DNA of 51,207 nt, taken from contig NZ_JACJSZ010000020.1 of NCBI RefSeq assembly GCF_014698445.1, forward strand, positions 1 through 51,207, given 5' to 3'. The notes beneath the pieces are model-generated. The model did not search any database, was not told the origin of the DNA, and was given only the letters and a program-made list of their open reading frames with translations. This document shows, one piece after another, positions 1-51,207 of the stretch. Within the stretch, counting starts at the first letter, position 1; each line of letters starts with the position of its first letter. The position numbers and the translations under genes are program-made. The stretch is from Microcystis elabens FACHB-917 (GTDB taxonomy: Bacteria; Cyanobacteriota; Cyanobacteriia; PCC-6307; Cyanobiaceae).

Positions 1-819
1 GGCTGCTGCAGCTCAGCCAGCCGGCTGGTTGGCCAACGCCAGGAGGGCAGCCGCCGTTACCGAATCCTCTCGGAGGACTTCGGGCTGGTGCGTGATCGCC
101 GCCAGCTCTGGGGCTGCGGCTACGGCACCTCGGCGGCGATGCGGCTGCTGCGGCTGGGTTGCCGTGCCCATCGCCTGGCTGCCGGTGTCGCCCGGATCGG
201 TAGCGACCTTCTCCATCACCCCCTGCTGGCGGGTTGCCCCTGGCTGCTGCCCACCCCCCAGCGGTTCCGGGCAGCGGCAAACTGGCTGGAGCTGGTCCGC
301 CAGGGCGTACTCGATGGCGCCCTGATCTCAGGCCTGGAGCTGGAGGAAGCAGAAGGATTGAACCACCAGGAGCTGGAGCTGCTGCCGCTGGGGCAACTCC
401 CCCTGGCCCTCGCGTTCTGCCCGAAGGCGCCGGTGCTGGTGGGGCCTGTCCCCGGCAGGGCGGCCCCAGGGGGACGGGTGGCGGAGGTGCTGGTGCCCGA
501 TCGCGGTGTGGCGCCCGGCCTGCGGCGGCTCCTGCGGGAGCTGGGGCTGCCGCTGCGCAGCGGCGGCAACAGCCTGCAGTCCCCAGACGACTGGATCAGC
601 CGGATCCAGGGCAGCGCCCTGGCTCTGGTGGTGGCCGATCGGGAGGCCGACACCTGGGCCTCCCTGCAGCGCTGGCCCCTGGGCCTGGGTCCCCAGGTTT
701 CCCGTCCCCACAGTCCCGTTTGGCTGGCGCTGCCGGCCGACTGGCAGGAGCACCGGATACTGCGCCACACCGCCCGGGAGCTGGGCCGGATCGCCGGTCC
801 GCAACAGCTGGAGAGCTGA
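1..819 (+). CDS. possible LysR-type regulator, 3' part (5' end outside window)
   Basis: The frame is open from the first base and ends at TGA 817-819, so the start lies left of the window. About 272 residues are visible. The C-terminal 200 residues look like a periplasmic-binding-type effector domain of the kind found in LysR-type regulators: segments such as LELVRQGVLDGALISGLEL and the closing PVWLALPADWQEHRILRHTA are typical. The N-terminal winged helix is not clearly visible. The gene is separated by 141 bp from the defence operon that follows on the same strand. The family call is a resemblance only; any two-lobed substrate-binding domain would fit. That this is a real gene is much surer than its function. 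Confidence 0.45.
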   Translation, partial: GCCSSASRLVGQRQEGSRRYRILSEDFGLVRDRRQLWGCGYGTSAAMRLLRLGCRAHRLAAGVARIGSDLLHHPLLAGCPWLLPTPQRFRAAANWLELVRQGVLDGALISGLELEEAEGLNHQELELLPLGQLPLALAFCPKAPVLVGPVPGRAAPGGRVAEVLVPDRGVAPGLRRLLRELGLPLRSGGNSLQSPDDWISRIQGSALALVVADREADTWASLQRWPLGLGPQVSRPHSPVWLALPADWQEHRILRHTARELGRIAGPQQLES

Positions 820-960
820 AAGTATGCGCCCCGTGCATAGATCCAAGACTCATGGCCCCAAGTGCTTCTGGTGTGCTGCCACCTCGCTTCCGCTAGGTGC
901 AGACTGGCCGCAGCGTCCCCTCTCCCCCATGACAGTCCCGCCGCTCCAGGCGGTGAAACG

Positions 961-4476
<3,516 letters not shown>

Positions 4477-4479
4477 CCC

Positions 4480-7400
4480 ATGACCAGCGACCACCCCGTC
4501 AAACGCCGCAAAAAGCTGATCGAGGTCGCCATCCCGCTGGAGGCGATCAATGCGGCCTCAGCGCGGGAGAAAAGCATCCGCCATGGGCATCCGAGCACCC
4601 TGCATCTGTGGTGGGCCAGGCGTCCGCTGGCGGCGGCACGGGCGGTGATCTTCTGCCAGATGGTGGACGACCCCTCGGCAGTGCCGGAGGAGTTCCCATC
4701 CGAAGAGGCACAAGAGAACGAGCGGCTGCGGTTGTTTGCCCTGATCAGTGAGCTTGTGCAGTGGGAAAGCACGACCAAGGAGAAGGAGGTTCTCGAGCCA
4801 GCGCGGGAAGAGATTCGCAGAAGCTGGCGTCGATGCTGTGCCGACAATGCCGATCACCCGGAAGCTGCCGAGCTGTTTAACCCGGAGAAGCTGCCTGGTT
4901 TCCACGATCCCTTTGCGGGGGGTGGAGCTTTGCCGCTGGAAGCTCAGCGTCTGGGGCTTGAGAGCTACGCCACTGATCTAAACCCAGTGGCGGTGCTGAT
5001 CAACAAGGCGATGATCGAGATCCCCCCGAAGTTTGCGGGGATGTCGCCGGTAAATCCGGATAGCCGGCGCAACCTTGATGTACGTCAGTGGAGGGGCGCT
5101 CAGGGGCTTGCGGAAGATGTTCGCTACTACGGGCAGTGGATGCGCGATGAGGCCGAGAAGCGAATCGGTCATCTTTACCCGAAGGTAGAGGTGACGGCTG
5201 AGATGGCTAAAGAACGGCCTGATTTGAACCCCTACGTGGGAAAGAAGCTAAATGTGATTGCGTGGATCTGGGCCCGCACAGTGAAGAGCCCCAACCCATC
5301 CTTTGAACAGGTAGATGTCCCTTTGACTTCAACCTTCATGCTCTCCACGAAGGCAGGTAAAGAGGTATACGTAGAGCCAGTAGTTGATGGCGATGCCTAT
5401 CAGTTTATAATTAGGGTAGGCAAGCCGGCAGACAGAAAGAGCTCCAAAGATGGAACAAAGTTCAGTCGTGGTAACTTCCGCTGCCTGATGTCAGGCAATC
5501 CCATATCACCTTCCTATATCAAGTCCGAAGCCTTGTCGGGTCGTATGGGGTCTCGGTTAATGGCAATTGTTGCTGATGGCGCGAGAGGTCGTGTTTACTT
5601 AAATCCAACATACGAGCAGGAGGCCATCGCTAAGGCAGCCCAGCCGTCATGGAAGCCGGACGTGGAGTTTTTCCAGCAGGCACTAGGTTTTCGCGTGGGC
5701 AACTACGGCATGACCCGCTGGAGCGACTTGTTCACTATGCGCCAGTTGACAGCACTCGCAGTTTTCTCGGACCTGACACAGGAAGCGCGCGAGAAAGCAA
5801 AGGCAGATGCCCTTGCCGCAGGGTTAGCCGATGATGACATGCCCTTGCGTGAAGGAGGGGCCGGGTCCTGCGCTTATGGCGATGCGGTCGGTATATACCT
5901 AGGATTTGGAGTGTCGAAGTCAACTGATATGTGTAACTCGTTGTGTGCTTGGGGGCCTACTGACTGGCGCGTAAGACACCTTTTTTCAAGGCAGGCGATC
6001 CCAATGGTATGGGATTTTGCAGAAACCTCTCCGCTCAACGACTCTGCTGGAGCAGTCTATTTTGGTATTGAGTATCTTGCAAAAGCACTTAAGTGCTTTG
6101 ATCCCGTGGCGCCCGGAACCGCATCGCAAGTTGATGCCGCTAGTGATTACGCCCACCGCGGATTAGTTGTCTCGACCGATCCGCCCTACTATGACAATAT
6201 TGGATATGCTGATCTTTCCGACTTCTTTTATGTTCCTGATCAGCAACGAAGCTCCGCAGTGCCAGTTTGCCGTCGTTCAGGGATGCTGACCAGTGCCGCA
6301 TAAGGCCACAAAAGACAGCTTCCGCAGGACATCTGCTTTTATGCGTTAAAAAGCATTAACATGATGCGGAGCTTTGTTGCTGATCAGGTTTATGTTTGGC
6401 TGAGGCGATCATTGAGGCCAGTATTTCCTGATCTGTTTGCAACCCTAACTGTCCCCAAAGCTGAGGAGCTTGTGGCGACTCCCTTTCGCCATGGCGGAAA
6501 GGATGAGGCGGAAACCTTCTTCCTGAGTGGAATGACTATAGCCATGCAACAGATCTCAGGGAAGTCACATCCTGCTTTCCCTGTCACGATATACTATGCT
6601 TTTAAGCAGTCGGAAACAATTTCTTCGGCTGGCACAGCCAGTACTGGATGGGAGACTTTTCTTGCAGCGGTAATCAAGGCAGGTTTTGCCATTGATGGCA
6701 CCTGGCCGATGCGAACTGAGCTGGCTAACCGCATGCGCGGGATGGAATCCAACGCTCTTGCCACCAGCGTCGTGCTCGTGTGCCAGCGGCGGTTGGACTC
6801 GGCGCTCACGATCTCCCGCAACGACTTCCGCCGTCAACTGCGCCAGGAGCTGCCAAAGTCTCTCAAAGAGCTTGAGCGAGCCAACATTGCACCCGTCGAT
6901 GTCGCCCAGGCGGCGATCGGTCCTGGCATTGCGATTTTCAGCAGCGCTAAGGCTGTACTCAATCCTGACGACAGCGCCATGAGCGTTCGGGAAGCCCTGA
7001 TCGAGATCAATGCTGCACTTGACGAGTACCTGTCTCAGGACGAAGGTGAGCTGGATGCCGATAGCCGCTTTGCTCTGACTTTCTTCGAGAGCTTTGGATA
7101 TGCCGAGCGGGAATATGGCGATGCTGAAGGACTTGCCAAGGCGCGCAATCTGTCGGTAGATGGTGTGGCCAGAGCCGGCATCCTGCGATCCGTGGCAGGC
7201 AAGGTGTAGCTACTTCAGCGATCAGAACTCCCAGATGATTGGGATCCCAGTCGAGACAAACGCCTCTGCGCCTGGGAAGCGACTCAGCAGCTAATTAAAC
7301 GATTGGAGGCCGATGGGGAGAGCAGTGCCGCAGCCCTCTTGCTTCAGCTCAAGGGAATCGGAACGCATGGCGACCTTGTGGCCAACTGCCGGGCGCTGGC

Positions 7401-7551
7401 TTATCGCCTTTACAACCACTGTGAGAAGACCAAGCAGGCAGAAGAAGCTCGCTCTTACAACGGCCTGGTGATCGCCTGGCCCGAGCTGGAACGGCAGGCC
7501 TCTGCCGCCGCCAATGCCCAGTCCGCTCCCCACCAGACCAGCCTGATCTGA
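4480..7551 (+). pseudogene. DUF1156 adenine-specific DNA methyltransferase, disrupted by a MITE and an in-frame TAG
   Basis: The N-terminus carries the classic DUF1156 signature ([19 protein letters not shown], then [14 protein letters not shown]). The SAM-binding motif DPFAGGG is at residues 143-149 and the catalytic motif IV DPPY at 567-570, which points to N6-adenine methylation. Just after DFFYV a 154-bp MITE plus one 8-bp target copy (162 bp, 54 codons) interrupts the gene; TAA inside the element at 6301-6303 ends translation. The same frame resumes after it with YVWLRRSLRPVF. A second in-frame TAG at 7207-7209 separates ...AGKV from LLQRSELPDDWD; the C-terminal domain then runs to TGA 7551. 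Without the insert the protein would be about 969 residues, usual for DrmMI-like methylases. The gene follows the helicase by 3 nt and precedes the DUF499 gene by 7 nt. It is almost certainly inactive unless an alternative start rescues a fragment. Confidence 0.88.
6235..6388 (+). mobile_element. MITE copy 1 (154 bp) inside the methyltransferase gene
   Basis: The element is bounded by 24-bp terminal inverted repeats starting CCTGATCAGCAAC with one mismatch between arms, and flanked by a perfect 8-bp target duplication TTTATGTT (6227-6234 and 6389-6396). It has no room for a transposase, so it is a non-autonomous element moved in trans. A second 154-bp copy in inverted orientation lies at 37307-37460; by eye the two differ at about six positions. 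An 8-bp duplication fits several IS families, and the parent transposase is not in this window. Confidence 0.93.
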
Positions 7552-7558
7552 TCCCTCC

Positions 7559-10500
7559 ATGGCTCTCTCCAACCGCGACCGCATTGGCAAAGCGCTTGAA
7601 GTGCTCAGCGCTGCTCTGGCACCCTTCGTCACCCGCGTGCTCGAAAGCTGTGAGGGTCTGGACTGGCAGCAGGGCCTCAAGCCCCATGAATCGATCTCAG
7701 ACGTGCAGCTCCAGCTGAAGCTGATGCGCGATAACTGGGATGCGGCCTTTCGCAAGCAGCTGGATCGTTCCCATCGCTCCTTTGTGTTTGAGCTCACGGA
7801 TGTGCGCAACGACTGGGCCCATCAGAAGACCTTCAGCTCCAACGACACCGACCGAGCACTCGATACCGCCACCCGCCTTTGCCAGGCGATCGCCGCACCC
7901 GAACAACAGCAGGCAATTCAGGAGCTACGGGAAGAGCTGCAGCAGATCGTCTTCGCAGAACGGGCGCGTAACAAGACGCGCTATCAGGCATCTGTCGAGA
8001 ACCAGGTCAAGTCTGGCTTGATCCCCTGGCGGGATGTGATCACTCCCCACCCGGACGTGATCAACGGCCGTTACCAGCAGGCCGAGTTCGCTGCCGATCT
8101 TGATCTGGTGCATCGAGGTATCGGCAGCCCCGAGTACACCGATCCGATCGAGTTCTTCCGCCGCACCTTCATCACCGAGGGTCTCAAAGATCTGCTGCGC
8201 ATCGCCCTTCAGCGCTTCAACGGCCTCGGTGGTGAGCCGGTGATCGAGCTGCAGACCAACTTCGGGGGCGGCAAAACCCACTCAATGCTCAGTGTCTACC
8301 ACCTGGGATCGGGCGTTTCCCTTGCCGACTTGCCAGGCCTGGACCAACTCTGCAGCGAGCTCAATCTTCATTCCGTACCCCGAGCATCCCGGGCTGTGCT
8401 GGTAGGTACCGCCTTCAACCCCTCCAAGATCGACCGCAAGCCCGACGGCACCGAGATACACACCCTTTGGGGGGAACTGGCCTGGCAGCTGGGCGGAGCC
8501 CAGGGCTACGCCCAGATCGCCGAGAGCGACCGCAGCCAGGTGCCACCCGGCGCCCGCGCCCTGGCGGCGCTGTTCAAAGCCCATGGGCCCTGCCTGATCC
8601 TGCTGGATGAGTGGGTCGCCTACGCCCGCAATCTCGTCAGTCCCCGCGAAAGCCTGCCAGCCGGCACCTTTGATGCCCAGCTCTCCTTCGCGCAGCAGCT
8701 CACTGAGGCCACCAAGCAGGTACCAAACGCTCTGCTGCTGATCTCCGTGCCGCAGAGCCGCAATGAGATCGGCGGCAGCGATGGCGAAACCGCTTGCGAC
8801 GGCCTCAAGAACGTCGTCACCCGCCTCGCCTACCAGTGGCGACCAGCGTCCGGCACCGAGAGCTTCGAGATCGTGCGGCGACGCCTGTTTGAGCCGATCA
8901 CCACCAAGGAGGGTGGTGCCCAACGCGATGCCGTGGTGCGCGCCTTCACTGATCAGTACGCCGCGAACAAGGCTGATTTCCCCTCCGAGGTCCGCGAGAG
9001 CGGCTACCGCGACCTGCTCACCTCCGCCTACCCGATTCACCCGGAGCTGTTCAACCGCCTCTACGAGGAGTGGAGCACCCTGGATCGCTTCCAGCGAACC
9101 CGCGGTGTGCTCCGGCTGCTCGCGCTCACGATCGAGGGCCTATGGAACGGCAATAGCCGCGATCTGCTGATCATGCCCAGCTCGATGCCGATCGACGACA
9201 ACGACGTGCGCAATGAGCTGGTGAAGTTCCTCGACAACCAGTGGGAGCCGATCATCGCCACCGACGTTGATGGCGCCCAGTCCGTTCCCACCCAGCTGGA
9301 CCGCGAGAACCCCAACTTCGGCCGCGTCAGCGCCTGCAAGCGGGTGGCCCGCAGCCTCTACATGGGCACCGCCCCCGGTGCCAACCGCGAACGCAAAGGC
9401 ATCAACGACCAGCGGGTGAAGCTCGCCTGCGTCATGCCCGGCGAGCCGATCGCAGTCTTCGGTGATGCGCTGCGGCGCCTCGGTGATCGTGGCCGCTACA
9501 TCCAGCAGGACGGTGACCGCTACTGGATCGACACCAGCCCCAACCTCAACCGCACGGCCGAGGACTACCGCGAGAGCTACCTGCGACAGAGGGAGGAGCT
9601 GCTGGTGGAAGCCAATCGCCTCTTGGTACAGCAAGCCAGCAGCAAAGAGCGCGGAGCTTTCGCAGGCGTCCACAGTGCTCAGCTTGATAGCAGTGGCATC
9701 CCTGATGAGCCGTCCACGCGGCTGGTTCTGCTGGCGGCCCAGTACACCCACAAGACCCGCCGCAAGGACAGCCCTCAGCCAGCTCCGCCATCCCCAGCGC
9801 TGGAGTGGGCGGCTCAGTGCCTACAGAGCAAGGGGAACAGCCCACGGCAGTACGCCAACACCTTGGTGTTCTTGGCGCCTGACCAGGACAATCTCGAGAA
9901 CCTCTTCCAGGCCATTGCAGATCAGCGCGCCTGGCAGAAGGTGATTGATGAAAAGCTGCTGCTGCAAATCACCGTCAATCAGGAAAATCAAGCTGCCGCC
10001 AAGATCCAGGAGGCCACCACGGCGATCGCCGCACGTATCCCCGAGACCTGGTGCCATCTACTGGTCCCTCATCAAAGCCAGCCCGGCAACCAAGGGCCTT
10101 CCTGGGATGAGTTCCGCCTGAGTGCCGGGAGCGAGGGGTTGGTCAAGCGAGCGTCAAGCAAGTGCCAGCAGGAAGAGGCTCTGTACCAGGCGCTGGGTGC
10201 CAGCCGCATCCGCCGCTATCTCGACAACTTCCTCTGGCAGAACCGGGACTCCGTCACCGTGCAGGAGCTGGTGGCTTGGTGCCGCAAGTACCTCTACCTG
10301 CCCCGGGTGAGCACCGACGACGTGATCCTCGAAGGCCTCACCAATGCCCAGGCCGCACTAACCGGTGACAGCACCTTCTATCTGGCCGAAGGCTTCGATG
10401 AGGCCACCGGGAGCTTCCTCGGTCTCAAGCCCCAGGGTCAGTTCCAGAGCGCCGCCACTATGCGGATGCTGATCGTCAAGGACGAGGTGGCCCAGGCGCA

Positions 10501-10939
10501 GCTCGAGGCGGAACAGCGGGCGAAGACCAACGATCCTCGCCCTGGGACAGGAACAGGCAGTGGTAGCGGAACTGGTCCTGGCCTTGGAACTGGCACTAGC
10601 ACCGGAACGGGTATTGGCTCGACCAACACCAACACAGCGGAAGGCACAGGCAAGCCTGACACTGGCGTAAATCCACCGCCGGCGCCACTACCTCCACCGC
10701 CGGCACCACAGCGCACCACCTTCACTGGCTCCCTGAAGCTCGATCCCGTGCGAGCCGGTCTGCAGATGGGCCAGTTCCTGGAGGAGGTAATGAGTCACCT
10801 GCAGGCCCTCCCCGGCGCCGAAGTGAACCTCTCGGTGGAAGTGCACGTCAAAGCCCCCAACGGCATCGACGATCAAACCGCCCGCATCGTCCTACAGAAC
10901 GCCGCAGACCTGAAACTGGACAACCCTCAGGTCTACTGA
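7559..10939 (+). CDS. DUF499 family ATPase with N-terminal HEPN-like domain
   Basis: A 1126-residue cytoplasmic protein. The first ~110 residues resemble a Swt1-type HEPN domain, with R83-NDWA-H88 matching the Rx4H pattern of HEPN RNases. A DUF499 P-loop ATPase follows: Walker A GGGKT around residues 236-240 and Walker B LILLDEW at about 346-352. Near the C-terminus (~993-1050) lies a low-complexity Gly/Thr then Pro linker, followed by a ~75-residue compact tail. DUF499 proteins recur beside DUF1156 methylases and helicases in defence islands, and this order is kept here. Unlike its two upstream partners it is intact. It starts 7 nt after the methylase stop, so it belongs to the same operon. 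Its biochemical role is not established; the HEPN motif suggests RNA cleavage as an effector, which is inference. Confidence 0.88.
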   Translation: MALSNRDRIGKALEVLSAALAPFVTRVLESCEGLDWQQGLKPHESISDVQLQLKLMRDNWDAAFRKQLDRSHRSFVFELTDVRNDWAHQKTFSSNDTDRALDTATRLCQAIAAPEQQQAIQELREELQQIVFAERARNKTRYQASVENQVKSGLIPWRDVITPHPDVINGRYQQAEFAADLDLVHRGIGSPEYTDPIEFFRRTFITEGLKDLLRIALQRFNGLGGEPVIELQTNFGGGKTHSMLSVYHLGSGVSLADLPGLDQLCSELNLHSVPRASRAVLVGTAFNPSKIDRKPDGTEIHTLWGELAWQLGGAQGYAQIAESDRSQVPPGARALAALFKAHGPCLILLDEWVAYARNLVSPRESLPAGTFDAQLSFAQQLTEATKQVPNALLLISVPQSRNEIGGSDGETACDGLKNVVTRLAYQWRPASGTESFEIVRRRLFEPITTKEGGAQRDAVVRAFTDQYAANKADFPSEVRESGYRDLLTSAYPIHPELFNRLYEEWSTLDRFQRTRGVLRLLALTIEGLWNGNSRDLLIMPSSMPIDDNDVRNELVKFLDNQWEPIIATDVDGAQSVPTQLDRENPNFGRVSACKRVARSLYMGTAPGANRERKGINDQRVKLACVMPGEPIAVFGDALRRLGDRGRYIQQDGDRYWIDTSPNLNRTAEDYRESYLRQREELLVEANRLLVQQASSKERGAFAGVHSAQLDSSGIPDEPSTRLVLLAAQYTHKTRRKDSPQPAPPSPALEWAAQCLQSKGNSPRQYANTLVFLAPDQDNLENLFQAIADQRAWQKVIDEKLLLQITVNQENQAAAKIQEATTAIAARIPETWCHLLVPHQSQPGNQGPSWDEFRLSAGSEGLVKRASSKCQQEEALYQALGASRIRRYLDNFLWQNRDSVTVQELVAWCRKYLYLPRVSTDDVILEGLTNAQAALTGDSTFYLAEGFDEATGSFLGLKPQGQFQSAATMRMLIVKDEVAQAQLEAEQRAKTNDPRPGTGTGSGSGTGPGLGTGTSTGTGIGSTNTNTAEGTGKPDTGVNPPPAPLPPPPAPQRTTFTGSLKLDPVRAGLQMGQFLEEVMSHLQALPGAEVNLSVEVHVKAPNGIDDQTARIVLQNAADLKLDNPQVY

Positions 10940-10981
10940 TCGTCTATCTCAATCCACACGAATCGACAATCCGAAAGCAGC

Positions 10982-11296
10982 ATGGAGAACCTCGAACCGC
11001 TTGTTCTTGATCGAAGACGGCTAAGCCTCGGCAAATACACCCGCTGGGCAGCCGATCTCTCCGATGAGGAGATGTATGGGCTGCTCTGGCTCCTTGGTGA
11101 ATTTGGCATCAGAACCAGTGAATACAACCTTGTTGACTCCATCCAGGAAGTCGGCAGGGCAAGAACAGGTTTGCTGGGTGCTCTTGGTTTTGTCCACGGA
11201 CACCCCGTCAACCAGGAGCAGGCCATGAAAGTCATACGCAATGCTTACAAGACCAGCTCTCTCCCACAAGATCTGAACCAAGCCTCCCATGACTGA
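10982..11296 (+). CDS. hypothetical small protein (104 aa)
   Basis: Not recognised. The protein is soluble-looking, begins MENLEPLVLDRRRLSLGKY and is mostly helical by composition, with no signal peptide or membrane segment. It starts 42 bp after the DUF499 stop on the same strand. Its end overlaps the next gene by 8 nt (ATGACTGA at 11289-11296), so the two are very likely translationally coupled. That pairing with the TerB-like gene is the main clue: it may be a partner or immunity-type protein, but this is speculation. The gene is more A/T-rich than the helicase and prophage genes, as are the next three genes. Confidence 0.75.
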   Translation: MENLEPLVLDRRRLSLGKYTRWAADLSDEEMYGLLWLLGEFGIRTSEYNLVDSIQEVGRARTGLLGALGFVHGHPVNQEQAMKVIRNAYKTSSLPQDLNQASHD

Positions 11297-11978
11297 TCAA
11301 GTGACCCATCCGCTGCTTGCCTATCCAGAGGCCGAGCGCGTTGCCTACCTCTCGATCATTGCTGAACTTAGCAACGTTGACAGCAAGCTCGACGAGCAAG
11401 AGAGAAAGCATCTGGATGAGCAGCTCAAGGCCTTTGAAATTTCAGATGAAGGCAAAGCCAAGGTCTACGCTGCAGTCTTTCACTTCAAGGAAGAGCACAG
11501 ATCAGAGGTTCTTGCTTCGCTCCACGCCCTCGATGACAGCGATTTACGTTTCACTCTGATCGCCGATCTTTTTCTGCTTGCATTAAGTAACGGATACATC
11601 TCCGTGGAGGAGCTTGAATATGTTCAGGAGATAGGTAGCCAGCTTGGCATCACGAAAGATCAAGTGATGGCCATCAAGGATGTTCAATTCCACCTGTGGC
11701 AGTTGAAGTCAACGCCATCCGATTCAGATGCCTTCAAGGCCATGCTTAAGGAATGTGCTAGCAATCTTGCAGCGGCAGGTGTTCCGATTGCCGCAATCGC
11801 TGGCTCGGGAAGCGTCTTTGGCCTCAGCGCTGCAGGCATCACCTCTGGTCTGGCCGCCCTAGGCGGTCTGATTGGTGGCGGGATGCTTGCCGGCACCGTC
11901 CTTGTTGTGCCTGCCATAGCGGTGGGTTCAGCCTGGGGCGTCAAAAAGCTTGTTGACCTTGTCACCGACAAGAAGTAG
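11289..11978 (+). CDS. TerB-like protein with C-terminal glycine-zipper hydrophobic domain
   Basis: 229 residues. Residues 1-~140 are a helical, acidic TerB/DUF533-like domain with the spaced motif D-S-K-L-D-E-Q-E and a second similar loop (NGYISVEELEYVQEI). Residues ~155-218 are a Gly/Ala-rich hydrophobic segment with many small-xxx-small spacings (IAGSGSVFG, LGGLIGGGMLAG), ending in the basic tail KKLVDLVTDKK. This pattern is typical of membrane-inserting or oligomerising domains. TerB-like domains occur in stress and phage-defence loci. The gene overlaps the preceding ORF by 8 nt and lies 30 bp before the next. A membrane-acting role is inferred from the sequence pattern only; the real family is uncertain. 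Confidence 0.8.
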   Translation: MTDQVTHPLLAYPEAERVAYLSIIAELSNVDSKLDEQERKHLDEQLKAFEISDEGKAKVYAAVFHFKEEHRSEVLASLHALDDSDLRFTLIADLFLLALSNGYISVEELEYVQEIGSQLGITKDQVMAIKDVQFHLWQLKSTPSDSDAFKAMLKECASNLAAAGVPIAAIAGSGSVFGLSAAGITSGLAALGGLIGGGMLAGTVLVVPAIAVGSAWGVKKLVDLVTDKK

Positions 11979-12008
11979 CCCCCTTCTGTGTTCTTCTCTT
12001 AATGATCC

Positions 12009-12368
12009 ATGTCCAACACACCTGAAGACCTGCCAGTAGCTTCTGCCGCTTCACTTGATACGAGCATGATTCTTGCCAAGGGCCTTGTCGAGAATCTTCC
12101 GGCGATTCTATCCTCTTTCAAGGAGGTTTACGCCCTGCGTGCCAAAGAGAGTGCCTTCAAGGCCGCGCTGGAGGCACGTTGCGCCGACATGAAGATCAAC
12201 AGCCAGAACTTCACGACTCTTGTCCAGAACCTGACCGAGCTCTCCAAAAGTGAATCGGCAGACGAAGAAACGAAGTCAATGTACAGGGAGTTGATCCGCT
12301 CGCTATTTGAGCTGTTTACTGCCCGTTCGAAGGAATCGGATTCGTTTTCCAGGTTTCTCAACGGATAG
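12009..12368 (+). CDS. hypothetical helical protein (119 aa)
   Basis: Not recognised. An acidic, Ser-rich protein with long amphipathic helices (for example ALRAKESAFKAALEARCADM and the C-terminal MYRELIRSLFELFTARSKE), consistent with a coiled-coil adaptor. It has one cysteine and no membrane segment. The gene ends in TAG, which shows that TAG acts as an ordinary stop in this neighbourhood. The next ORF starts 5 nt downstream, so the two are probably co-translated. It is part of the co-directional cluster after DUF499. Confidence 0.75.
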   Translation: MSNTPEDLPVASAASLDTSMILAKGLVENLPAILSSFKEVYALRAKESAFKAALEARCADMKINSQNFTTLVQNLTELSKSESADEETKSMYRELIRSLFELFTARSKESDSFSRFLNG

Positions 12369-12373
12369 TCTCG

Positions 12374-12652
12374 ATGTGGGGAATCAATCCGTTCACCGTG
12401 GGCAAGATTATCGCCGGGGTTGGCGTCTCCAGTGCGCTACTGGGTAGACACGGCTCCCTGAAGCAGTTGACAAGGAAAATCAAGCTTCATGTATCGGAGC
12501 AGCATGCGGAAGCGGCAAAGGCGATGGCACGTTCTATCGCCCTTCAAGATCAGTCGCTCTATGAGAGGCTAAAAAAAGAGCTCGAACGCGAGCTTACGCC
12601 GGAGGAATACGAACGCGTCTTCGGCGACTCTTGTGATCCACCGTCGCGTTGA
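12374..12652 (+). CDS. hypothetical small protein with hydrophobic N-terminus (92 aa)
   Basis: Not recognised. The first ~22 residues (MWGINPFTVGKIIAGVGVSS) are hydrophobic and glycine-containing and could form a membrane anchor. The rest is highly charged and helical (LKKELERELTPEEYERVFG). It starts 5 nt after the preceding stop, and the metallopeptidase gene follows after about 65 bp. A membrane-tethered partner for the TerB-like/glycine-zipper protein is possible, but only by context. Confidence 0.72.
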   Translation: MWGINPFTVGKIIAGVGVSSALLGRHGSLKQLTRKIKLHVSEQHAEAAKAMARSIALQDQSLYERLKKELERELTPEEYERVFGDSCDPPSR

Positions 12653-12718
12653 ACCGTGACCTTAGCAATGCTTCCCCATGACGCGCATTCGTGACAGGTT
12701 ATCCCGCTGGCCTTGGTG

Positions 12719-13276
12719 ATGGCTTTGTCACGCAAGAAGCCTATTGGCTATCCGGAGATCAGCTTCCTGTCGTTTGACGTTCTGCTCCTACTGGCGAAGC
12801 TCCAGCATGAGATGGAGCTTGATTCTGTTGGTCCTGTCTCTTTCAGTCTGCAGACGATGGAGACTTTGGCTTGCGTTCGCTATGAGCATGGGAAGCCGGG
12901 TGCGGATATCTTCTTCCACTCGCTGTTCAATTGCCCTGACGTGCCTCAGCCAGTGATTGAACACGTTCTGCGCCATGAGCTCCTGCACCTGAAAATTCCG
13001 GCCAGGGAGATCGGTGGCAAGCTGGTCCATCACCCACCTGAGTTCTGGGAGGCTGAACAGGCTCTGGTCCCCTGGAAGTCGGCCTCGTGGGGTTGGATGG
13101 TTCTCGCCTTCTGGGAAGTCATCAAGACGGACCACCCGAATGAATGTACTTGGGTCAAGAAGTCTTGGCGGAGGCTCCAGAAATATCCCTACCCGAGCTG
13201 GCAGATGATCCTTGACGATCACAAAAGATACTCTGACAAACAGGGTGAGATCCAGGGCTTGATGGAAAGCCTCTAA
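12719..13276 (+). CDS. putative zinc metallopeptidase (HExxH, YgjP/SprT-like)
   Basis: 185 residues from the ATG at 12719; in-frame TTG and GTG codons lie just before it. The motif HELLH (residues 86-90) matches the HExxH zinc site. A second pair of histidines with an acidic residue (HHPPEF, ~104-109) follows ~15 residues later, as in YgjP/SprT-like and related gluzincin folds where it supplies the third ligand. The C-terminal half is Trp-rich. It is the last gene of the co-directional cluster and converges on the HNH gene, with 20 bp between stops. The substrate is unknown. Family placement is by motif only. Confidence 0.78.
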   Translation: MALSRKKPIGYPEISFLSFDVLLLLAKLQHEMELDSVGPVSFSLQTMETLACVRYEHGKPGADIFFHSLFNCPDVPQPVIEHVLRHELLHLKIPAREIGGKLVHHPPEFWEAEQALVPWKSASWGWMVLAFWEVIKTDHPNECTWVKKSWRRLQKYPYPSWQMILDDHKRYSDKQGEIQGLMESL

Positions 13277-13296
13277 TGAGCCTAAGTCAGGAGTTT

Positions 13297-13959
13297 CTAG
13301 TCATCTTTGCTTGCCACTTGCTTACTCGATCGGGGCCGCACCTTGGCCCCTTTGCGGACATTCTCATTGGCGCTGATCACCTGAAGGTTGCCAGGGTGGT
13401 GCTGACCACCCTTTGCGAGAGGAACGATGTGATCCACGTGGTACTGAATGAAGCCCGCCGCTCGATTGAGCCTGTTCCTTTGGTCGTAAATCTGCTGGAT
13501 CAGCTCCTCTTCTTCGGTGCTTAGCTCCGGCGTTTGCTCGCGCAGACGCTCTTTCCTTCTCTGCAGATAAATCGCGGATTTGTGCCTATCTCCATCATAG
13601 ACAGCCTCTGGAGGTGGACAGCTCAACCCTGCCAGATCCAAGCGTGCTCGCTCCAGTGTCCAGAGTTCTGAGCGGAGTTGCTTGGAGCACCACTGGTGAT
13701 AGCGGGTATCTCCGTGGAGATTGATCACATCCCGAAACCGGCTGGCGATGTAAATGAAGTCATCCCCAAGCCGCTCGCCTGTCCAGTGGGTCCAGCAGCG
13801 GGCGAGATAGCGATCTTTGCCGCTGACCCAGATGAACAGCGTCGGCAGTTCAAGGGTCTCCTCTCCCTTCGCTGGTCCGCGTCGGGCATACGTGCGATCA
13901 CCCTGTTTCGTGATCAGTCCGCGGTCGTTCGACTGGATGACGCGGAACTTCAGCTCCAT
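13297..13959 (-). CDS. HNH endonuclease domain protein
   Basis: 220 residues on the minus strand. The HNH motif is clear near the C-terminus: YHVDHIVPLAKGG, then HHPGNLQ, then NENVRKGAK, which gives the ββα-metal fold. The preceding ~150 residues are unfamiliar, with Trp-rich and basic stretches. It is transcribed toward the metallopeptidase gene and is the only minus-strand gene in the left half. Free-standing HNH nucleases are common in mobile and defence regions. It could be a restriction-type nuclease or a homing-like element; nothing in the neighbourhood decides. Confidence 0.85.
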   Translation of the reverse strand: MELKFRVIQSNDRGLITKQGDRTYARRGPAKGEETLELPTLFIWVSGKDRYLARCWTHWTGERLGDDFIYIASRFRDVINLHGDTRYHQWCSKQLRSELWTLERARLDLAGLSCPPPEAVYDGDRHKSAIYLQRRKERLREQTPELSTEEEELIQQIYDQRNRLNRAAGFIQYHVDHIVPLAKGGQHHPGNLQVISANENVRKGAKVRPRSSKQVASKDD

Positions 13960-14094
13960 GGCGCCGGGAGCACTCGTCTGCTGTGCCCAGCAGCCTATGG
14001 CCCAGAAGCCAGTCGAGCACGGGCCTGCGGCGGGTTCGGTCTCCCCCCACCACTGAAGACCCAGTAAGGGGTCGCGCAGGAATCCTCAGCGTGC

Positions 14095-14197
14095 GCGGCC
14101 GCGCAAGGGCTTCGCAAGCCGGCCCGCCACTGGCGATGAGACGCCGGTGGCACTTGGTTCACGGAGCGCGGTGGCCGGCCCTTGCCGCTGGCCGCGC
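14095..14197 (+). repeat. leader hairpin H1 upstream of ArdC-like gene
   Basis: Imperfect inverted repeat: GCGGCC...CAAGGG on the left pairs with CCCTTGCCGCTGGCCGCG on the right. It ends 30 bp before the GTG at 14228. It shares the CAAGG/CCTTG outer arm with the other leader hairpins of this region. Confidence 0.55.
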
Positions 14198-14227
14198 CTG
14201 CGCTTGCGGTCCTGCGCTTGCCCATCC

Positions 14228-15244
14228 GTGGCTGTTGCTTCACCATTCCGCTCCCCCCGATCAGCCCAAGGAGCTGCTGCTGCCAAGGTCTCCCCTGAGG
14301 AGAAGCTGGTGGCCTCCCTGGTCGCCCTGCTGGAGGCCGGTACCACCCCCTGGCGGCGGGAGTGGGATGCCGCCTCGGGGGGCCACCACGTGAATCTGCT
14401 CTCCGGCCGCCGTTACCGCGGCGCCAATCCAGCACTGCTCACCCTGGGCCTGCACCTGCGGGGGTCAACCCTGCCTTACTGGTGTGGCTTTGCTGAGGCC
14501 AAGGCCCTGGGAATCTTCCCCCGAAAGGGCAGCAAGGCGGTGCATGTGCTGCGGCCCCAGGTGCATCAGGGGGGCGAAGGCCGGCTGGCGGAGTCGGGTT
14601 CTGCTGCTGAAGGTGGCCACGGATCCGCTGGCGCCGATGGCCAGCCGTCGGTTCAGGCTGGCCGCAGCTGGGTCAGCTACCGGCCGGTGGCACTCTTCAA
14701 TGCTGCCGATCTGGAAGGCGAGGCCCTGGAGGCGCTAATCCAGAAGCGCCGCCAGGCCGAAGGGGCCATGCTGCGGTCTGAGCCGGAGCGGCTCGGGGCA
14801 GCCGATGCGGTGTTCAGCCGCTGGCCGGTGCCCGTGAGCTTCGCGGGTGATCGGGCCTGCTACCTGCCGGTGCCCGATCGCATCCAGCTCCCGGATCGCA
14901 CCGCCTTCCACTCGGCTGGGGCCCTCTACGCCACCTGGGCCCATGAGGTGATCCATTCCACCGGCCACAGCTCCCGGTTGGCCCGTGATCTCTCCGGCGG
15001 CATGGGCGAAGCAGGCGATGGCAGCCGGGCCTATGCCCGCGAGGAGTTGGTGGCCGAGCTGGGCGCCGTGCTGCTCGGCGATCGCCTCGAGATCGGCAGT
15101 GCGATGGCCAATCACGCCGCCTATCTGGGCCACTGGGTGGAGCTGCTCAAAGAGTCGCCGCGGGTGCTGTTGCAAGTGCTGAGTGATGCCCGCAAAGCTG
15201 CCGATCTGGTCTGCCCAGAAGCACCTGCGGCGGATGGGGGTTGA
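14228..15244 (+). CDS. ArdC-like antirestriction protein (ssDNA-binding domain plus zincin)
   Basis: The ArdC N-terminal domain is visible at residues ~20-110 (LEAGTTPWRREW, NLLSGRRYRGANPALL, YWCGFAEAKALG, PRKGSKA). The zincin-type metallopeptidase domain carries HEVIHSTGH at about 239-247 and the helix REELVAELGA ~25 residues later. ArdC-type proteins protect incoming DNA of plasmids and phages from host restriction. The frame is open upstream to 14147, but the GTG at 14228 is preferred because it lies just after hairpin H1 and the residues before it are not family-like. It is the first gene of the prophage plus-strand arm, facing a host locus that includes a DNA-methyltransferase defence system. 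A role against that system is inference. Confidence 0.85.
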   Translation: MAVASPFRSPRSAQGAAAAKVSPEEKLVASLVALLEAGTTPWRREWDAASGGHHVNLLSGRRYRGANPALLTLGLHLRGSTLPYWCGFAEAKALGIFPRKGSKAVHVLRPQVHQGGEGRLAESGSAAEGGHGSAGADGQPSVQAGRSWVSYRPVALFNAADLEGEALEALIQKRRQAEGAMLRSEPERLGAADAVFSRWPVPVSFAGDRACYLPVPDRIQLPDRTAFHSAGALYATWAHEVIHSTGHSSRLARDLSGGMGEAGDGSRAYAREELVAELGAVLLGDRLEIGSAMANHAAYLGHWVELLKESPRVLLQVLSDARKAADLVCPEAPAADGG

Positions 15245-15297
15245 GCCTGCTGCTGGTGGGCAGGCCTTGGGCTGTGGCGATCACGCCACCCGGCCTG

Positions 15298-15371
15298 CCC
15301 CGGCTTGCGCACCGCGCAAGGGCTGACGCGAGTCGCTCCGCGACCCTTGCGCGGCGCAGGCGGCGCCGGGG
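15298..15371 (+). repeat. leader hairpin H2
   Basis: Nested hairpin: outer CCCCGGC / GCCGGGG, then a perfect 11-bp arm CCGCGCAAGGG (15312-15322) / CCCTTGCGCGG (15344-15354), then inner GTCGC / GCGAC around TCC. It ends 31 bp before the ATG at 15403. It could also terminate transcription of the ArdC-like gene. Confidence 0.7.
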
Positions 15372-15402
15372 CTCAACGGCGGTGTCGTTCGCCAGCCCAG
15401 CC

Positions 15403-15615
15403 ATGGCCGCCACTCCTCTCAGCCGCTCCTGCCCGATCCGCATCATCTCGGTGCATCTCCTTGATGCCGCCGGCCAGCTGCTGCGGGTTCTCTTCCTCGA
15501 TCGCGAGGGCCACATCAGCGCCGAGCCGCACTATGTGCCCCGCGAGCAGGCCCTGATCCTGGCTGCCAATCAGCAGCGGGTGCTCGGTCCCCAGGCCGAG
15601 GTGCGGGTGCTCTGA
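15403..15615 (+). CDS. hypothetical small protein (70 aa)
   Basis: Not recognised. The frame is open upstream to 15241, but the ATG at 15403 is preferred: it follows hairpin H2 by 31 bp, and the protein from there (MAATPLSRSCPIRIISVHLL) has a regular β/α pattern, whereas the upstream part is Arg-rich and overlaps the hairpin. The order of short strands (IRIISVHLLD, LLRVLFLD) suggests a small compact fold. It sits between the ArdC-like and sigma-like genes, all on the plus strand. Confidence 0.55.
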   Translation: MAATPLSRSCPIRIISVHLLDAAGQLLRVLFLDREGHISAEPHYVPREQALILAANQQRVLGPQAEVRVL

Positions 15616-15972
15616 GCTCCCGGTGCCGAAGGCCTTCCGCCTCCGGCATTCGGGTGTCGCCGCATCTCCCGTGGGCTTGGGCTTCCTGGAGCCATGGACA
15701 CCTCCCTCTCCAGCGGGGGGCGGACACCGCAGGTTCCTCAGCGAGGCGGCTGACCGCAACGGCCTGACGGTTCGACTGGGCAGTCCCTTGGCTGGGCACC
15801 CTGCTGCAACGGCAGTGGGGGGGAGGGGTTGGCCCCCAGGCCGGCGCACACCCACCGCATCCCTCGGCCAGTCCTCACGCCGCGTCAAGGATCGGGCCAT
15901 GCGCCCCTGCGGGGCGTCCTTGCCACGGCGCTGCGGCCGGCCGGTGGGGGTGGGGTTCTCCGCCGTCCCCAG
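15616..15972. other. intergenic region holding hairpin H3
   Basis: 357 bp without a convincing gene. ORFs that run through it are frame shadows of low-complexity GC-rich DNA. The only clear structure is the hairpin at 15886-15922. Confidence 0.5.
15886..15922 (+). repeat. leader hairpin H3
   Basis: CAAGGA (15886-15891) pairs with TCCTTG (15917-15922), and inner CGCCCC pairs with GGGGCG around TGC. It is close in sequence to hairpin H6 (34326-34370): AAGGATCGGGCCA is shared. It ends 50 bp before the ATG at 15973. Confidence 0.7.
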
Positions 15973-16602
15973 ATGGCTTCCCCTCTTTCCCCCGCCCGCC
16001 GCAAGCAGCAGTCCCCAGCTCTCAGCCGTTCTGCCCTGCGTGCCCGCAATGCCCTGGTGCTGGAGCACCTGCCCCTGGCTGATGCCCTGGCTTCCGCCGC
16101 CGCCCGGCGCCTCTTCCCGCTGGTGGAGCGGGAGGATCTGATCCAGGTGGCCCGTGAAGCCCTGGTCCGCTCCGCTCCCCGCTGCAGAGCTGGCGAGCCG
16201 GCGGCGCCCTATCTGCGCCGCTGCATCACCGGGGCCCTGCAGCACCACCTCCGCGATCGCGTCCGCCTGGTCCGCATCTCCCGCCGCGAGCATGAGAAGG
16301 GCACCTGCCCGCTCGGCCACACCAGCCTTGATGCTCCCGCCGCCGGTGAGTCCTCCCTGCTGGAGCAGCTGGCGGCTCCCGCCGCTGAGCCCTCGCTGGA
16401 GGCCTCCCTCACCGAGCCGGCGCTGGAGCAGCTGGTGGAGCAGCTGCCGGCAGCCCAGGCCACAGCCCTGCGGCTCACTGTCCTCGAGGGGCTCTCCCTG
16501 CGAGCCGCAGCGGCGCAGCTGCAGATCAGCCCGATGGCCGTGCAGCGGGCCCAGAAAAAGGCCCTCGCTGCCCTTCGCCAGCAGCTGGTGGGGGCGGGCT
16601 GA
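15973..16602 (+). CDS. sigma-70 family RNA polymerase sigma factor (phage-type)
   Basis: 209 residues from the ATG at 15973. A region 2-like segment is seen at ~35-105 (EHLPLADALA, LVEREDLIQVAREALV, YLRRCITGALQHHLRD). A region 4 helix-turn-helix is seen at ~155-205 (LPAAQATALRLTVLEGLSLRAAA, then ISPMAVQRAQKKALAALR). It is shorter and more divergent than host group 1/2 sigma factors. It lies just upstream of the lysis genes, so a late-gene specificity factor is plausible. A second sigma-like protein lacking region 4 is encoded at 42758-43411. The two together might serve phage promoters such as the recurrent GGCAATAGC motif; that link is inference. Confidence 0.8.
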   Translation: MASPLSPARRKQQSPALSRSALRARNALVLEHLPLADALASAAARRLFPLVEREDLIQVAREALVRSAPRCRAGEPAAPYLRRCITGALQHHLRDRVRLVRISRREHEKGTCPLGHTSLDAPAAGESSLLEQLAAPAAEPSLEASLTEPALEQLVEQLPAAQATALRLTVLEGLSLRAAAAQLQISPMAVQRAQKKALAALRQQLVGAG

Positions 16603-16637
16603 GGCCCCCACAGGATTCCTGCCAGGCCCGTGGCAAA

Positions 16638-16664
16638 AGCCAGAAGACCCGCCACCTTCTGGCT
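16638..16664 (+). promoter_or_regulatory. hairpin covering the ribosome-binding region of the holin-position gene
   Basis: A perfect 9-bp inverted repeat, AGCCAGAAG (16638-16646) / CTTCTGGCT (16656-16664), ends 2 bp before the ATG at 16667. If it folds in the mRNA it would hide the initiation region of the small lysis-position gene. Confidence 0.5.
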
Positions 16665-16666
16665 CC

Positions 16667-16915
16667 ATGAACCCCCTGCTGCGGCTGCTCGGAGCGGCCG
16701 CGTCAAACGGTCTGCTCACGGGCCAGATCGTCTTCTCGACCGCCTTTGTCGGCGCCTGTGAGCTGCCCAACTGGATCCAGGCGCCCCGCGAAGTGAATGC
16801 CTGCCTGGAGCGCTGGATGACGGTGAGCGCCCTGTTCTTCCCCTCCGGCATGCAGACCGCCGTGGCCAACAACCAGCCGGCGCTCGCGCCCGGCCGGCGG
16901 GGGGTGTTCCGATGA
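16667..16915 (+). CDS. small protein in holin position (82 aa)
   Basis: The N-terminal ~35 residues are hydrophobic with small residues (LLRLLGAAASNGLLTGQIVF), compatible with one membrane segment or a signal anchor; two cysteines lie in the middle. Its stop overlaps the endolysin start (ATGA at 16912-16915), so the two are translationally coupled. Holins commonly sit directly upstream of the endolysin, but no holin family is recognised here and there is only one clear hydrophobic stretch. A hairpin abuts the start codon. Gene reality is fairly sure, function weak. Confidence 0.6.
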   Translation: MNPLLRLLGAAASNGLLTGQIVFSTAFVGACELPNWIQAPREVNACLERWMTVSALFFPSGMQTAVANNQPALAPGRRGVFR

Positions 16916-18216
16916 GCGGCACCATCCCTGCCGGCGACTACGTCGAGCACTTCGATCCAGATCTCCCGCATCACCGGGCCTGGTTGCTGGCGGTGCTGGA
17001 GCAGCTGGTGGCCCATGAGCCCCAGGCCCTGGAGGAGGGCGGGGCCCTGCGGCGCCTCTGGACCGCCCGGCAGGCTCCTGCCGTCGAAGGTGGTGAGCCG
17101 GCACCGGTTGCCGGCATCCCCGCTGCCGTCGCTGTTGCTCTCCCCCTGGTGAAGGAGTTCGAGGGCTGCCGGCTCACGGCCTACCCCGATCCCGAGACCG
17201 GCGCAGAGCCTTGGACGATCGGCTGGGGAAGCACCTGTGATTCGCAGGGGCGGCCATTCAAGGAGGGGGATCGCATCAGCCAGGAGGAGGCCGAGGCCCT
17301 GCTGCGCAGCCGGCTTGAGGACGACTGGCGGCGGCTGCGCGACTGCATCCCCATCTACAAGGCGCTGTCTGTGAACCGCCAGGCAGCCCTGCTGTCGTTC
17401 ACCTACAACTGCGGCCCCCGTTGGTTTGGCGCCCAGGGGTTCGACACCCTCAGCACCGCCTTGAAAGCAGGCCAGCTGGAGGCGGTGCCCGCCGCCTTGA
17501 TGCTCTACGTGAACCCCGGTGGCCCCAGCGAAGCCGGGCTTCGGCGCCGCCGCAAGGCAGAGGGGGCCCTCTGGAGCGCCTCCCCCGAGCAGGGGAGCCC
17601 GCCATCACCCGATCGGGTGAGCCCCAGCCAGGTGAGCAGTCACCCCAACCCGCTGGTGGGTGTGCCCCGCTTTCAACAGCGGGATTCAGCCCAGCTGGCC
17701 CAGCGGGACCGCACCTGCTTCTCCTCCAGCTGCGCCATGCTGCTGGAGGCCATCAAGCCCGGCACGCTCCAGGGCGCCAATGGCGACGACCAGTACCTGA
17801 CGGTCGTCCAACGCTTTGGCGACACCACCGACGCCAACGCCCAGATCCGCGCCCTGGCCCATTACGGCGTGTCGGCCCGGCTGGTGCAGAACGCGGACTT
17901 CCAGCTGATCGAGCAGCAGATCGCCCGCGGCATCCCCATTCCCTGCGGCTACCTCCACCGCGGCCCGGTCGATCGCCCCACCGGCTCGGGCCACTGGCTG
18001 ATCGTGATCGGCCACACCCCCACCCAGGTGGTGGTGAACGACCCCTGGGGTGAGCCCGATCTGATCCACGGCACCACCCTCAACGCCAATGGCATGGGGC
18101 TGCGGTTCAGCCGGCAGAACTTCGGCAAGCGCTGGATGGTGGAGCCGATCGGCGGCGGTGCCTACCGCTATGCCCCAGGCAAGGGCTGGACGGTGGTGGT
18201 GGACAGCTTTCGCTGA
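16912..18216 (+). CDS. bifunctional endolysin: GH24 muramidase plus C39-like peptidase
   Basis: 434 residues with two catalytic domains. Residues ~75-215 are a T4/P22-type GH24 muramidase: E84 in KEFEGC, D93 in AYPDPETG and T102 in WTIGWGST fit the E-8-D...T layout, and AALLSFTYNCG is typical. Residues ~245-425 are a C39-like papain-fold peptidase: the Cys region RTCFSSSCAMLLEAI, the His region GHWLIVIGH and the Asp region VVNDPWGE. A Ser/Pro-rich linker (~215-245) joins them. No signal peptide is seen, so release would need a holin-type partner, probably the coupled upstream ORF. The protein would cut both glycan and peptide in host murein. The domain calls are strong; the peptidase substrate (stem or cross-link) is inferred. 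Confidence 0.9.
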   Translation: MSGTIPAGDYVEHFDPDLPHHRAWLLAVLEQLVAHEPQALEEGGALRRLWTARQAPAVEGGEPAPVAGIPAAVAVALPLVKEFEGCRLTAYPDPETGAEPWTIGWGSTCDSQGRPFKEGDRISQEEAEALLRSRLEDDWRRLRDCIPIYKALSVNRQAALLSFTYNCGPRWFGAQGFDTLSTALKAGQLEAVPAALMLYVNPGGPSEAGLRRRRKAEGALWSASPEQGSPPSPDRVSPSQVSSHPNPLVGVPRFQQRDSAQLAQRDRTCFSSSCAMLLEAIKPGTLQGANGDDQYLTVVQRFGDTTDANAQIRALAHYGVSARLVQNADFQLIEQQIARGIPIPCGYLHRGPVDRPTGSGHWLIVIGHTPTQVVVNDPWGEPDLIHGTTLNANGMGLRFSRQNFGKRWMVEPIGGGAYRYAPGKGWTVVVDSFR

Positions 18217-18274
18217 GGAGCTCTCGGCTGCGCTTTGAGGTCGGTGCCGCAGGCCCTTCCATGCTCCGCGCCTT

Positions 18275-18353
18275 GGCAAGGGTTTCACCAGCCAGCCGGG
18301 CTGGACGTTGGGCTCCGCTGCGCTGCGCCATTCGCTGGTGGCTGGCCCTTGCC
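18275..18353 (+). repeat. leader hairpin H4
   Basis: GGCAAGGG (18275-18282) pairs with CCCTTGCC (18346-18353), and CACCAGC (18286-18292) with GCTGGTG (18334-18340). The loop holds GGACGTTGG...GCTGCGCTGCGC, also found in the loop of H5. It lies 41 bp before the GTG at 18395 and 58 bp after the endolysin stop, so it could also act as a terminator. Confidence 0.65.
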
Positions 18354-18394
18354 TGGCGGCGCGGCTGCAGGGCGGGTCCTGCGTCACCCCTCCT

Positions 18395-19120
18395 GTGGCT
18401 GCTGCCGAGTCCCACCGTGCATCCCTGTCCTTCCCGTCTGACAACGGCAAAACCGGCCCGATTGCTGTCTCCAGCACCAGCCGTCGCACCTGCCCCTCCA
18501 GCTGCCCCCTGGCCGGTGATCAGGGCTGCTACGCCGAGGCTGGCTTCCACACCCGGCTGCACTGGGATCGGCTCAGCCGAGGGGAAAGCGGCCTGCCGGC
18601 GGCGGCCTTTATCAAGCAGGTGCTGGCGCTGCCGGCCGGGATTCTGTTCCGCCATTGCGTGGCGGGCGATCAATGGCCCGATCCGGCCGATCCGCTGCGC
18701 ATCGATCAGTCCCTGTTGCTCCAGCTGGCTCGGGCCACACGCCATCTGCGGGCGGCCTGGTCCTTCACCCACTTCCCGATGGGCCCTGAGAATCAAGCTG
18801 CGGTGCGGCAAGCAGCCGCCAAGGGGCTGGTGATCAATGCCTCCACTGAGTCCCGCTCCGTCGCGGCGGCGCTGCAGCGCCAGGGCATCCCGGCGGTCTG
18901 CGTGGTGCCGCCCGATGCGCCTGCGGTGTTTCGCCACGAGGGCGTGCGCTTTGTGGCCTGCCCCGCCAGCCGCCGGGGGAGAGGCGGCCGCAAGGTCCAG
19001 TGCATCAGCTGCGGCGGCCGCTTTGGCATCCCCCTCTGCGCCCAGGCCGATCGGCCGTTCGTGATCACCTTCCCGGCCCATGGCCCCCGTGCGGCGGCGA
19101 CAGCGGCCCACTGCAGCTGA
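18395..19120 (+). CDS. Cys-rich phage/plasmid protein (DUF7227-like)
   Basis: 241 residues from the GTG at 18395. The frame is open to 18308, but that part lies inside hairpin H4. The N-terminus carries RTCPSSCPLAGDQGCYAE, a cysteine cluster seen in a phage/plasmid family of unknown function. Further features are GILFRHCVAGDQW, AWSFTHFP and a late CISCGGRFGIPLC pair that could bind a metal. The pattern recalls Fe-S or zinc-binding proteins with a TIM-like fold, but no CxxxCxxC radical-SAM motif is seen. It lies between the endolysin and the IetAS pair. The family name is a resemblance; the function is unknown. Confidence 0.7.
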   Translation: MAAAESHRASLSFPSDNGKTGPIAVSSTSRRTCPSSCPLAGDQGCYAEAGFHTRLHWDRLSRGESGLPAAAFIKQVLALPAGILFRHCVAGDQWPDPADPLRIDQSLLLQLARATRHLRAAWSFTHFPMGPENQAAVRQAAAKGLVINASTESRSVAAALQRQGIPAVCVVPPDAPAVFRHEGVRFVACPASRRGRGGRKVQCISCGGRFGIPLCAQADRPFVITFPAHGPRAAATAAHCS

Positions 19121-19389
19121 GGGGCTTGCCCCTCTGGGGCTTGCTCCGGGCCTCTCCGTGGTCAAGCAGGCTGCTCCCTGCGCGGGTCGTTCTCACCGCA
19201 TTGCACCATCACCTCCGGTCTCATGGCCGATGGAGGATGCCATCGCCAGCCAGGGGCTGGTTCGCCGCGAGGGGTGGCCGCCCCGGGGAGCCCAGAAGAG
19301 AGCTTGAAAAGCTGTATTGACGGAGTCTCGCCCCGGGCCGAGCGGTTTGCCACACTTCAGGCATCCCATCGGCCAGTGCCTCCCCCACC

Positions 19390-20376
19390 GTGGCCACAGC
19401 AGACCAGGTCAAAGCTCTCATCCGGTGCCATGCCGAGGGCGATGACGCGCGGTTTTACGCGGTGGCCATTCAAGTTGCAGCACAGGCGGCGCGCAGCGGC
19501 CATGGAAGGTTTTCCCAGGAGCTGCGCGACCTGGTCGATCAGGTGAAGGCCCGGAACTCGGCCTTCGAAGTGACCCGTGGCCCAAAGCCGGTCCCTCTGG
19601 CTCAGCCTCGTGGTGAGTTGGCGGGTCTGCTCACAGTCAGTTATCCGAAGACGCGAATGGCTGACATGGCACTGCCTGGAGTGCTGCGCAAACGCATTGA
19701 GAGAGTGCTCACGGAGCAGCGTGAACGGGATCGACTCCGGGAGCACGGGTTCTCGCCAATGCGCAAGCTCCTCTTGGTGGGACCACCCGGAACCGGCAAG
19801 ACCATGACCGCAGCTGCGCTTGCGGGTGAACTGGGATTGCCCCTATTCAGCATCCGACTCGATGGACTCATCACAAAATATATGGGTGAGACCGCAGCGA
19901 AGCTGCGACTTGTCTTCGACGCGATACAGGCCACGCGGGGGGTCTATCTCTTCGACGAATTCGACGCTCTTGGTGGTGAGAGAAGTGCCAAGAACGATGT
20001 TGGGGAGATTCGGCGCGTGCTGAATTCGTTCCTGCAGTTCCTTGAGCAGGACGACTCTGACAGCATCGTGCTGGGTGCAACAAACCATGTTGACTTGCTC
20101 GATCGCGCACTGTTTCGGCGGTTTGATGTTGTTCTGGAGTACTCACTGCCAGAGGAAGACATCGCGACTCGTGTGATGCGGGGTCGACTGGCTCTTCTAG
20201 ATACAGCAAACCTTGAGTGGAATAAGGTGGCTGCTGCAGCGGAAGGCTTAAGCCATGCCGAGATCGTGATGGCATGCGAACAGGCCGCAAAAAATGCAAT
20301 CCTCAAGCACACAACGATCGTGAGCGATACCGAGCTCTTGGCCGCACTGAATGAACGGCACGGTACACGGCCATAG
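19390..20376 (+). CDS. ietA: AAA+ ATPase of an IetAS-type defence pair
   Basis: 328 residues from a GTG start. A short helical N-terminal region (1-~85) precedes a single AAA+ module: Walker A GPPGTGKT with K137, Walker B YLFDEFDA with D189-E190, sensor 1 LGATNHVD and an arginine-finger region DRALFRRFD. It is closest in style to FtsH/classical-clade AAA domains. The subtilisin-like protease gene follows 20 bp downstream. An AAA ATPase directly before such a subtilase is the layout of the two-gene IetAS antiphage system. It lies inside the prophage arm, so it would act as superinfection defence for the lysogen. The pair assignment is by gene order and domains, not by a search. Confidence 0.85.
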   Translation: MATADQVKALIRCHAEGDDARFYAVAIQVAAQAARSGHGRFSQELRDLVDQVKARNSAFEVTRGPKPVPLAQPRGELAGLLTVSYPKTRMADMALPGVLRKRIERVLTEQRERDRLREHGFSPMRKLLLVGPPGTGKTMTAAALAGELGLPLFSIRLDGLITKYMGETAAKLRLVFDAIQATRGVYLFDEFDALGGERSAKNDVGEIRRVLNSFLQFLEQDDSDSIVLGATNHVDLLDRALFRRFDVVLEYSLPEEDIATRVMRGRLALLDTANLEWNKVAAAAEGLSHAEIVMACEQAAKNAILKHTTIVSDTELLAALNERHGTRP

Positions 20377-20396
20377 AGGCCTGAGCTGACTGACGT

Positions 20397-22928
20397 ATGG
20401 CGGCACCCCGCAACCGAAAACACATTTTTGTGGTGGGACCGCCACAAGTTGAGACGTACAAGCCGCATCCGCGGACGATGAAACCAGACAAGCCCCCACC
20501 GCCGCTGAGCCGCGCGGATCACGGCAAAGTGCTTGGTCTTGCATTCCAGGCAGCCGTTGTTGAGGCCAAAAACCGCCGAGAAGATGCTCGTCTCAAGATC
20601 CAAGGTGCCGAGCCAGGGCTCTACGTCCAGTTCGAGGGACAGCCTGGCTATCCCCTACAGGTGCGATCGCTCGAGGCCGGGCGGAAGGGAATTGAAGTTG
20701 TCGCAGTGAGCCATGCGAAGACGGAGGGACCCGAGCCGCGGAGCATTGAGCGGGCGACAGTATTCGTTCCTGATGAGCAGGCAAAGCACTTCCTTACGTG
20801 TTTTGAGAGCTACTCGAAGACCACACCAAAGAAAAAAAGGGAGAAGCGTTATGAGGACATGGTCGATTCGATCTCGTCGCTTCGCCTTGCGACCTTGCGC
20901 GGGCTGTGGACCGATACATCCGAGAGCTATCCAGAGGAGAATGAGGCGATCTGGTGGGAGGTGTGGCTGCGCAGGCAGGATGGCAATGAACTTGAACGCT
21001 TGATGGAGTTTGCGACGGCACAGGAGATTGATGTTGCGGCGCGGCGTCTCATGTTTGACGATCGCATCGTCACCCTTGTACGTGCCGCTCCGGCCCAACT
21101 CGCCACATCGATCGATGTGCTCAATGATGTTGCCGAACTCCGCAAGGCCAAGGATGTCGCCACCGTGTTCATCGACATGGGACCAGAGGAGCAGGCCGAA
21201 TGGGTGAAGGAGTTGTACGGTCGCCTCACGCCCCCCTCTGAAGACGCTCCTGCCGTCTGCGTTCTCGACACCGGAGTGACACGCGGCCATCCGCTGCTCA
21301 GCGGTGCCCTTGAGGCAGGTGACTGCCACACCTGCGAACCTGCGTGGGGCGTACACGATCACCGCGGGCATGGCACCGAGATGGCCGGCCTCGCGCTTTT
21401 TGGTGACTTGACGCCCGTCCTCTCTGGCACACAGCACATCGAGCTGCGGCACCGTCTCGAGTCGGTGAAGATTCTTCCTCCCCATGGGCGGCCTGACAAT
21501 CCGCCCGAGCTCTACGGTGCCATCACCGCAGAGGCGGCGAATCGTGCGGAGATTGCAGCCCCTGCTCGGCGCCGGGCGTTCTCGATGTCCGTCACCGCAA
21601 CCGACGAACGTGATCGCGGCCAGCCCACGTCGTGGTCAGCAGCGATCGATGCCCTTGCTGCTGGCCGCTCATTCGATCCGAGCACCAAGGGGCTCACCTA
21701 CATCGATGACGGAGATGCTCTTACGCAACGTCTCTTTGTACTCTCAGCCGGCAATATCGATCGCACTGCGCTATGCGTTGACCATCTGGGTCGCAGTGAT
21801 ATTGATCCTATCCACGACCCCGGTCAAGCATGGAATGCTCTAACGGTTGGCGCCATCACAGAGAAAACTATTCTCAATGATCCGACTTTGTCGAGCTGGC
21901 GGCCAGTCGCCAAGTCAGGGGATCTTTCGCCCTGGAGCACAACGGGTCTGGCTTTTGCAGAGGCGTGGCCCCTGAAGCCCGACATCGTCTTCGAGGGGGG
22001 CAACGTCATCAAGAACGACAAGGGCGAGATCGACTTTCCCTGCACTGATCTGTCGCTCCTCACAACCCATTTTAAGCCATCCGAGAAATCATTTGTCTGC
22101 AGTTGGGCCACCAGCGCCGCAACCGCGCAGGCCGCACGCCTCGCCACCTTGATCTCGGCCCAGTATCCGAATTATTGGCCCGAGACGTTGCGCGCAATTG
22201 TTGTTCACTCAGCGGAGTGGACGGCAGAGATGGAAGCGCAACACAGTGTTACCAGCCGCAAGCGCGAACGCGCCCAACTCATCCAGCGTTATGGGTATGG
22301 GGTTCCCAGCATTGAACGCGCCCTACGGAGTGCGAACGACGCGCTTACGCTGGTGGTGCAGAGCAGCATCTGCCCCTTCAATGAGACAAAAATGCGGGAG
22401 CTGCACTTCTTTGATCTCCCTTGGCCTCGCGAGGTGCTTGCTGAGCTTGGAGAGACACAAGTTCAATTGCGCGTCACCCTCTCTTACTTTATCGAGCCGA
22501 ATCCCGGACGCCGTGGCTGGAAAAGCCGCCATCGCTATGCCTCTCACGGTTTGCGATTCGAGGTCAAGGGGCCAACAGAGTCGTTCAACGAGTTCCGCAA
22601 GCGGCTGAATAAACAGGCACTGGAAGAAAATGAAGTTAAGCCTGGAAAAGGCAGCGAAGCATTGAAGTGGTATCTCGGCGAGCAGGCCCGCAGCCGCGGC
22701 TCCCTTCATTCGGATTTTCTTTCATGTAGTGCCGCCAACCTTGCTGAATGCGGCGTCATTGCGGTGTATCCAGTGAGTGGTTGGTGGAAGGACCAGCCAA
22801 AGCGTGATCGCAGTGACAAAGGAGCGCGATATGCCTTGGTCGTTTCCATTGAGACACCTGACGTTGAGACGGATATTTGGACGCCTGTCGCTGCTCAGGC
22901 TGGCGTTCCTGTAGAGGTAGCGCATTAA
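20397..22928 (+). CDS. ietS: subtilisin-like (S8) serine protease of an IetAS-type defence pair
   Basis: 843 residues. The catalytic triad of family S8 is visible: D291 in CVLDTGV, H325 in DHRGHGTEMAG and S573 in SWATSAATAQAA, where ATSAA replaces the usual GTSxA. The oxyanion Asn probably lies in LFVLSAGNIDR. An N-terminal ~240-residue extension and a C-terminal β-rich region (~640-843) flank the protease core, as in IetS-type proteins; there is no signal peptide, so it acts in the cytoplasm. It starts 20 bp after the ATPase stop and is evidently co-transcribed. In such systems the ATPase is thought to control the protease; the target is not known from sequence. The gene is somewhat less GC-rich than the phage genes around it. 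Confidence 0.88.
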   Translation: MAAPRNRKHIFVVGPPQVETYKPHPRTMKPDKPPPPLSRADHGKVLGLAFQAAVVEAKNRREDARLKIQGAEPGLYVQFEGQPGYPLQVRSLEAGRKGIEVVAVSHAKTEGPEPRSIERATVFVPDEQAKHFLTCFESYSKTTPKKKREKRYEDMVDSISSLRLATLRGLWTDTSESYPEENEAIWWEVWLRRQDGNELERLMEFATAQEIDVAARRLMFDDRIVTLVRAAPAQLATSIDVLNDVAELRKAKDVATVFIDMGPEEQAEWVKELYGRLTPPSEDAPAVCVLDTGVTRGHPLLSGALEAGDCHTCEPAWGVHDHRGHGTEMAGLALFGDLTPVLSGTQHIELRHRLESVKILPPHGRPDNPPELYGAITAEAANRAEIAAPARRRAFSMSVTATDERDRGQPTSWSAAIDALAAGRSFDPSTKGLTYIDDGDALTQRLFVLSAGNIDRTALCVDHLGRSDIDPIHDPGQAWNALTVGAITEKTILNDPTLSSWRPVAKSGDLSPWSTTGLAFAEAWPLKPDIVFEGGNVIKNDKGEIDFPCTDLSLLTTHFKPSEKSFVCSWATSAATAQAARLATLISAQYPNYWPETLRAIVVHSAEWTAEMEAQHSVTSRKRERAQLIQRYGYGVPSIERALRSANDALTLVVQSSICPFNETKMRELHFFDLPWPREVLAELGETQVQLRVTLSYFIEPNPGRRGWKSRHRYASHGLRFEVKGPTESFNEFRKRLNKQALEENEVKPGKGSEALKWYLGEQARSRGSLHSDFLSCSAANLAECGVIAVYPVSGWWKDQPKRDRSDKGARYALVVSIETPDVETDIWTPVAAQAGVPVEVAH

Positions 22929-23368
22929 AGCGCCACGGCATTATTTCTGACTTGTCAACCTCAAGCGACCATTGTGTTAACTCCGTGTTGGCAATGGAAG
23001 CGGTGCATCTGCATGACTGATTGGATTGCGATACTGGCCGTAAATGCCTGTAGCGAAAAGATGTGGCGACTCATCTGCAAATGAGGCACGGGACAAGAAT
23101 TGTCGAATTCCTGCAGCAGCTGGAGTGGCTGGAGCGTGTCACGCTGCCATCAGTTAAGGGCCATCAGGATGTCGAGCCAACACTGGCTCTTGCCTACGGG
23201 GGCCGTGATCCGGGACGGAGGTCCACATCCGGCTCGGCCCTGGAGTCACAGTGGCCATGCCGTGACTGAGAAGGGGCTTGCTCGGGTCCTCTCCAGTCTG
23301 GGGCCTTCCTGTCGTCAGGCCCCCACTGGGATCGGTCCCGTCGCTGCGCCGCTCTCGGCGCCGAGTCA
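22929..23368. other. intergenic region after IetAS
   Basis: 440 bp. The first ~130 bp are relatively A/T-rich. A 68-residue ORF (23063-23269) contains a protein-like stretch (RIVEFLQQLEWLERVTLPSV) but loses character after it, so it may be a gene remnant. A hairpin at 23293-23329 precedes the next gene. Confidence 0.4.
23293..23329 (+). repeat. leader hairpin H7
   Basis: CCAGTCTGGGGCC (23293-23305) pairs with GGCCCCCACTGG (23318-23329). It ends 39 bp before the ATG at 23369. Position and strength match the other leader hairpins, but its arms lack CAAGG/CCTTG. Confidence 0.6.
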
Positions 23369-23692
23369 ATGGCCATGCTTTCTGCTGCTGCCTCGCCGTT
23401 CTGCCGGCCAGAGGAAGATCCGTTCCTGCTGCTCGAATCCAGTCTCAAGGCGATCGAGCGGATCCTGCAGCTGCGGCGAGGGCTGCCGCTGCGCCGCACC
23501 TGGATCGAGCAGCCCTATGGCGAGGAAGAAATCACCCTGCTGGAGGAGGAGGTGATTCCCGCGATCCAGCAGTGCCTGGCGCGGGTGGATGAGCTCGATG
23601 AGCGGCTGCTGGCCCAGCAGGAGCTACTGCAGCGTTGCCAGCTGGAGGCTGGTCGTGAGGCACTGGCTGAGTTGAGGCTGCAGATGGCCTGA
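23369..23692 (+). CDS. small coiled-coil protein (107 aa)
   Basis: Not recognised by family. Residues ~20-105 form long charged helices with leucine heptad-like spacing (LLESSLKAIERILQLRRG, then QQCLARVDELDERLLAQQEL). It starts with MAM after hairpin H7. A 7-bp hairpin (23705-23725) follows the stop. Small coiled-coil proteins of this size are common in prophage accessory arms. No partner is evident. Confidence 0.65.
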   Translation: MAMLSAAASPFCRPEEDPFLLLESSLKAIERILQLRRGLPLRRTWIEQPYGEEEITLLEEEVIPAIQQCLARVDELDERLLAQQELLQRCQLEAGREALAELRLQMA

Positions 23693-23704
23693 GGCCCAGG
23701 GCCC

Positions 23705-23725
23705 GCCGGGAGCCCTGATCCCGGC
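23705..23725 (+). terminator. hairpin terminator after the coiled-coil gene
   Basis: A perfect 7-bp stem, GCCGGGA / TCCCGGC, with a 7-nt loop is followed by a pyrimidine-rich run (ATTTCTCTCC). It lies 12 bp after the stop at 23692. Confidence 0.6.
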
Positions 23726-23924
23726 ATTTCTCTCCTCTGGTGTGCCTCTTCGGCAGTGGGATTGGTCAGTCTGGGTCCGAGGGCCTGGTCATGCCGGCGG
23801 TGGCGAAGCGCTGCGGCAGGTCAATACAGGGTTGGCGGTGGTCCACGGCACAGGAGAGCACTTCCCCGATGCTCCGCCCCTCGGCCAGCTGCCCCCAGAG
23901 GCGGTGGGCTGGCAGCGCCACAGC

Positions 23925-23962
23925 GTCAAGGCCAAGGCGAGCACCCAACGGGTGGCCTTGAC
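23925..23962 (+). repeat. leader hairpin H8 and surrounding intergenic DNA
   Basis: A perfect 10-bp inverted repeat, GTCAAGGCCA (23925-23934) / TGGCCTTGAC (23953-23962), ends 47 bp before the ATG at 24010. The rest of the 317-bp interval 23693-24009 holds only the terminator hairpin and no convincing gene. Confidence 0.6.
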
Positions 23963-24009
23963 CCCGTGGCTCAGGGGCGTGGAGGGGGGCGTTTCTTCTC
24001 CAGTTCGCC

Positions 24010-24192
24010 ATGCAAGCCACCACCACCGCTCCCTGCCGTTCCCGCCAGCGCAGGCCGCAGCGCCGTCACCCAGTGCAGGTCACCCGGCAGCTGGTGCTCT
24101 TCTCCCTGCCGGTTCCTCAGCCGATCGGCTGCTGCTGGGATCTGATCTGCCCAGAGGCCGGCTGGGAGGAGCCGCTGCGCTGGAGCGTGTAG
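24010..24192 (+). CDS. hypothetical small protein (60 aa)
   Basis: Not recognised. The N-terminal half is basic (CRSRQRRPQRRHP) and the C-terminal half hydrophobic with two adjacent cysteines and tryptophans (IGCCWDLICPEAGWEEPLRW). It starts at an ATG 47 bp after hairpin H8 and converges on the Nif11-like ORF of the minus strand, with 16 bp between stops. Its reality rests mainly on the hairpin-plus-start pattern shared with neighbouring plus-strand genes. Confidence 0.45.
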   Translation: MQATTTAPCRSRQRRPQRRHPVQVTRQLVLFSLPVPQPIGCCWDLICPEAGWEEPLRWSV

Positions 24193-24208
24193 AGCCGCCA
24201 GCCGGCTC

Positions 24209-24436
24209 TCAGCGCCGTGCGCCCGAGGCGGGCTCGAGCTGGCTGAGCTCCTGGGCCTCGCCCTCCTGGAGGTGCTGCAACCAGGCCTGATGCAGATCGT
24301 TGTGGGTCACCCGATACCCCAACCGCCGAGCCGTCTGCAGCAGGTCGGTGCGGCTGCGGCAACGGCGCAGGACGCCCTGGAGTTGGGCACTGGCTTCTGC
24401 ATCCACCACCAACCGCTCCAGATCCGACCAGCTCAT
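24209..24436 (-). CDS. Nif11-like small protein
   Basis: 75 residues. The pattern LERLVVDAEASAQLQGVL, then ARRLGYRVTHNDLHQAW, matches the Nif11 domain: two helices, a Gly-Tyr turn and a third helix. In cyanobacteria such domains occur alone or as leader peptides of ribosomally made, modified peptides. Here the tail after the domain is short and acidic, with no Gly-Gly cleavage site and no Cys/Ser/Thr-rich core, so it is probably not a precursor. No modifying enzyme is nearby. It is the last gene of the minus-strand phage series. Confidence 0.7.
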   Translation of the reverse strand: MSWSDLERLVVDAEASAQLQGVLRRCRSRTDLLQTARRLGYRVTHNDLHQAWLQHLQEGEAQELSQLEPASGARR

Positions 24437-24566
24437 CTCTCAGCGCTCTGGGGATCTGGGCACCATCGCGCAGGTGGCGAGGTTCACCAGGTTCAGCGCG
24501 GCACGCTGGGCGCGATCCGTTGCATTCAGCTGGGGGCGACCCTGATGGGCTCTTGGATGTCGTGGA

Positions 24567-25805
24567 TCAGATCCCCCTCGGCCAGAGCAGTCCGGTCGAG
24601 GGTCGCGTCGGCCACATACCCGTTTCCCCGCCGCCTCCTCCACCGCTTCCTCCTCCCCCGCCGCCGGAGCCGGAGAGCAGTGGTCCCTGCTGCGGGTGCT
24701 GGCGAGCACCCACGGCGCTCATCGGCGGGAAATGGCGGATGAAGTCCGCCGAACCTGAGACCAGTTGCATCCCACCCGGGGGCAGGCTGCTGATGAAGTG
24801 CAGCTCGTTGCATTCCCGCCAGTGGCTCAGGGTCAGGGGTGAGCTCCAGGGGCTGGCCTGGTTGTGGCTGGTGCCGGCTGGCACCCACAGCCACACGTCC
24901 CGGTCGCTGGAGCGCTGGCCCAGTTGCAGCATCACCCCATCAGGGCGGGTCACCTTGCCGAAGTGGGTGCTGGCACCGCGGATGGTTGTGGAGCCGATGA
25001 ACAGGGGCGCTGGCAGCTGGATCAGCGGCGGCGGTGAATCAAAGAGACCCTGGTTCTGGAGAGTGAATTCGTAGTGGCCCAGGGCGATGCCACTGCGCAG
25101 CTGGTGGCCGTTGGCGTAGATGCTGGCGCCGATCGCCGACGGGAGCCCGCTGAAGCTGTTGCCCGAATAGCCGTGCAGCACCACCTGGCCATAGAACTGC
25201 TTGCTGGTGCGGGGGAAGACGGCGATCGAGCACCAGCCCGTGGTGCCGGGGCTCTTGTAGAGGGCATGGCAGCTGTCGCGATGCAGCTCGTCGTTGCCGC
25301 CATGGGTCTTGAGGGCCCAGCAGAAGAACTCCTTGCCGGGGGTGGTGTCCTGGGCAATCAGCAGGATCGCGCCGATCGACGTGGCCCCGGCGAGGGTGCT
25401 GTCGACGTAGGCCAGCGCGGTGCTGCTGATGGTGGAGTTGTTGTAGGAGCCGTAGCCGCCGTTGCTGGTGTTGTTGGTGAAGGTGCTGGCCAGCGCGTTC
25501 CCAAAGACCGCACTGCTGCTGGATTGGGTCTCGCCCTGGGCGGTGGTGCTCTCGGTGAGGAACCAGAGGTGGGCCGGTTCCACGGGATGGCCCAGCTGCC
25601 AGGTGTAGCCCCAGCGGTTGGCCGTGGCATCGGCATGGGAGCGGATCACCGAGAGGGGCGTGCTGGTGTTGCCGGGCAGCGCATTGACGGCGGCGGCGAA
25701 GGCCCGGAAGGCCCCGTCGAGCTGCATGCCGATCGAGGCCGGATCCTTACTGGTCCACTTCCAGCTGCCAGGGGCAAAGCTTTGGCAGAACACCTGATAG
25801 GTCAT
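24567..25805 (-). CDS. putative phage tail/fibre structural protein
   Basis: 412 residues from the ATG at 25805; the frame stays open further upstream, but this start overlaps the upstream stop as ATGA. The protein is Ser/Thr/Gly/Asn-rich with β-strand character and few charges, typical of fibre or appendage proteins. A Gly-rich run (GSGGGGGGSGGGGGG) lies ~20 residues before the end. After it the sequence turns into an unphage-like Trp/Pro tail, while another frame reads YVADATLDRTALAEGDLIHD, so a frameshift in the Gly tract is possible. No known domain is recognised. It follows three other structural-type genes. Confidence 0.65.
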   Translation of the reverse strand: MTYQVFCQSFAPGSWKWTSKDPASIGMQLDGAFRAFAAAVNALPGNTSTPLSVIRSHADATANRWGYTWQLGHPVEPAHLWFLTESTTAQGETQSSSSAVFGNALASTFTNNTSNGGYGSYNNSTISSTALAYVDSTLAGATSIGAILLIAQDTTPGKEFFCWALKTHGGNDELHRDSCHALYKSPGTTGWCSIAVFPRTSKQFYGQVVLHGYSGNSFSGLPSAIGASIYANGHQLRSGIALGHYEFTLQNQGLFDSPPPLIQLPAPLFIGSTTIRGASTHFGKVTRPDGVMLQLGQRSSDRDVWLWVPAGTSHNQASPWSSPLTLSHWRECNELHFISSLPPGGMQLVSGSADFIRHFPPMSAVGARQHPQQGPLLSGSGGGGGGSGGGGGGETGMWPTRPSTGLLWPRGI

Positions 25806-26707
25806 GACCCACCTCCTCCCTGTGGAGCGGGTGCGTCCTTGGTTCGCAGCAGCAGGCCATGGCCGCCGATCGCCAGCCACTCGCTGCCATCGGGCGCCTT
25901 GTAGTAGCTCATCGCCGCACTGCTGATGTTCACCGACGCGAAGTCAGGCGGCAGCAGCAGCGGCTCCCAGAACTGGGCGGGTTCGTTGGCGCTCTCGTAG
26001 TAGCTCCAGTCGGTGGTGGCGATCACCAGCTCAGCGGGCCGGCTGATCCGCACCACGGTGAGCAGGCCATCCCGCAGCAGGCCGCGGGAGCCGGAGGGCT
26101 GGCCGGAGCGGACGTTCCAGCTCACGGCCCGCAATCCGTCAAAGCTGGAGGTGGAGGGGGGCGAGGCCGCCAGGATCCAGTGGCCGGACACCTGGTCGCG
26201 GGCGATCAGCAGCGGCACCGCCTGCCTGTTCGTGAAGCGGTGCTGGCTGTAGGCGAAGAAGAAGTATTCGCCCCCCGGCGCCAGCGACCAGCCCACCTGG
26301 GCGTTGAAGGGAAGCGGCGTGGTGCTCCAGGTGCCGCTGGTGTAGCCCACGTCTCCAGCGGGGTACACCCAGCCCTGTTCGGTGTCAGCCCCCACGTAGG
26401 GCTCGGTGTTGCCGATGCCCGGGCGAATCTGAAGGGTGGTGCCGGTGAGGAACACCTCCAGCAGCAGCACCGCCGGATTGCCGCCGGGCGTGAGCTGCGA
26501 CAGGGTGGCCTCGATGCGCCAGCCGCAGGGATCGGTGGCAGTGGCCTCGGGGTTGGGCGCGGTGGCGATGCGCAGCTGGTGCTGGCTCACCTGAGCATTG
26601 GCCGCGGCGATCCAGTTCTGCAGATAGCCATTCACCTCCACCGCCACCGATGGCCAGGTGGTGTCAGTGCCGAGGCGGCTGATGTCGATCAGGGTGCGGC
26701 TGCTCAT
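25802..26707 (-). CDS. putative phage structural protein (301 aa)
   Basis: Not assigned to a family. It is β-rich with Gly/Thr/Ser/Trp and recurrent aromatic pairs (EYFFFAYSQHRFTNRQ), consistent with a virion appendage. Its short Gly/Pro-rich C-terminus (APAPQGGGGS) resembles linker ends of the neighbouring proteins. It ends in an ATGA overlap with the next gene and begins 15 bp after the stop of the 141-aa gene. Its position between collagen-like fibre and last tail gene suggests host-contact function. Confidence 0.65.
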   Translation of the reverse strand: MSSRTLIDISRLGTDTTWPSVAVEVNGYLQNWIAAANAQVSQHQLRIATAPNPEATATDPCGWRIEATLSQLTPGGNPAVLLLEVFLTGTTLQIRPGIGNTEPYVGADTEQGWVYPAGDVGYTSGTWSTTPLPFNAQVGWSLAPGGEYFFFAYSQHRFTNRQAVPLLIARDQVSGHWILAASPPSTSSFDGLRAVSWNVRSGQPSGSRGLLRDGLLTVVRISRPAELVIATTDWSYYESANEPAQFWEPLLLPPDFASVNISSAAMSYYKAPDGSEWLAIGGHGLLLRTKDAPAPQGGGGS

Positions 26708-26722
26708 GGGATGGACCTCATC

Positions 26723-27148
26723 TCATGGCGCCAGCACGACGGCGGTGACGGTGAGGGCGATGGCGGCCTGCGCGGTGCCGGTGTTGCGCACCAGGGCCCG
26801 CAGGGGAGGTTGGGGTGATGCGACTGTCACCTCACTGGTGAAGTAGGTGCCGCCCGGCGGGGCCGTGATCATCAGGGCGGCTGTGGTTGTGACCAGATCG
26901 AGCAGCACCCCGCTACCCGGGGCCGGGTCCTGGGTGATCGGGCGGCTGCCATCGGCCTCCCGTGCCGTCGCCGAGCTGTAGAAGCTCACCCAGCCCGGCG
27001 CATCGGTGCTCACAGCCAGGAAATGGCCCAGCCGCCCCAGGCCCGGCAGGTCCAGCAGCGCACTGGCACCCGGCAGCAGGGGCGTGGTGGTGGCGCTCAC
27101 GCTCAGCCGCTGACCGGGAACCTGGGTGCGCGGCAGCCAGTTGCCCAT
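26723..27148 (-). CDS. putative phage structural protein (141 aa)
   Basis: Not recognised. A low-charge, Ala/Thr/Pro-rich protein built of short hydrophobic strands (ALLDLPGLGRLGHFLAVSTD; AALMITAPPGGTYF), like small virion surface or fibre-associated proteins. It begins 21 bp after the collagen-like fibre stop and sits among structural genes in the same direction. No signal peptide or membrane segment. Confidence 0.65.
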   Translation of the reverse strand: MGNWLPRTQVPGQRLSVSATTTPLLPGASALLDLPGLGRLGHFLAVSTDAPGWVSFYSSATAREADGSRPITQDPAPGSGVLLDLVTTTAALMITAPPGGTYFTSEVTVASPQPPLRALVRNTGTAQAAIALTVTAVVLAP

Positions 27149-27169
27149 CGCGGCTCTCCTCTCTGTTGG

Positions 27170-28414
27170 TTACGGCAGCACCTGGATGCGACGGATCGCC
27201 CGCACCTGGGTGATGGAAGCGCTCGTCTTGGCCTCGGCGTACTGATCCCCCATGTAGGTCATCCGCAGATAGGCGGTACCACTGGCGGCCTGGGTGGAGG
27301 TCCAGTGGAAGAAGGGATCGTCGCCGTAGTTCTCGTCGAAGTGCTTGAGCGTCTCGGTGCCACCAGCCCGGAAGGCGAGCACCGAAGTGAGGGCCGGGTT
27401 GCTGTCGGTGTAGTTGCCGCCCGCCGGCACTGCATAGGGGTTGGCGCCGTAGCCCGCCCCGGAATAGGTGCCGTTTGCGGTCGCCTCCGGCTTGAAGGAC
27501 CGATACAGCACATCCCACTCCTGGGTGGCGGGCAGGTACCAGTCGTCGTAGCCGCCGATGTTGAGCGAGCGGCAGAACTGCGCCGCCGGGTGGCTGGCGT
27601 TGTTCATCGCCTCGCTGTTCGCCCAGCCATCGAACACGCTCGTGGTGCCGGTGCTGGCGGTGTTGGCGGTCTTCCAGGCCACGTTCAGCAGCGAGCCGGC
27701 GGCCTTGGGCGAAATGATCAAGGCATGGGTGGCCACGCCATTGGCGGTGTGGCTGATCAGGCCGGCGTAGTAACCGCCCTGGAAGGAGCTGCCGATGGCG
27801 GGCAGATCAGCGACCCGGATCGGGCCGAGCTGATAGACGGTGCCAGTCAGCAGGTCGAGGTAGAGGTCACCATCAACCGCACCAGGGATGTTTAGCGGTG
27901 GAACGCCGCTGCCGGTGAACCAGCCGGTGCCGCGGGGACCGATCGCCCCATCGATGCCGGCAGGTCCCTGGATGCCCTGGGGCCCTTGTGGGCCAGCCGG
28001 GCCCTGAGGGCCGGTCGCACCAGCAGGGCCCGCCACACCCGCAGGGCCTTGCGGGCCCTGGATTGAGCCGCCATTCACCCAGCTGCTGGTGCCGCTGTCC
28101 CACACCCGCAGCGAGTCGTCGGCCTGCACCAGGTAGGCATCGCCCTGGGCGGCATTGGCGGGCAGGTTGGCGATCGCCGCCACTGAGCCCTTGAAGTTGA
28201 TGCCGATGCCGGCTGGACCTTGGATGCCCTGCGATCCGATCGGACCAGCCGGACCAGAAGGGCCAGCGGGACCCTCGGGGCCCTGCAGACCGGCCGGGCC
28301 CTGGGGTCCCTGGGGGCCAGCAGGCCCCTGGTTGCCCTGAACGCCGGGAGAGCCCTGGGGGCCAGCGGGCCCCTCAGGACCGCGGATTGAACCGGTGGAA
28401 TTCCAGGACCCCAT
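27170..28414 (-). CDS. collagen-like tail fibre with C-terminal Lcl/DUF1566-like domain
   Basis: 414 residues. Two blocks of Gly-X-Y triplets lie at ~12-70 and ~115-165 ([20 protein letters not shown]), separated by a ~45-residue globular insert ([18 protein letters not shown]) of a kind common in phage fibres. The C-terminal ~230 residues contain a Lcl/DUF1566-like domain: [13 protein letters not shown], a Gly/Tyr-rich loop, FFHWTSTQ and a final VRAIRRIQ strand. Collagen repeats form trimeric stalks and the C-terminal domain would be the tip that binds the host surface. The motif CCGGCTATTGCCATGG stands 24 bp upstream of the start. Confidence 0.88.
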
Positions 28415-28437
28415 GGCAGCCAGGCAGCGCTGTTCTG

Positions 28438-28453
28438 CCGGCTATTGCCATGG
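28438..28453 (-). promoter_or_regulatory. recurrent phage motif CCATGGCAATAGCCGG, copy upstream of fibre gene
   Basis: This 16-mer is identical to the one at 32562-32577. It lies 24 bp upstream of the collagen-like fibre start in an intergenic stretch (28415-28647) that has no other feature. It may be a late-promoter element or an operator. Confidence 0.5.
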
Positions 28454-28647
28454 AGCGGGATTGTCCCCATCGGGGGACGGCCAGGGCTGGCAGGGTCCGA
28501 ATAGAGGTGGAGTGTTGCCGAGGCAGGCAGCGCCACCCCAGCCACCTGCTGATCCAGACCGGCGACGCCGGGCGCGTGCAGTTCCGCGCCCCAGCTTTCC
28601 CAAGCCCGGCCCAGCCTCCTGTCTTCCCTTCCGGAAGGCAGGAGGCC

Positions 28648-29034
28648 TTACTGCATCGCGATCGAAACCGTCAGTACCGCCGGTGAGCCAGAGGCAGTAG
28701 TGATCTGCAGCCACAGCCAGTGACCTGCGGGGATTTCTGGGACCTGAAAACTCGTGCTCGCACTGCCGGTCGTGGTGCTGGTGACGGTGATCGGATCCGT
28801 CGTGGCAGCTGTGCCTGTGGCGGAAACATCGGCGCCATGGCGCAGTGAGAAGGAGACACTGGGGCTGGTGCCGCCGCTGAGCACGGCATCGACGCGGCTG
28901 ATGGTCAGGTCCTGGGGTGCCCGCAGCAGGATGCGCCGGTCATTGGCCTGGGGGCTCGCCAGCAAGGCCAGCTGGGGCGGCATCGGTCCAGCGGGTCCGA
29001 GCAGCGAGGCGAGCTGACGCCAGGAGAGGGGCAT
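28648..29034 (-). CDS. putative phage structural protein (128 aa)
   Basis: Not recognised. The short N-terminal helical part (MPLSWRQLASLLGPAGPMPP) precedes a β-rich domain with Ser/Thr strands (ITVTSTTTGSASTSF, WLWLQITTASG), reminiscent of β-sandwich decoration or fibre-base modules. It lies between the membrane-anchored protein and the collagen-like fibre. A hairpin upstream (29087-29128) separates it from the preceding gene. Confidence 0.65.
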   Translation of the reverse strand: MPLSWRQLASLLGPAGPMPPQLALLASPQANDRRILLRAPQDLTISRVDAVLSGGTSPSVSFSLRHGADVSATGTAATTDPITVTSTTTGSASTSFQVPEIPAGHWLWLQITTASGSPAVLTVSIAMQ

Positions 29035-29086
29035 GGAGCACAGGCGGCATCACTGGCTCTTGCCAGCGGCCGTGGGCCGGGCTGCC

Positions 29087-29128
29087 CAACTCCAAACGAA
29101 CTCCTAATCGACGCCAAATTTGGAGTTG
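29087..29128 (-). terminator. inverted repeat between two structural genes
   Basis: A perfect 10-bp inverted repeat, CAACTCCAAA (29087-29096) / TTTGGAGTTG (29119-29128), with a 22-nt loop lies just after the stop of the membrane protein gene. It probably acts as a terminator or processing site, though no U-run follows. Confidence 0.4.
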
Positions 29129-29131
29129 CGC

Positions 29132-29830
29132 TCAGCGCTGCTCCAGGAGCTGGCCGAGTCGCTGGGAAATCGGCTGCAACTGCTTCTGCTGCCGCTGGTG
29201 CAAGCCACCAGGGGCATTTGGCCGCTGGTGGTCATAGAGCGCCAGCAGCAGTCCCTGGCTGCGCCCTGCACTGCTGCAACCCACAGGGCAGACCAGGATC
29301 ACGCCGTTGCTGCCTGCCGGCGAACGCACCGCCATCGGCAGAGCGCCGGCTTCATCGCTGGCGCACAGTCCCAGGGCGGCGTGGCCGAGGGCCTCGGCCA
29401 TCTCCACACCGAGCAGCGGTTGCTGTCCCGGCGTCAGCGCCAGCTGGCCATGGCGCCCATCGGCCGCCAGAACGGTCACGCTCCCGCCGCCTTCCCACTG
29501 CAGCAGCGCCAGGGTGTGGAGGCCGTCGCCACTGCTTTCGATCGCGCTGCGCAGCAGGGTTTGCACCTGCCCCTGGTGGGCACGCACCTGCTCCTGCAGG
29601 GTGGCGGCGGTGGTGGTGCTCATCCGTTTGGCCAGGTCCGGCTGCAGGGTGATCAGCAACCAGGCGGTGTAGAGCACCAGGCCCAGCAGCACGATGCGCG
29701 AAAGGCGGTAGAGCAGCTGCCAGGGGTTGCGGGCATCGAGCACGTCGCCCACAGCTTTCTGCAGCGCATCGCTGGTGGCGCGGGTGAACACCTCCACCCG
29801 CTCGGCCAGGCCCTTGTTGGTGTCGGGCAC
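29132..29830 (-). CDS. single-span membrane protein in the phage structural series
   Basis: 232 residues from a GTG start, 5 bp after the upstream stop. A helical N-terminal part (~1-43) is followed by one strong transmembrane segment at ~44-63 (LSRIVLLGLVLYTAWLLITL). An outside domain follows with a GAF/sensor-like mix of strands (SVTVLAADGRHGQLALTPG; GVILVCPVG). Membrane-anchored proteins are unusual inside a virion operon. It could alter the lysogen surface, help injection, or be host-derived cargo. No family is recognised. Confidence 0.65.
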   Translation of the reverse strand: MPDTNKGLAERVEVFTRATSDALQKAVGDVLDARNPWQLLYRLSRIVLLGLVLYTAWLLITLQPDLAKRMSTTTAATLQEQVRAHQGQVQTLLRSAIESSGDGLHTLALLQWEGGGSVTVLAADGRHGQLALTPGQQPLLGVEMAEALGHAALGLCASDEAGALPMAVRSPAGSNGVILVCPVGCSSAGRSQGLLLALYDHQRPNAPGGLHQRQQKQLQPISQRLGQLLEQR

Positions 29831-29835
29831 GGCGA

Positions 29836-30612
29836 TCAGGCGGAAAGCTCGTAGACCTGCCCCGATAGCCGGTCCAGGTAGAAGTCACCCACCGCCGGCG
29901 GCGGCTCCAGGGCCGGTGGCGGCGGACCATCACCGGAGTACCAGCGGGTGGCGCGGCTGCCGACACCCGATTCCTGCACTACCGCCAGAGCGGGTTCGCC
30001 GCTGCTCGGGTCGGGCATGAAGCCCAGGCCGCCATTGGGATGGAGCCGCAGGCGCCAGACCACGGCATGACGGCCGTCGTAGGGCTCACCGGTGATGCCA
30101 CCGCTGGGGATCAGCGGCTGGATCACACCACCGGTGCCGCCGCCGCCGTCGCGGTTGTTGAGCAGCTGCTGGGGCGGCACCGGGCAACCCACCAGGGCGA
30201 CGCGCAGCGTGGCGATCAGCATCCCCAGCTGCACCTGCACGGTCACATCGGCCCGTTGGGCATAAACGTGCCGCAGCCGAGGCGCCTGCCTGGAGACGGC
30301 AGGCCAGGGGACGACGTTGCTGCTGCCATCACCCCAGGTCACCGAGATCGGTGAGGGGATGGTCTGACGCGGGTTGATCAGCAGCTCGATGGCGGCTGAG
30401 CCGATCGGTTCGTTCCAACGGCTGTCCGCCGGTAGCCAGAACAACTCGAGGTCGTCAGCCGGGATGGGCCCCTTGCGGTAGCCCAGTTCGGCCCAGCGGC
30501 TGAACTCCATCGGCAGCACCCACTGCTCCACCCCCGGGCAGCCGACGGGTGGAAGCAGCCGTACCCGTTGACCGCCCACGGTGCTGGGTTGCTGGGGCAG
30601 GGGGTAGGGCAT
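29836..30612 (-). CDS. putative phage structural protein (258 aa)
   Basis: Not assigned. Pro-rich and β-rich. The middle holds ISVTWGDGSS and VTVQVQLGMLIATLRVALVG, which recall PKD/Ig-like strands. A Gly-rich break (NRDGGGGTGGV) separates a C-terminal domain ending with AVGDFYLDRLSGQVYELSA, a segment like the globular inserts of the collagen-like fibre ([17 protein letters not shown]). That shared module suggests both belong to the fibre/baseplate assembly. Confidence 0.68.
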   Translation of the reverse strand: MPYPLPQQPSTVGGQRVRLLPPVGCPGVEQWVLPMEFSRWAELGYRKGPIPADDLELFWLPADSRWNEPIGSAAIELLINPRQTIPSPISVTWGDGSSNVVPWPAVSRQAPRLRHVYAQRADVTVQVQLGMLIATLRVALVGCPVPPQQLLNNRDGGGGTGGVIQPLIPSGGITGEPYDGRHAVVWRLRLHPNGGLGFMPDPSSGEPALAVVQESGVGSRATRWYSGDGPPPPALEPPPAVGDFYLDRLSGQVYELSA

Positions 30613-30631
30613 GGCCAGCAGCTCGGGTGAT

Positions 30632-31129
30632 TCAGATCAGCGGGTCGTCAAAGAGGTCATCCGGCAGGGCGCTCAGCGGAACATCGGCTGCGGTGTCGGG
30701 ATCCGACGCCTCGATGGCTGCAGCCGGGGGCTCGGTTGGCTCCGCCGGTTCGCTGTTGGGCTCAGGGCCCATGGAATCGCTGTCGCTCTTGTCGCTGACG
30801 GTGCTGGCGCCGGTGTCAGCCGGTTCCACGGGCAGGGCCTCGTCCTTGCGGCGGCGGCCGCGCCGGCCGCGGGTTGATGCAGGTTTTGCATCGTCCAGCT
30901 CCAGCAGCTCGGATGCAGCCGCGGCGATGGGTGCTGGCGGCTCTGCTGCGGCGCCCCCAGCCGATGACGCTCCGGCTGTGGCCTCAGCCCCAGCCAGTCG
31001 CCAACCCAGCCCCAGCCAGCCGGGCAGATGCACCGGCCAGACGTAGCGCTCCTGGTTGCCCAGGCGGATGCGCAGCATCCCGGCGGGGAGGGGGCCCTGG
31101 GCTGCCAGCCCCGTTGTTGGCTGGGTCAT
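30632..31129 (-). CDS. hypothetical phage protein with disordered acidic tail (165 aa)
   Basis: The N-terminal ~45 residues form a small strand-rich unit (LRIRLGNQERYVWPVHLPGW). The rest is Ala/Glu/Pro/Asp-rich and looks disordered, with one basic patch (STRGRRGRRRKDE). The acidic end (LPDDLFDDPL) resembles docking peptides. It starts 2 bp after the 145-aa gene stop and was not matched to any family. It could be a head-tail adaptor or a chaperone-like protein; context only. Confidence 0.6.
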   Translation of the reverse strand: MTQPTTGLAAQGPLPAGMLRIRLGNQERYVWPVHLPGWLGLGWRLAGAEATAGASSAGGAAAEPPAPIAAAASELLELDDAKPASTRGRRGRRRKDEALPVEPADTGASTVSDKSDSDSMGPEPNSEPAEPTEPPAAAIEASDPDTAADVPLSALPDDLFDDPLI

Positions 31130-31131
31130 GG

Positions 31132-31569
31132 TCAGGCCGGCAGGGTGGCGGTCAGGCCGACGACCATTCCCTCAGGCGTGGAGGGGGTGACGACGGCCTT
31201 GGCGAAGCACAGCGCCGGCAGGTCGGCGTTATCCACATCGGCGGTGTCCAGCAGGATGTCGTGGCCGCTGATGTAGGCCTCCACCCGGCCGCCTTCCGCA
31301 GGCACAGCGACGGTGGCGACAGGGACAAAGGTGCCCATCGTTCCGTCGCGCAGCTCAGGCGCCAGATGCAGCACCACCGTCACCGCAGCACTGTGGCCCG
31401 GGTGGGACACCAGCAGGGAGAACTGGGAGGCGGCATCGAGCTTGGTGTTCAGCTTGACCACCTCACCGCTGGTGAACACCTTCTCGGTGTCGCGGGTGGC
31501 GGAGCGGTTAGTCCAGCCCACCAGCACCGTGGCGGCATCGAGGAGGGCGTTGGCTTTCAGGCGTGTCAT
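31132..31569 (-). CDS. putative head decoration/structural protein (145 aa)
   Basis: The ATG at 31569 (MTRLKANALLDAATVLVGW) is preferred over the longer open frame because the upstream part overlaps the capsid gene and looks random. The protein is β-rich and low-charge (AVTVVLHLAPEL; EAYISGHDILL). It lies directly downstream of the major capsid gene (35 bp), the usual site of decoration or head-completion genes. No family is recognised. Confidence 0.6.
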   Translation of the reverse strand: MTRLKANALLDAATVLVGWTNRSATRDTEKVFTSGEVVKLNTKLDAASQFSLLVSHPGHSAAVTVVLHLAPELRDGTMGTFVPVATVAVPAEGGRVEAYISGHDILLDTADVDNADLPALCFAKAVVTPSTPEGMVVGLTATLPA

Positions 31570-31604
31570 CGGTCGGTCTCCAAGAAAGGGGTACGGAGTG
31601 GCGG

Positions 31605-32522
31605 TCAGGAAATGGGGGCGATGCTGTGCAGCCGGCCAGCAGCGCGGGGGTGCATGACGCCAAAGCCCACGTACCAATCGATCCGGGTGCGGAACACCGG
31701 GGCATCAGGCACCTCACCCAGATCTCTGACGGAGATGCCGTAGCGACCCTGGAAGGGCCCCTGCAGGCCGGTCACCGCCTGGTCGCCAAAGGTGCAGCAG
31801 TAGATCGAGCTGGTGCCACCGGCTTCTCCGTAGCCAAGAACTTCCAGGCCCTGGGCATCGCGGTCGACGGTGAGGATCTGGCATTCCTGGTAGTGATGCA
31901 CCATCACGCCCAGGTTGTTGGTGCTCACGTTGTAGACGCCCTGGCCGACGGTCTGGCGGGCAAGGGCGTTGAGCTGGCGGCGCATCGCCTTGCTCATCAC
32001 CAGATATTTCCTGCCGCCGTAGGAGTTCACCGAGTCGATCAGCTCATCGAGCTTGTCGAAATCGAGCGCCCCGCCACCGTTGTTCAGCGCCATCTCGCTG
32101 CCCGGCATGAGGCGCTTGGCCAGGCCGTCAAAGCCCCGGCCCTGGCTGGCGGTGGCATCGCCGTTGATCAACGCCGCCTCGAGGGTGAGGCGCATCGAGC
32201 GGACCTTCATCTCGGTCTGCGCCGCCCGGGCCTCAGGGCCCTGCAGGTCGACGATCGAGCGGTCCACATCCACGTCACCCCCAAAGAGGTGCACGGCCTC
32301 GGATTGGGGGTCGACGACGCCATAGCTCTGCTTGTAGCCCTCGTTCACCGCCCGGAAGCCCACCGAGGGGAGCTCCTTCTCGACGGAATAGAAGAGGCCG
32401 CCGCCGGCGATGTTCATGAACGGCAGCCAGCTGAGCAGTTCGCCCTCAGCGAAGGTCTTGATCACCGCCAGGTGCTCCAGGCGGGTCTCGTACTTAGCTG
32501 CCTCGATCAGGGTGAGGCCCAT
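31605..32522 (-). CDS. major capsid protein, HK97-fold type
   Basis: 305 residues. The pattern fits encapsulin/HK97-like capsid proteins of small siphoviruses and podoviruses: an N-arm helix (MGLTLIEAAKYETRLEHLAV), an E-loop-like segment (FYSVEKELPSVGFRAVNEGY), a spine helix (EMKVRSMRLTLEAALINGD), an A-domain with the GGRKYLVMSKAMRRQLNAL stretch and a late TGLQGPFQGRYGISVRDLG strand. It sits downstream of portal and scaffold genes. The CCGGCTATTGCCATGG motif is 39 bp upstream. The Cys pair in SIYCCTFGDQ is noticeable. No protease gene was recognised, so a fused or absent maturation protease is possible. Confidence 0.82.
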   Translation of the reverse strand: MGLTLIEAAKYETRLEHLAVIKTFAEGELLSWLPFMNIAGGGLFYSVEKELPSVGFRAVNEGYKQSYGVVDPQSEAVHLFGGDVDVDRSIVDLQGPEARAAQTEMKVRSMRLTLEAALINGDATASQGRGFDGLAKRLMPGSEMALNNGGGALDFDKLDELIDSVNSYGGRKYLVMSKAMRRQLNALARQTVGQGVYNVSTNNLGVMVHHYQECQILTVDRDAQGLEVLGYGEAGGTSSIYCCTFGDQAVTGLQGPFQGRYGISVRDLGEVPDAPVFRTRIDWYVGFGVMHPRAAGRLHSIAPIS

Positions 32523-32561
32523 CGGTGCTGCACTCCCGGGGTCCGGCCCCAGATCACGTCA

Positions 32562-32577
32562 CCGGCTATTGCCATGG
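32562..32577 (-). promoter_or_regulatory. recurrent phage motif CCATGGCAATAGCCGG, copy upstream of capsid gene
   Basis: Identical over 16 bp to the copy upstream of the fibre gene and 39 bp upstream of the capsid start. It lies in the 128-bp gap between the transglutaminase-like and capsid genes. Confidence 0.5.
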
Positions 32578-32650
32578 ACCAGATCCTTGGGGTGTCGAGC
32601 AGAGTTGGGCTGCTCCGAGCCTCGTTTCGGGCCGCTTGGTCTGCTGGCGT

Positions 32651-33523
32651 TCAGGCCTGCAGTGTCCCGGCCAGCGCGGGCGCGCACCCATCACCAGTGG
32701 GGCCACCTGCGGCAAATGCGCCGACCTCCTCGGTGATGACCTGGAAACCCGTCAGCTCATGCGCCCCGAAGGACCGCAGGAAGGGCACATCGGCAGCATC
32801 GCGGCCACGGCCGATCAACACCCTCCCGCACCGAGGAAAGTTGTGGCGGGCATCAAAGACGTACCAGCGATCCTCCAGGAACACCTCGAACCAGGCCAAG
32901 AAATCCACCGGTGCCTCCCCACGGACGATGCCGGTGTAGCCGAGGTAGCCCGTGCAGTAGCGAGCCGGGATGTTCAGGCAGCGGCAGAGAGTGATCGCCA
33001 GGTGGGCGTAGTCGCGGCAGACCCCAGCACCAGAGTCCACGGACTGACTGGCGCTCTGATGCAGCTGCGAGGCGGAGTAATCAAAGCGGATGCGCTCATG
33101 CACCCAGTCGCAGATGGCCTGCACCAGCGGCCAGCCGGGGGTGATCCCCGCGAAGGTGCTCCAGGCCAGCTCCATCAGCGCTGCGGTGTCGCAGTAGGTG
33201 CTGGCGTTGAGGAAGCGATAGGCGTCGATCGGCAGGGCCTGAATCGGACACTGACGCACATGGGGGAGCACCGGATCAGTACCATCCGGAACCTGAATCG
33301 TGGCGGCGTAGCTGAGGCTGGTGCTGCCCGTGGGGGCCAGAAGACGACACCAGCGGTTGCCTGCCTGATCGGCGAGCACCTCGTAGCTGCGATCGGGGAG
33401 CACCTGCAGCTGTTCCGCCGCGACGAGATCTGGCGCCAGGCTGCTGTGGACATGCACCAGCGCCAGCAGGGGTGTGGCGGGCTCACAACGCAGGTCGAGC
33501 TTGCAACCGATGCTCAGATGCAC
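32651..33523 (-). CDS. transglutaminase-like cysteine protease family protein
   Basis: 290 residues from a GTG start. An N-terminal β-rich domain of the bacterial transglutaminase type (CEPATPLLALVHVHSSLAPD) precedes the transglutaminase-like core: catalytic Cys in GAGVCRDYAHLA, then His in AWFEVFLEDRWYVFDARH and the following Asp. The whole protein resembles ordinary bacterial COG1305 enzymes rather than known virion proteins. It lies directly upstream of the major capsid gene, in the same direction. It may be host-derived cargo (a moron) or be used in capsid or host protein modification; its function in the phage is unknown. Confidence 0.85.
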   Translation of the reverse strand: MHLSIGCKLDLRCEPATPLLALVHVHSSLAPDLVAAEQLQVLPDRSYEVLADQAGNRWCRLLAPTGSTSLSYAATIQVPDGTDPVLPHVRQCPIQALPIDAYRFLNASTYCDTAALMELAWSTFAGITPGWPLVQAICDWVHERIRFDYSASQLHQSASQSVDSGAGVCRDYAHLAITLCRCLNIPARYCTGYLGYTGIVRGEAPVDFLAWFEVFLEDRWYVFDARHNFPRCGRVLIGRGRDAADVPFLRSFGAHELTGFQVITEEVGAFAAGGPTGDGCAPALAGTLQA

Positions 33524-33915
33524 GGGGGCGAGGGTGGCATGGGAGCTGTCTTGATGCTGTTCGAATAAGACGGCGATCGGCAGACCAGTAGGCGTCAGGC
33601 CAGGAAGTCCTGATCAGACGAGGTGGCTGGTTTGCGTTTGCCTGACCGTGCCCGATTGGGCTGCAGATCGAATCGCCGTCGATCTGGGGGCCTGCTTGTC
33701 GTGAGGGCTACTGATGCAACGGCGTCTCCGAACAGGGCACGTCCACCAGCTCCTGAACGGGCTCCGCTCCGGCCCTCCTCATGGTCGGGGGGCGCGTCAA
33801 GGGTGAACCGAGCCCGCCGGTGTGGACGTTGGCTGCGCTGCGCTCCGCATCTCAGTTGTGGACGGGCCCTTGACCCGCCCCCCGCCGGCTGAGGGGTCCT
33901 ACGCGGAGCCCTCCC
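33524..33915. other. intergenic region with hairpin H5
   Basis: 392 bp with no convincing gene. It separates the minus-strand head genes from a short plus-strand insert. It holds the strong inverted repeat at 33787-33883. Confidence 0.5.
33787..33883 (+). repeat. leader hairpin H5
   Basis: The arms of 17 nt, GGGGGGCGCGTCAAGGG (33787-33803) and CCCTTGACCCGCCCCCC (33867-33883), pair with one mismatch. The loop contains GGACGTTGGCTGCGCTGCGC, similar to the loop of H4. It ends 32 bp before the ATG at 33916. Confidence 0.75.
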
Positions 33916-34101
33916 ATGGCCCCTCTGTCCCGCAAAGCTCAGCTGCAGCAGTTCTCCTGGCAGGTGCTGGAAGATCTGGCCTTCTGCAGTGGGCGCTGGC
34001 CACGGCTCGCTGAGCTGGCGGCCCAGGTGCTGTTCGAGCAGCAAGCAGCCGCCCCGGCGGTGCCGGTCGATCCAGAGCTGGAGGCACTGCTGCCCTTCTG
34101 A
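33916..34101 (+). CDS. hypothetical small protein (61 aa)
   Basis: Not recognised. A short helical protein (MAPLSRKAQLQQFSWQVLED, then LAELAAQVLFEQQ) with an acidic end. It is on the plus strand, against the surrounding head genes, and is preceded by hairpin H5 with a 32-bp gap. The start codon context ATGGCC matches the other hairpin-led genes. It is probably a small accessory protein, expressed separately from the minus-strand operon. Confidence 0.55.
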   Translation: MAPLSRKAQLQQFSWQVLEDLAFCSGRWPRLAELAAQVLFEQQAAAPAVPVDPELEALLPF

Positions 34102-34417
34102 GGGCCAGGGCCAGCAGCCGGCGGGGCTCCCCAGGGCCCTGCCTTCCTGCTGGTCGCGACCGCTGGGGGGCGGGGGAAGACCTCAGCAGAGCCAGCGGAC
34201 CTGGCAGCCCACCGATCCACCGGGAGCGGATCAAACGACCGAGCTGGCGGGGTTTCAGCACGCGCGGGGCCGGAAGGCCTCACGGTCGGCGAGGGCCTGA
34301 TCACCGCTGCCCCAGCCGTCTCGCCCTGGCAAGGATCGGGCCAGGCGCCTCTGCGAGGCGTCCTTGCCAGGTCGCTACAGCCGGGGCCTGACGCGGGTGT
34401 CCCTCGCCTCCTTCGTG
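34102..34417. other. intergenic region with hairpin H6
   Basis: 316 bp, GC-rich, without a supported gene on either strand. The only clear structure is the hairpin at 34326-34370. Confidence 0.45.
34326..34370 (+). repeat. leader hairpin H6
   Basis: Perfect 10-bp outer arms, CTGGCAAGGA (34326-34335) / TCCTTGCCAG (34361-34370), and inner CGCCTC / GAGGCG around TGC. It is a close relative of H3. It ends 47 bp before the ATG at 34418. Confidence 0.75.
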
Positions 34418-34630
34418 ATGGCCTCCTTTTCTCCCCGCTGCGAGATCCGCCAGCTAGCGGTGTTCGTCTATCCCGGCGGGATCAAGGCACCCGATGCTGA
34501 GCGCATCACGGTCTTCTATGGCCGCCGCGGCCTGCCGGTCAAAAAGCCCCGCTTCATTCCAGCGAAGCTGGCCCATCAGCTGGCCCGCAAGCTGCAGGCC
34601 AAGCGGCTCGGCACCGTGGCGGTGCTGTGA
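34418..34630 (+). CDS. hypothetical small basic protein (70 aa)
   Basis: Not recognised. The ATG at 34418 is preferred over the upstream open frame, which runs into hairpin H6. The sequence has short strands followed by a basic helix (EIRQLAVFVYPGG, then FIPAKLAHQLARKLQAKRLG), a layout seen in small nucleic-acid-binding proteins. It is the second plus-strand gene of this insert and is followed by a strong GC hairpin terminator. Confidence 0.6.
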   Translation: MASFSPRCEIRQLAVFVYPGGIKAPDAERITVFYGRRGLPVKKPRFIPAKLAHQLARKLQAKRLGTVAVL

Positions 34631-34654
34631 GCCGCCTGGGGCTGCGGCCCCTTG

Positions 34655-34681
34655 CCCCGGCGGGCCTGCGGGCCCCCGGGG
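34655..34681 (+). terminator. GC-rich terminator hairpin
   Basis: The stem CCCCGG-C-GGGCC / GGCCC-C-CCGGGG with a 4-nt loop is followed by CTTTC. It begins 25 bp after the stop at 34630. The interval to 34920 holds nothing else recognisable and is notably A/T-richer after 34730. Confidence 0.7.
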
Positions 34682-34920
34682 CTTTCAGCTGACTCAGCGC
34701 AGCCGGGCAATCAGAATCGTCGCCAGTCGGACTTTGGTTAAGCAATTCCGCCAGGGCTGCCAATGAGGCGTCTATTCAGCAACGAAAGCAGATTTAAGGC
34801 CCTGCTCTCAAAGTAAGCAGAGAAGAGACCGCCTCAGTTTGCACACGGCACTCCGGTTGTTCTTGAGCAATATCTCTCATATGTCATAACAGGAGCAATG
34901 CCGCACTTGCTTGGATTTGC

Positions 34921-35103
34921 TTAGCAGTATTCGGAATTAGGATTGCATTTGACCGCAAGAGCGCAACTAAGTGTGGTGTCACCAAGATCGATCATCTTCG
35001 CTATTGTCTCGCACCGCAACGTCTTGCCAGTGGCGGGGAAGCATAAGAGCGCCATGGCTGCCCATGCAGCTCCTGGTCCAATGGTCAGTGCTAGTGACTT
35101 CAT
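34921..35103 (-). CDS. small putative secreted protein (60 aa)
   Basis: MKSLALTIGPGAAWAAMALLCFP looks like a signal peptide, although GPG in its core is unusual. The mature part would hold four cysteines (CETIAKM, LSCALAVKCNPNSEYC), enough for two disulfides. Its ATG overlaps the stop of the upstream zinc-finger gene as ATGA (35100-35103), which supports it being real. No family is recognised. Confidence 0.5.
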   Translation of the reverse strand: MKSLALTIGPGAAWAAMALLCFPATGKTLRCETIAKMIDLGDTTLSCALAVKCNPNSEYC

Positions 35104-35525
35104 AGAATAATTGCCTGGTTGGGTGTAATTAGCAGGGTAGTGTCATCGGCTGTCTGCAGGGTTTTCGCCTGTTCTTGTTGACCAATGATGGAGCCGCGAG
35201 TCTGTATGCCAGGGTCCGGGGAGATGCTCCATTGGGCCGGCATCTGCGTCCTCGCCCTTCTACAGCGTTGGCTCTGCTGGTGCTGGCGAACCGTCCACTG
35301 GTTCCCCTTGATGGTCATGCCGCAGTGCTCGCAGGTCGTGAGCGGACGGCTCTTGCACCACTGGGCCGGCCGCTCACCCACCAGCTCGCGGCGGCTGGGG
35401 TCGATGCCCCTGCCCTGCTGGTAGCGGGTGAGGGCTGGTGCCGTGGTCACGAAGCCAGTGTCCAGACAGCGAAACAGCAGGGATTGCCCCCGCAGGTTCT
35501 GGACGTTGAAGGTGGTAGCCGTCAT
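35100..35525 (-). CDS. small zinc-finger-like phage protein (141 aa)
   Basis: From the ATG at 35525 (MTATTFNVQNLRGQSLLFRC). The core has CEHCGMTIKGNQWTVRQH, then SQRC, a C-x2-C...H-x(n)-C arrangement that would bind zinc, in an otherwise polar protein. Two palindromes with CCACCA/TGGTGG arms lie 16-62 bp upstream and could be its own operators. It is coupled to the secreted peptide gene downstream by an ATGA overlap. A DNA-binding or regulatory role is inferred from the Cys/His spacing only. Confidence 0.55.
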   Translation of the reverse strand: MTATTFNVQNLRGQSLLFRCLDTGFVTTAPALTRYQQGRGIDPSRRELVGERPAQWCKSRPLTTCEHCGMTIKGNQWTVRQHQQSQRCRRARTQMPAQWSISPDPGIQTRGSIIGQQEQAKTLQTADDTTLLITPNQAIIL

Positions 35526-35540
35526 CAGCGCAGGGTCCGC

Positions 35541-35560
35541 TGCCACCACCGATGGTGGCA
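35541..35560 (-). promoter_or_regulatory. palindrome, candidate operator 1
   Basis: Perfect 8-bp arms TGCCACCA / TGGTGGCA around CCGA, 15 bp upstream of the zinc-finger gene start at 35525. Confidence 0.45.
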
Positions 35561-35574
35561 TGAGCTCCCTATCT

Positions 35575-35587
35575 CCACCACTGGTGG
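35575..35587 (-). promoter_or_regulatory. palindrome, candidate operator 2
   Basis: CCACCA-C-TGGTGG repeats the arms of the palindrome at 35541-35560; the centres are about 30 bp (three helical turns) apart. Confidence 0.4.
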
Positions 35588-35903
35588 CGGGCAGATCAGG
35601 ATGCTGCCACGAGACCCGATCAAGACAGCAGGGCCAGAGGGGGGGATTTCCCAGAGCCTGAAAAATTTCCGAGGCACCCTGCGCCGCTCCTGGAAACAGG
35701 GGGAATACCCCCCCGAGCCTGCGTTCTTCTATGAGGAGCTACGGGGCTCTCCAAGGAGTTGCAGGAAGCTGATTTTGAAACGCAAATTATGAGGAGAATT
35801 CGCGATTTTTTTCGCGTCAGTTTCTCCCCTTTTGAGGTGTTGATCGTTTGGCTGGCTGTGTTTTCTGGGCTCCGGGCAGTTACGGGGTTGATCGGCTTGC
35901 GCG

Positions 35904-36290
35904 TCAGCGGCGGCGAGGTTGTTTGGTTATGCGCTGGCCATGGCGTTCCGCTGCATCCATGCGGCGCGCCAGGCTCGTGGCCCAGCGGCGGCCGGGGTCA
36001 CCGCCCCAGCCGTCCCAGGCCTGACGGCCCTTGCCGTAGGTCTCCCAGCTGGAGCCCTGCTTGTCCACCTCGTGGCGAGCGAAGTAGCTCACCATTCGAT
36101 CGATCGTCTGGGGTGAGAGCTCCTGGCGGTTGAGCAGCTGCCGCGCTCGCGCCAGCCCCACCGGCGTCATGCCCCGATTGGAAGGAGGCTGCTGGGCCCG
36201 GCGCTCCAGGGCACGACGGGCGGCAGCCGCCACCGGCTCCGGAGGTCGGAACGAAAGGCCGGCATAGAAGCTGCGGGGCCGCCGTGTCAT
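35904..36290 (-). CDS. hypothetical phage protein with conserved-looking Trp/Gly motif (128 aa)
   Basis: Not assigned. Arg-rich throughout. The helical middle (VGLARARQLLNRQELSPQT) leads to a distinctive segment, MVSYFARHEVDKQGSSWETYG then AWDGWGGDPGRRWA. Segments of this style occur in phage genes near the portal and scaffold, where they may bind DNA or the head vertex; this is recollection, not proof. It lies 16 bp downstream of the scaffold gene in the same direction. Confidence 0.6.
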   Translation of the reverse strand: MTRRPRSFYAGLSFRPPEPVAAAARRALERRAQQPPSNRGMTPVGLARARQLLNRQELSPQTIDRMVSYFARHEVDKQGSSWETYGKGRQAWDGWGGDPGRRWATSLARRMDAAERHGQRITKQPRRR

Positions 36291-36306
36291 TGAGCTTCCA
36301 GCGGCC

Positions 36307-37173
36307 TCAGCGACGAGCCCCGCGGCCGTTCACCGCGAATGACGCCCGGTAGAGCTCAGACGCCGACATCGCCTGGGGGTTGATCGGTTCGCCGTTGCTG
36401 CCGATGCCCGACACCGTCAAGCCACCAGCGGCCTGCATGCCGGCTGGGCCCCGCTGTTGGAACAGGAAGCCATAGACGGGGTGCACGCGCATCTGATCGA
36501 GAAACTCGGTGGTGGTCATCGGGCGGCCGTCATCGCCCAGCAGGGGTTTGCCCTGGGAGTCGAGCGGTTCGAGCACGTCCTTGCCGTCACCGCCGGTGCT
36601 GAGACGGAAGCAGGTGCCCAGCTGCCCCTTGAAGATGTCGAAGAACGTCCCCCTGGCATCCCCACCGGTGCGGCCCTCGGCCTGGGAGAAAGCACGCTCC
36701 AGCAGGCGGTCCTTGCGCAGCTGCAGGATCTGCTGCTTGGCCTCGTCGCGCTCGGCAGCGACAGCGGCTACCTTCTGGGCCGAGGCTTCCTCCATCTGGC
36801 GCTCGCGCAGCTCCATCTGTTGCTCGAGGATCTGCTTCTGCCGCTCGGCCTCCTGCAGGCGGGCGTACTCCTCGGGGTTGATCTCCGAGAAGCGGTTCAG
36901 CTGTTGCCGCAGGGTGCGGATCTCTTTTTCGAGCTGGTTGCTCTTGCGCCGCTCGGCCCGCAGGGGGTCGGAGCTGCGGTGCTCATCGCCACCAGGCTCA
37001 GCAGCTGCAGCAGATGCCGGGGCCGGGAGATCACCCGCCGTGGTGTCGGCAGTGCCTTGACCATCGGCACCGCTGTCGGTGCTCTGGCCGTTGGCGGCGT
37101 AGTTGTCGTCAGCGCCTTGGCCACCTGTCGTGGCAGTGGTCGCTGTGGTGGAAGCAGAAGTGGCAGTGGCCAT
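36307..37173 (-). CDS. phage scaffold-like protein (coiled coil)
   Basis: 288 residues. The N-terminal ~65 are Ala/Thr/Gly-rich and disordered. Residues ~70-155 form a long charged coiled coil (QLEKEIRTLRQQLNRFSEIN, then RQKQILEQQMELRERQMEEA). The C-terminal part carries a small domain with TTEFLDQMRVHPVYGFLF and ends in basic residues (NGRGARR), as scaffolds do for capsid binding. It sits between portal-side genes and the capsid gene. The GCTATTGCCA motif lies ~50 bp upstream, and MITE copy 2 begins 134 bp upstream of the start. Confidence 0.8.
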   Translation of the reverse strand: MATATSASTTATTATTGGQGADDNYAANGQSTDSGADGQGTADTTAGDLPAPASAAAAEPGGDEHRSSDPLRAERRKSNQLEKEIRTLRQQLNRFSEINPEEYARLQEAERQKQILEQQMELRERQMEEASAQKVAAVAAERDEAKQQILQLRKDRLLERAFSQAEGRTGGDARGTFFDIFKGQLGTCFRLSTGGDGKDVLEPLDSQGKPLLGDDGRPMTTTEFLDQMRVHPVYGFLFQQRGPAGMQAAGGLTVSGIGSNGEPINPQAMSASELYRASFAVNGRGARR

Positions 37174-37223
37174 GACCCATCGCGGCTGTCGTGGATGAGC
37201 ACCCCATCCGGGCTGTGCTCCTC

Positions 37224-37234
37224 AGCTATTGCCA
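37224..37234 (-). promoter_or_regulatory. recurrent motif TGGCAATAGCT upstream of scaffold gene
   Basis: Shares the core GGCAATAGC (minus strand) with the copies upstream of fibre, capsid and portal genes; 51 bp upstream of the scaffold start. Confidence 0.4.
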
Positions 37235-37306
37235 GCCATCGATCTGTGAGGAGACGGCAGCGGAGAGAGAGCGGAAGCCGTGGAGCTGCCTACGGTCAAG
37301 CTCAGA

Positions 37307-37460
37307 CCTGATCAGCAACAAAGCTCCGCATCATGTTATTGCTTTTGAACGCATAAAGGCAGATGTCCTGCGGAAGCTGTCTTTTGTGGCCTTATGCGGC
37401 ACTGGTCGGCATCCCTGAACGACGGCAAATTGTCACTGCGGAGCTTCGTTGCTGATCAGG
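37307..37460 (-). mobile_element. MITE copy 2 (154 bp) in the prophage
   Basis: Same length and ends as copy 1 at 6235-6388 but in inverted orientation; the reverse complement differs at about six of 154 positions. It is flanked by a perfect 8-bp duplication AGCTCAGA (37299-37306 and 37461-37468). It lies in the divergent intergenic region between the scaffold gene and a short secreted-protein gene, and separates the scaffold gene from whatever lay upstream. Confidence 0.93.
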
Positions 37461-37480
37461 AGCTCAGATGCCTGCCTCCG

Positions 37481-37612
37481 GTGAAGCGCCTGCTCTCGAT
37501 TGCGTTGATCGCCGCAGCAGTGCTGGGGGGCGGCGGTGCCATGGCCTGCGAGAAGCACCTCAACGGCCACCAGAACAGCAGCGACACCAACACCGAGGGG
37601 GCAAAGAAGTAG
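37481..37612 (+). CDS. small putative secreted protein or lipoprotein (43 aa)
   Basis: From the GTG at 37481: VKRLLSIALIAAAVLGGGG is a clear signal-peptide-like stretch, then AMACEKHLNG, where the Cys could be a lipobox residue (GAMAC is an imperfect match) or a free Cys. The mature part is short, polar and Asn/Ser/Thr-rich. An open frame extends upstream into the MITE, but that part is element sequence. The gene is on the plus strand against its neighbours, 20 bp after the MITE end, so the MITE has probably replaced or modified its upstream control DNA. Confidence 0.5.
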   Translation: MKRLLSIALIAAAVLGGGGAMACEKHLNGHQNSSDTNTEGAKK

Positions 37613-37638
37613 GGCCTCCCTCCTTCTGAGCAGTTGAG

Positions 37639-38538
37639 TCAGCCCCGCGAGAGCTCCAGCTGCCTGGCCAGCCACAGCTCCACGTCCTCGTAGGTGTAGC
37701 GGACGAGGTTGCCCAGCTTCACGAAGGGTGGGCCGTAGCCGCTGGAGTTCCAGCTGTAGATGGTGGAGAGCGACACCCCCAGGTAGGTGGCCAGGGTTTC
37801 GGGTGAGTAGAAGCCGGCCGGCAAGCTGGTGGTGCTGGTGTCGGCGTTAGCGGCGGCGCGGCGCTTGGGCAGGAACAGCCAGCTCCCCAGCGGCAACTGG
37901 TCGGATGGGCGGGCAGTGATGGTGGGGTTGAGGCTGCGCAGGGTGGTGACGGTGGTGCCGTGGCGCTCGGCCAGCACGTTGAGGCTGTCGCCGGTGCCGA
38001 CCACCGCCACGCGGTTGGGCTTGAGCGCGGCCTGGATCCGTTCGCCCAGCAGCGGTTGGGTGAGGGAGCCGATGCCACCGGCGCCGTAGAGCCCTCCGAA
38101 TTCCGTCACTGAGAACGCCGCCAGCTGCCCCCGGCTTGGAGATGGGAGCAGGCCGGGGGTGCGCAGTTCCATGAGCGGCCCGAGCCACACCGCCCCGAAA
38201 CAGGGGGTGAGGAGCGCCGGGGTCGTGGCGGAGACGGGCCGGATGCCGCTGGTGCTCCAGGCGATGTGCGTGGCCAACCAGTCCCAGGGTTGGGACGGTG
38301 TCAGCGGCAGCACCGCCCCGCGGGTGAGGTAGCCCTCGTAGGTGAAGTCCCCCGTATCGAGCCCCGGGGCGTTCTCCTTGCTGGAGATCCCCCGCAGGCG
38401 CTTGAGGAACCCCTCGAATATGAACCTCCCCGTGCGCTGTGAATCCAGAACGCCGGGAATGGCATTGGAGAAGAGCAGGATGCGGGCGTTGGCGTATGGC
38501 TGCAGCGCCGAAGGCGGCAGCACAGGGGTGCTCGTCAC
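37639..38538 (-). CDS. phage protein with LysM domain and C-terminal excisionase-type HTH
   Basis: 299 residues from a GTG start. Residues ~1-175 are a structural-looking domain with no recognised family. Residues ~182-225 are a LysM repeat (VGTGDSLNVLAERHGTTVTT, then LNPTI and GSWLFLP). Residues ~243-295 match the HTH_17/excisionase fold: YSPETLATYLGVSLSTIYSW, then PFVKLGNLVRYTYEDVELWL. A peptidoglycan-binding module joined to a DNA-binding module in one polypeptide is unusual. The gene overlaps nothing and ends 3 bp before the 172-aa gene begins the series from the portal. The domain calls are strong, the combined role unclear. Confidence 0.8.
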   Translation of the reverse strand: MTSTPVLPPSALQPYANARILLFSNAIPGVLDSQRTGRFIFEGFLKRLRGISSKENAPGLDTGDFTYEGYLTRGAVLPLTPSQPWDWLATHIAWSTSGIRPVSATTPALLTPCFGAVWLGPLMELRTPGLLPSPSRGQLAAFSVTEFGGLYGAGGIGSLTQPLLGERIQAALKPNRVAVVGTGDSLNVLAERHGTTVTTLRSLNPTITARPSDQLPLGSWLFLPKRRAAANADTSTTSLPAGFYSPETLATYLGVSLSTIYSWNSSGYGPPFVKLGNLVRYTYEDVELWLARQLELSRG

Positions 38539-38541
38539 GGT

Positions 38542-39060
38542 TCAGCCCCGCTCCAGCGCCGCCGTAAAGCCACCGCCGTTGCCGCTCAACTGCGGGTCGC
38601 GGCTCCAGTTCGCCAGGGTGGGGAGCATCAGCAACAGGGCCTGGGCATGGCTGCCCCGCTGCCGTCGCAACGCCTGCTCAATCGAGAGACCTTCGCCGAA
38701 GCGGGTGGTGACCTCCTCCCGCAGCAGCTCGGTGTCGTACTCGATCACGTCCGCCTTCCTGACCGGAAGCGAGCCGTCCTCAGGGAGGGCATCGGCGGCC
38801 ACGGCCTTGCGACGGGTCTCGACCGGCGCCTGCAGCTGCTCAGGGCCCAGCCCCGCCAGCTCGGTGTCGATGGCGGCGATGGCATCGAGCTCGCGGCGGG
38901 CTGTGGGGATGGCATCGGGGTAGAGCTGCTCGAGATCCGCCATGGCGTCGTTGATGGCACGAATCGCGGCCATCAGGGCCGGAATCGAGAGGGCGACGCG
39001 AATCCCCTCCAGGTCAGCAGCCCGCCAGCGGTAGGGCGAGTCGGTGGGGGTATGGCTCAT
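38542..39060 (-). CDS. hypothetical phage protein (172 aa)
   Basis: Not recognised. A helical, acidic protein (IPALMAAIRAINDAMADLEQ; YDTELLREEVTTRFGEGLS) between portal and LysM/HTH genes, which is the usual place of head-tail connector or head-completion proteins. Its ATG overlaps the portal stop (ATGA at 39057-39060), so it is translated together with the portal. Function inferred from position only. Confidence 0.65.
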   Translation of the reverse strand: MSHTPTDSPYRWRAADLEGIRVALSIPALMAAIRAINDAMADLEQLYPDAIPTARRELDAIAAIDTELAGLGPEQLQAPVETRRKAVAADALPEDGSLPVRKADVIEYDTELLREEVTTRFGEGLSIEQALRRQRGSHAQALLLMLPTLANWSRDPQLSGNGGGFTAALERG

Positions 39061-40670
39061 GTGGCTGCAGGCGCGGCTGACTCCTCTTGCCTCAGGGGCA
39101 GCGGCGCTGAGCTCTCAGCAACCCTGGGTTCCGAGGCCTGGCCCCCCCCGGCCTTGGTGGCCGGGCTGTCATCAAGGGTCGGGCTGCTGATCGCATTGGC
39201 CGTGGCCAGGGCCAGCTGGTGCCGCAGCTCCTCCCGGCTGATCACGCCTTTGTCGTAGAGCTCGATCCATTCCTTCACCTGGGGTTGCGGCTGGATCGGC
39301 GGGGTGAGCGGGCTCACCGTCACCTGCAGACCAGCCCCCAGGTCGAGCGGCTCACCAGTAAGTGCCGTCCAGTGCTGCAGGAGGGTGGAGAACAGCGAGG
39401 CCTTCTGGATCGCCATGGCCTGCAGCAGCGCATAGCTCTGGGAGGCGGTGAGGCTGATCTCCATCTCGGTGCGGGCAGCACCACGGTTCTGAGAGGGGAT
39501 CAGGGCATCGCGACGCATGGTGTCGTCGAGGATCTGCAGCCAGGCCCGGTGCTCCGCCAACGAGCGTGCGCGGATCTCCACGAACTCAAAGGAGGCGTCC
39601 GAGGGAAGGTCCATGCAGGTATTGGGTCCCAGCACCACCGGGCCGGCCTGGCTGTTGCCCATGGCGTCCACCATTCCCTTGCGCACCCCCACCGGCAGGG
39701 CCGTACGGCTCAGCAGCTCCTCGTATTCGCTCTTGCAGCGGAAGTGGTTGAGGTACTGATGGGCCAGGCCCAGGTGGGGCAAGTCCCCCTCCCCGAAGGC
39801 TGAGCCATCGGAGGTGTACCAGCAGGCAGGCAGCCGGTGGATGCCCTCGTAGGTGGTCACCACTGGCTCATCGCAGCGCCAACCGCTGCTGGCCTGCGGG
39901 TCGGCGCAGACCGGATGGTGGGCGAGCTGAAGGCCGGTGACGGCCCCGCCCCTGGCGGTCCCACCTTTGGTGGTGTCGCCGGTAGTGAGCAGCTGCAGGC
40001 TGCGGTAGTGCCAGCGATCGGGAGCGTCGGCATCGCCCAGCAGGGCGTTGATCTGCTCGGTCACAGCCCCTTCAGTGCCGGGATCCTCGGTGCTGATGGG
40101 GCGGTTCAGCGGTTCCCGCCAGACGATTCGGCCCGGCAGGCCGTAGGACACCGGCAGCTCCCAGTTCAGGCAGTTCGAGCGGGGAACCAGCTGCAGCCGG
40201 GGCAGGGACAGTCGATCACCGCGGCGCAGAGCATCCTGCCGGTCTCCCTCGCTGGGCCAGCTGTGCTCGGGGGGGAGCACCAGTACCAGGGCGGCGCCGT
40301 CGCGCAGCACCAGCAGGTCGGCAGCGGCCAGGAAGACGCCCAGGTCGGTGCCTCGGCCGTCGACGTCGGTGAGCACTGAGCTCAGGCTGGCCGGCAGGCT
40401 GATCCAGCTCCCGCGGCTGAGCATGCCGGCGTAGGTGCGCAGGGCATCGCGGAAGAAGCCAGAGGGCCTGGCTGCGTCGAGGCGTTTGCGGTAAGCGGTG
40501 TCTGGTTCCCGCTCGCCCTTGGGGAGGTAGTGCTCCTTGCGGCTGCTCCCGTCTGGGGCGGCGAGCAGGGCCCAGCAGTCGGAGGTGATCTGCAGCGAGG
40601 GCTGCAGGGCGGTCAGGCTGGGGTGTGGGATCCAGAGAGCTCTGGCTGGCTCGCAGGAGGCTGGAGACAC
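39057..40670 (-). CDS. portal protein (DUF4055-like)
   Basis: 537 residues from a GTG start. The layout matches portal proteins of the DUF4055 group: PKGEREPDTAYRKRLDAARP then FFRDALRTYAGMLSRG near the N-terminus, an LLVLRDGAALVLVLPP strand pair, LPHLGLAHQYLNHFRCKSEY, and a long helix DTMRRDALIPSQNRGAARTE near ~400-420. The C-terminus is Pro/Ser/Ala-rich. It would form the dodecameric ring at the packaging vertex. Between it and the large terminase lie a 554-aa cargo gene and a sigma-like gene, which is not the usual direct neighbourhood. GGCTATTGCC stands about 20 bp upstream. Confidence 0.83.
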   Translation of the reverse strand: MSPASCEPARALWIPHPSLTALQPSLQITSDCWALLAAPDGSSRKEHYLPKGEREPDTAYRKRLDAARPSGFFRDALRTYAGMLSRGSWISLPASLSSVLTDVDGRGTDLGVFLAAADLLVLRDGAALVLVLPPEHSWPSEGDRQDALRRGDRLSLPRLQLVPRSNCLNWELPVSYGLPGRIVWREPLNRPISTEDPGTEGAVTEQINALLGDADAPDRWHYRSLQLLTTGDTTKGGTARGGAVTGLQLAHHPVCADPQASSGWRCDEPVVTTYEGIHRLPACWYTSDGSAFGEGDLPHLGLAHQYLNHFRCKSEYEELLSRTALPVGVRKGMVDAMGNSQAGPVVLGPNTCMDLPSDASFEFVEIRARSLAEHRAWLQILDDTMRRDALIPSQNRGAARTEMEISLTASQSYALLQAMAIQKASLFSTLLQHWTALTGEPLDLGAGLQVTVSPLTPPIQPQPQVKEWIELYDKGVISREELRHQLALATANAISSPTLDDSPATKAGGGQASEPRVAESSAPLPLRQEESAAPAAT

Positions 40671-40937
40671 GTATATCCAATCGTACTGATGGCTATTGCC
40701 GATCGAGATTCAGGTTGGAGCAACAAGAAAAGCCATCCACCGTCATTTACACCTCATACAGACTCAACCGCAGAAAGCCAGCGATAGCAATCTTGTCAGA
40801 CTCAATAAACCCATCTGGAGTTTACAAGAATCCACGCCTGCACAACCATTGACCGATCCGCTTGAGTTGCTTTAATGCTGGTTTAAGGTGAGCATTTTGC
40901 CAGAATAAGCCAGTTGTCGAGTGCTTGGAAGGAAGGC
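40671..40937. other. intergenic, A/T-rich, upstream of the portal gene
   Basis: 267 bp. It contains the GGCTATTGCC motif (40691-40700), the fourth copy of the recurrent phage element, and is otherwise unremarkable and much more A/T-rich than the neighbouring genes, matching the cargo gene beside it. Confidence 0.5.
40691..40700 (-). promoter_or_regulatory. recurrent motif GGCAATAGCC upstream of portal gene
   Basis: Ten-base core shared with the fibre and capsid copies, 20 bp upstream of the portal GTG. Confidence 0.4.
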
Positions 40938-42602
40938 TTATGTAGCAAACAATTGTCTCGCACAACGCAAGATGGCAGTATTTCTAAAGTTAAGGGTTGG
41001 ATATTCGAACTGCGAAGATCCAATGCGCCTCTGCTGCAGGATCCACTGTGCATCTGACTCCGATACGATGGACTGGATTAGGCTATAAGCTTCATCGCAG
41101 ATCCTGTCCAGGCTAACCACCGGAGAGCGACGCAGAAGGTCCACTAGTATTGGGGGGTTAAGTGGAGCAATATCAGTTAGTTGGTTCCAGATGGCAATGC
41201 CAAAACCAGCCCAGGACAATAGCCCATAATGAACAGCGACTTGATTAATTGGCCGCTTAAATGATCTAGACAGGATTGAATCAATACTGCTAGCGGGCAG
41301 GTTTCTGAATCGAATAATTTGATCGACTCCCTCAAGCAGCCTTGTCTCTGTCCTATGAACCATTCGCGCCCCTTCAGGCATTAGCGACGCCTTGGCTTCA
41401 ATGACAAGAGCTATATTTTGGATAGGGTCATAGACAGCAATATCAATTTCCCCACCCGACCAACGGATATTTGTTTCCAGCCTGTAGTCCGTGAGCTGCT
41501 CGAAATAGCCTTTAGCGAGACTGATAAGCCTTGGCTCTAGATGTCCCGAAATAAGATTATCGAACTTCTCTTGATCTCGATGCAGGCTCGTATATAGCAC
41601 ATTTCGGAATGACATCGAGTGTCGAATGGCAAGGGGTGCGAAGGAGACGTAGCCTCCAATTTCAACAAAGGGCGGACAATAGCCTTCCCCTCTTCCCCAG
41701 TCGCGGTTAGGAGATGCAGAGAATAACTCGAAGATCCCGGAAACTTGATTTGGGTCTAGCCCACTACATTGTCTTAGCATATCGAGAAGTGCTGTCTTTT
41801 GGAGACATGGTGCAATCCATTCGCGAAATTCGGCGCCAGTCTCTGAATTCTCTCCATAATCGGGGTCAGCAGCCGACCTGCGAAGCATTGCGTCAGCGAT
41901 TGAGATATGCAGTTGCGATACTGCCAAGCATGCGCCAACAAACTTTCGGAACAGAGCTTCATCGAACCCATATATAGCCATCATGGATTGACTCGATAAT
42001 GGTACAATCTCATAAACGCGGTCTTCGTACCAGCAGGCGAAACTACGAAGTATTTCCATGTAGCCCGTGTCTAGGCTCGGCAGAATATGTGTCTGCCGAT
42101 CAAACCAGTCACTGTTGACATCAGGGTGTGCAACTATAAACGGAACGGCAAGACTGCTGATGACAATGTCACATTCTTCAATGGATCTAATGGCTTGAGT
42201 AGAATGCTCAAGAATTAGTCTTCCATTTTCTATTAGTGACCGGAAAATGCCCCTATGAACAAAGGGTGCAATTGAGCAGAAATCGGCATACGCTATTAGC
42301 GATTGAGCTGATCTTGCCTGTTCGCCAGGCTGGCCCCAAGCCGACAAAGCCGCATCTGCTGCCTCAATGGGGCCCTGATCTGTGATTAGACTTATCAGCG
42401 GAACTAAATAGCCGAGCCTCTGCGAATAACCCGTGCGATCAACCTCTCGTATTGGCACTCCTTCTGTAGTGTCGACAGCTGCTGCATATGATGTTGCCGC
42501 GAGAAGGGCATGCGTATTTCTCAATGTCTTGCCCTCCAGAAGACTCTTCATCTCTAAGTCAACGGATTGCTCGAATTGAGTAAAATGTGGTGACGCCGGC
42601 AT
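40938..42602 (-). CDS. putative PD-(D/E)XK-type nuclease cargo protein (554 aa)
   Basis: From the ATG at 42602 (MPASPHFTQFEQSVDLEMKS); the frame is open further upstream but runs over the sigma-like gene. The N-terminal ~330 residues are helical and unfamiliar. In the C-terminal half, GGEIDIAVYDPIQNIALVIEAKAS shows an Asp followed by E-x-K across a β-hairpin, the hallmark of the PD-(D/E)XK nuclease fold. The gene is visibly more A/T-rich than the phage genes around it and sits between the terminase/sigma genes and the portal, so it looks like an acquired insert. A defence or abortive-infection nuclease is plausible; the family is not known to me. Confidence 0.72.
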   Translation of the reverse strand: MPASPHFTQFEQSVDLEMKSLLEGKTLRNTHALLAATSYAAAVDTTEGVPIREVDRTGYSQRLGYLVPLISLITDQGPIEAADAALSAWGQPGEQARSAQSLIAYADFCSIAPFVHRGIFRSLIENGRLILEHSTQAIRSIEECDIVISSLAVPFIVAHPDVNSDWFDRQTHILPSLDTGYMEILRSFACWYEDRVYEIVPLSSQSMMAIYGFDEALFRKFVGACLAVSQLHISIADAMLRRSAADPDYGENSETGAEFREWIAPCLQKTALLDMLRQCSGLDPNQVSGIFELFSASPNRDWGRGEGYCPPFVEIGGYVSFAPLAIRHSMSFRNVLYTSLHRDQEKFDNLISGHLEPRLISLAKGYFEQLTDYRLETNIRWSGGEIDIAVYDPIQNIALVIEAKASLMPEGARMVHRTETRLLEGVDQIIRFRNLPASSIDSILSRSFKRPINQVAVHYGLLSWAGFGIAIWNQLTDIAPLNPPILVDLLRRSPVVSLDRICDEAYSLIQSIVSESDAQWILQQRRIGSSQFEYPTLNFRNTAILRCARQLFAT

Positions 42603-42757
42603 GGATAAGGCCCCATGGGTTCGGCAATGATAGCTACTTGCAGAGCAATGGAAGGAATTAGAGGAAGGAAATTGGTTAATCACGAAGGCTATTGTGGCAA
42701 TCGCAACTACTGGCAGGCTCTGTCCGTTCTTCACTGAACGTAATTGGTGTGCCGCTA

Positions 42758-43411
42758 TCAGTATTCGTCTATTAACTCCTTGACTACCCGCTGACTGCAG
42801 GCCTCCGCAATCTCCCGCCACCTCTCCGCACTGACCCCCAGCCGTACAGGAACTTCCAATGTTGCCGTCCCCATTCTCAGCAACTTCTGCCCCCGCGCAT
42901 ACAGCTCCCTCCAGCTGGCCGGCACCTTGATCAGAAATCCCTTGTCGCGGAGGTAGTGATACACCTCCCCGTTGGCGTAGGTGCGGGCATAGGGCCGGAA
43001 CGATCCACGCTCCGGTGAGAAACGCCGAGCGGCCTGGAGAATGCCGAGCATGGCGATCTGCTCCAGGTCTTCTTTGGGGTGGCCAGTGCGGCGGGAGATG
43101 TTGCCGGCCACGGTGGCAGCGATGTCGCGGTGCTCCAGGGCCAGAGCATTGGCGGCGGCATGGGGGTTCACCGGTCGATGCCGACGCGGCTTGGCCGGGT
43201 AGGCGATCACCAGCTGAACGGCATCGCCCTGGTGGTGGAGTCGTGATTGCCGGCGAGAACCAACCCCGCCGCGCTGAGCTCGGCGAGGCCGCGGCAGACA
43301 CGTCGCCACCACTGGCGGCCGCAGTGGCAGAACCAGCTGGCCTGCTGCGGCTGCGGCTGCGGCTGCGCGGCAGGCGGGCGTGCGCAGGGGCCGGGCGATG
43401 GCGTCGGTCAT
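42758..43411 (-). CDS. sigma-70 region 2-like protein
   Basis: 217 residues. The Ala/Arg-rich N-terminus (~1-75) is low complexity. From ~80 the pattern fits sigma region 2: ALEHRDIAATVAGNISRRTG, then HPKEDLEQIAMLGILQAARR, then GSFRPYARTYANGEVYHYLR. A following region-3-like helix (VPASWRELYARGQKL) is present, but the region 4 DNA-binding helix-turn-helix is absent. It begins 3 bp after the large terminase stop. It may be a truncated sigma factor acting with another DNA-binding protein, or an early-middle gene switch. Confidence 0.75.
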   Translation of the reverse strand: MTDAIARPLRTPACRAAAAAAAAGQLVLPLRPPVVATCLPRPRRAQRGGVGSRRQSRLHHQGDAVQLVIAYPAKPRRHRPVNPHAAANALALEHRDIAATVAGNISRRTGHPKEDLEQIAMLGILQAARRFSPERGSFRPYARTYANGEVYHYLRDKGFLIKVPASWRELYARGQKLLRMGTATLEVPVRLGVSAERWREIAEACSQRVVKELIDEY

Positions 43412-43414
43412 GGC

Positions 43415-45115
43415 TTAGCGGCTGAACACCATCGGCACCGGCGAGCTGCTATAACCCCGACCCCGCCAGAACTGCGCCTCGATCCAGAGCACCCCCTGGC
43501 AGAAGGCATCCACCTGGTCGTCCACTCCTCCCCGGGGCGAGAAAGTCAGCAGCTCCTCGATCAACGAGTCTGCCTTGCGGGCAAAGCGCACCTGGCCCGC
43601 CTCCACAAGGGGAGCCACGGCATGGGCACGGGAGGCCTTGCTGCCCTTGGGCGGGATGGCGATCAGGCCCGGCACTTGGCGCTTGAGCAGCTGGCAGACG
43701 GCCGGGCCGTTGGCGGCGTCCTCGATCAGCACCGCGTGGGGCCGCAGGCCCTGGCGCTCCAGCGAGGCCAACGAGGCCAACAGGAACTTGATCACCCCCG
43801 GCAGGTCCAGCTGCTGTCGATGGGACCAGAGCGCCTCGATCTGTAGCTCCGCCCATGGGTCTGGGCCGCCAGAAGGGGGGTGAGTTGCGTTCACACCCTT
43901 GCTCGCTCCTTGGGCTCCGGCCGCGCTGGCAGCCAGCGCAAGACCCTGGCGCCGCGCATCGACGGCCGGGTGACGCTGCGGCTCCAGAAGACCCAGCAGG
44001 GCAAAGCCGCAGGCGTCGTTCTCCTTGCCGTCCTTGAAGCTCAGGTCGCAGCTCAGCACCAACGGTGCGTAGCGGCGCGGCTGGCCCAGGGCGATCGGCA
44101 GTGGCGGCTGGATCCAGTCCTTGCGGAACAGCAGACCCTCCGCCGGGCTGGGCCTCTGTTGGTAGAGGGCGTTCCACCAGTAGGAGCCCAGGCGGGTGCG
44201 GATGCGCTGCAGCACAACCAGCGGCACCCGCTCGGGGCAGAGGGGTTCACCGGGTTGGCGCCAGTCGGCCACTTTCGTGCAGGTATGCGGAATCTGCATA
44301 GAAATTGCCTCGGGCTCGGCGATGGCCGGCAGGTTCAGCACCGTCCAGTGCTCCGGGTTCTCTTCTGCCTCCTGCTCGAGTAGCCAGGCGGTCATGTCGT
44401 GGTGGTCCCAGCGGGTCTGCACCACCACCTGCGCTGCCGGCAGCAGCGCCCCCTTTGCTGTGAGGCCGGGTTCGGCGCGGGTGAACCAGACGCTCTTGAG
44501 CCAGTCGATCAGTCGCTCCCGCTGCAGCGCCGACTTGGCATCCTCAGGACCCTTGTAGGGGTCATCGATGATGCCGAGGTTGTAGCCCTTGCCCGTGAAC
44601 GGCCCCCTCACGCCGGCGGCGATGCAGCCGCCTCGCTGGGGGGTAAGCCAGTTGCCCACCGCCGCAGAGTCCTTGGAGAGGGCGTGGCCGGTGAGGCGGT
44701 AGTAGTGGCGAGCCTCCCGGCTGTGGGCGTAGGCAAGCTCACCGGAGTAGCTGGCGATGGCGCAGAACAGCTCCGGATGCCGACTCACCCAGTAGGCCGG
44801 GAACAGGCGCGACACCAGCTGGCTTTTTCCATGGCGGGGCGGACAGCAGACGATCAGGCGCGTCAGCTGCCCGTCGGCCACTTGCTGCAGAAGGTCGATC
44901 AGCAGCTCAGAGAGCCGGTGGAACTGGAACGAGGGGAAGGCGCTGCGGATGAAGTCGCGGAACAGCTGGCCTTGGCGGGTCGTTGTCGCCCGGTCGGGAT
45001 CGGGAACGCCCAGCAGACCCCAGTCGGCCCAGAGGTCGGTGGCGGGGTCCAGCAGCAGCCCGCCATCAGTCGGGACGTTCGCTGTCGGCCGCAGGGTGGA
45101 GGCAACGCGACCCAT
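43415..45115 (-). CDS. terminase large subunit
   Basis: 566 residues. The ATPase domain has Walker A CCPPRHGKS and Walker B LGIIDDP, with coupling motif VVVQTRWDHHD. The RNase H-like nuclease domain follows, with DLSFKDG, then LIEDAANG, then GVDDQVDAF as the acidic catalytic residues. Both active sites look intact. The protein packages phage DNA through the portal. Its ATG overlaps the small-subunit stop by one base. Between the domains lies an Ala/Gln-rich insert (around residues 395-425) that is probably a linker. Confidence 0.93.
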   Translation of the reverse strand: MGRVASTLRPTANVPTDGGLLLDPATDLWADWGLLGVPDPDRATTTRQGQLFRDFIRSAFPSFQFHRLSELLIDLLQQVADGQLTRLIVCCPPRHGKSQLVSRLFPAYWVSRHPELFCAIASYSGELAYAHSREARHYYRLTGHALSKDSAAVGNWLTPQRGGCIAAGVRGPFTGKGYNLGIIDDPYKGPEDAKSALQRERLIDWLKSVWFTRAEPGLTAKGALLPAAQVVVQTRWDHHDMTAWLLEQEAEENPEHWTVLNLPAIAEPEAISMQIPHTCTKVADWRQPGEPLCPERVPLVVLQRIRTRLGSYWWNALYQQRPSPAEGLLFRKDWIQPPLPIALGQPRRYAPLVLSCDLSFKDGKENDACGFALLGLLEPQRHPAVDARRQGLALAASAAGAQGASKGVNATHPPSGGPDPWAELQIEALWSHRQQLDLPGVIKFLLASLASLERQGLRPHAVLIEDAANGPAVCQLLKRQVPGLIAIPPKGSKASRAHAVAPLVEAGQVRFARKADSLIEELLTFSPRGGVDDQVDAFCQGVLWIEAQFWRGRGYSSSPVPMVFSR

Positions 45116-45663
45116 CAGCTCTTCGCCTCGGGGGGCTTGATCGGGGCCCGCAGCAGCCCGCCGATCTCAGCGATCACCCGGAACGCGCCGACGGCGGCAT
45201 TGAACTGGCCTGCATCCATCGCCCGCCGGGCGCAGTCATTGAGGGCAAAGATCTGCTCGGCCTGGTGGCGGCGCCGGTCAGAGATCAGCTCCTCCACCAT
45301 CCGCTGACGCGCCAGGGCCAGGTAGCGGCTGATCGTTTTGATGTTGGTGATTCCCCAGTTCTGGGCTGCTTTTTCCCTGATCTGCGCCAACGGCAGCCGC
45401 TGGGCAATCCACAGCTGCGCCTCAGCGATGCGTGTCTCCACCTCCATGTGGGTGGCTCGGGGCTTGTGGGTCTGGCTTCGGCGCCCCCGCGGTGGGTTGC
45501 CCTTCCCCACTGGCCTGCTGGGATCGGCAGCCGGCCAGACGGGCTGTCCATCGTCGTCCTGCTGGGGTGGCGCCTGGCGCAGCTCGTCCAGCAACGCCTG
45601 GTCGGCATCCAGGGTCTGGGGTTCGCCGCTGCCAGCTGGCCTGGCTGGGGCCCGGCGGCTCAC
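45115..45663 (-). CDS. terminase small subunit-like protein
   Basis: 182 residues from a GTG start. The N-terminal ~70 residues are Pro/Gln/Asp-rich and disordered. The rest is helical, with an HTH-like pattern (LAQIREKAAQNWGITNIKTI) and a C-terminal helix pair (ALNDCARRAMDAGQFNAAV). The position directly upstream of the large terminase and the DNA-binding look support the call. A specific family was not recognised. Confidence 0.75.
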   Translation of the reverse strand: MSRRAPARPAGSGEPQTLDADQALLDELRQAPPQQDDDGQPVWPAADPSRPVGKGNPPRGRRSQTHKPRATHMEVETRIAEAQLWIAQRLPLAQIREKAAQNWGITNIKTISRYLALARQRMVEELISDRRRHQAEQIFALNDCARRAMDAGQFNAAVGAFRVIAEIGGLLRAPIKPPEAKS

Positions 45664-46019
45664 AGCAGTCCCTCACGCAGGATCAGCCGCACATAGGCGG
45701 CCCACTGCTCGGGGGTGAGCACCACCCGCCAGGTGCCGCCGCGGAAGCGCACCAACGTCGCCGCGAACGGCACAGCGGCGTGCTCGGCCTGCAGGGCGGC
45801 CTCGTCTGGTTTGAGGCGCGCTGCGGCAGCAGTGTTGGCCCAGCTGGCGACCTGAATCACATGGGCTGGCACGCCATCGAGGTCGCCGGTGTCACCGCCG
45901 GCCGTGGTGGTGCGGCCGGCGCCGAGCTTGCGGCGCACTACCAGACCCAGCAGATCGCTCAGCAGCTGGGCCGCTTCCCGCTCGGCCGCATCCCCCTTGC
46001 GCTTCTGGGGATTGGCCAT
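45660..46019 (-). CDS. small PD-(D/E)XK-like (resolvase-type) nuclease
   Basis: 119 residues. KRKGDAAEREAAQLLSDLLG and GAGRTTTAGGDTGDLDG follow the pattern of phage Holliday-junction resolvase-like proteins: a helix with conserved Glu, then Gly-Asp. The expected E/Q-x-K strand is HVIQVASW, where the Lys is not in its usual place, so activity is uncertain. It lies between the terminase small subunit and a helical 119-aa protein, which fits a role in DNA packaging or recombination. Confidence 0.65.
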   Translation of the reverse strand: MANPQKRKGDAAEREAAQLLSDLLGLVVRRKLGAGRTTTAGGDTGDLDGVPAHVIQVASWANTAAAARLKPDEAALQAEHAAVPFAATLVRFRGGTWRVVLTPEQWAAYVRLILREGLL

Positions 46020-46022
46020 GGT

Positions 46023-46382
46023 TCAGCTCCGGCCCGGCTTGATCGTCCAGAACGCCTTGCCCTGCTTCTCCGTGGCAGTGCCGGTGGCGACCGCCAGCCG
46101 CTGGGCCTCCTTGAGGGCCTGCTCCTGCTGTTGCAGCGGCTCGGGGTAGGCGTAGCTGGTGCGCCCGGCCGACCAGCAGAAGCTGCAGCCGTTGTGGGAG
46201 AAGGAGGCATCCAGCTCGCCGGCCTCCAGGGCCCCGCTGAGCTGCTCCAGCAGCGGGGAGAGCTCGGCCTCGATCACCTTCTGCTGCAGCTTGAGGACCG
46301 TGATGCGATCGAGCAGCGCGTCGAGCGCGGCGCCCGCCAGGGGGGCAGCCAGAGGAGCAGCGCTCGCGGTGGTGGCAGCCAT
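46023..46382 (-). CDS. hypothetical phage protein (119 aa)
   Basis: The ATG at 46382 (MAATTASAAPLAAPLAGAAL) is preferred to the longer frame. A helical segment (LDRITVLKLQQKVIEAELSP) precedes FSHNGCSFCWSAGRTSYAYP, with a C-x2-C pair and aromatic residues, and the end is polar (ATEKQGKAFWTIKPG). Proteins of this layout occur in phages beside recombination/nuclease genes. Its function is unknown. Confidence 0.6.
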   Translation of the reverse strand: MAATTASAAPLAAPLAGAALDALLDRITVLKLQQKVIEAELSPLLEQLSGALEAGELDASFSHNGCSFCWSAGRTSYAYPEPLQQQEQALKEAQRLAVATGTATEKQGKAFWTIKPGRS

Positions 46383-46478
46383 CAGCAGAGCCAGCGAAGG
46401 AGCAAAAAGGCGCAGGCAAGCGACCTGCAACAAACCATAGCGGCTCGATAGTCCGAGCACATGGGTTCGGACAGTGGA

Positions 46479-47183
46479 TCACCACGGCCGGAACCTGCTC
46501 ACGTAGCCCGCCCACGCCGCTGCCCAGGCCGCCAGGCATTCCTCGCGGGAATAGAGCGGCGAGATGCGGGTCTCCCCAGGCCGGGCCCAGATCGTCTGGC
46601 CGGCGTCGTAATGCACGCCCCAGGTGGCCTCCAGTGCCATGTAGCCGCCCAGTTGGGCGCGGGTGCAGTAGCTGCCCGAGCCGGGCCGCGAGAGGGTCTT
46701 GAGGTCGGCGAGCACTCGCAGGCCGCCGGCGTGCTGGATGTAGCCGGTGTCGTAGGTGCCGGCCAGGTTGCGGACCATGCAGCAGGTAGGGCGCTCGGAG
46801 GCGATCACCGTCACCTGCTGCCAGTGGTGGTGGGCCAGCAGCGGCTCGATCCAGTCCCGGTAGTCGCCCGAGCGCAGGTTCTCCAGCTGGCGGTTTGCCT
46901 TCTGGCGGTGCTGGTGCAGGGGATGGAAGCGGCTGTGCAGCAGCGCCTCCAGCGCCAGGTGCACGGTGTGGCCCCTCGGCTCCCAGAGGTGGCGGGTGGC
47001 CTCGATGCGGGCCATCGCCCAGTCGCTCTTGGCTGAGCCGACCACGCCGGTGACGGACACGGCGAACAGGTGCTCCCCCAGCCAGTAGCGGTGCTCCGGG
47101 TCAGTACGCCGCAGGCCTGGGATCGGCCTGAGCCAGGGACCAGCCGAGATGGTGAGCGGACTGGCTGTCGTGTGCTGCACCAT
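46479..47183 (-). CDS. RecB/Cas4-like PD-(D/E)XK exonuclease
   Basis: 234 residues from the ATG at 47183. The helix with WAMARIEATRHLWEPRGHTV opens the fold. The active-site strands are YDTGYIQHAGGLRVLADLKT (Asp, then D-x-K) and the following CTRAQLGGYMALEA is the Gln-Tyr motif of RecB-family nucleases. Such exonucleases in phages work in recombination or DNA processing beside a helicase-primase. Its start codon overlaps the stop of the repeat-rich ORF by one base. Confidence 0.8.
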   Translation of the reverse strand: MVQHTTASPLTISAGPWLRPIPGLRRTDPEHRYWLGEHLFAVSVTGVVGSAKSDWAMARIEATRHLWEPRGHTVHLALEALLHSRFHPLHQHRQKANRQLENLRSGDYRDWIEPLLAHHHWQQVTVIASERPTCCMVRNLAGTYDTGYIQHAGGLRVLADLKTLSRPGSGSYCTRAQLGGYMALEATWGVHYDAGQTIWARPGETRISPLYSREECLAAWAAAWAGYVSRFRPW

Positions 47184-47548
47184 CACCAGATCCTCACGTG
47201 AAGCACTAAAAACTTGTGATTCTTTAGAACCCGTTGCGGCGCAGTGGATCTGAGAGGATCCAGGACGAGTGAAACTTTGTGATTCTTGTGAAACCGCTGC
47301 GCCGCAAGGGTTTCACAAGTTTCCAGGTTGTTTCCGCCCGCCGCCGTGCGTGAGAACGCCTGCGCTGGAGAGGGTTTCAAAGTTTCCGAAGTTTCCAGCC
47401 CTCTTGGGAGCCGGAGAAATAGGGCGCCAGCGCAGCTGAGGGGCAGGCAGGGCCTCAAAGAATCCCAAGTTTCCAGGTTGTTTCCAGCGGCCATGAAGCG
47501 CCAGAACGCTTGCGCTGGAAGGGCTCCACAAGAATCCGAAGTTTCCAT
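47183..47548 (-). CDS. repeat-rich ORF, doubtful protein (121 aa)
   Basis: It fits exactly between the primase-helicase stop (2 bp gap) and the exonuclease start (1 base shared), which argues for translation. However, its sequence is a set of degenerate repeats (AGNNLETWDSL, GGNNLETCETL; FHKNHK, LKNHK) that mirror DNA repeats of about 150 bp, so the region may instead be a cis-acting site. No fold is evident. Confidence 0.35.
   Translation of the reverse strand: METSDSCGALPAQAFWRFMAAGNNLETWDSLRPCLPLSCAGALFLRLPRGLETSETLKPSPAQAFSRTAAGGNNLETCETLAAQRFHKNHKVSLVLDPLRSTAPQRVLKNHKFLVLHVRIW
47317..47547. repeat. ~150-bp imperfect tandem repeat, possible replication-origin region
   Basis: Three blocks recur at the same 150-bp spacing: AAGTTTCCAGGTTGTTTCC (47317-47335, 47467-47485), AGAACGC(C/T)TGCGCTGGA (47353-47369, 47503-47519) and TCCGAAGTTTCCA (47385-47397, 47535-47547). 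Further degenerate pieces (GTGATTCTT, GCGGCGCA) lie to the left, to ~47210. It lies just after the primase-helicase gene, a common site for iterons or initiation repeats. Coding and origin roles are both possible. Confidence 0.7.
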
Positions 47549-47550
47549 CC

Positions 47551-50080
47551 CTAGAGTTCGAACTCACGTGCCAGCCATTCCGCACCGGCTGCACTGAGGC
47601 CATAGCGCAGGTAGTAGCTCTGACTGCCGGTTGAGACGCGGGTGGTTGTCACCAGGCCGTCGAGCTTCCCGAGAAACCGACCAAGGGTCTTGTAGGCGCT
47701 CAGGGCCTCTGCTTCGAGATCTCTCATCAGCCGTGCTTCCGCCGGCGCCAGGTCAATGGCCTGCAGCAGCTCCAGCAGGCCCACCCCGGCCAGACCGTTG
47801 GTGTGCAGGGCCTGGAGATAACGCAGGGCCTCCTTCTGCTTCTCGCTGGCCTTGCGCACCCGCTGGGCGGCGCGATCGAGATCGCTCTCCTGCTCCTGCT
47901 GCTCCTGCAGGTCGTCGTAGGTGCCCAGCCGGGCAAAGGACCCGGTGTTGCCGTCGATCGCCACCACCAGATCCGCGGGTGGGCCGGAGCGGGCTTCGCG
48001 CACCAGGCGGCGCTGGGGTGAATCCTTGATCAGCCGGTTGCCCTTGGCCAGGTAGTGGAGGGTCAGGATCGTGTTGGCGGCCCCGGCGATGGCGTTGTGG
48101 CCCGAGAGGGCCTCGGTGCCGGTGGTGTCGTTGGCCTTATTGCAGTGGTGGATCAGCAGCAGCGTGCCGCCGGCATCGGTGATCTGGTGCTTGAGGTCGT
48201 AGACCAGCGACCCCATCTCCGGGTCGTTCTCGCCAAAGCAGCAGCTGCGAGTGATCGAGCGCAGTGAATCGAGGATCACCACCGCGCCAGGGTGTTCGCC
48301 CAGGCAGGCCAGCAGGGCATCGAGGTTGGCCTCGGTGGCCCGGAAGCGGCGCGACCAGAGCAGCAAGGGGTGATCCCAGATCCCCAGTTGCTGCAGCATC
48401 TGGGCGGTGTCGCCATCGCCCTGGTCATCGGTCACCAGGATCACCGGCCGCGGTTCCTCCGGCGCCCCGAACCCGAGAAAGTCCTCGGCGCAGAGCAGGC
48501 AGCGAGCCAGGGCATGCACCAGCCGCGTCTTGCCCACCTTGGCCCGGCCGCCCACGATCGAGAGGTCGCGGCGGGGAATGCAGCCGGGGATCTCCCAGGC
48601 CACCACCGGTTGCGGCATCGCCAGGCGTTCAGCCTGATCGAGACCGCGAAAGCGGTTGCCGTTGCGCAGGTCGTGTGCCTCAAGGATCAGCTGGCCGATC
48701 TCCTGCAGCCGCAGGGCGGTCTTGAGTTGCAGGGCTGAATGGGCCTCGCGCACGCGGGCCGAGCGGCGCAGGCTGTTGCGCTCGCGGCCCACCAGGGATC
48801 GGATGCAGTGCTCCAAGGCGTTCAGGCGGCGGTTAATCGGTAGGTGCACCTTTCCCCAGCGCACCCGGGTGTCGGGCCTGGGGGAGAAACGCTGCGGGCC
48901 AGGCCCGGAACCCTTGGTGCCCTTGGCATTGCTGGTGCGGTCGCTGCCCTTGCCACCCGGATGGCGCCCGCCGGTGTCGCCCTGGCTTCGGCGGCTGCCT
49001 GTGGTCTGCGCTCCAGGTGGCCTGGGGGTGTGAGACGGCTCCGGTGGCAACCAGCCGTGCTGACGTGCATGGAACCAGAAGGTGGCGGCGCTGATCTGCT
49101 CGCCGCCGGAGCTGGCCACCTGGCGGATGTCCCAGCCGCAGCTGGCGGAAGGGCTGTGGGCCTCCATCAGGGCGATCGCCAGCTCACGGTCGTGGCCGGC
49201 CTGCTCGCAGGCCTGGATCAACCCCCAGAGGAGGTTGCGGTAATCGGCGTAGGTGTTGCTGCCGGCCACGCGGCGGGGGATGGCGGCCAGGGCACTGCGG
49301 ATCTGCTCCAGCGGCCTTGGCGGCCCGAAGTCCTCGTCGCCAAGCTCGGGCAGTGGAATCCCAGTGCCTGGACCCTCGCTGGCCTCCTCCAGGGGGATGG
49401 CGTGCTGCCGCGCCGGGCCTGCAACGGGTTCGGCGAACTCATCGGGCAGCAGGGCCAGGGCGATGTCACCCGGCGTGTAGCGCTGGCCGCTCACGTGCAC
49501 CAGCTCCACCAGAGCGGTGGGCTGCCCGCTGGCATCCACGTACCAGCAGCCCGGCAGCCGCATCACCCTCGAGGCGTCCTTGCAGTGGGGATCACCGCCG
49601 GCGTAGGCGATCAGCTCCGCCGGCGTAGGCGATCAGCTCCGCCTGCAGCGGCGCCCACTCCTTTGGCGGGATGGGCTGCTCCAGCAGCCAGTAGCAATGG
49701 GCTGACTTGCCGCCGCTGAGCACGATCAGCGAAGGCTCCGGCAGCCCCAGCTCGCGCCAGGCGTTCAGCTGCCAGGCGATCGGCCTGTCGTCCCATTCCA
49801 CAAAGAACGCCCGGCAGGCCGTGATTTCGCTCTTGCGGTCGCCGCCGTCGTTGATCACCAGGTAGATGCCGCGGCCTTCCCGCTGCCACTGCTCCGCCAC
49901 CGCCAGCTCGAAGGGCCCTTTTCGGGCACCGATCACCGCCTTGGCGGGGTTGGCGCGGTGGGGGAAGGCACGCAGCCGGGCGCTGGCAGGGTCCTTGCCC
50001 AGCAGGGAGAGGAACTGCTGGGCGGCAGCGCGGTCGATGCAGGCCTGAGCCGGGGCAGCGGCCGCTTCAGCGCTGGCCAT
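47551..50080 (-). pseudogene. prophage primase-helicase (AEP primase, PriCT-like, RepA-type ATPase), frameshifted by 22-bp duplication
   Basis: The N-terminal part (start ATG 50080) is a RepB/AEP-type primase: GIYLVINDGGDRKSEITACR, FVEWDD and LSGGKSAHCYWLLE are the catalytic strands. The C-terminal part (47551-49566) has a PriCT-like helical domain (YADYRNLLWGLIQACEQAG), a basic linker and a RepA/DnaB-like ATPase: Walker A GGRAKVGKT, Walker B VVILDSL and LLLIHHCNK. A 22-bp unit is tandemly duplicated at 49596-49617 and 49618-49639, which shifts the frame. With one unit removed, LIAYAGG joins DPHCKDASRVMRLPGCW in frame and yields one 835-residue protein. The duplication could be a mutation, an assembly artefact or a reversible switch. 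Confidence 0.85.
49596..49639. repeat. 22-bp tandem duplication in the primase-helicase gene
   Basis: Two perfect adjacent copies (49596-49617, 49618-49639), beginning CGCCGGCGTAGGCGATCAGC, plus four matching bases of a third. It is the cause of the frameshift in the surrounding gene. Confidence 0.95.
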
Positions 50081-50288
50081 CGAGCCCCTGGCGCTGGCGG
50101 GGCTTGCTGGCGAGCTGCTCGCGTTCCATCGCCTCGGCCACGATCAGCCTGATCACCGAGGAACGCGAGAGCACACCGCCCCGGGTGCGCGCATCCAGCC
50201 AGTCCCGCTGCTCAAGCGTGAACTGCACGGAGAGCGGGGTCATCATCGAGGGCATGGAAACCTCGGCATGGCGAATCAGCTTATTCAT
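50067..50288 (-). CDS. ribbon-helix-helix regulator (CopG/Arc-like, 73 aa)
   Basis: PLSVQFTLEQRDWLDARTRG forms the ribbon and first helix, and SRSSVIRLIVAEAMEREQL the second helix, a standard RHH fold. The end overlaps the primase start by 14 bp. It is the first minus-strand gene, with only 43 bp to the divergent DUF2786 gene, so it probably controls one or both of these promoters. Confidence 0.78.
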   Translation of the reverse strand: MNKLIRHAEVSMPSMMTPLSVQFTLEQRDWLDARTRGGVLSRSSVIRLIVAEAMEREQLASKPRQRQGLDGQR

Positions 50289-50331
50289 GCTGGCACAGAC
50301 TCGCTAAGCTGATCCGGTTGGCGAATAGGGC
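50289..50331. promoter_or_regulatory. divergent control region of the early genes
   Basis: Only 43 bp lie between the start codons of the RHH regulator (minus) and the DUF2786 gene (plus). Promoters must therefore overlap each other or lie inside the coding sequences; no clear -10/-35 pair could be fixed by eye. Confidence 0.4.
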
Positions 50332-50682
50332 ATGGTCGACAGCGCAGCGGCGGATCGGGCAGCGGAGAAGGTCCGCAAGCTGGTGGCCATGAGCGCCTCA
50401 CCCCACCTGGAGGAGGCGCGCACCAGCGCTTTCCTGGCCTGTCGCCTGATCCGCGAGCACGGCCTGCAGGTCAGCGGGCACCCTCCCTCTGCAGCGTCCG
50501 CGCCAGGAGTGCCGACGGCAGGGGTGCCCCACAGGCAGCCCACAGCCGACCCCCATGGCTTTTGCCGCATCCGCGTCCGCCATCCCGGCCATTGCCGCTG
50601 TTGCGGCAAACCGATTACCCCAGGGGAGTGGGCGTTGTGGTGCCGTGGCAATGGCTTGCGTCACCCGCTCTGCACCCCCTGA
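50332..50682 (+). CDS. DUF2786-like protein with C-terminal zinc-finger-like motif (116 aa)
   Basis: The N-terminal ~50 residues match DUF2786: AAEKVRKLVAMSASPHLEEA then SAFLACRLIREHGL. After a Pro-rich linker the C-terminal ~40 residues show HCRCCGKPITPGEWALWC then GLRHPLC, a probable zinc site. DUF2786 proteins are frequent in phages and plasmids with no established role. It is divergent from the RHH gene and overlaps the next ORF. Confidence 0.8.
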   Translation: MVDSAAADRAAEKVRKLVAMSASPHLEEARTSAFLACRLIREHGLQVSGHPPSAASAPGVPTAGVPHRQPTADPHGFCRIRVRHPGHCRCCGKPITPGEWALWCRGNGLRHPLCTP

Positions 50683-51182
50683 GCCGCTGTTGCGCCGCCG
50701 AGATCCAGCAGGCTTTACAAGCGCTGCTGGCCGGAGAGGCCTTCCTGGCGGACGGGCCCTGGAGTGAGATCTGGTGGGGACGGATGCGGCTCGATCTGGC
50801 CAGCGGCTGGCAGCTGGAGATCGCGATCGAGCGTGACCAGCTCGGCGCGCTGCTCTGGGCGCAGGCGCCAGGCGGCCGTGATTGGGTCTACGGCTGCCAA
50901 CGCGACGACTGGACCCTGGGGCCCGACAGCCGCATCGTCGAGCCCGTGGCGTTGCTGGAGCCGGAACAGCGCCAGCAGCTGGAGCGGCTGCTGCGCGAGG
51001 CCATTTGCTGGCCTACGCCGGTGGTCACCTGCGGTTGGGTGGTGCCGATGGGCAAGGTGAAACCGTCGCCATACGCCCGGCGTGGAGGGCGGCGCCAAGC
51101 CCATCGCCCCGTCACCAGCGCTGGTCGAGGCAAGTCAGGCCGACCGTCCAGGACAGGGTCGCCAGCGCCCACACCGCTCTGA
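50637..51182 (+). CDS. hypothetical prophage protein (181 aa)
   Basis: Not recognised. The frame is open from 50562; the GTG at 50637 is chosen because AGGGGAG lies 8-9 bp before it and the stretch earlier overlaps the DUF2786 gene. Residues ~15-130 look folded: EIQQALQALLAGEAFLADGP, WSEIWWGRMRLDLASGWQLE, DWVYGCQRDDWTLGPDS and LEPEQRQQLERLLREAI. The C-terminal ~45 residues are basic and Pro/Ser-rich. It follows the DUF2786 gene in the early operon. Nothing fixes its function. Confidence 0.6.
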   Translation: MVPWQWLASPALHPLSRCCAAEIQQALQALLAGEAFLADGPWSEIWWGRMRLDLASGWQLEIAIERDQLGALLWAQAPGGRDWVYGCQRDDWTLGPDSRIVEPVALLEPEQRQQLERLLREAICWPTPVVTCGWVVPMGKVKPSPYARRGGRRQAHRPVTSAGRGKSGRPSRTGSPAPTPL

Positions 51183-51207
51183 AGCAGGCACGTCAGCAGT
51201 TCATGGT

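What the first reader, a model, noticed from the sequence alone, without database searches (positions are those of the whole stretch)
6227..6396. MITE inserted in the catalytic region of a defence DNA methyltransferase
A 154-bp element with 24-bp inverted ends and a perfect 8-bp target duplication (TTTATGTT) sits a few residues after the DPPY motif. Element plus one target copy is 162 bp, a multiple of three, so the reading frame returns after the insert and only an internal TAA (6301-6303) breaks the gene. Read across the two flanks, DFFYV continues directly into WLRRSL.
Basis: seen in the sequence. Interest (0 to 1): 0.82.

Follow-up and report, generated by a model that had tools for sequence, protein, structure and literature searches.

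The report
Jumping element breaks a defence methylase
A 154-letter non-coding mobile DNA element has landed in the DNA-methylating gene of a bacterial anti-phage system and broken it, and copies of it and of its larger relative lie in several other DNA-methylating defence genes of the same genome.

Summary
A 154-bp element (6235-6388) with 24-bp inverted ends (23 of 24 matched) and a perfect 8-bp target duplication interrupts a DUF1156 methylase, 15 codons after DPPY. Aligned homologues are uninterrupted there (DFFYV|WLRRSL or close variants). The gene is hmaB of an Hma (helicase-methylase-ATPase) system.

The genome holds 14 copies, all exactly 154 bp, 11 with perfect 8-bp duplications. It also holds an IS with the same outer ends (14 sites; 8 paired by 8-bp duplications; not assembled full length). 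An intact 1051-bp relative elsewhere encodes an IS1595-family transposase. The MITE interior was found in no other genome, plasmid or phage searched.

hmaB has a second in-frame stop (TAG 7207-7209) and hmaA has one (TAG 1630-1632), so the system is broken in two genes. And 7 of 28 MITE/IS sites lie in, or in one case adjoin, DNA-methylation genes: hmaB, two hsdS, hsdM, type IIG, two DrmMI-like.

Best reading: a recent IS1595-driven MITE burst that also inactivated R-M-like genes. Selection is possible, but AT-rich or dispensable target DNA explains the bias at least as well. IS and MITE inactivation of defence genes is already published for CRISPR-Cas.

The parts
6235..6388 (+). 154-bp MITE
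   Evidence: the repeat finder; 14 copies in the genome
6235..6258 (+). left terminal inverted repeat (24 bp, 23/24 matched)
6365..6388 (+). right terminal inverted repeat
6227..6234 (.). target duplication TTTATGTT, left
6389..6396 (.). target duplication TTTATGTT, right
6301..6303 (+). in-frame TAA inside the MITE; ends the 607-codon N-terminal reading frame; present in all 14 copies
6361..6363 (+). ATG inside the MITE that opens the downstream reading frame 6361-7209
4480..7551 (+). hmaB (DUF1156 DNA methylase of an Hma system), interrupted
   Evidence: PADLOC HmaB, Pfam DUF1156; alignments
6178..6189 (+). DPPY motif of HmaB
   Evidence: columns invariant in 7 homologue copies; its catalytic role is recalled
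961..4476 (+). hmaA (SNF2-type helicase with NOV_C C-terminus); start codon at 961 is my choice, the frame is open from 862
1630..1632 (+). in-frame TAG in hmaA (E in six of six homologues)
7559..10939 (+). hmaC (HEPN_Swt1 + DUF499 ATPase), open reading frame intact
37307..37460 (-). second copy of the MITE in the window, with its own 8-bp duplication (AGCTCAGA)

Best explanation
The element is a non-autonomous relative (MITE) of an IS1595-family insertion sequence. The IS transposase recognises the shared ends (CCTGATCAGCAAC...) and inserts the MITE with an 8-bp duplication; this step is inferred from shared ends and duplication length and was not assayed. Here it landed in hmaB, 15 codons after the DPPY motif. 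Translation of hmaB now stops after 585 native codons plus 22 MITE-encoded ones, so about 384 residues are lost (shown from the sequence). That this ends methylation is inferred. With the second stop in hmaB and the stop in hmaA, the Hma system is most likely inactive. The MITE/IS burst is recent and spread over the genome, and it also lies in other methylation genes (two hsdS, one hsdM, one type IIG, two DrmMI-like). In type I, type IIG and BREX-like systems the M or S part is also needed for restriction (recalled), so its loss would silence the system without self-attack; for Hma this is inference.
For: 14 copies, all 154 bp; 11 with perfect 8-bp duplications. Five copies are identical to one another, two more are identical to each other, and the hmaB copy is identical to one on contig C72. 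An IS with the same 13-nt outer ends is in the same genome: 23 isolated ends, of which eight left/right pairs share an 8-bp duplication. An intact 1051-bp relative in G275 is 84-85% identical at its two ends, has its own TCGCTAGA duplication, and encodes Pfam DDE_Tnp_IS1595 (E 1.3e-31) and Zn_ribbon_IS1595 (E 3.8e-15). HmaB profile hits on both halves. Homologues are uninterrupted at the site. Recency of decay: dN/dS of hmaA against G126 is about 0.04 downstream of its stop and 0.03 upstream. Seven sites in or next to methylation genes.
Against: No full-length IS is assembled in this genome; about 926 of ~1051 bp are seen as two ends, so an active transposase here is inferred. No strain of the same species without the insertion was available. 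The MITE interior does not resemble the IS interior, so it is not a simple internal deletion of this IS. Three of 14 copies lack a perfect duplication: one at a contig end, one with 7 of 8 bases matched, one with unrelated flanks. The dN/dS figures come from one pair of genomes and would not show a short period of decay.
Confidence: 0.88

Rival explanations
1. The insertion split hmaB into two working genes: the MITE gives a stop for the first half and a start (ATG 6361) for the second, and the two halves assemble into a working methylase.
For: ORF 4480-6303 keeps the glycine-rich stretch, the variable region and DPPY; ORF 6361-7209 starts inside the MITE in frame.
Against: The second half is itself cut by TAG 7207-7209, removing about 114 residues, and hmaA has a stop. 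The split lies close behind the DPPY motif. No clear ribosome-binding site precedes the ATG (by eye).
Confidence: 0.05
2. (Rival for the wider pattern only.) The excess of insertions in methylation genes is not selected: the element prefers AT-rich DNA, or survives only in dispensable foreign islands, and R-M genes are both.
For: Site GC median 0.58 against 0.71 in a 160-kb sample; all 28 sites are at or below 0.69; six of the seven methylation-gene sites are below 0.58. A related IS in G257 also hits defence genes: 3 of its 17 sites match PADLOC models, DrmMI, HEC-01A and HEC-01B, so the bias is not special to methylation genes or to this genome.
Against: 15 of 28 sites have GC of 0.58 or more, so AT-rich DNA is not required. 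None of the sites was found in one of the 8 HsdR genes detected, though P is only 0.08. The GC sample leans to core DNA; the window itself has a median of 0.665.
Confidence: 0.65
3. The element is a protein-level insert that is tolerated in frame (like Rickettsia palindromic elements; recalled).
For: Length plus duplication is 162 bp, a multiple of three, in all 11 copies with a perfect duplication.
Against: In the hmaB frame every one of 14 copies carries the same TAA, and no frame of any copy is free of stops. Nine of 14 copies are not in an assigned gene.
Confidence: 0.02
4. Assembly artefact.
For: Draft genome in 121 contigs with many breaks at repeats.
Against: A perfect duplication on both sides and empty-site continuity with homologues.
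Confidence: 0.02

Closest known systems
IS1595 family and its MITEs
   Same: Transposase domains Zn_ribbon_IS1595 and DDE_Tnp_IS1595 in the relative with near-identical ends; 8-bp duplications
   Different: The MITE interior has no match in the other genomes and collections searched. ISfinder was not available, so an earlier name for the element is not excluded
Hma system (PADLOC, PMC8565338, passages read), regrouped as type-1 DUF499-centred BREX-related system (PMC12839542, passages and section 29 read)
   Same: HmaA-HmaB-HmaC order and profiles; HEPN-DUF499 fusion
   Different: hmaA and hmaB are both broken here. The two papers differ on the chemistry: the first calls HmaB an m5C methylase, the second an N6-adenine methylase
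IS and MITE transposition into cas genes (PMC10359306, passages read)
   Same: Mobile elements, MITEs included, inactivate a defence system
   Different: There cas genes; here Hma, type I, type IIG and DrmMI-like methylation genes, several in one genome by one element family
MITE-caused pseudogenes and disrupted R-M genes in Anabaena sp. 90 (PMC3542288, passages read)
   Same: MITEs in ORFs (15 of 147) and 13 disrupted R-M genes in a cyanobacterium
   Different: Those MITEs had no IS with matching ends; the passages read draw no link between MITEs and R-M genes

Membership tests
MITE | short, non-coding, no transposase | tested here: met
   154 bp, stops in all six frames of all 14 copies
MITE | terminal inverted repeats and target duplications | tested here: met
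   (11 of 14 perfect)
MITE | multiple dispersed copies | tested here: met
   14 copies
MITE | ends shared with an autonomous IS in the same genome | tested here: inconclusive
   ends are shared, but the IS is not assembled full length in this genome, so its autonomy rests on the relative in G275
MITE | mobilised in trans by that IS | not testable with these tools
   needs a transposition assay
IS1595 family (parent IS) | IS1595-type DDE transposase with N-terminal zinc ribbon | tested here: met
   relative G275:C163:228-1278; in the own genome only partial DDE matches at the IS ends (C110, C32, C118)
IS1595 family (parent IS) | 8-bp target duplication (recalled as typical) | tested here: met
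Hma / type-1 BREX-related system | HmaA, HmaB and HmaC adjacent | tested here: met
Hma / type-1 BREX-related system | all three genes intact | tested here: not met
   hmaA TAG; hmaB MITE and TAG; hmaC open: a decayed Hma locus

The most novel reading that the evidence does not exclude
A recent IS1595/MITE burst has selectively switched off methylation-dependent defences in one genome by hitting the methylase or specificity part, whose loss silences restriction and modification together without self-harm. Seven of 28 sites are in or next to such genes and none was found in the HsdR genes detected. Recurrent hmaB loss in relatives, with hmaA and hmaC open in one case (G059), would then mean that HmaB is needed for Hma restriction and not only for self-protection. 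(Odds lowered from 0.25 to 0.2, which shows a related IS hitting defence genes of other kinds.)
Probability: 0.2. Interest if true: 0.62.

Novelty: new member of a known kind. Interest (0 to 1): 0.45.

Why it matters
It is a clean case of a MITE inactivating an Hma methylase, with a perfect target duplication and uninterrupted relatives, and it leads to a genome in which one IS/MITE family lies in or next to seven DNA-methylation genes of several kinds of defence system. It offers a natural test of whether losing the methylase part of Hma is safe, which bears on how Hma restricts phage. The principle that IS and MITEs inactivate defence is already published for CRISPR-Cas (PMC10359306).

Tried and rejected
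MITE as an in-frame coding element: rejected, the TAA is in all 14 copies.

IS66 as the parent: an end on contig C34 looked like an IS66 end, but it is a 46-bp remnant of the IS1595-type end abutting an IS66-like element.

TAG read as sense: not supported. TAG ends 15 of the 127 sampled genes with a visible stop; suppressor tRNAs were not searched.

MITE on phages or plasmids: no match in either collection. The one viral-contig hit is the window itself, 31693-39384.

An excess of one-stop reading frames across interrupted genes was looked at and dropped: four of the six frames of the MITE carry a single stop in at least some copies.

Structure prediction of HmaB was not run, as it would not decide anything.

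Limits kept in view. The C52 site shows only the 3' end of a DrmMI-like gene, its other flank being unidentified; the C77 and C41 genes were also seen on one flank only. For the C104 side of the hsdM site the C-terminal piece had no Pfam match, and continuity there rests on my recall of HsdM sequences. Sites without an assigned gene (C50b, C68, C120 among them) were counted as outside methylation genes. The 1.6% denominator is a lower bound: only Methylase_S, N6_Mtase and DrmMI profiles were searched in the own genome, so type II, type III and some type IIG methylases are missing. The 160-kb sample for GC and for the PADLOC null was chosen by hand in contig interiors and leans to core DNA. For the control genomes I gave PADLOC 10 of the 15 coding pieces printed for G257 and G243, some cut at 400 residues.

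Full report
OBSERVATION. The element is real and placed as described: 154 bp at 6235-6388, 24-nt inverted ends with 23 of 24 positions matched, and TTTATGTT at 6227-6234 and 6389-6396. A search of the window's own genome (3,678,223 bases, 121 contigs) found 14 near-full copies at 94-100% identity, two of them in the window. All 14 are exactly 154 bp and 11 of 14 have perfect 8-bp duplications. Five copies are identical to one another, two more to each other, and the hmaB copy is identical to the one on contig C72. As single-stranded RNA the element folds far better than shuffles (-70 against -43.5 kcal/mol, z -6.9), as expected from its inverted ends.

ORGANISM. 

HOST GENE. PADLOC profiles identify HmaA, HmaB and HmaC in order; Pfam gives DUF1156 in HmaB and HEPN_Swt1 plus DUF499 in HmaC. 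Both halves of hmaB match the HmaB profile, at positions 3-592 and 587-861 of 967. The insertion site is continuous in homologues: DFFYV|WLRRSL or close variants in five homologues and in seven HmaB copies from six genomes (three of the genomes are shared between the calls). In one search the minus-strand loci were mis-oriented and gave no information, and that script ended with an error after printing the alignments; one search corrected this. The DPPY tetrad (567-570) lies 15 residues before the break. A glycine-rich [12 protein letters not shown] stretch comes well before it with a variable region between. A published analysis places the target-recognition insert of these methylases after core strand 2 and describes three C-terminal HTH-like domains (PMC12839542, section 29 read), which the truncation would remove. 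That paper calls the enzyme an N6-adenine methylase; the paper that named Hma calls it m5C (PMC8565338, passages read); PADLOC's model says DNA-adenine methylase.

hmaB carries a second in-frame stop, TAG 7207-7209 (K, R or Q in seven homologue copies), and hmaA a stop, TAG 1630-1632 (E in six of six). The region of hmaA after its stop is about as constrained as the region before it (dN/dS 0.04 and 0.03, window against G126), so the decay looks recent. The locus is a mosaic: HmaA is 97.4% identical to that of G126, a different genus, but HmaB 79% and HmaC 65%, and DNA identity falls inside hmaB after about 5250.

PARENT ELEMENT. Twenty-three isolated copies of the ends were found, 22 of them near contig ends. 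They form a left end (315 to 559 bp of contig seen) and a right end (101 to 467 bp seen) of one IS broken by the assembler; the longest left copy is itself entered by IS66-like sequence at about position 459. Eight left/right pairs share an 8-bp duplication, leaving 14 IS sites plus one remnant on C34. A complete relative, 1051 bp with an 8-bp duplication TCGCTAGA, is in G275; its protein matches Zn_ribbon_IS1595 and DDE_Tnp_IS1595. The MITE shares the outer ends but not the interior.

DISTRIBUTION. In 42 genomes of the genus only the own genome has the MITE; six others match at the ends only. The MITE interior matched 1 of 251 genomes of the family, the own one; that search listed only 3 of the 14 own copies, so its sensitivity is limited. 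An exact 34-base interior pattern matched nothing in genome contigs and one viral contig that is the window itself. No match in plasmids or phages. The tools warn that records of the own genome or very near ones may be left out of the named collections.

WIDER PATTERN. I examined the coding frames touching all 14 MITE and 14 IS sites. Seven are in or next to DNA-methylation genes. MITE: hmaB; a type IIG enzyme on C112 (profile positions 839-1294 and 1309-1574 on the two sides); hsdS on C100. IS: hsdS on C42/C110; hsdM on C106/C104; a DrmMI-like gene on C86/C24 (positions 555-1075 and 1075-1332); the 3' end of another DrmMI-like gene on C52 (other flank unknown). Six other genes are interrupted or adjoined: alcohol dehydrogenase (C65), IS66-like transposase (C50; by eye), DnaJ-like (C65/C85), an acyltransferase (C41), an AAA_25 protein (C116) and a HATPase_c_4 protein (C77; weak pAgo-type PADLOC match, E 5.7e-14). 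So 7 of 13 genes hit are methylation genes; the other sites look intergenic or unassigned.

HOW STRONG IS IT. About thirty such genes or fragments found by profile (plus hmaB) sum to about 58 kb, 1.6% of the genome, a lower bound because other methylase families were not searched. None of 137 genes in a hand-picked 160-kb sample matched an R-M profile at E 1e-20. As a control, related IS copies in G257 (17 sites) and G243 (7 ends) hit one methylation gene in 24, a DrmMI-like one: Fisher P 0.042, or 0.069 without hmaB. But two further G257 sites lie in the candidate defence genes HEC-01A and HEC-01B, so 3 of 24 control sites are in defence genes, and the bias may be towards defence islands in general. 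Site GC is low too: median 0.58, all 28 sites at or below 0.69, against a sample median of 0.71. I therefore do not claim selection.

HMAB LOSS IN RELATIVES. Of 251 family genomes, 21 have a clear hmaB homologue (E below 1e-30 to the N-terminal 585 residues). By my reading, ten are intact (G126, G049, G051, G031, G002, G193, G195, G149, G008, G124). Six are broken: the own genome; G072, by an insertion with a DDE transposase (Pfam DDE_Tnp_1_2 and DUF772); G103, a MAG contig, by an internal stop; and G148, G243 and G059, where the first ~180 codons are followed by an HNH_2 gene, with a C-terminal hmaB piece left in G243 only. Five cannot be read because of contig ends or fragments (G250, G171, G133, G209, G159). 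In G059, hmaA and hmaC align without stops, which suggests that loss of HmaB alone is tolerated.

LITERATURE. Hma was named from PADLOC work (PMC8565338, passages read) and later regrouped as a type-1 DUF499-centred BREX-related system with an RM-like mechanism proposed (PMC12839542, passages and section 29 read). IS and MITE insertions that inactivate cas genes are described (PMC10359306, passages read). Anabaena sp. 90 has MITE-made pseudogenes and disrupted R-M genes (PMC3542288, passages read). My searches for MITE or IS insertions in R-M, hsdS or Hma genes, and for IS1595 MITEs in cyanobacteria, showed nothing closer in their listings; only the four papers named were opened, and subscription journals are mostly not in the library.

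VERDICT. The finding is right in substance and ordinary in kind; the hits on methylation genes across the genome raise its interest somewhat.

Noticed in passing
G148:C18 (L131 5299-7008), G243:C51 (L132), G059:C57 (L135 6388-8643): hmaB keeps its first ~180 codons (...INKAMIE) and is followed there by an HNH_2 endonuclease gene; by eye the upstream junction is at the same codon in three genomes while the downstream extent of loss differs.
   Followed up: partly
G072:C1, L128 6460-8170: hmaB of another genome is interrupted at about codon 253 by a ~1.7-kb insertion carrying a DDE transposase (DDE_Tnp_1_2 and DUF772).
   Followed up: partly
window 10982-51182: By offset (assuming it is colinear), an IMG/VR viral contig covers this stretch, starting just after hmaC. 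It carries endolysin, tail fibre, portal and terminase matches, so a prophage lies next to the broken Hma system; the second MITE copy (37307-37460) sits in it, between ORFs.
   Followed up: partly
G000:C116 (L031 1-3519) and window 47667-51207: Contig C116 is 92% identical to the end of the window's prophage, and its AAA_25 gene carries an IS1595-type insertion: a second related prophage in the genome, hit by the same IS.
   Followed up: partly
window 950-5250 against L121 (G126): hmaA (~93%) and the start of hmaB (~88%) are close in DNA to a genome of another genus, then identity falls sharply inside hmaB: a recombination mosaic.
   Followed up: partly
G000, contigs C33, C34, C46, C54, C56, C78, C83, C100, C106, C110: The genome carries about ten type I R-M systems (11 strong N6_Mtase genes, 8 HSDR_N matches); hsdM on C46 also looks frameshifted.
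   Followed up: partly
G257:C56 (L231), C40 (L233), C38 (L242): A related IS in another genome of the genus lies in a DrmMI-like gene and in HEC-01A and HEC-01B candidate defence genes.
   Followed up: partly
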